A stretch of DNA of 25,864 nt from a virus. Under the pieces are notes generated by a model. The model was not told where the DNA came from. It searched no databases and saw only the letters and a program-made list of their open reading frames with translations. Of this stretch, positions 1-25,864 are shown one piece after another. Within the stretch, counting starts at the first letter, position 1. Each line of letters begins with the position of its first letter. Made by a program: the position numbers and the translations under genes. The stretch lies in IMG/VR virus record IMGVR_UViG_3300044625_000718, positions 1 to 25,864 of that record. The stretch is one strand, 5' to 3'.

Positions 1-1
1 A

Positions 2-316
2 AAATTATTAGAAATGTATACATTGCTCAAAGAAGACAATGATACTGTTTCTGGGCTTGGAGGGGATTTTGTTGTCGAGGATAAAGCAGCTCTTGATTGG
101 AAACAAGTAGGACTATACGAGCCGGATACCCCCACTGAAACAAAACAAACTGAAATTGCATTAAAAGAACTTGAGAGTTTGCTCAATAAATTTGATATGG
201 CTTTAGAAACGTGGCGTAAGAAATATGAAAAACTTGGAGCAAATGATACTGTTTCTAAAGAACAATTAGGTCAGTTTATTGCTAAGACTAGATTAAATTT
301 AACCAGATTAGATTAA
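2..316 (+). CDS. Unknown small phage protein, probably cut at its 5' end by the window edge
   Basis: I do not recognise this protein. The first ATG is at 14 and gives 100 residues. The four codons before it (positions 2-13, K-L-L-E) are open and no ribosome binding site precedes the ATG, so the true start may lie outside the window. The sequence is hydrophilic and acidic at its N-terminal end. Residues 45-75, counted from the ATG, look like an amphipathic, possibly coiled-coil helix (IALKELESLLNKFDMALETW). There is no signal peptide or membrane segment. Its stop codon overlaps the next gene's start by one base (TAATG), so the two are probably translationally coupled and co-transcribed. No function can be assigned from the sequence. 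Confidence 0.75.
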   Translation, partial: KLLEMYTLLKEDNDTVSGLGGDFVVEDKAALDWKQVGLYEPDTPTETKQTEIALKELESLLNKFDMALETWRKKYEKLGANDTVSKEQLGQFIAKTRLNLTRLD

Positions 317-1977
317 TGAATTTTCAACAATTTTATATTTTAAACGAAGGTGGAGCCGGTGGCCATATGGCGCATCCTTTTGATGTAGAAAACGTCAACA
401 CCGGTCAAGATTTAATAGATCTATTTGATAGAACGGTACGCTTTCTTTCTAAAAACCCGGCCCCATTAAAGATAGATGGTGCTAATGCTAGTGTGCGCTT
501 AGTAACTACCTCTGCAGGTACAAAACAATTTGCTCTGTATAGAGGGGCCAAAAAAGATGTAAAAGAAGCAATTACTATAGACAAACTTAAAGAACGTTTT
601 CCAGAGTCTCCGGGTATGGTTAAACTTGGTACTCAAGTTTTAACTATCTTTAACGAGTCTTTACTTAGTTCAATCGAAGAGCTACGTAGGTTAGGTTTAT
701 ACAACGATCCTTTAATGTTTTTTAACACCGAGTTTGTAAGCGGTAGTACAAACGTAATAGGCTATAAGAATAACTTTTTAGCTATACATTTAATTGAAAA
801 GATTGTTGAAAAGAAGAGTTTAATAAAAGGATCTATAAGTTACGCAAGTCAAAAAGTATTATATGATAAAGATATTTTAGAGCAATACGTAAAGAAAGTA
901 AATGCTGTAGCAGAAAAATACAATTTTAAAGTCATACATCAAATACCTGCCCAATTAGTAAACACTCCAGATTTTAATAAAGTTTTACAAAGCACTCTTA
1001 CTATTAATAATGAAAAGAAGACTTTAAAAAATTGGTTAGCACAAGCCATTAACCCTCTCAATAAAATAGTACACTTAAAAACTAATAAAACTGTAGCTGC
1101 AAATAACCAAGGGCTTTATTTAGATGTTATTGAAAGACAAGCCCAATTAGGGGATCTAATTGACGGTAACGATATAAAAGCCGCCACTGATGGTATAGTA
1201 TTTTGGCATGCAACTCGTTTATTGGGTAAAGAAATATTAGATAATGTTACTTCTGAATTAGGTTCCGGTTCCACTCAAGAAGGTATAGTTATTAATTCAA
1301 AAAGCGTTGCCCCGATTATCTTTAAAATAACTGGCGACTTTTTTATACGTAATCAGCTAAGTCCATTTAAGAAAGTTGGCAAACCGCCTAGTAAGATAGC
1401 TGTTATTTACCCGGGTAGATTCCAGCCATTTCATTTAGGGCACGCTTCAGTATATAATAGTTTAAGAAAACAATTTCCAGGGGCAGATGTTATTATAGCT
1501 ACTTCTGATAAAGTCGAACCAATAGATTCTCCTTTTACTTTTGAAGAGCGTAAAAAAATGATTATAGCAAGTAACGTTGATGCTAATGCAGTGCAAAAAG
1601 CAGTCAATCCTTATCTTGCTAGAGAAATACTATCTCAATACGACGCAAGCGGTACTATAGCTATTTTTGCAGTAGGCGCTAAAGATATGACCGGGCCGGA
1701 TGCTCGTTTTAAATTTGGTGTTAAAAAAGACGGTAACCCGACTTACTATCAACCCTTTACAGCTGTTAACGACTGTCTTACTTTAGACAGACATGGCTAT
1801 ATAGTTACCGCCCCTACTATGTCTTTTAAAGTTTTAGGTACACCGATTACCGGTGCATCTGAAGTTAGAGAACTATGGAGAATTTCTAACGCTAATAAAA
1901 GAAAACAAATTATAATAGACCTGTACGGTGCTTTTATACCGGAACTGTATAATTTGTTTACTATTAAAATAAAGTAA
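316..1977 (+). CDS. Ligase-like nucleotidyltransferase fused to NMN-adenylyltransferase-like domain
   Basis: A 553-residue two-domain protein. Residues 1-350 carry the signatures of the covalent nucleotidyltransferase (DNA/RNA ligase) fold: KxDG at K52-G55, an acidic FFNTEF segment at 135-140 in the place of motif III, EGIV at 322-325 (motif IV) and IFKI with K337 (motif V). Residues 360-553 form a cytidylyltransferase-like Rossmann domain: PGRFQPFHLGH at 366-376 contains the HxGH nucleotide-binding motif (H373-H376), and GASEVREL near 513-520 matches the C-terminal ISxTxxR-type motif of NMN adenylyltransferases. The expected activities are AMP transfer to a lysine in the first half, and joining ATP to a mononucleotide such as NMN in the second. 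Related two-part proteins occur in T4-like marine phages from memory, generally without a known role. The start overlaps the upstream stop. The gene ends one base from the oppositely oriented methyltransferase gene. The domain assignments are firm; substrates and biological role are inference. Confidence 0.85.
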   Translation: MNFQQFYILNEGGAGGHMAHPFDVENVNTGQDLIDLFDRTVRFLSKNPAPLKIDGANASVRLVTTSAGTKQFALYRGAKKDVKEAITIDKLKERFPESPGMVKLGTQVLTIFNESLLSSIEELRRLGLYNDPLMFFNTEFVSGSTNVIGYKNNFLAIHLIEKIVEKKSLIKGSISYASQKVLYDKDILEQYVKKVNAVAEKYNFKVIHQIPAQLVNTPDFNKVLQSTLTINNEKKTLKNWLAQAINPLNKIVHLKTNKTVAANNQGLYLDVIERQAQLGDLIDGNDIKAATDGIVFWHATRLLGKEILDNVTSELGSGSTQEGIVINSKSVAPIIFKITGDFFIRNQLSPFKKVGKPPSKIAVIYPGRFQPFHLGHASVYNSLRKQFPGADVIIATSDKVEPIDSPFTFEERKKMIIASNVDANAVQKAVNPYLAREILSQYDASGTIAIFAVGAKDMTGPDARFKFGVKKDGNPTYYQPFTAVNDCLTLDRHGYIVTAPTMSFKVLGTPITGASEVRELWRISNANKRKQIIIDLYGAFIPELYNLFTIKIK

Positions 1978-1978
1978 C

Positions 1979-2518
1979 TCAATAGTAAAAGTCTTCTTTA
2001 ACTACTTCTTGTTTCTTTTTTAAAGCAGCTATACCTTGCCCGTCAGTAATTACTTCAATTAAGTCATAATACTTTAACGACATTTGATAGTCTGAACGAT
2101 TAAAGTCGTGAATAAAAACAATTACATTTTCATCTATAATATCCCAAAGATATTTTGCGCAATATTTTCTTGCTCTACCGTCTATAAGAGCTTTAGTAAA
2201 TTTTAATTTTTTAGTCGCAGGTATGTGGATATAATCTTTAAATTGTTCGTACCTACACGGCTTGGGGTCCGGACTATGGGCAGCTTGATATATTAACTCT
2301 ACATTAGTAATATCATACGCGCTTATTACTTTTTTAAGATTGTTTATCCAATCTATATCGTGCTCTATAGAAATAACATTTTTCACTATACCGGAAAAGT
2401 ATATAGTGCTGTTACCACTACCATATTCGAGCAGTGTATCGTCTCTGTTTAAATATTTTTCTATAAACTTATACTCATGCTCATGCATGAGAGGTCTAAA
2501 AGAGTTAAATTTATTCAT
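1979..2518 (-). CDS. Class I SAM-dependent methyltransferase-like protein
   Basis: A 179-residue protein with the Rossmann-fold methyltransferase motif I, LLEYGSGNSTIYFS (residues 29-42), followed by SIEHD (50-54), where an acidic residue usually contacts the S-adenosylmethionine ribose. A later strand ALIDGRARKYC resembles motif IV/V in this superfamily. It is short, so it is probably a bare catalytic domain without a substrate-recognition module. It lacks a signal peptide and is expected to be cytoplasmic. Its start overlaps the upstream glycosyltransferase stop as ATGA, indicating coupled translation. It is the last gene of the long minus-strand fiber unit. Next to a glycosyltransferase and a sulfotransferase, a sugar or surface-polymer O-methyltransferase is the likeliest role, though the substrate is not visible in the sequence. 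Confidence 0.8.
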   Translation of the reverse strand: MNKFNSFRPLMHEHEYKFIEKYLNRDDTLLEYGSGNSTIYFSGIVKNVISIEHDIDWINNLKKVISAYDITNVELIYQAAHSPDPKPCRYEQFKDYIHIPATKKLKFTKALIDGRARKYCAKYLWDIIDENVIVFIHDFNRSDYQMSLKYYDLIEVITDGQGIAALKKKQEVVKEDFYY

Positions 2519-4113
2519 CGGTTATTTTCGTATATATCCATTACTTCCTTCACAACAGTATCGACATCTGGTAGATATTCAAGTACTGTCTTTTCTTTTG
2601 GAATAAAATCAATAGTATCGTGTTTAAACTCTGTATGACGAACTTCAAGATCGTCTAAGAGAAGATTCTTACGAAGTGCTTTTGTTTTATAATACTGAGT
2701 ACCATTACGGAATGGTAAAATATGGTCCTCGTGTTTGCAAGTAGGGAATGTAACAATCCAGTTATCAAACGCTCCCGCAACATGTAAAGGAGATGAATCA
2801 TTAGTTACTAAGCACCTTGAAAGGGAGATAAGAGCAAAAAGCTGACCGAGTGTGGTAAGATCTCTAAGATCGTAACCGTCTTCCGGCACTTTAACCGGCA
2901 AATACCCTTGCTTTTCATCAATAGTTCTACCGATTAGTACTACGGTAAGTTTTTCTGAGAGTTTGTTAACAATATCCTGCCACCAATCAATTGGTAGGGT
3001 CTTTGAAGGCCACCATCTGCCTGCGTGAACAATTACAGTAGGTTTATCAGGATTTTTATTTTTAAACAAATCAATTACATAAGAAACGTCTTCAGTGTCT
3101 AGTTTTAATTGAATAGTTTTATCCTTATTAGGAATCGTTCTCTTAATCATGGACATCGAAGCAAAATCAGTAGGATGAAAAAGCACGTGGGACAATTTAT
3201 GCTCAGATTGCTCTTCATCCGGGCAGGTATGCATTGTTATTAATGCATCATTTATTCCTTTCCATTGATCGTAGTTAATTACCGGACAACTAAGATGTTC
3301 AAATAGTCTCGGAAAGTGAGTCACAACTGTAATGTTTGTGTCTGGATATAATTTTTGTACGTATCGTATAGCGGGCTCTGAACAGAGCTGGTCTCCTAGC
3401 CCTGCGGTTACCGAGATTAAAATATTACGCTTATATTTATATCCTTCTTGTTTGTCTTTTTCCCATTGTTCAATATCTTTAAGAATAACATCCATTTGTA
3501 TATTCTTTGGGGCCCCAGCATAATGTACTATATAAGAATTTAAACGAGAGATTCCACAAAATTTATCAAGAATGTCCATACGATTAAAATCATAATGCAA
3601 ATCATGCATTTCAATCTTATCGTTTAAAATTCTAAGATTAATATAGGGTTGATCTGTCTCAACAAAATCAACCCCTTTAGGAAGTCTAAAGATTTGTTTA
3701 TGTATACGTGAGATAACCATTACCCCGGAATTGTAAAATTTGCCGCCCCATTTTTTTAGCGGTTCATTATAATATTCTGAAGCTTGTTCAAGGTACTCAA
3801 AACGCGGAGCGTACCGGCCTTCGTTAAGCATACCTAGTTTATTTTCAGGTACAATTTTAAGAAGATCGGGGCAATCTTCTCTAATTAAAATATCAATATC
3901 GAAGTAGATGATTCGTTTATATTGATTTAAAAGTTCAGCTATGAGAAATTTATTCCACTTCTGAGTGATATAATATTTGTTAAATTCGGCAATATTTAAA
4001 AAATCAGCACCAATTTTTTCGGCGTAGTTTTTAATAGAAGGCAAAGTAATCTTTGCAACTTCGTTATAGTAATCCCCAATTGAGATGGTTAAAACTAGGC
4101 TCTCTTTTTTCAT
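2515..4113 (-). CDS. Two-domain glycosyltransferase (GT8-like N-terminus, GT9-like C-terminus)
   Basis: A 532-residue fusion. Residues 5-205 look like a GT-A enzyme of the GT8/glycogenin type: the metal-binding DxD lies in YFDIDILI (D72, D74), with FYNSGVMV at 126-133 and HYAGAPKN at 197-204, matching that family's NAGV and HF-G-KPW regions. Residues 230-470 look like GT-B family 9 (heptosyltransferase-like): GLGD at 238-241, HAGRWWPSKTLPIDWW at 363-378, and the donor-binding VTNDSSPLHVAGA at 436-448. Two transferases in one chain suggest sequential addition of two sugars. The start ATG at 4113 lies 50 bases inside the end of the sulfotransferase gene; an AAAGAGA element just upstream could be a ribosome binding site, and no later Met would preserve the first beta strand. 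The acceptor is unknown: virion fiber or host surface polysaccharide. Confidence 0.88.
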   Translation of the reverse strand: MKKESLVLTISIGDYYNEVAKITLPSIKNYAEKIGADFLNIAEFNKYYITQKWNKFLIAELLNQYKRIIYFDIDILIREDCPDLLKIVPENKLGMLNEGRYAPRFEYLEQASEYYNEPLKKWGGKFYNSGVMVISRIHKQIFRLPKGVDFVETDQPYINLRILNDKIEMHDLHYDFNRMDILDKFCGISRLNSYIVHYAGAPKNIQMDVILKDIEQWEKDKQEGYKYKRNILISVTAGLGDQLCSEPAIRYVQKLYPDTNITVVTHFPRLFEHLSCPVINYDQWKGINDALITMHTCPDEEQSEHKLSHVLFHPTDFASMSMIKRTIPNKDKTIQLKLDTEDVSYVIDLFKNKNPDKPTVIVHAGRWWPSKTLPIDWWQDIVNKLSEKLTVVLIGRTIDEKQGYLPVKVPEDGYDLRDLTTLGQLFALISLSRCLVTNDSSPLHVAGAFDNWIVTFPTCKHEDHILPFRNGTQYYKTKALRKNLLLDDLEVRHTEFKHDTIDFIPKEKTVLEYLPDVDTVVKEVMDIYENNR

Positions 4114-4843
4114 AGTTCTCTTTAAGTTTATATGAAGTTAAAGCTTTTTCAATCTCAACAATTAACTTTTCTGACATAATTTCTTTATACCCACCGATTT
4201 TTCCTTTAACAGGGCCAAAATTAGGTAAGGATTTATCCTGAACATCGGGAATATTTGCTGCAATTTTCTTTTCAATCCAATTTTCAATTTTTTGTTTAAG
4301 AAAAGAATAATTTGTAAGCATATCTTCGTAATCAACTACAAGCATTTTATCTTTATACTTTAACCAACCATTAGTATGCAAAAACCAGCGATGAACATAA
4401 CTTTCTGGTTCAATGATAATATGCGGATCGGGTACATATGGTTTAAAAAAATTAAAACCAATAGTGCCAGGTTTACTAAATACCCATTCTTCAAATGACG
4501 GAAAATTCTTTATTTCCGTAGAATGTAAAAATTTGTAGTAGCTGTTTAACACATCTTTAATATCTCGCTTAACATAAATAACTTTATATTTGGTAAACAA
4601 AAATTCTAAATAGTCTTCCATAAACTCAACTTGATGATGGGACTTGTTTACTGAATCTACAAAATATGCGTTAGATATAATATGTTTGTATGTATTATGT
4701 TTATAGTCTTTTAAATTAAACTCGAGAGCTTTTGAGGTAAAACCGATAGTAGTAAACTGTCCTTTCTTATCATGGTTTATACAATTAATTAATAAATGCG
4801 TACCAGATCGCTCGTGTGTTATAACAATTACCGGTTTAACCAT
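4064..4843 (-). CDS. PAPS-dependent sulfotransferase-like protein
   Basis: A 259-residue protein with both PAPS-binding signatures of the sulfotransferase superfamily. The 5'-phosphosulfate loop is THERSGTHLLIN near residues 9-20. The 3'-phosphate-binding segment is VKRDIKDVLNSYYKF at 91-105, with R93 and S101 at the expected positions. NKSHH at 66-70 resembles the K-x-H stretch that contributes to catalysis in cytosolic sulfotransferases, and MLVVDYEDML is the usual conserved strand and acidic turn. There is no signal peptide, so it should act in the host cytoplasm using host PAPS. It starts two bases after the RCC1-type gene ends (TAATAATG) and overlaps the glycosyltransferase start. Its place in the fiber unit suggests that the acceptor is a glycan or a Tyr/Ser of the virion fiber; this is inference. 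Confidence 0.87.
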   Translation of the reverse strand: MVKPVIVITHERSGTHLLINCINHDKKGQFTTIGFTSKALEFNLKDYKHNTYKHIISNAYFVDSVNKSHHQVEFMEDYLEFLFTKYKVIYVKRDIKDVLNSYYKFLHSTEIKNFPSFEEWVFSKPGTIGFNFFKPYVPDPHIIIEPESYVHRWFLHTNGWLKYKDKMLVVDYEDMLTNYSFLKQKIENWIEKKIAANIPDVQDKSLPNFGPVKGKIGGYKEIMSEKLIVEIEKALTSYKLKENYEKREPSFNHLNWGLL

Positions 4844-4845
4844 TA

Positions 4846-7059
4846 TTAAATATTATAAACTCTTACCGGTGTAAGTACAACTACATTTTCAGGCTGAATT
4901 GGCAATTGCCCGGAATCATTTCGGCCCCAACCCCAAACTTTTCCATTTTTATCTATAGCTATTGTAGAATTATTAATTGCAGCTATTTTGCAAAATGTTT
5001 TATTAGCCCCTACAACACTGACAGGGGTGTTTCGCTGAGTTGATGTATTGTCGCCAAGTTGTCCGTAAAGATTATAACCCCAGCCCCATGCTTTTCCGTA
5101 TCTGTCTATAGCTACAGAATGGCCAAAGCCGCCTGCTATTTCACAAAATGTTTTAACCGCCCCTTGAACACTAAATACATCATCGTCTCTATCATCCCAA
5201 TTGGTATTTCCAACTTGCCCAAAGTCATTATATCCCCACCCCCAACACCTTCCACGTAAATCAATAGCAAGTCCATGATCAGAACCTGCGGCTATTTTAC
5301 AGAAAGTACGATTAGTTAATGCAACAGAGATAGGCGTATTCACGGATACAAGGGCATCTACATCTCTAGCCAATTTTCCGCCAGCATTATCTCCCCACCC
5401 CCACAGTCTACCTGTACTTCTTAAAGCAAGAGAAAATTGAGTTCCTGCTGCTACTTGACAAAATGTTTTTATTGCCCCAAGTACGCTTACAGGGGTATTC
5501 CGCGAGACCGTTGAATTATTTCCAAGGGCTCCAAACGTATTATTTCCCCACGCCCAAGCTCTGCCGTTTTTATCTATAGCTAAAGAATGAGCGTTTCCGC
5601 AATCTATTTGACAAAATGTTTTAGCGGCCCCAAGAATGCTAACAGGGGTATTTCGCTGAGTGGTAGAATTATCTCCAATTCTGCCGTTTGTATTTAAGCC
5701 CCAACCCCAAAGTCTACCGGTATTAGCAATCGCCAAGGTCCAACCTCCGCCGCTTGCTACTTTACAGAAAGTTTTATTAACCCCTGCGAGGTTAATTGGA
5801 GTATATCTAGCAGTAGTTGTATTGTCTCCGATAAAACCAGATGTATTGACGCCCCAAGACCATATTTTGCCAACTCTATCTATCATTATCGAAAATCCAC
5901 CACCAATATTAACTTGACAAAAAGTTTTATTTGCCCCTAAAACTATACTTTTTGGTGTTCGTACAAGAGCAGATAAGTTTGCTCCTAATTGACCTTGGTC
6001 GTTCGGGCCCCAAGCCCAGGTATTGTTATTTTTATCGATCGCTAAAGCATGTTGATTACCAGCAGCAATTTGACAAAATGTCTTTATGGCCCCAGCTACG
6101 CTAACCGGCGTGTTTCTAGCTGTAACAGAATTATCCCCAAGAAGTCCGGTTGTATTAAATCCCCAACCCCAAGCTCTACCGTTTTTATCAAGAGCAAGAG
6201 TCTGTCCGTTACTAAGACTTATTTTACAAAATGTTTTAACTGCCCCTGCTAAACTGACCGGTGTTAATTGTTGAACGTTTGCACCATTTCCAAGCTGACC
6301 GCTATTATTAAAGCCCCAAGACCAAATTCTACCATTTTTATCAATTGCTGCACTAGTAGCGTTCCCTGCAGCTATTTCACAAAATGTTTTAACTACACCC
6401 AAAACACTTACAGGGGTAAGAGAGCTAACAGTTGAATTTCTCCCAAGACGTCCATCACCCCCGTTGCCCCACGCCCATGCGCGTCCGTTTTTATCAATAG
6501 CTAAACTCCATGCATTTCCTGCTGCTATTTTGCAAAACGTTTTAACCGCGCCTAGGACGCTTACTGGAGTTCTTTTGCTAACAATTGTATTATCACCGAG
6601 GCGACCGTTGGCACCATCACCCCATGCCCATGCACGTCCAGTATGAGTCAGAGCTAAAGAATGGTTGCCAAGGCTTGCTGCTATATGGCAAAACGTTTTT
6701 ACTCCTCCAAGAATACTTACTGGTGTGAGTCGCTGGGTAATTGTATTATCTCCTACTTCGCCAGAAATATTTCTACCCCAACCCCATGCTCTACCGTTTT
6801 TATCTATAGCTAAAGAAAAATTGGCCCCTGCACTTATTTTGCAAAATGTTTTTACTGCCCCTAAAACACTTACAGGAGTTGACCTGTTGGCTGCCACCCC
6901 GGACACATTAATACCAAGTTGACCGAAGTTATTGTATCCCCAGCTCCATGCTCGACCGCTTTGTACAGACAAAGAAAAGAGTCCGCCCGCGGCAACAAGA
7001 TCAGTTATCGCTGTAGCTCCTGCTTTTCTTCGTAACACCGTGCTAAATACTAAACTCAT
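4846..7059 (-). CDS. RCC1-type beta-propeller protein with 14 blades
   Basis: A 737-residue protein built almost entirely from RCC1-like repeats of about 52 residues. Each repeat has the form W-x-WG-x-N-x-x-G-x-LG ... TPVSV-x-GA-x-KTFC-x-IAAG-x-x-x-x-x-AIDKNG. Counting the W-x-WG element gives 14 repeats, which would make two seven-bladed propellers. The KTFC (once RTFC) element occurs 13 times. A short leader (residues 1-20) precedes the first blade and the last blade ends at the C-terminus. There is no signal peptide or membrane segment. Eukaryotic RCC1 is a chromatin exchange factor, but phage versions are simply repeat scaffolds and no such activity should be assumed. It lies seven bases after the fiber-associated gene in the same unit, so I infer a receptor-binding or fiber-tip structural role. 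Confidence 0.88.
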   Translation of the reverse strand: MSLVFSTVLRRKAGATAITDLVAAGGLFSLSVQSGRAWSWGYNNFGQLGINVSGVAANRSTPVSVLGAVKTFCKISAGANFSLAIDKNGRAWGWGRNISGEVGDNTITQRLTPVSILGGVKTFCHIAASLGNHSLALTHTGRAWAWGDGANGRLGDNTIVSKRTPVSVLGAVKTFCKIAAGNAWSLAIDKNGRAWAWGNGGDGRLGRNSTVSSLTPVSVLGVVKTFCEIAAGNATSAAIDKNGRIWSWGFNNSGQLGNGANVQQLTPVSLAGAVKTFCKISLSNGQTLALDKNGRAWGWGFNTTGLLGDNSVTARNTPVSVAGAIKTFCQIAAGNQHALAIDKNNNTWAWGPNDQGQLGANLSALVRTPKSIVLGANKTFCQVNIGGGFSIMIDRVGKIWSWGVNTSGFIGDNTTTARYTPINLAGVNKTFCKVASGGGWTLAIANTGRLWGWGLNTNGRIGDNSTTQRNTPVSILGAAKTFCQIDCGNAHSLAIDKNGRAWAWGNNTFGALGNNSTVSRNTPVSVLGAIKTFCQVAAGTQFSLALRSTGRLWGWGDNAGGKLARDVDALVSVNTPISVALTNRTFCKIAAGSDHGLAIDLRGRCWGWGYNDFGQVGNTNWDDRDDDVFSVQGAVKTFCEIAGGFGHSVAIDRYGKAWGWGYNLYGQLGDNTSTQRNTPVSVVGANKTFCKIAAINNSTIAIDKNGKVWGWGRNDSGQLPIQPENVVVLTPVRVYNI

Positions 7060-7066
7060 AACTTAA

Positions 7067-7576
7067 TTATAATGTTACGGCAAGCGTAAAAATGTCATTT
7101 ACTTGTTGTTCAGTTAAATTTAAATTTGTTGCCATCATATTAACAAGAGGGTGCTCTTTTTTAATTTCTAAAGCGTACTCCCACTCTGCATAAGCAATTT
7201 CTTTTTGAGTGGGGTCGGTAATTGCATTAATTTGGGAATCTATTATAGATGGCATTATACCAGTTAAAATTAATGCAATTCTTAATTGTCTAGGAGTACA
7301 ACTATCCGGGGGCTGTGGGAGTCTATCGTTAATTTCTTGTTGGGATAAATTTCTAACATATGATTCTTCGATCCATTTATAATTAGACAAATCTGCAAAA
7401 GATCTACGCTCTAGAGTTTGAGTTTGAGAATTGTAAACGGGATCTGACCGTCTCTCTATTTCGAGCTCAACTAAATAGTCTGGCAAAGTCCCGGGTTCTC
7501 CATCTACAAGATAACGTCCTTGCCTGATTGGTCCTTCTCTTTGCTGAGTATTTAAATTATATAGAAATGTTTCCAT
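7067..7576 (-). CDS. Fiber-associated small phage protein (tail-fiber hinge or assembly type)
   Basis: A 169-residue protein. The C-terminal half, from CTPRQLRIALILTGIMPSI through AEWEYALEIKKEHPLV to the final LTEQQVNDIF helix, matches a pattern found in many tailed phages next to tail fiber genes: CTxxQxRLAL, then a short acidic linker, an xxWExA helix and HPLV. Family members are usually annotated as hypothetical or XkdW-like. Whether they are assembly chaperones or virion parts is not settled as far as I know. The N-terminal half (residues 1-85) is less familiar and contains charged, glycine-rich turns. It starts seven bases after the giant fiber stop, with no Shine-Dalgarno. The same short leader (TAATTAA-x-TTATG) precedes the next gene. 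Confidence 0.75.
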   Translation of the reverse strand: METFLYNLNTQQREGPIRQGRYLVDGEPGTLPDYLVELEIERRSDPVYNSQTQTLERRSFADLSNYKWIEESYVRNLSQQEINDRLPQPPDSCTPRQLRIALILTGIMPSIIDSQINAITDPTQKEIAYAEWEYALEIKKEHPLVNMMATNLNLTEQQVNDIFTLAVTL

Positions 7577-7583
7577 AAATTAA

Positions 7584-10500
7584 TTATGCAAGTTGTCTTT
7601 CCCCGAATAAAGTCCAAGTATCGGCTGCAACATATTTTAATGTTACAACCGCGTATTGTTTTTCAGTGTACCGAGTTTGACTTGTATTTATAGTCACGCC
7701 CGCGGATGGATTAAAAAATATTTGACCAGCGCCAGCTTGTTCAAAAATTATTTCAGTATTGCTTGCCCAAGCGGCGCTAGCTGCGGTAACAACTGTTGCA
7801 GTAACAGTAGTTGCCGCGGTAGTACGAACGTATTCATATGCATAAGAACTATCTACGTTGAATGAAGTCGCGGCCGTAGATACTACTGGGAAATAGCCCC
7901 AAATGTCTGAATTGCCGCTACTAGCATAAATTGTAGCGGTGGATCGAATAGGTCCAGAAACTTCAAATTTATATGTTGCTCCTTGTGTACCTACACCCAC
8001 ATTAGTGCCGTTATCGAATATTTGACTATTACCAAGAGCTGCTGCACCAGTAAATTTAGATACAAAATTTGTAGTACCTGTTGCATTAGCGTTAGTACCT
8101 TGAGCGCCTTGATTACCTTGAGCGCCTGCTGCGCCTTGATTACCTTGTACCCCCGCTATACCTGAGTAACCTGAATAACCAGACGCGCCTTGAGCACCGG
8201 CAGCGCCTTGATTACCTTGTGCGCCTTGACTACCTTGACTACCGGTTGCTCCTTGAGCGCCTACTGCTCCTTGCGCGCCTTGATAGCCAGAGTAACCTGA
8301 AATACCAGAGTAGCCACTAATACCCGAATAACCTGAGTAACCAGATACTCCCTGAACACCGGCTGCTCCTTGGTTGCCTTGGGCACCTGCTGCTCCTTGG
8401 TTACCTTGATTGCCTTGTGCACCAGCTGCTCCTTGATTGCCTTGGTTGCCTTGGGCTCCGGCAGCGCCTTGGTTACCTTGGGCGCCTTGATAACCTGAAT
8501 AGCCAGATACACCTTGTACACCTGCAGCTCCTTGGTTGCCTTGGTTACCTTGAGCACCAGCTGCTCCTTGATTGCCTTGGTTACCTTGTGCCCCGGCTGC
8601 TCCTTGGTTACCTTGGTTACCTTGGTTACCTTGGGCGCCGGTAGCCCCTTGGTTGCCTTGATTACCTTGGGCACCATTATTACCAGAATAACCAGAATAT
8701 CCAGATACCCCTTGTACCCCGGCTGCTCCTTGATTGCCTTGATTACCTTGCGCGCCAGCTGCTCCTTGATTACCTTGATTACCTTGTGCACCGGCAGCGC
8801 CTTGGTTGCCTTGGTTACCTTGGTTACCTTGATAACCGGAATATCCTGATCTACCGGAGTACCCACTAATACCGGAGTACCCACTAATACCGGAGTATCC
8901 GCTTATACCGGAGTAACCAGAATAGCCTGACACCCCTTGGGCACCAGCCGCGCCTTGGTTGCCTTGGGCTCCAGCGGCTCCTTGATTACCTTGAGCACCG
9001 GCAGCGCCTTGGTTGCCTTGTGCGCCTGCAGCGCCTTGGTTGCCTTGGTTGCCTTGAGCTCCGTTATTACCTGAATAGCCTGAATAACCAGATCTACCAG
9101 AGTAACCACTTATACCCGAGTAGCCGCTGATACCGGAATAGCCGCTAATACCAGAGTAACCGCTAATACCAGAATAACCTGAAATGCCAGAATAACCGCT
9201 TATACCAGAATATCCAGAATAGCCAGAACCTCCTTGATTACCTTGGGCCCCTGCTGCGCCTTGATTGCCTTGATTACCCTGGTTACCTTGATTGCCTTGT
9301 ACCCCTGTAGCGCCTTGATACCCTGAATAACCAGATCTACCGGAGTAGCCGCTAATACCGCTATAGCCTGAATAACCAGATACGCCTTGTATACCAGTTG
9401 CGCCTTGGTTGCCCTGATTGCCTTGGTTGCCTTGGACTCCAGCTGCTCCTTGGTTGCCTTGGTTGCCTTGGGCACCATTATTACCAGAGTAGCCCGAGTA
9501 GCCGGATCTACCAGAATAACCGCTAATGCCGGAGTAGCCGCTTATACCACTATAACCACTAATACCTGAATACCCTGAATACCCGGATACACCCTGTGTC
9601 CCTACTGCACCTTGATTGCCTTGGTTGCCTTGGTTACCCTGTACACCAGTTGCGCCTTGGTTGCCTTGATTGCCCTGATTGCCCTGGGCACCATTATTGC
9701 CAGAATAGCCTGAGTAACCGGATCTACCAGAATAACCGCTAATGCCGGAGTAGCCACTAATACCAGAGTAACCGCTAATACCTGAGTAACCAGAATACCC
9801 GCTTGTACCTGAATAGCCGCTTGTACCTGAATAGCCGCTGATACCAGAGTAACCGCTTATGCCTGAATAGCCTGAATAACCGGATACTCCTTGGGCACCT
9901 ACTGCACCTTGATTGCCCTGGTTGCCTTGATTGCCTTGATTACCCTGGGCACCATTATTGCCTGAATAGCCCGAATAACCGGATACTCCTTGTACACCGG
10001 TTGCGCCTTGGTTGCCCTGATTACCTTGGTTGCCTTGCACGCCAGTTGCGCCTTGGTTGCCCTGATTGCCTTGGTTGCCTTGATTACCTTGTACTCCTTG
10101 GAAGCCTTGATACCCTGAATAACCAGATCTACCGGAGTAGCCGCTAATACCGCTATAGCCTGAAATGCCAGAGTAGCCGCTAATACCGCTGTAACCGCTA
10201 AAGCCACTAAAGCCGCTATAGCCGCTGTAACCACTGAACCCACTAAAGCCAGAAATACCTGAGTACCCGCTTATACCAGAATACCCTGAAGTGCCTTGTA
10301 CTCCTTGTACCCCCTGGAAGCCTTGGTAGCCGCTATAACCACTTCTACCGCTAAAACCAGATATACCAGAATAACCGCTAATACCAGAATAGCCGCTAAA
10401 GCCAGATATACCGGAATAACCACTGATGCCGGAATAGCCTGATATACCTGAATAACCAGATACACCTTGTACGCCGGTTGCGCCTTGGTTGCCCTGATTG

Positions 10501-13500
10501 CCTTGGTTGCCCTGTACGCCCTGTACGCCTTGAAAGCCTTGATAACCGGAGTAGCCTGAAGCTGCTGCAGCCCCTTGGAAGCCGCTATATCCACTAATGC
10601 CTGAGTAACCGCTTATGCCAGAATAACCTGATGCACCTTGTACCCCTTGTGCGCCTTGATACCCACTATACCCTGAAAAACCTGAATAGCCTGAAGCTGC
10701 TGCAGCGCCTTGGAAGCCACTATACCCACTGATACCAGAGTAACCACTAAAGCCGCTATAGCCAGAAATACCAGAGTAACCGCTAAACCCGCTGATACCG
10801 GAATAACCGCTTATACCGCTATAGCCTGAATAACCGGATCTACCGGAATAACCGCTTATACCAGAATAGCCGCTTATGCCGGAATAACCGCTTATGCCGG
10901 AATAACCTGAGTAACCGCTAATGCCGCTGTAGCCGCTAAAGCCAGATATACCGGAATAACCGCTTATACCACTGAAACCACTATAACCGGAAATGCCTGA
11001 GTAACCGCTTATGCCAGAGTAGCCTGACAGGCCTTGTACTCCTTGTACTCCTTGGAAGCCCTGGTAACCACTATACCCGCTAATACCGGAATAACCGCTT
11101 ATGCCAGAGTAGCCTGACAAGCCTTGTACGCCTTGTACTCCTTGGAAGCCCTGGTAGCCGCTATAACCTGATCTACCAGAGTATCCTGACAAGCCTTGTA
11201 CCCCTTGTACCCCTTGGAACCCTTGATAGCCTGATATACCAGAATAGCCGCTAATACCACTGTAACCAGAAATACCAGAATAGCCCGATAAGCCTTGTAC
11301 GCCTTGTATGCCCTGTATACCTTGTACTCCTTGGAAGCCTTGGTAACCAGAATAGCCTGATACGCCTTGCACACCGACCGCTCCTTGATTGCCTTGATTA
11401 CCTTGCGCGCCTTGGAAGCCCTGATAACCTGAATACCCCGATCTGCCGGAGTAGCCAGATATACCACTATAGCCACTTATACCGCTGTAGCCAGATGTAC
11501 CTGAATAACCACTTATACCGCTGTAGCCTGAAATACCTGAATAACCGGAGTAGCCTGAAAAGCCGCTAAACCCTGATATACCTGAATAACCAGAATACCC
11601 TGATATACCGCTATAGCCAGATATACCTGAGTATCCTGAATAGCCTGAGAACCCACTATAACCGCTTAAACCGCTGTAACCAGAAAGACCAGAGTAACCT
11701 GAAATACCGCTATAGCCTGAATACCCCGAGATGCCTGAGTAGCCACTATAGCCACTTGTACCGCTAATACCTGAATAGCCGCTAATGCCGCTGTAGCCTG
11801 AAGTGCCTGAATAACCTGAAATGCCTGAATATCCGCTGTAGCCACTTGTACCACTATAACCAGATATACCAGAGTAACCAGAAATACCACTGTAGCCAGA
11901 TATACCTGAGTAGCCACTATAACCGCTTATACCGCTGTAGCCAGAGTAACCACTTATACCGCTATAGCCAGACAAACCAGAGTAGCCTGAAATACCACTA
12001 TAACCAGAATAACCTGAGGTTCCTTGTACGCCTTGTACGCCTTGAAAACCTTGATAACCACTATACCCGGACGCTCCCTGTACCCCCTGTACCCCTTGGA
12101 AGCCTTGGAAGCCTTGGTACCCTGATGTACCAGAGTAACCACTAATACCGCTGTAACCTGAAATACCAGAATAGCCTGATAGACCTTGTACGCCTTGTAC
12201 TCCTTGGAAGCCCTGGTAGCCGCTATAACCTGATCTACCAGAGTATCCTGATATACCGGAATATCCTGATAAACCAGAATAACCGCTAATACCGCTATAG
12301 CCTGAATAACCTGAAACACCGCTATAACCACTAATACCGCTATAACCACTATAACCGCTTGTACCTGAGTAACCGCTAGTACCACTTATACCCGAATAAC
12401 CTGAAATACCGCTATAGCCAGAAATACCAGAAATACCAGAATAGCCACTTAGACCTGAGTAGCCGCTAATACCACTGTAGCCGGAGTAACCGGAATAACC
12501 GCTTAAACCTGAGTAACCGCTTGTACCACTATACCCTGAAATACCTGAGTAGCCGCTAATACCGCTATAACCTGAATAACCTGAAATACCGCTATAACCA
12601 GAAACACCGGAGCCAGAATAACCACTATAACCAGAAATACCCGAATACCCCGAAATACCTGAATAACCGGAATAGCCGCTTATACCAGAATAACCACTGT
12701 AGCCAGAGATACCTGAGTAGCCTGAGTAGCCTGAGTAGCCTGATACTCCAGACCCGGAATAACCTGATATACCTGAGTAACCTGAAATACCTGAGTAGCC
12801 TGATGTACCTGAGTAGCCGGAATAACCTGATGGTCCAGAATAACCAGATGTGCCTGAGTAGCCAGATATACCTGAGTAACCTGAATACCCTGACTCTCCA
12901 TAAGCAATTAATGCTGCTGTAAAGTATGTACCGGTACCGGCGCTATTAATATTTTGCCCAGCTGACGCACCTGTATAGGCAGTTACTTCTACATAATCAC
13001 TAGACCCGTTAAAATAGACTATTGTTGATAAAGATTGTCCTCGACCATTAGTAGTATTGACTGGATCTTGCTGAAATGCTAGTTGAGTGGTTCCGTTCTT
13101 CCTCAACTGAATATTATTTTGTTGAGTATTGTCCACCCCTGCTTCCCACCAAACAGAAACATTTACAGCATAATAACCAGCAACGGTTGGCTGAAATTTA
13201 TTAGAAGCAAACCAGTTACGCGGGTCAAAGTCGTCTGCAAACGTAACAACAGTATCAATAGCAGAACTAATACTCTGTGTGCCGCCTTGCTTAGTAGCAC
13301 GCACTACATACGTACTCGGCGTCAACATGCCACCGTCTTGACCTGAATAACCACTTATACCTGAGTACCCACTGTAGCCTGAAATACCTGAGTAGCCTGA
13401 AATACCGCTGTAGCCACTAATACCGCTGTAGCCAGAAATACCAGAATAACCACTATAGCCAGATATACCAGAATAACCTGAGGTACCGCTGTAGCCACTA

Positions 13501-16500
13501 GTGCCACTATAACCCGAAGTTCCGCTATACCCCGAATAACCAGAGTAACCACTTATACCAGCTCCTGAATAGCCCGAGTACCCAGATGTGCCTACAGCGC
13601 CTCTATATATACCGGTAGAAATATTACTATAGTGGTCAGTACCCTCGTAGTATAATCTTACAGTTCTAGTTTGATTTTGAGGGCATTCTGCACTAACTCT
13701 CAATATAAGTCTATCGGTTATATCTAGAGTTTTAGCAACTGAGATAGTAAAATTAGTAACTAAATTACTAGGGCTATCAATATTAGTATTAGTTAAGTAG
13801 TCACTAACAGCTGTTAAAAGAAGAGTCTCTGTACCACCAGTCGCGCGTTTGTAAACACCGTACGTAAGACGAACATCCCCAGCATGGCTTACATAATACC
13901 AAGTATTAAACTGCCAAGTGCCTATCGGAATCTGTGTAACACCTGGCTGTCCGATAGGAGTTACTTGATTAATAAAATTAACTGCTGACTGGGTAAATGT
14001 TACAGTAAAATAAGTTTCAGGGTCAAAGTCAGGCGCAGTATCTAGAACGTCGAAGCCGCTTAAATCAGAAGCACTGTTAGTATAATAATAAGTTATACCC
14101 ACTGCAGGTATACCGCTAAAGCCACTAATACCACTATAACCAGAAATACCTGAGTAGCCGCTGATACCTGAGTAGCCGCTTATACCGCTATAGCCCGAAT
14201 AACCGCTTAAGCCTGAATAACCGCTTAAGCCTGAATAACCGCTTAAGCCTGAATAACCGCTAATGCCTGAGTAGCCACTAATACCACTATAACCCGAGTA
14301 GCCACTAATACCACTATAACCAGAATAGCCAGAGTAGCCGCTTATGCCCGAATAGCCGCTGATACCTGAGTAGCCACTTATACCGCTATAGCCACTGTAA
14401 CCACTAACGCCGGAATACCCACTATAGCCTGAAATACCAGAATAACCGCTAGTACCTGAATAGCCAGAATAACCGCTAGTACCGGAATAACCGCTAGTAC
14501 CTGAATAGCCACTGATGCCTGAATAACCTGAAACACCTGAATAACCAGAGTAACCACTAATACCGGAATAACCGCTTATACCACTATAACCAGATATACC
14601 GGACCCGGAATAGCCTGATATACCACTATAGCCACTGTAACCTGATATACCAGAATAACCTGAAGTACCTGATATACCTGAATAACCTGATACCCCGCTG
14701 TAGCCGCTTATACCGGAGTAGCCAGAATAACCTGAGTAGCCTGACTGCCCGCTAGCCCCGCTTATACCGCTATAGCCTGAAATACCACTATAGCCAGAGA
14801 TACCACTGTAACCAGAATAACCTGACTCCCCACTGTAACCACTTATACCGGAGTAGCCAGAGTAGCCAGAGTAGCCAGAATCTCCGCTATAGCCGCTCAG
14901 ACCTGAATAACCACTCTCCCCGCTGTAACCAGAAATACCTGAGTAACCTGATACACCAGAATAGCCTGATATACCGGAATAGCCGCTTATACCGCTATAC
15001 CCGCTATAACCTGAATAACCTGATATACCGCTGTACCCAGATATACCTGAATAACCGCTCGTACCGCTATAGCCTGAATAGCCTGAAATACCAGAATAAC
15101 CAGAATCTCCGCTATAGCCACTATAACCGCTTATGCCGGAGTAACCGGAAATACCAGAATAACCACTAATACCACTATAGCCTGAATAACCTGAATACCC
15201 ACTAATGCCTAAGTCTCCACTATAGCCTGATATACCGGAGTAGCCTGATATACCTGAATAACCGGAGTAACCGCTAATGCCACTGTAACCACTATAACCG
15301 CTTGTACCGCTATAACCACTATAACCGCTCTCTCCGGAGTAGCCGCTATAACCAGAATAGCCGCTTATACCGGAATCGCCACTATAACCCGAAGTGCCTG
15401 AGTAGCCTGAAATGCCTGAGTCTCCGCTATAGCCTGAAATACCAGAGTAGCCACTAATGCCACTGTAACCACTATAACCGCTTGTACCACTTGTACCACT
15501 ATAGCCACTGATACCAGAGTAACCACTAATACCAGAGTAGCCACTATACCCAGAGTAGCCGCTTATACCTGAATCGCCACTATAACCTGAAATACCTGAG
15601 TCTCCGCTATAGCCTGAAATGCCGCTATAGCCGCTTATACCAGAGTAACCACTGATACCGCTTATACCAGAATAACCAGAAGTACCAGAGTAACCGCTTA
15701 TACCGCTATAACCTGAAATACCAGAGTAGCCACTAATACCAGAATCTCCGCTGTAACCTGAAATACCAGAAATACCAGAATAGCCAGAATACCCTGAAAA
15801 CCCGCTGTAGCCTGATATGCCCGAGTAGCCACTAATACCACTATAGCCTGAATATCCTGAGATACCGGAATAACCGCTAATACCTGAATAGCCGCTAAAG
15901 CCTGAAATACCTGAGTCTCCACTATAGCCTGAAATGCCGCTGTAACCGCTAAAACTACTATAACCTGAATAACCTGATGTGCCAGAGTAGCCAGAGTAGC
16001 CACTAGTACCGGAGTACCCGCTTATACCACTGTAACCTGAAATACCAGAGTAACCGCTAATACCAGAATAACCTGAGTCTCCACTGTATCCGCTTAACCC
16101 GCTGTAGCCACTAAAACCTGATATACCTGAGTAACCTGAAATACCTGAGTCTCCGCTATAGCCTGAAATGCCGCTGTAACCGCTATAGCCACTTATGCCT
16201 GAATAGCCAGAAGTGCCTGAGATGCCTGAATACCCAGAGTAGCCGCTTATACCAGAATAACCGCTAATGCCTGAATAACCGGACGTACCGCTATAACCTG
16301 AAATGCCTGAATAACCGGAATAGCCGCTAATACCAGAGTAACCGCTTATACCACTATAACCGGAATAGCCTGATATACCACTATACCCGCTAAAACCAGA
16401 AATGCCTGAATAGCCAGAGTAGCCTGAAGTGCCGCTAATACCAGAGTAGCCTGAAATACCTGAGTACCCGCTAATACCGCTATAACCACTTATACCACTG

Positions 16501-17699
16501 TACCCGCTAATACCAGAGTAGCCTGACGATGCAACAGCACCTACCGCTCCGCTATAACCTGAAATACCTGAGTAACCAGAGTAACCACTAATGCCACTAT
16601 AACCACTAATGCCGCTGTATCCTGATAGACCACTGTAGCCACTAAAACCAGAATAGCCCGAGTAACCGCTAGTGCCAGAATAACCAGATGCTGAAGTCGC
16701 GCCTACTGCCCCAGAGTAACCTGAAAAACCGCTATACCCTGAAAAACCACTATAGCCTGATACACCGCTGTAACCAGATATACCAGAGTAACCTGAATAC
16801 CCGCTAATACCAGAATCTCCGCTGTAACCGCTGTAACCGGAAATACCAGTTGTACCACTGTAGCCTGATATACCACTATAACCACTAAAACCAGAAATGC
16901 CTGAATACCCACTTATACCGGAGTAACCGCTAGTGCCTGAATAACCTGATATACCACTAATACCAGAATAACCTGATGTACCGCTAATACCAGAATAACC
17001 AGACACCCCTGAGTACCCACTTATACCGCTATAACCGCTAGGCCCTGAATAGCCTGAAAAGCCTGAAATACCGCTATAGCCTGAAATACCGCTATGACCG
17101 CTAATACCAGAGTCGCCGCTATACCCACTGTAGCCAGAATACCCCGAAATACCGCTATACCCCGATATGCCCGAATAACCAGAATAGCCGCTAATACCGG
17201 AGTAACCACTAATACCGGAATAGCCACTTATACCAGAATCTCCGCTATAACCTGAAGTACCTGAATAACCAGAAAAACTACTATAACCGGAGTAACCTGA
17301 ATAGCCGCTTTCCCCGCTGTACCCGGAATAACCGCTTTCACCAGAATAACCTGAATACCCGCTATAACCAGAAACTCCAGAACCTGAATACCCGCTGTAC
17401 CCTGAATAACCACTTATACCGGAATAACCTGATGCAGAAGAAGAACCTTGCGCGCCAGAATAGCCTGAGTAACCAGACTCTCCAATACCCGAATACCCAC
17501 TAGAACCTGAATACCCACTATAACCTGAATACCCCATTACCCCTTGTGCGGATAAAGCAGAAATACTAATAGAGTATGAAGTATACGTACCATCGCTATT
17601 ATTTCTTTCAAGAAATAATATATCAGTACCAGAAAGAGGACCAACTGGCACTGAAGGTAGTTCGTGTGGAAATATTAATGTCGGAAAATCAGCGGACAT
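7584..17699 (-). CDS. Giant collagen-like tail fiber protein (3371 residues)
   Basis: One uninterrupted frame of 10.1 kb. Residues 1-52 (LPSVPVGPLSGTDILFLERN region) resemble the short attachment segment that starts many phage fibers. From residue 53 to about 3201 the chain is mostly Gly-X-Y triplets, about 940 by length, usually with Ser or Gln at Y: GYS, GIS, GTS, GDS first, then GFQ, GVQ, GNQ, GAQ, GAA toward the end. Two globular domains interrupt at 1197-1370 and 1454-1600. The C-terminal domain (3202-3371) has the NFVSKFTG...NSQIFDNGTNVGVGT motif that precedes head domains in other fibers. Proline is nearly absent from the triplets. A trimeric, extended, virion-exposed fiber is the natural reading. 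The gene starts 12 bases after the neck gene. Synonymous codons vary strongly between repeats, so the frame is under selection. Repeat length may be affected by assembly errors. Confidence 0.92.
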   Translation of the reverse strand: MSADFPTLIFPHELPSVPVGPLSGTDILFLERNNSDGTYTSYSISISALSAQGVMGYSGYSGYSGSSGYSGIGESGYSGYSGAQGSSSASGYSGISGYSGYSGYSGSGVSGYSGYSGYSGESGYSGYSGESGYSGYSGYSSFSGYSGTSGYSGDSGISGYSGISGYSGISGYSGYSGISGYSGISGYSGYSGYSGDSGISGHSGISGYSGISGFSGYSGPSGYSGISGYSGVSGYSGISGTSGYSGISGISGYSGTSGYSGISGYSGISGFSGYSGISGYSGTTGISGYSGYSGDSGISGYSGYSGISGYSGVSGYSGFSGYSGFSGYSGAVGATSASGYSGTSGYSGYSGFSGYSGLSGYSGISGYSGISGYSGYSGISGYSGAVGAVASSGYSGISGYSGISGYSGISGYSGISGYSGISGTSGYSGYSGISGFSGYSGISGYSGYSGISGYSGISGYSGYSGISGYSGTSGYSGISGYSGISGYSGYSGISGTSGYSGISGYSGYSGISGYSGDSGISGYSGISGFSGYSGLSGYSGDSGYSGISGYSGISGYSGISGYSGTSGYSGYSGTSGYSGYSSFSGYSGISGYSGDSGISGFSGYSGISGYSGISGYSGYSGISGYSGISGYSGFSGYSGYSGISGISGYSGDSGISGYSGISGYSGISGYSGTSGYSGISGISGYSGISGYSGISGYSGDSGISGYSGDSGISGYSGYSGYSGISGYSGISGYSGTSGTSGYSGYSGISGYSGISGYSGDSGISGYSGTSGYSGDSGISGYSGYSGYSGESGYSGYSGTSGYSGYSGISGYSGYSGISGYSGISGYSGDLGISGYSGYSGYSGISGYSGISGYSGISGYSGYSGDSGYSGISGYSGYSGTSGYSGISGYSGISGYSGYSGYSGISGYSGISGYSGVSGYSGISGYSGESGYSGLSGYSGDSGYSGYSGYSGISGYSGESGYSGYSGISGYSGISGYSGISGASGQSGYSGYSGYSGISGYSGVSGYSGISGTSGYSGISGYSGYSGISGYSGSGISGYSGISGYSGISGYSGYSGVSGYSGISGYSGTSGYSGTSGYSGYSGTSGYSGISGYSGYSGVSGYSGYSGISGYSGISGYSGISGYSGYSGYSGISGYSGYSGISGYSGISGYSGLSGYSGLSGYSGLSGYSGYSGISGYSGISGYSGISGYSGISGFSGIPAVGITYYYTNSASDLSGFDVLDTAPDFDPETYFTVTFTQSAVNFINQVTPIGQPGVTQIPIGTWQFNTWYYVSHAGDVRLTYGVYKRATGGTETLLLTAVSDYLTNTNIDSPSNLVTNFTISVAKTLDITDRLILRVSAECPQNQTRTVRLYYEGTDHYSNISTGIYRGAVGTSGYSGYSGAGISGYSGYSGYSGTSGYSGTSGYSGTSGYSGISGYSGYSGISGYSGISGYSGISGYSGISGYSGYSGISGYSGQDGGMLTPSTYVVRATKQGGTQSISSAIDTVVTFADDFDPRNWFASNKFQPTVAGYYAVNVSVWWEAGVDNTQQNNIQLRKNGTTQLAFQQDPVNTTNGRGQSLSTIVYFNGSSDYVEVTAYTGASAGQNINSAGTGTYFTAALIAYGESGYSGYSGISGYSGTSGYSGPSGYSGYSGTSGYSGISGYSGISGYSGSGVSGYSGYSGYSGISGYSGYSGISGYSGYSGISGYSGISGYSGYSGSGVSGYSGISGYSGYSGISGYSGISGYSGTSGYSGLSGYSGYSGYSGISGYSGLSGYSGISGISGYSGISGYSGISGTSGYSGTSGYSGYSGISGYSGVSGYSGYSGISGYSGLSGYSGISGYSGRSGYSGYQGFQGVQGVQGLSGYSGISGYSGISGYSGTSGYQGFQGFQGVQGVQGASGYSGYQGFQGVQGVQGTSGYSGYSGISGYSGLSGYSGISGYSGYSGISGYSGYSGISGYSGISGYSGISGYSGTSGYSGYSGISGYSGTSGYSGISGYSGISGTSGYSGYSGISGYSGYSGISGYSGLSGYSGLSGYSGFSGYSGYSGISGYSGISGYSGYSGISGFSGFSGYSGYSGISGYSGISGYSGTSGYSGISGYSGISGYSGRSGYSGYQGFQGAQGNQGNQGAVGVQGVSGYSGYQGFQGVQGIQGIQGVQGLSGYSGISGYSGISGYSGISGYQGFQGVQGVQGLSGYSGRSGYSGYQGFQGVQGVQGLSGYSGISGYSGISGYSGYQGFQGVQGVQGLSGYSGISGYSGISGYSGFSGISGYSGISGFSGYSGISGYSGYSGISGYSGISGYSGISGYSGRSGYSGYSGISGYSGISGFSGYSGISGYSGFSGYSGISGYSGFQGAAAASGYSGFSGYSGYQGAQGVQGASGYSGISGYSGISGYSGFQGAAAASGYSGYQGFQGVQGVQGNQGNQGNQGATGVQGVSGYSGISGYSGISGYSGISGFSGYSGISGYSGISGFSGRSGYSGYQGFQGVQGVQGTSGYSGISGYSGISGFSGFSGYSGYSGFSGFSGYSGISGYSGISGYSGISGYSGRSGYSGYQGFQGVQGNQGNQGNQGNQGATGVQGNQGNQGNQGATGVQGVSGYSGYSGNNGAQGNQGNQGNQGNQGAVGAQGVSGYSGYSGISGYSGISGYSGTSGYSGTSGYSGYSGISGYSGISGYSGISGYSGRSGYSGYSGNNGAQGNQGNQGNQGATGVQGNQGNQGNQGAVGTQGVSGYSGYSGISGYSGISGYSGISGYSGRSGYSGYSGNNGAQGNQGNQGAAGVQGNQGNQGNQGATGIQGVSGYSGYSGISGYSGRSGYSGYQGATGVQGNQGNQGNQGNQGAAGAQGNQGGSGYSGYSGISGYSGISGYSGISGYSGISGYSGISGYSGISGYSGRSGYSGYSGNNGAQGNQGNQGAAGAQGNQGAAGAQGNQGAAGAQGNQGAAGAQGVSGYSGYSGISGYSGISGYSGISGYSGRSGYSGYQGNQGNQGNQGAAGAQGNQGNQGAAGAQGNQGNQGAAGVQGVSGYSGYSGNNGAQGNQGNQGATGAQGNQGNQGNQGAAGAQGNQGNQGAAGAQGNQGNQGAAGVQGVSGYSGYQGAQGNQGAAGAQGNQGNQGAAGAQGNQGNQGAAGAQGNQGAAGVQGVSGYSGYSGISGYSGISGYSGYQGAQGAVGAQGATGSQGSQGAQGNQGAAGAQGASGYSGYSGIAGVQGNQGAAGAQGNQGAQGTNANATGTTNFVSKFTGAAALGNSQIFDNGTNVGVGTQGATYKFEVSGPIRSTATIYASSGNSDIWGYFPVVSTAATSFNVDSSYAYEYVRTTAATTVTATVVTAASAAWASNTEIIFEQAGAGQIFFNPSAGVTINTSQTRYTEKQYAVVTLKYVAADTWTLFGERQLA
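7587..8096 (-). other. C-terminal domain of the giant fiber (residues 3202-3371)
   Basis: About 170 residues with no triplets. The first part (TTNFVSKFTGAAALGNSQIF and DNGTNVGVGT, then YKFEVSGPI) is a beta-rich motif seen just before head domains in many aquatic phage and Bacteroidota proteins. The second part, rich in Thr, Ala and Val (TTAATTVTATVVTAAS, then TEIIFEQAGAGQIFF), resembles small beta-stranded tail fiber tips. No intramolecular chaperone (endosialidase-type peptidase) signature is visible. Confidence 0.7.
8097..12899 (-). repeat. C-terminal collagen-like block of the fiber, grading from GYS to GNQ/GAQ triplets
   Basis: Fiber residues 1601-3201, about 534 triplets. The half next to domain B resembles the N-terminal block. 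From about 12230 downward the motif GYQGFQGVQGVQG appears repeatedly, and below about 10120 GNQ, GAQ and GAAGAQ triplets dominate, alternating with short GYSGISGYSG stretches. Two near-identical breaks read GFQGAAAASGYSG (around 10560 and 10690). The composition therefore shifts from Tyr/Ser to Asn/Gln/Ala toward the C-terminus. Confidence 0.92.
12900..13340 (-). other. Fiber globular domain B, C1q/TNF-like (residues 1454-1600)
   Basis: About 147 residues. The run DFDPRNWFASNKFQP-TVAGYYAVNVSVWW matches the C1q-family pattern of ydpxtgxFxaPxaGxYxF followed by a hydrophobic strand. Later elements IQLRKNGTTQLA, STIVYFNGSSDYVEV and GTGTYFTAALIAYGE fit its remaining strands, including the final TYFTAxLI strand. 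C1q-like jelly rolls form trimers beside collagen helices in animals and bacteria. The family assignment is by pattern only. Confidence 0.62.
13341..13589 (-). repeat. Short collagen-like spacer between the two globular domains
   Basis: Fiber residues 1371-1453, about 28 triplets of the GTS/GYS/GIS type, ending in GQDGG just before domain B. One irregular GAGIS step occurs near its start. It separates two folded domains by a short triple-helix-like rod. Confidence 0.85.
13590..14111 (-). other. Fiber globular domain A (residues 1197-1370)
   Basis: About 174 residues without triplets, inserted between collagen-like blocks. It begins IPAVGITYYYTNSASD, contains IGTWQFNTWYYVSH and YGVYKRATGGTETLLL, and ends RLYYEGTDHYSNIST. 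This pattern, strands ending in a YYEGTxHxSxI-T tail, recurs in phage fiber proteins beside collagen-like repeats as I recall it, and is probably a beta-sandwich trimerisation or binding module. The DFDPETYF segment near its start resembles DFDPRNWF in domain B, so the two may be distantly related. Confidence 0.6.
14112..17543 (-). repeat. N-terminal collagen-like block of the fiber, Gly-Tyr-Ser/Gly-Ile-Ser triplets
   Basis: A coding repeat with a nine-base unit (Gly-X-Ser) and a frequent 18-base super-unit (GYSGIS). It spans fiber residues 53-1196, about 381 triplets. The X position is mostly Tyr or Ile, with Thr, Asp, Val, Leu, Phe and Glu scattered. Regularity breaks at a few places, including the segments containing GSGVSG, YSSFSG, GATSASG, GAVASSG and GDLGIS. 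Both Ser codon families (TCN and AGY) are used throughout. Confidence 0.93.
14197..14250 (-). repeat. Perfect 18-base tandem triplication inside the fiber gene
   Basis: The plus-strand unit gaataaccgcttaagcct occurs three times with no mismatch, and a fourth copy at 14251-14268 differs at two bases. It encodes GLSGYS-type triplets. In an array where neighbouring repeats normally use different codons, perfect identity points to a recent local duplication. Confidence 0.9.
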
Positions 17700-17711
17700 C
17701 TTATATATTTA

Positions 17712-18860
17712 TTAACCGCTAAGCGGTATCGATCCGAGTGCAGAAATTAAGTCGGATAGATTTGTTAATGTAGGGTAATATGAACCCTGAATACTTGCTG
17801 CGACGGTCTCTATTGTAGGCATAATAGGTACAAGAGAGCTTAGTGAAGGGTTATAAGAAGAGAGTAATGAGTAGAGAGTTTGTAGGGCGACTGCATTTGC
17901 AGAGGTAATTGTTGCCCCAGTACTCATTGAGTAGTTACTCGGGCTTTGTACAACAACATATGTATTAGAAGCTGAAGCGCCTAATGCTCCGACAGTTTGA
18001 CCTGCGGCATTGGCTACCCCTATAAGGTTTACTATAGTGTTATTATCTTCGTAATCCCCATAAACGTTAGTATTGGATTGAGTGTTTTCGTTATAACTAA
18101 ACACTTGCTCAGAATCTTTGTCAACAAATTGGGTATATTCTTTAGTTTCTAAAACATTTGGTAAACTATTAACTTGGCCGTCAAATTTATTATCATAAAC
18201 TTGATCCATGAGATTTTCACGAGGGGCGTCGAGTTCATAGTTGAAGTCAAAGCGCTTAGCTTTAATCATCCAAACGTAATGGCCTAGCAATTGATTGTTT
18301 TCACCGCCCATTTCATCAACGCGTTCTGTTATTTCAAAAACTTTACCACTTCTTCCTCCAGGTCTTGTACGGCCATATTCTGCTAGCTCTATTAAATCCC
18401 CTGCTTTAGGTTCATAATTTGCAGCTGAAAGCACCCCGCTTATTGCAGTGACTACATTAGTAAATGTAGTAATAGGTATAATTGCAGTTAAATCCGCTTC
18501 TCCTTGTAATCCGAATTTGCTTAGTACAACATTATCATTACTAAGTGTTAAAGCAAGTACCATTGGTAAAGGAGTTGAATAACGCACCAACGGCATTTCC
18601 CCGTAGAAGAAGTCATGGGCAGATAAATTATATCCATTAATATAGTAATTAACTTCTTGCCCATGAATTCTAATTTGTTCATTCCACCAGTTTTCCCAAA
18701 GCTGTCTTTCTGCTGTTGTATTATCTACATCTAGATATCGAAAACCGGTTGTACCATATACACAATTATATCCGCCACTTAATTGAGGGCCTACATCATC
18801 CGTACCAGGAGCCGTATAGGGCCCGGTGTCGGTACAATATTTAGACAAATAGCTAGCCAT
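17712..18860 (-). CDS. 14: Neck protein, T4 gp14-like
   Basis: A 382-residue protein whose first 220 residues follow the T4-type neck protein: WENWWNEQIRIHGQEVNYYINGYN, then FFYGEMPLVRYSTPLPM, a KFGLQGEADLTAIIP strand, KAGDLIELAEY and YVWMIKAKRFDFNYE. In T4, gp14 with gp13 completes the head after DNA packaging and makes the docking site for the tail. This version is longer than T4 gp14 (about 256 residues). The extra C-terminal part is a variable, Asn/Gln-rich linker followed by an alpha-helical or low-complexity Ser/Ala-rich tail. It is the first gene of the long minus-strand late unit, diverges from the acidic-protein gene, and is followed after 12 bases by the fiber. There is no clear Shine-Dalgarno; the leader contains TAAATAATTTTAATG. 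Confidence 0.82.
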   Translation of the reverse strand: MASYLSKYCTDTGPYTAPGTDDVGPQLSGGYNCVYGTTGFRYLDVDNTTAERQLWENWWNEQIRIHGQEVNYYINGYNLSAHDFFYGEMPLVRYSTPLPMVLALTLSNDNVVLSKFGLQGEADLTAIIPITTFTNVVTAISGVLSAANYEPKAGDLIELAEYGRTRPGGRSGKVFEITERVDEMGGENNQLLGHYVWMIKAKRFDFNYELDAPRENLMDQVYDNKFDGQVNSLPNVLETKEYTQFVDKDSEQVFSYNENTQSNTNVYGDYEDNNTIVNLIGVANAAGQTVGALGASASNTYVVVQSPSNYSMSTGATITSANAVALQTLYSLLSSYNPSLSSLVPIMPTIETVAASIQGSYYPTLTNLSDLISALGSIPLSG

Positions 18861-18916
18861 TAAAATTATTTACTCTTACTAATAGAAATAAAGCCAGTTA
18901 TACTAAATATATTTAA
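18861..18916. promoter_or_regulatory. Divergent intergenic region, probable late promoters
   Basis: 56 A/T-rich bases separate the neck gene (minus) from the acidic-protein gene (plus), so both promoters should lie here or just inside the flanking genes. ACTAAATATATTTAAATG runs directly into the plus start, and GAGTAAATAATTTTAATG into the minus start. TAAATA resembles the T4 late-promoter core TATAAATA, but the boxes lie so close to the ATGs that they might instead be translation leaders. Confidence 0.4.
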
Positions 18917-19972
18917 ATGAAGCTAAAAGATTTATCTAGTCTAGGAGAAATTTATTCCGGTATTGCAAGTAATAGTAAACCTGTGGAGAGTATAATAGAA
19001 CAAAGACAGGAAATTCTTTTAACAGATGCAACTCAGTATCTTCCAGAGAATAAACAAGTAAAGCCAGGATCTGCTTTAGGCGGCGGCCCTGGTGCAAAAG
19101 GAGATGAAGTACATTTAGCTAAAAAGACTGGCCCTGAAGGATTAAAGGGAAATCAATTTGAAAAGGTTTCAAAAAAACAAGATCCAGGTACAGATAAGAG
19201 CAAAATGAAAAAAGAAGAAGGAGAAGAGACTGCTGAAACTTCTGAAGACACAGACAAAAAAGAAGATTCAAAAGAAAACGTACACGAGGATGATGCAGCA
19301 AAAAATACTACTCCTAAAGAAAAAGTACGGGAATCTGCAGGGGAGAATAATAAATATAATTACAAACCAAAATTTACTATGTCAAAATTAAAATTCGACC
19401 AATTGTACGAAGACGCTATTAAGCGTATTCCTTTCACAGAAGACGCAGATGCTGATATGGGTGCAGATGCCGGTGTTCCACCAGCTGACGACGTAGCAGC
19501 GGATGCCGATACCGGAGACGATATGGGTGGGGAAGAAACATCCGAAGTAACAATTACTCTTGACCGTGAAACCGCGCAGAAACTACACGACCTATTAATG
19601 GCTCAACTCGGTGGCGGTGATGAAGCTGGTGGCCAAGATGATATGATGGGCGGAGATGAGCCAGCTGATGCCGGTGGAATGGAAAATATGGGCGAAGAAG
19701 GCGGCGATCCTCCGATTGAAGAAGAAGTAGAAGCTCAAGATCTCGGCCATGCTGGTGTAGGTTCTGGTGCTAAGTCAGAACAGCTTCATGATAAAGCCAA
19801 GATGAAGACAGTAAGTGACCTTAAAGTTGTTAAGGGTACAGCCGATAAGGGCACCTTTAAAAATGAACCACAGCCAAAAGAAGAAAAGGGCAATAACGCT
19901 TCTCTTCAGGGCAAGAGCAATAAGGTAGGTTCAGGTACAGTTGCAACTACCGGTAAGAAAGCTTTCGAATAA
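18917..19972 (+). CDS. Acidic low-complexity phage protein (possible head or scaffold-associated protein)
   Basis: A 351-residue protein that I cannot assign to a named family. Residues 1-150 are Lys/Glu-rich and hydrophilic. TMSKLKFDQLYEDAIKRIPF (154-173) forms a likely amphipathic helix and resembles the N-termini of small marine T4-like phage proteins. Residues 174-275 are strongly acidic with Asp/Gly/Met repeats, interrupted by a predicted strand-helix TITLDRETAQKLHDLLMAQL (212-231). The C-terminal 80 residues are basic and disordered-looking. Alternating acidic and basic disordered blocks are typical of scaffolding, internal head or DNA-mimic proteins, but this is inference. It is a single-gene plus-strand unit closed by a strong terminator, with no Shine-Dalgarno before the ATG. 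Confidence 0.8.
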   Translation: MKLKDLSSLGEIYSGIASNSKPVESIIEQRQEILLTDATQYLPENKQVKPGSALGGGPGAKGDEVHLAKKTGPEGLKGNQFEKVSKKQDPGTDKSKMKKEEGEETAETSEDTDKKEDSKENVHEDDAAKNTTPKEKVRESAGENNKYNYKPKFTMSKLKFDQLYEDAIKRIPFTEDADADMGADAGVPPADDVAADADTGDDMGGEETSEVTITLDRETAQKLHDLLMAQLGGGDEAGGQDDMMGGDEPADAGGMENMGEEGGDPPIEEEVEAQDLGHAGVGSGAKSEQLHDKAKMKTVSDLKVVKGTADKGTFKNEPQPKEEKGNNASLQGKSNKVGSGTVATTGKKAFE

Positions 19973-19994
19973 GACATAGTAAGCTTTTAGAATT

Positions 19995-20027
19995 AAACCC
20001 GTTGAGCAATCAACGGGTTTTTTATTT
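19995..20027 (+). terminator. Rho-independent terminator after the acidic-protein gene
   Basis: A perfect 11-base-pair stem (AAACCCGTTGA paired with TCAACGGGTTT) closes on a GCAA tetraloop and is followed by TTTATTT. It begins 22 bases after the stop codon. The stem lies just beyond the terminase stop on the other strand, but the minus-strand tail (AATTCTAAAA) is poor in U, so it mainly serves the plus strand. Confidence 0.93.
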
Positions 20028-21798
20028 ATTGAATAAAGCCGTAAGAAGGTCCGCTAGAACTATTAATACCTAACGGCCGCCAACCTTGCCCGATTAACTC
20101 ATCAAGGTCGCCTGTTGTCTTACTACTACCACCTATAAAAGCAGGATTGCGGGTAGTGCCTTGATTGTCTTGTTTGCCTTTTGCAAATCTATTATAAAGC
20201 TCTTCTTGTTTAGGTATTCTAGTCTCAGACACTTCATACGGGTCCCAGTTTAAAGGTAAAATTTTAAGAGGTTTACCGTTAGTGTCTTTTTCCAATACCT
20301 CGTAAAATTGTTCTATAACTTTACCGTCTAATACAAATAAAGCCCAAATTAATGCTTCTACTCTATCATCCAAATAACGATCTGATTGCTTTTTCCATAC
20401 CCCGTTAGGTTGACGAACATAAGTTTTAAACTCATTAATAGTTTTCTTGTCGTAAATTTTAAGCGTACGAAGAGTACTCATCCAGTAACGCAAATTAGAC
20501 ATACCGTTAAATTTACTATTAGTGTGAGAGTATATTCCCAGGCGAGAATCTTTTTCTACCTTGTCAGTATAGGTGCCCATACTAGGGGTATATTTTACAA
20601 TAGATTCATAATTGTGGGTATGTACTAAAGCATCAACAACTTGCGCACCACAATTATTACGTTCAATTAATAATGGTGGACGTCCCCATTCATGAGCAAT
20701 TTCTACTAGACGACCGGCAAAATTAAACGGGTCTAGTTTATTATTAGCATATACAGCTACTTGTTCTATATTAATTAAATCGGTTATATCAAGTACTTGT
20801 ATAGTAGAATTGGCACGGCTTATGCCCTCCCCTACGTCAACCCCTATAGCGTAAAAATGTTTTTCCTGTCTTGGTTTCCAAATTTGATAGCATCCGTCTT
20901 CGCTTTCTAATATTGGATCTGGAGCTGACTTTTCAAACTCTTCCATTTGATCTTTATCAAGAGCATTTTCTCCTGCAGCTCTAAATTCGTTTCCATATTC
21001 TTGATTAAATGCATCTACAGAACCGAGAGCCTTAACAGTCATTTCTTTCCATTTTTCGTCTCTACCAGGCACTTCCCACCAGTCAACTCTTTCATTATGC
21101 CAACCGTTACTATTATCTAAAGAATCGGTATAAATGTTATAAAACAGATTACCCACCCCATTTGGGGTTGAAAGCATAAAGATTTTAGATTTTTTCGAAG
21201 ATGTAATGACCGGGAATACCGACTCCCAGAAATCGTTCATAAATTCTGCAGGAATGAATGCAGCTTCGTCAATAAGAAGACAATTAATAGATTCACCTCT
21301 AGCTGCGTCAGAGGTGGTGGTACTAATACCAATTGAACTACCATTAGCTAGTTCCATACCTTCTTTAGCATAGTTAACAACACCCGGCTTTAAAAAGTTA
21401 GGCAACATTTCATATGCTAATCGAATACGTTTAAATATATTCTTTGCGGTACCTTCTTTATTTGCTATTAATAGCACTCTATAATCATCATTAAAGCAAA
21501 TCATCCAGAGAGCAAATATAGTAAGAATAGTAGTTTTACCAATTTGTCTAGAAGCTAATACTACGTTAAATCTATTTTCTACTAGAGCTTTTAATATACG
21601 TTTTTGATACGGATAAAGTTTAATAGGCTGTTTACCTTCATCTAGATTAACTATATAAAAGAAGCGAGAGAAATGTAAGATAGATTTTCTAGCTCTTTCT
21701 AGATCTTCTACCATTTCTGGAGTCCACTCAAATTGAGTTTCCGGTACTGGCAGATTCTTATTACCTAGATAAAAAGTTTGCTCTTTAGGTTTTGGCAT
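20026..21798 (-). CDS. 17: Terminase large subunit (T4 gp17-like)
   Basis: A 590-residue DNA-packaging motor with both activities. ATPase domain: adenine-binding region KLYPYQKRIL (60-69), Walker A SRQIGKTT (83-90), Walker B LLIDEAA with D177 and catalytic E178, and coupling motif LSTPNG (209-214). Nuclease domain: RNase H-like acidic residues D321 in GVDVGEG, E379 in LIERNN, and D477/D478 in YLDDRVEAL. Length and motif spacing match T4 gp17 (about 610 residues). It translocates DNA into the prohead at the portal vertex and cuts the concatemer. The C-terminal tail is short and Gly/Ser-rich. It diverges from the 218-residue unknown gene, ends at the acidic gene's terminator, and has no Shine-Dalgarno. 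A small terminase subunit gene is not seen in this window. Confidence 0.96.
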   Translation of the reverse strand: MPKPKEQTFYLGNKNLPVPETQFEWTPEMVEDLERARKSILHFSRFFYIVNLDEGKQPIKLYPYQKRILKALVENRFNVVLASRQIGKTTILTIFALWMICFNDDYRVLLIANKEGTAKNIFKRIRLAYEMLPNFLKPGVVNYAKEGMELANGSSIGISTTTSDAARGESINCLLIDEAAFIPAEFMNDFWESVFPVITSSKKSKIFMLSTPNGVGNLFYNIYTDSLDNSNGWHNERVDWWEVPGRDEKWKEMTVKALGSVDAFNQEYGNEFRAAGENALDKDQMEEFEKSAPDPILESEDGCYQIWKPRQEKHFYAIGVDVGEGISRANSTIQVLDITDLINIEQVAVYANNKLDPFNFAGRLVEIAHEWGRPPLLIERNNCGAQVVDALVHTHNYESIVKYTPSMGTYTDKVEKDSRLGIYSHTNSKFNGMSNLRYWMSTLRTLKIYDKKTINEFKTYVRQPNGVWKKQSDRYLDDRVEALIWALFVLDGKVIEQFYEVLEKDTNGKPLKILPLNWDPYEVSETRIPKQEELYNRFAKGKQDNQGTTRNPAFIGGSSKTTGDLDELIGQGWRPLGINSSSGPSYGFIQ

Positions 21799-21847
21799 CT
21801 TTGTATACTTACAATTGATTAAATAATATAAACTATTAAATCATAAT
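21799..21847. promoter_or_regulatory. Divergent intergenic region between terminase and unknown gene
   Basis: 49 A/T-rich bases between two divergent starts, so promoters for both directions are expected here. GATTAAATAATATAAACTA on the plus strand contains a TAAATA box about 30 bases before the plus ATG, a better distance for a T4-like late promoter than at the other divergent sites. No Shine-Dalgarno is visible on either side. Confidence 0.35.
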
Positions 21848-22504
21848 ATGCTCTTTAAACCCAATCGTATTACTCTGCCCACCATGCCTATGTTGGTAAA
21901 ACCTATTAAGAATGAGGATTTGCTCTATACCTGTCAAATCACTCAATTCGATAGAGAGGGATATGAGCTGCTTCCGATTGAACAAGAGTATTACAAAATT
22001 AATGATATTGGGATGCATAATGAAAAAGTCTTTGCCCATGAATCAGGCAATCCAAATGGATGGAGCGCAGCAATACAAAGATGGTTTGAACAGGTAGATA
22101 GTAATTCTCCTTATGTATTAGATCATTCTTTTTGTGTTGTACGTTACGGGTTTGAAGGGGAAGCTAAAAAACAAATACAAAAAGCTGCTAAAAAGAGACC
22201 CGAACTTAGCAAACTATTAAACATTAAACCCAAATGGGGTCATGATTTTTGCGTGGATTACGTTCAGCCTGATTGTTCCTACGAATTGGTCCACTGGGAA
22301 TGGGACTATAGAAACTACGACGAGTTTGATTTACACCGCGAATGCCTAGAGGTTATAGTAGAAAAAACTGATTGGGAAGCAGTACACCGAGCAGTTAAGA
22401 CATTTCGTATGAGTATGCCTCATGCTGAAGCTGATGTAGAAGGTAATTTTAGAACCAATATGTTTGGTCTACATAAAGCGTTTAGACTCTTTAAGAGTTT
22501 TTAA
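21848..22504 (+). CDS. Unknown phage protein, 218 residues
   Basis: I do not recognise this protein. It is soluble-looking, with no signal peptide or membrane segment, and rich in aromatic residues: WSAAIQRWFEQ (72-82), DHSFCVVRYGF, then VHWEWDYRNYDEFD in the second half, followed by two probable helices (ECLEVIVEKTDWEAVHRAVKTF). The compact mixed alpha/beta pattern suggests a folded domain. The ATG at 21848 is the first in the frame; Met13 and Met15 are possible later starts. It is a single-gene plus unit diverging from the terminase. Its stop codon overlaps the stop of the facing gene through a shared TTAA. Confidence 0.8.
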   Translation: MLFKPNRITLPTMPMLVKPIKNEDLLYTCQITQFDREGYELLPIEQEYYKINDIGMHNEKVFAHESGNPNGWSAAIQRWFEQVDSNSPYVLDHSFCVVRYGFEGEAKKQIQKAAKKRPELSKLLNIKPKWGHDFCVDYVQPDCSYELVHWEWDYRNYDEFDLHRECLEVIVEKTDWEAVHRAVKTFRMSMPHAEADVEGNFRTNMFGLHKAFRLFKSF

Positions 22505-23703
22505 AACGTTACCATAAAGGCATTACCACGAGCATCCTGAAAGTTAGGCGTTGCGGCATAAGTTAACCCGCCTGGAGTATCAATACTGTTTAGCGCTTCT
22601 TCGTAGGTCTTAAAAAATAACTCTCCGTCTTTATATACAGCAAAGTATGTAAAGCTTTCTATACTGTGATAGTACATAAAGCATAGCTTAAACAGACCCA
22701 CAGTTAATTGTTCTTTAAGTGGTAAACCTAGGCGATCAAATGCTCCATCAATGGTAGAAGTTATTGCTTCAGGGTTAAAATCTTTAAGATATATTGATAC
22801 ACTATTAGTGTATGCTCTTACAATTTGTTCTCGTAAATTACGATTAGGATCAGCCTCAATAGCCTGCATTAACATTTGGGTGAATGTTTTAAAATTTTTA
22901 TCGTTTAAATTATACCAATATGTTTCTCTAAACCCAGGTGCATTACCTATAATATCGCTAAAGTTTTTTACAAAAGCTGCTTTAATGTCTCCGTATATAT
23001 TTTGAGACCCGCTTAAACGACCTGCCGACTGCTCATCGCCGGCGCCTTGCTTTACTTCAATTAGACCTTCAGGTACCTGTACATCTCCTTTGACTGGGTG
23101 CATACCGTCTTTAAGTAAAAGTATTAATGCTAGTTCTCCCTTACCAGTACCTTTACCACCACCCCCGGGTACTGTCATACTAAAAATACTTCTTACTAAA
23201 TGCTCATGAAGCATAGGAAATAAATTTTCTACTCGTTCAGGTGTTGACATACTAGCTAATTCAGAGGCAGAGATTTGTTCAGAGCCTCTAATATAATTAA
23301 CTAAATCGTTGACGTGGTTAGAAGTATTTGCACTCAATATACTCTCTATAGGCATAGCTACGTTCTTAGTGAGTCCTTTTTTCTTAAAGATATTTTTAAG
23401 AATAGGTAAGTGCTTAATGTCTTGTTGTAAGATATTTAGAGCTTTGAGATATGCTATACGAGTGATAGGTCTTTTACGCGACTCAATATCAGATAGTAGA
23501 CCGATTAAATTATTGAGTTCATCTGGAGTAATCTCATCTCCAGCAGGAAGCTCGCTTTCAAATTTTTCCCCTCGACCCTTTCTAGCTTCTAAAAAGTCAT
23601 GCATTCTACTCTTAAAATTTTCAATAACTTGAACCAAATGGTACTGTTCCTTAGCAGTAATTAACGGATTGTTATTGAGTAGTTTTTTAGGCAGGTAATA
23701 CAT
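22501..23703 (-). CDS. Phage protein with PD-(D/E)xK nuclease-like motif set
   Basis: A 400-residue protein. The central region reads GKGELALILLL with E190, then GDVQV with D207, then LIEVKQG with E216 and K218. This order and spacing (Glu on a helix, Asp on the first strand, E-x-K on the second) fit the PD-(D/E)xK restriction-endonuclease fold. A glycine-rich loop PGGGGKGTGKGE (179-190) precedes it; it is not a Walker A motif because no Thr/Ser follows the Lys in the right register. The N-terminal 170 residues are helical and charged; the C-terminal 170 look alpha/beta with no recognised domain. A role in DNA processing during replication or packaging would fit a nuclease, but catalytic activity is unproven and similar phage proteins may be structural. 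It diverges from the 143-residue gene. Confidence 0.75.
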   Translation of the reverse strand: MYYLPKKLLNNNPLITAKEQYHLVQVIENFKSRMHDFLEARKGRGEKFESELPAGDEITPDELNNLIGLLSDIESRKRPITRIAYLKALNILQQDIKHLPILKNIFKKKGLTKNVAMPIESILSANTSNHVNDLVNYIRGSEQISASELASMSTPERVENLFPMLHEHLVRSIFSMTVPGGGGKGTGKGELALILLLKDGMHPVKGDVQVPEGLIEVKQGAGDEQSAGRLSGSQNIYGDIKAAFVKNFSDIIGNAPGFRETYWYNLNDKNFKTFTQMLMQAIEADPNRNLREQIVRAYTNSVSIYLKDFNPEAITSTIDGAFDRLGLPLKEQLTVGLFKLCFMYYHSIESFTYFAVYKDGELFFKTYEEALNSIDTPGGLTYAATPNFQDARGNAFMVTF

Positions 23704-23762
23704 ATGTTGCGGTATATATCATATTTACTTTTAATTTCAAGTAAAAAAGGTAAATATTACAT
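23704..23762. promoter_or_regulatory. Divergent intergenic region with inverted TAAATAT boxes
   Basis: 59 A/T-rich bases. ATATTTAC at 23721-23728 and GTAAATAT at 23750-23757 form an inverted pair, one facing each gene; a second pair TTTACTT/AAGTAAA (23724-23730 and 23739-23745) lies inside. Both flanking ATGs sit in identical CATATG palindromes. This looks like back-to-back promoters of T4-late type or an operator; the sequence cannot decide which. Confidence 0.4.
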
Positions 23763-24194
23763 ATGTCAAAGTTTAAGTCTCAATTCTATCAAATAATCGA
23801 AAAAACTGAAGATTCGGTCTTTACAAAACCTGCTTTTGAATTGTTCAACAAAAAGAACAAATCCGACTACAAATTTAAGTATTACGGTCTTAAAGAAGGA
23901 GAATCATATTACCGCGTTGACATAAAGGTGCAAGATGATTTTAAATTAGTCTTTAGCAAGGCTTTTATCGAAGTTAGAGTAGATGAACAGAATCATACTG
24001 CTATATTCGAAATGGTATGGTTATTAACCGGTATGCATATGGATAGTGCTATTATCGGTAAAATAGTAGAGGAAGAAGGTAAACTAAGATATGTACCGTT
24101 CGATGATAAAGACTTCGAACAAACAGACACCGCCTATCCTAAGGACGGCGGTGCTATTGAAATACCCGGAACAGGTATAGCTATTGAGTTGTAA
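23763..24194 (+). CDS. Unknown phage protein, 143 residues
   Basis: I do not recognise this protein. Residues 1-30 resemble the N-terminal part of several small T4-like phage proteins (SKFKSQFYQIIEKTEDS), then a charged strand-rich region (YRVDIKVQDDFKLVF, AFIEVRVDEQ) and a hydrophobic helix (IFEMVWLLTGMHMDSAIIGKI). The C-terminal tail after residue 110 is acidic and Gly-rich, probably flexible. It lacks a signal peptide. A weak AAGG lies about 12 bases before the ATG. Its last 14 bases overlap the end of the convergent minus-strand gene, and its 3' coding region contains the GC-rich hairpin at 24128-24153. Confidence 0.8.
   Translation: MSKFKSQFYQIIEKTEDSVFTKPAFELFNKKNKSDYKFKYYGLKEGESYYRVDIKVQDDFKLVFSKAFIEVRVDEQNHTAIFEMVWLLTGMHMDSAIIGKIVEEEGKLRYVPFDDKDFEQTDTAYPKDGGAIEIPGTGIAIEL
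24128..24153 (-). terminator. Candidate terminator for the right-hand minus-strand genes
   Basis: Perfect seven-base GC-rich arms CACCGCC and GGCGGTG enclose a smaller TCCT-A-AGGA helix. On the minus strand it lies 28 bases past the stop of the gene ending at 24181, and is followed by TCTGTTTGTTC, an imperfect U-rich tract. It lies within the convergent gene's coding sequence, which must therefore tolerate both demands. Confidence 0.4.
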
Positions 24195-24582
24195 AGTTAC
24201 CGGGCGCGGTAGGAGCTTCTTCGTCAGTTGGATCCCCAGGAGGGTTTTCGGTTTCACTAAAACCTTGACCTTCAGCGGTATCCTCGTCATAAGCAGCATA
24301 CTCATCATGACCGTATTCTGTTCTCATGAAATCGGCCACTGATACTAGATAGTCATCAGCCATAGTTAACTTACTTTGAGCCCAAGCTTCAAGATTAGCA
24401 TTCTCTGGAAGCTTTTTCAGAATATCATGAATCGTTTTTGCATTACGCATGATAGATTCTATTTGACTATAGCCCATGTTTACTTCATGATCCTCTTCGT
24501 CAATACGCGGAGGATTAGGATTAAGCGTGGGCTCAATAGCTTCAAGTAGAGTGACTAATTTATTGAAACTAGTATCTCTCAT
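24181..24582 (-). CDS. Small conserved phage protein, 133 residues
   Basis: The open frame extends to an ATG at 24669, but I choose the ATG at 24582. It follows the upstream stop by one base (TGATATG), has an AAAGG sequence about six bases before it, and begins with MRDTSFNKLVTLLEAIEP, a typical phage N-terminus. The extra 29 residues would be an out-of-frame copy of the upstream lysine-rich tail. The core VNMGYSQIESIMRNAKTIHD, then EAWAQSKLTMADDYLVSVADFM (split here for length), is a helical pattern I recall from many T4-like marine phages (a helix, an acidic turn, W-x-QSK and a DDYL helix), usually of unknown function. The C-terminal tail is acidic and disordered-looking. It overlaps the facing gene by 14 bases and is probably co-transcribed with the membrane protein gene. 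Confidence 0.78.
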   Translation of the reverse strand: MRDTSFNKLVTLLEAIEPTLNPNPPRIDEEDHEVNMGYSQIESIMRNAKTIHDILKKLPENANLEAWAQSKLTMADDYLVSVADFMRTEYGHDEYAAYDEDTAEGQGFSETENPPGDPTDEEAPTAPGNFTTQ

Positions 24583-24583
24583 A

Positions 24584-24961
24584 TCAGCCTTTCTTTTTCT
24601 TAGTTGTAGCGGCCTTCTTTTTAGCTGCTTTCTTTTTAGGAGCTGATACTTCGTCAGCTGCTTCGTCAACTACTGCAGAGTCAACTACAATAGGAAGTTC
24701 TTCTGGTGTGGGATTATTATTTTCTGTTGTCATAGGAGGAAAATCTGGTGATGGGGTTGACTCAATGATTAAGGTTTCAGAGCCTATATCAACGGTAACC
24801 GGAGGTGGAAGAGGAGGGGTCGGTTGCGGAGGGGTAACCGGTAAGTCTGGTGTAACTGAAGGGGTAGGGGCTGAGGATGACTTAGTAGAGTTTAAAATAT
24901 AATAGTGAAAGGCAACAGCCCCTGATACAATTAAAATTACAATAAAGATTGGTGTAAGCAT
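24584..24961 (-). CDS. Membrane-anchored Pro/Lys-rich small protein
   Basis: A 125-residue protein with a single hydrophobic segment at the extreme N-terminus (PIFIVILIVSGAVAFHYYIL, residues 4-23) and no lipobox Cys. Residues 30-95 are a proline-, threonine- and acid-rich spacer (PVTPPQPTPPLPPP region), and the end is a lysine/alanine tail (KKKAAKKKAATTKKKKG). It should be a membrane protein with an extended flexible arm. The Pro-rich arm recalls spanins and TonB-like linkers, while the lysine tail recalls DNA- or polyanion-binding tails. The positive-inside rule leaves the topology uncertain, and I assign no function. It lies 11 bases after the leucine-rich-repeat gene and one base before the next start. 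Confidence 0.72.
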   Translation of the reverse strand: MLTPIFIVILIVSGAVAFHYYILNSTKSSSAPTPSVTPDLPVTPPQPTPPLPPPVTVDIGSETLIIESTPSPDFPPMTTENNNPTPEELPIVVDSAVVDEAADEVSAPKKKAAKKKAATTKKKKG

Positions 24962-24972
24962 ATATATACTTA

Positions 24973-25864
24973 TTAAATATCCAAGTTTACATTAGCGTCC
25001 TGATCGCCTTTAAGTATAGCGTCTCTTATTGCTCTTGTATATCTAGACTTATCTAATGGGTGGCTATTAAAACGACTAGCCCCTTCTTCGCCTACGTAGA
25101 TGTCTCCTTTAACAACATCCCCAACAGCATAGTAAGTTAATACGCCCTCTGTTATACCCGGGCAATTAGATATCTGAAGATCCCCTTCAATAACATCTGG
25201 TAACCCTTCAAGAGTGTTTAAAGACGAACAATTTTCAATCATTAACATGACCATGTTACGAGGTAAACCGTTAAGGTTTTTTAAAGCCGGACACCTCATT
25301 ATAGATAGAGTCCGTATACCGTCTGGGGTGCCGTGTAAAGTAACTAATTCTTCGCAATTGCGAATGGTATTGTTTATTGTTTTTGCAAATACACTCGGAA
25401 ATGAAGAAGAACCAGTAGAAGTAATGTCTGGTTCTACCATATTTGAAGGTAGGCCTGCAAGATTAGTTATTGCTAATTCGTCAAGAGCAAAATGAGTTAA
25501 CTCTATTCTACTAGCTCCTTCTAAACTTCTAAGCTTAGACATATGCTGCAAAAAAAGCGGACCATTGTAAGCTGGTGCATAGTGTAAAGTCTCTAAGCTA
25601 TTTATTTGGTACAATCTTAGCACAGCGTTGGCGCCGCCGGGCACGAGGGTCGCGCCTCTATATGAAGGATCGATACGCGCAGGAGCCCCTTTAAGAGACC
25701 TTAACCCGTCACAGTTCTGTATACTTAAACTTCCCGCTATCTTCTGAGGGAGCCCTTCTAAATTAATTAATTTAGGGCATTGATTGATATCTACTGAGGT
25801 AGAACTATCTGTTTTAGGGAAAAATTTTAAACTAACTAAATTTGGACAGTCCATTATAGCTATA
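24973..25864 (-). CDS. Leucine-rich-repeat phage protein, 5' end outside the window
   Basis: The visible 293 residues contain about nine LRR-type units of the form L-x-I-x-NC-x-x-L-x-x-L-x-GLP: CPKLINLEGLP, CDGLRSLKGAP, CEELVTLHGTP, CPALKNLNGLP, CSSLNTLEGLP and others. The conserved Cys in the NC/RC position is typical of this LRR subtype. The first ATG is at 25854, but the codons before it (I-A-I) remain open, and IAIMDCPNLVSL itself fits the repeat pattern, so the start is almost certainly beyond the edge. The C-terminal 60 residues leave the LRR pattern and are charged. LRR proteins of this kind occur in T4-like phages and are usually unassigned; a binding role is inferred from the fold. 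Confidence 0.85.
   Translation of the reverse strand, partial: IAIMDCPNLVSLKFFPKTDSSTSVDINQCPKLINLEGLPQKIAGSLSIQNCDGLRSLKGAPARIDPSYRGATLVPGGANAVLRLYQINSLETLHYAPAYNGPLFLQHMSKLRSLEGASRIELTHFALDELAITNLAGLPSNMVEPDITSTGSSSFPSVFAKTINNTIRNCEELVTLHGTPDGIRTLSIMRCPALKNLNGLPRNMVMLMIENCSSLNTLEGLPDVIEGDLQISNCPGITEGVLTYYAVGDVVKGDIYVGEEGASRFNSHPLDKSRYTRAIRDAILKGDQDANVNLDI

Follow-up and report, generated by a model that had tools for sequence, protein, structure and literature searches.

The protein P0001, encoded beside the T4-type large terminase subunit (TerL) in a virus record of 25,864 bases (the whole of which is called the window here), is very probably a nuclease of the PD-(D/E)xK superfamily, as judged from the conservation of four residues across divergent relatives and from a predicted structure. 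It belongs to a family of predicted phage nucleases, widespread and unrecognised by the Pfam and PHROG libraries searched, for which candidate active-site residues can be named, and its gene is a cassette that is inserted, lost, and exchanged for unrelated genes beside TerL. A cultured phage with a member of this family, the Flavobacterium phage immuto (gp078), offers a place to test its function. The family also raises the question of whether phages lacking a detectable gp4 use a swappable TerL-side nuclease instead or carry it as a weapon. A search of the literature, with subscription-only articles outside its scope, found no paper on this nuclease family, and within the literature searched the family, its active-site residues, its distribution and the swappable architecture of the wider group appear to be new.

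The gene and its neighbours

The ORF call places the gene on the minus strand, which the first-pass annotation had left unstated, and a direct check of the translated protein found E190, D207, E216 and K218 exactly where that annotation had put them (Table 1). Searched as a single sequence, P0001 was without a match in Pfam, in PHROGs, among cultured phages and among PDB sequences.

Table 1. Position, strand and basis of the features discussed (window coordinates)
Feature	Position	Strand	Basis or remark
Predicted PD-(D/E)xK nuclease gene (P0001)	22501..23703	-	400 aa, ATG to stop
E190 codon, helix of the predicted nuclease core	23134..23136	-	Residue check; kept in 107/107 aligned
D207 codon, start of the first predicted core strand	23083..23085	-	Residue check, conservation, model
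E216-V217-K218 codons, E-x-K on the second predicted core strand	23050..23058	-	Residue check, conservation, model
Predicted C-terminal nuclease domain, residues ~184-400	22504..23154	-	AlphaFold2 model; HinP1I match over model 153-400
Helical region, residues 98-175, with detectable similarity to distant relatives	23179..23412	-	hhalign, A3 vs A6
Block missing in relative L028 (nuclease gene and 218-aa gene)	21802..23743	.	Flanks join at L028 4332 and 4369
T4-type TerL, same strand, downstream of P0001	20026..21798	-	Pfam Terminase_6N 1e-18; PHROG terminase large subunit
218-aa gene, convergent, between P0001 and TerL	21848..22504	+	Beside TerL also in relatives without a detected family member
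143-aa gene, divergent, other side of P0001	23763..24194	+	Present in L028, which is without the nuclease gene

Conservation of the predicted active site

The motif on which the first-pass annotation was built has little meaning by itself: when P0001 is shuffled, 58% of the products (1157 of 2000) contain a loose version of it (E-x10..25-D-x5..15-[DE]-x-K), as do 10 of 15 further window ORFs that were checked, while the exact spacing of P0001 is found in 13 of 2000 shuffles. What lifts the motif in P0001 above chance is the conservation of its four residues across divergent members. In an alignment of 23 members (A5) they are among 11 columns conserved at 90% or more. The profile made from this alignment matches 141 distinct ORFs, 115 of which span the core, and the four columns hold E, D, E and K in 107 of these 115; the other eight are gapped in all four columns, although several of them show G.GE...D...E.K on direct reading. 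When the members of the alignment itself are excluded, the count is 85 of 93, with the remaining eight again gapped. Not one of the 107 core-aligned members carries a substitution at the four residues, even though most of them share only 13-25% identity with the window protein, and the best conserved columns are the four putative catalytic residues together with G187. The D-to-E spacing is 9 in 96 of the 107 and the E-to-K spacing 2 in all of them, while the distance from E to D ranges from 16 to 35.

These 115 core-spanning ORFs give a fairer count of conservation than a later alignment of 69 rows (A7), whose invariant columns are partly so by construction because five core-less ORFs had been removed before it was assembled. 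Two of the 107, L108 and L110, were retrieved with a pattern that required D, E and K but left E190 free. Close IMG/VR relatives, L005 (79% identity), L016 (75%) and the fragment L008, are too close to P0001 to judge conservation. The four residues, whose conservation the first-pass annotation had proposed to check, are thus kept, and the PD-(D/E)xK active site that it proposed is supported by their retention in 107 of 107 aligned members and by a confident AlphaFold2 model.

Predicted structure

Supplied with 69 aligned members, AlphaFold2 returned a model of P0001 with a pLDDT of 82.4, a pTM of 0.78 and values above 90 over most of the core; the 23-member alignment gave nearly the same layout at a pLDDT of 73.2. 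In the model, E190 lies in a helix (190-196), D207 just before a strand (208-210), and E216 and K218 on a second strand (213-219), which would put the four residues on a helix-strand-strand core of the restriction type. A helical insertion of ~110 residues (about 240-349) is predicted between the strand at 213-219 and the strands at 353-358 and 361-366. The structure prediction suggested by the first-pass annotation produced a model with a candidate nuclease core rather than a fold without one.

Searches of the PDB with Foldseek gave nothing significant for either model, and the matches returned were dismissed as noise. When the Foldseek candidates were aligned with VIA-align 2, the type II restriction endonuclease HinP1I came first for both models, with the entry 2fkc for the first model (Z 3.3, 146 residues aligned) and 1ynm for the second (162 residues aligned over model 153-400, rmsd 5.7, at a Z of 5.0, which is weak and below the program's own advised level of trust); the other HinP1I entry ranked tenth and second, respectively. 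The resemblance supports the predicted fold but is not proof of it. HinP1I was not listed by a phmmer or profile search of PDB chain sequences; the PDB profile matches, to helical-repeat, Hsp70 and other unrelated proteins at E values of 0.0045 or higher, were dismissed. Three phage proteins of the BFVD collection (A0A6J5L5I7, A0A6J5TDS8 and A0A6J7WGY6) matched the first model with Foldseek E values of 1.3e-4 to 2.0e-4 and a probability of 1.00, and probably belong to the same family as P0001; they are uncharacterised proteins of uncultured phages, with TM-scores of 0.42-0.48 by query length only.

Relatives of P0001 and their distribution

More than 100 relatives of P0001 were found in IMG/VR, together with immuto gp078, which is annotated as hypothetical and separated from TerL by two genes. 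The neighbouring immuto gp077 (L132:6606-7607(+)) is annotated as a cob(I)alamin adenosyltransferase, a name made doubtful by a sequence that looks charged, helical and structural. The relatives were reached by several routes. A scan with the TerL family gave 80 loci, and in several of these the ORF directly 5' of TerL is a strongly diverged relative of P0001 (L037, at 37% identity, L038, L039, L045, L046, L048, L087 and L094). L108 and L110 came from the DNA pattern P..GDV.(I/V)....(I/V)E.K; L110 led to L115-L131, and an alignment of this group then returned the best 80 of 218 further relatives. One relative (L196:2411-3088 and 3036-3644(+)) extends over two frames and may be a broken gene or the product of a sequencing error.

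All-against-all phmmer comparison of 5,606 ORFs chains the family together stepwise (window to L110, 6e-4; L110 to L117, 1e-84; L045 to L108, 2e-5), and hhalign joins the window clade to the L110 group with a probability of 96.3 and an E value of 1.6e-9 over residues 102-223. The hhalign comparison supports homology between the C-terminal part of P0001 and the nuclease cassettes that carry the N-terminal (KGYPD) module described below. Two relatives from the larger group turned up among 84,980 species genomes, both in MAG contigs, while a scan of the same genomes with the window clade gave no match; nor did any plasmid match the family (best E 0.5). The family seems largely confined to viruses.

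Position beside TerL and behaviour as a cassette

The nearness of the gene to the terminase, remarked on in the first-pass annotation, exceeds what chance would give: for all 65 ORFs with TerL in the retrieved stretch, TerL is found downstream and on the same strand, within 100 nt for 33 of them, and is often overlapped by the nuclease gene by a few bases. The 65 are drawn from 141 distinct ORFs with the nuclease family or the N-terminal module, the other 76 being without TerL in stretches that are often short, and eight of the 65 are not independent, as they were reached through TerL (the eight diverged relatives listed above). One member, L108, instead adjoins a polymerase-like fragment and replication genes, as read by eye from its ORFs.

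The gene is also absent from this site in a close relative. L028, whose TerL is 86% identical to that of the window, aligns to two stretches of the window, 24601 down to 23744 and 21801 onwards, which are parted in L028 by 36 bases, such that the nuclease gene and the 218-aa gene are missing as one block. L028 is a fragment of 9,960 bases, and the nuclease gene could therefore sit elsewhere in its genome. In L005, by comparison, the nuclease is present and the 218-aa gene absent. Both the 143-aa and the 218-aa genes persist beside TerL where no member of the nuclease family was detected, and an immunity or antitoxin role for them was accordingly rejected. Among the clade members, the slot 5' of TerL is occupied, by eye, by an HNH-like protein in L077, an FMN-reductase-like protein in L050 and L076, and a methyltransferase-like protein in L084. 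In L030, L031 and L032 it holds a protein of 436 aa (cut in L032) that is unlinked to the family. The ORFs at L030:699-2006(+) and L032:3-965(+), directly 5' of TerL in close relatives of the window, have stretches of Y-E-V-K and, in L030, of G-P-G-E and may represent a further nuclease type; they resemble the family in motif style only, with no phmmer link, and were left out of the family counts.

Among 20 larger records, the family profile matched 11 and was without a match in nine; seven of these nine (G003-G006 and G008-G010, 36-109 kb) have a TerL related to that of the window. Such turnover of the gene among related phages, with unrelated genes taking its place, suggests a part in either rivalry between genomes or packaging. 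Its exact absence from so close a relative as L028 argues against a packaging role that this phage group could not do without.

An N-terminal module with variable C-terminal parts in the wider group

Most members outside the window clade start with a module of ~45 aa with the signature G-x-P-D (KFPKGYPDMNNPEDK). This module was undetected in P0001 and in the rest of its clade, and what follows from it therefore applies to the wider family and not directly to the window gene. A module-only search returned the best 80 of 406 relatives, and together with the earlier loci 128 distinct ORFs carry it. Exactly one copy was found in each of 18 large records, which had been selected for carrying the module.

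The nuclease profile fails to cover the C-terminal part in 21 of the 141 ORFs; a further five are fragmentary or have a broken frame. By eye, twelve of the 21 share one C-terminal type, with the signature S-I-K or S-L-K, and the other nine are diverse. These C-terminal types (L216, L219, L218, L257, L282, L286, L199 and the L252 group), some of which look nuclease-like or ADP-ribosyltransferase-like on inspection, had no Pfam match, and their PHROG matches are to families of unknown function only: phrog_12709 for L219, L270 and L283, of four ORFs of the S-I/L-K type scanned (L216 included), and phrog_13937 for L218. In L199 (6593-7681(+)), ~135 aa precede the module and a region that looks ADP-ribosyltransferase-like by eye follows it, a reading that found no support in Pfam or PHROGs. 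In the uncultured phage LR756508 (L291), a start resembling the module heads an acidic protein that does not have the nuclease motif.

The order in L110-type loci is up1, nuclease, TerL, portal. A homologue of up1 lies directly upstream in 96 of 120 nuclease-type ORFs, 14 being without upstream room and 10 showing none, and within 700 bases upstream in 20 of the 21 ORFs with a variant C-terminus, which argues that these occupy the same slot. A broader, rather doubtful proposal is that, in T4-like phages of aquatic bacteria, one slot of the packaging operon is dedicated to a polymorphic weapon, one per genome, in which a constant docking module would be joined to interchangeable C-terminal domains (the PD-(D/E)xK family, at least one other nuclease type, perhaps several, and possibly an ADP-ribosyltransferase) and carried along by the packaging machine or inside it; the docking part of the window phage would then have diverged beyond recognition.

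gp4 and the small terminase subunit in related records

The gp4 protein of T4 is described in the consulted text of one source as a restriction-fold nuclease needed for packaging (PMC7824862). Its family (PF08722, phrog_218) was undetected in 12 of the 14 records searched, among them the complete immuto genome, with possibly incomplete IMG/VR records making up 10 of these 12; it was present in both T4-like controls, phiM12 and nACB2, and the T4 portal, searched as a further control, was found in 12 of the same 14. The small terminase subunit (TerS; PF11053, phrog_735) followed the same pattern, undetected in 12 of 14 with positive controls, and P0001 itself matched neither the gp4 families nor those of TerS (T4 gp16). 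These counts allow, but leave unproven, a TerL-side nuclease that stands in for gp4. Mel-JY01, a complete genome with a related TerL, has neither gp4 nor the nuclease family by these searches, which speaks against a simple rule of replacement. A fusion with TerS was also considered, as the gene occupies the gp16 position of T4-like phages, and was rejected because of the missing TerS match and the close relative without the gene, even though TerS is itself undetected.

Proposed role and its alternatives

The likeliest role, and one put forward tentatively, is that of an accessory nuclease in contests between genomes. P0001 would be a metal-dependent DNase of the restriction-endonuclease superfamily, in whose catalytic domain (~184-400) E190, D207 and E216 would hold the metal and K218 would assist hydrolysis, while the helical N-terminal half might dock or oligomerise the enzyme. 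The gene would be an accessory cassette of the late packaging region, in TerL orientation and inserted, lost and exchanged there, and its target would be DNA other than its own copy, whether of a competing phage, the host or a cassette-free relative, much as homing or exclusion nucleases do where they occur at terminases. The absence of the block in L028, the slot swaps within the clade, the same-strand position with TerL and the published precedent at terminase loci favour such a role. In the part of that work consulted, the phage terminase is a gathering place for endonuclease genes from different classes, and the nuclease hot spot upstream of it is read both as part of packaging and as a site of selfish, homing genes, readings that are not mutually exclusive (PMC10448857). 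P0001 shares with homing genes its presence or absence at one site in close relatives (L028, a fragment), although neither it, in Pfam and PHROGs, nor the Pfam families listed for the 23 aligned members include HNH, GIY-YIG or LAGLIDADG. On the other side, that members so divergent still keep the four residues suggests long-term selection for a useful function more than a selfish element in decay, and the single-copy, order-conserved slot of the larger group fits a resident function.

An alternative, somewhat unlikely on present evidence, is a packaging or head-completion nuclease, which would work with TerL and the portal to trim ends or branches of the phage's own DNA during filling, doing the job of gp4 while being unrelated to it. 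The location in the late operon next to TerL, with a frequent overlap of a few bases, the failure to detect gp4 in 12 of 14 records and the single copy per record (among records chosen for the module) all agree with this role, as does the requirement of T4 packaging for a restriction-fold nuclease (PMC7824862, as far as the consulted text goes). The gene is nevertheless missing at the TerL spot in L028 and undetected in the seven larger TerL relatives, Mel-JY01 manages with neither protein detectable, and gp4 may simply be too divergent to be found. Distinctly unlikely, though suggested by the constant module, which in one and the same slot is joined to this nuclease or to other C-terminal parts (21 distinct ORFs), is an effector whose N-terminal part would bring it into the head and that would enter the host with the DNA and attack host DNA or defences through a variable C-terminal domain; packing of effectors into phage heads is described in the consulted text of PMC5512222, and the ADP-ribosyltransferase-like appearance of L199 would suit it, but that assignment is without database support and the module is undetected in P0001 and its clade. 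It is highly improbable that the protein is no DNase at all, and instead an inactive or RNA- or nucleotide-acting relative with a coincidental motif: the structural match is weak, but four catalytic residues kept in every aligned member of so divergent a family speak against it. A restriction-modification system was rejected, with no partner methylase recognised beside the gene, relatives in two MAG contigs and no plasmid match.

Likeness to known systems

Of known proteins, HinP1I (PDB 1ynm, 2fkc) is the best structural match to P0001 and spans the whole predicted C-terminal domain, but identity is ~10%, and HinP1I (247 aa) is without the ~180-aa helical N-terminal half. T4 gp4 is alike in being a restriction-fold nuclease of T4-like phages tied to packaging; it differs in having no sequence match to P0001, in its size (~150 aa, with 154 aa in phiM12, vs 400 aa) and in its location, ~26-28 kb from TerL in phiM12 and nACB2. 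The HNH nuclease of HK97-type phages likewise lies directly upstream of TerL, at once a packaging part and a hot spot of homing genes in the text consulted (PMC10448857), but it has an HNH fold and belongs to cos phages, whereas P0001 has a predicted restriction fold and a T4-type TerL. Free-standing homing endonucleases (T5orf172, IPA-HNH) show similar presence and absence and class swaps at terminase loci (same source and portion), while differing in the domain families already named as unmatched in P0001. The present family would be a third, independent case of a nuclease gene beside the terminase. Polymorphic toxins and polyvalent injected phage proteins resemble the wider group in their constant N-terminal part and variable C-terminal domains; here, by contrast, no immunity gene was identified and the window clade is without a detectable module.

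Other genes of the window

On the minus strand, an ORF of 3371 aa (7584-17699) with GYSG/SGYSGIS and GAQGNQG repeats is collagen-like, has a few non-repeat islands and is probably a fibre. A 737-aa protein encoded at 4846-7059 (-) consists of RCC1 repeats (Pfam RCC1 7e-110) and resembles PHROGs named regulator of chromosome condensation. It is adjoined at 1979-4843 (-) by a row of genes for proteins with a sulfotransferase domain, with glycosyltransferase 8 and 9 domains and with weak methyltransferase likeness (Pfam), possibly involved in surface or fibre modification. On the plus strand, 316-1977 encodes a 553-aa protein with a cytidylyltransferase-like domain at residues 364-456 (Pfam 1.2e-9).
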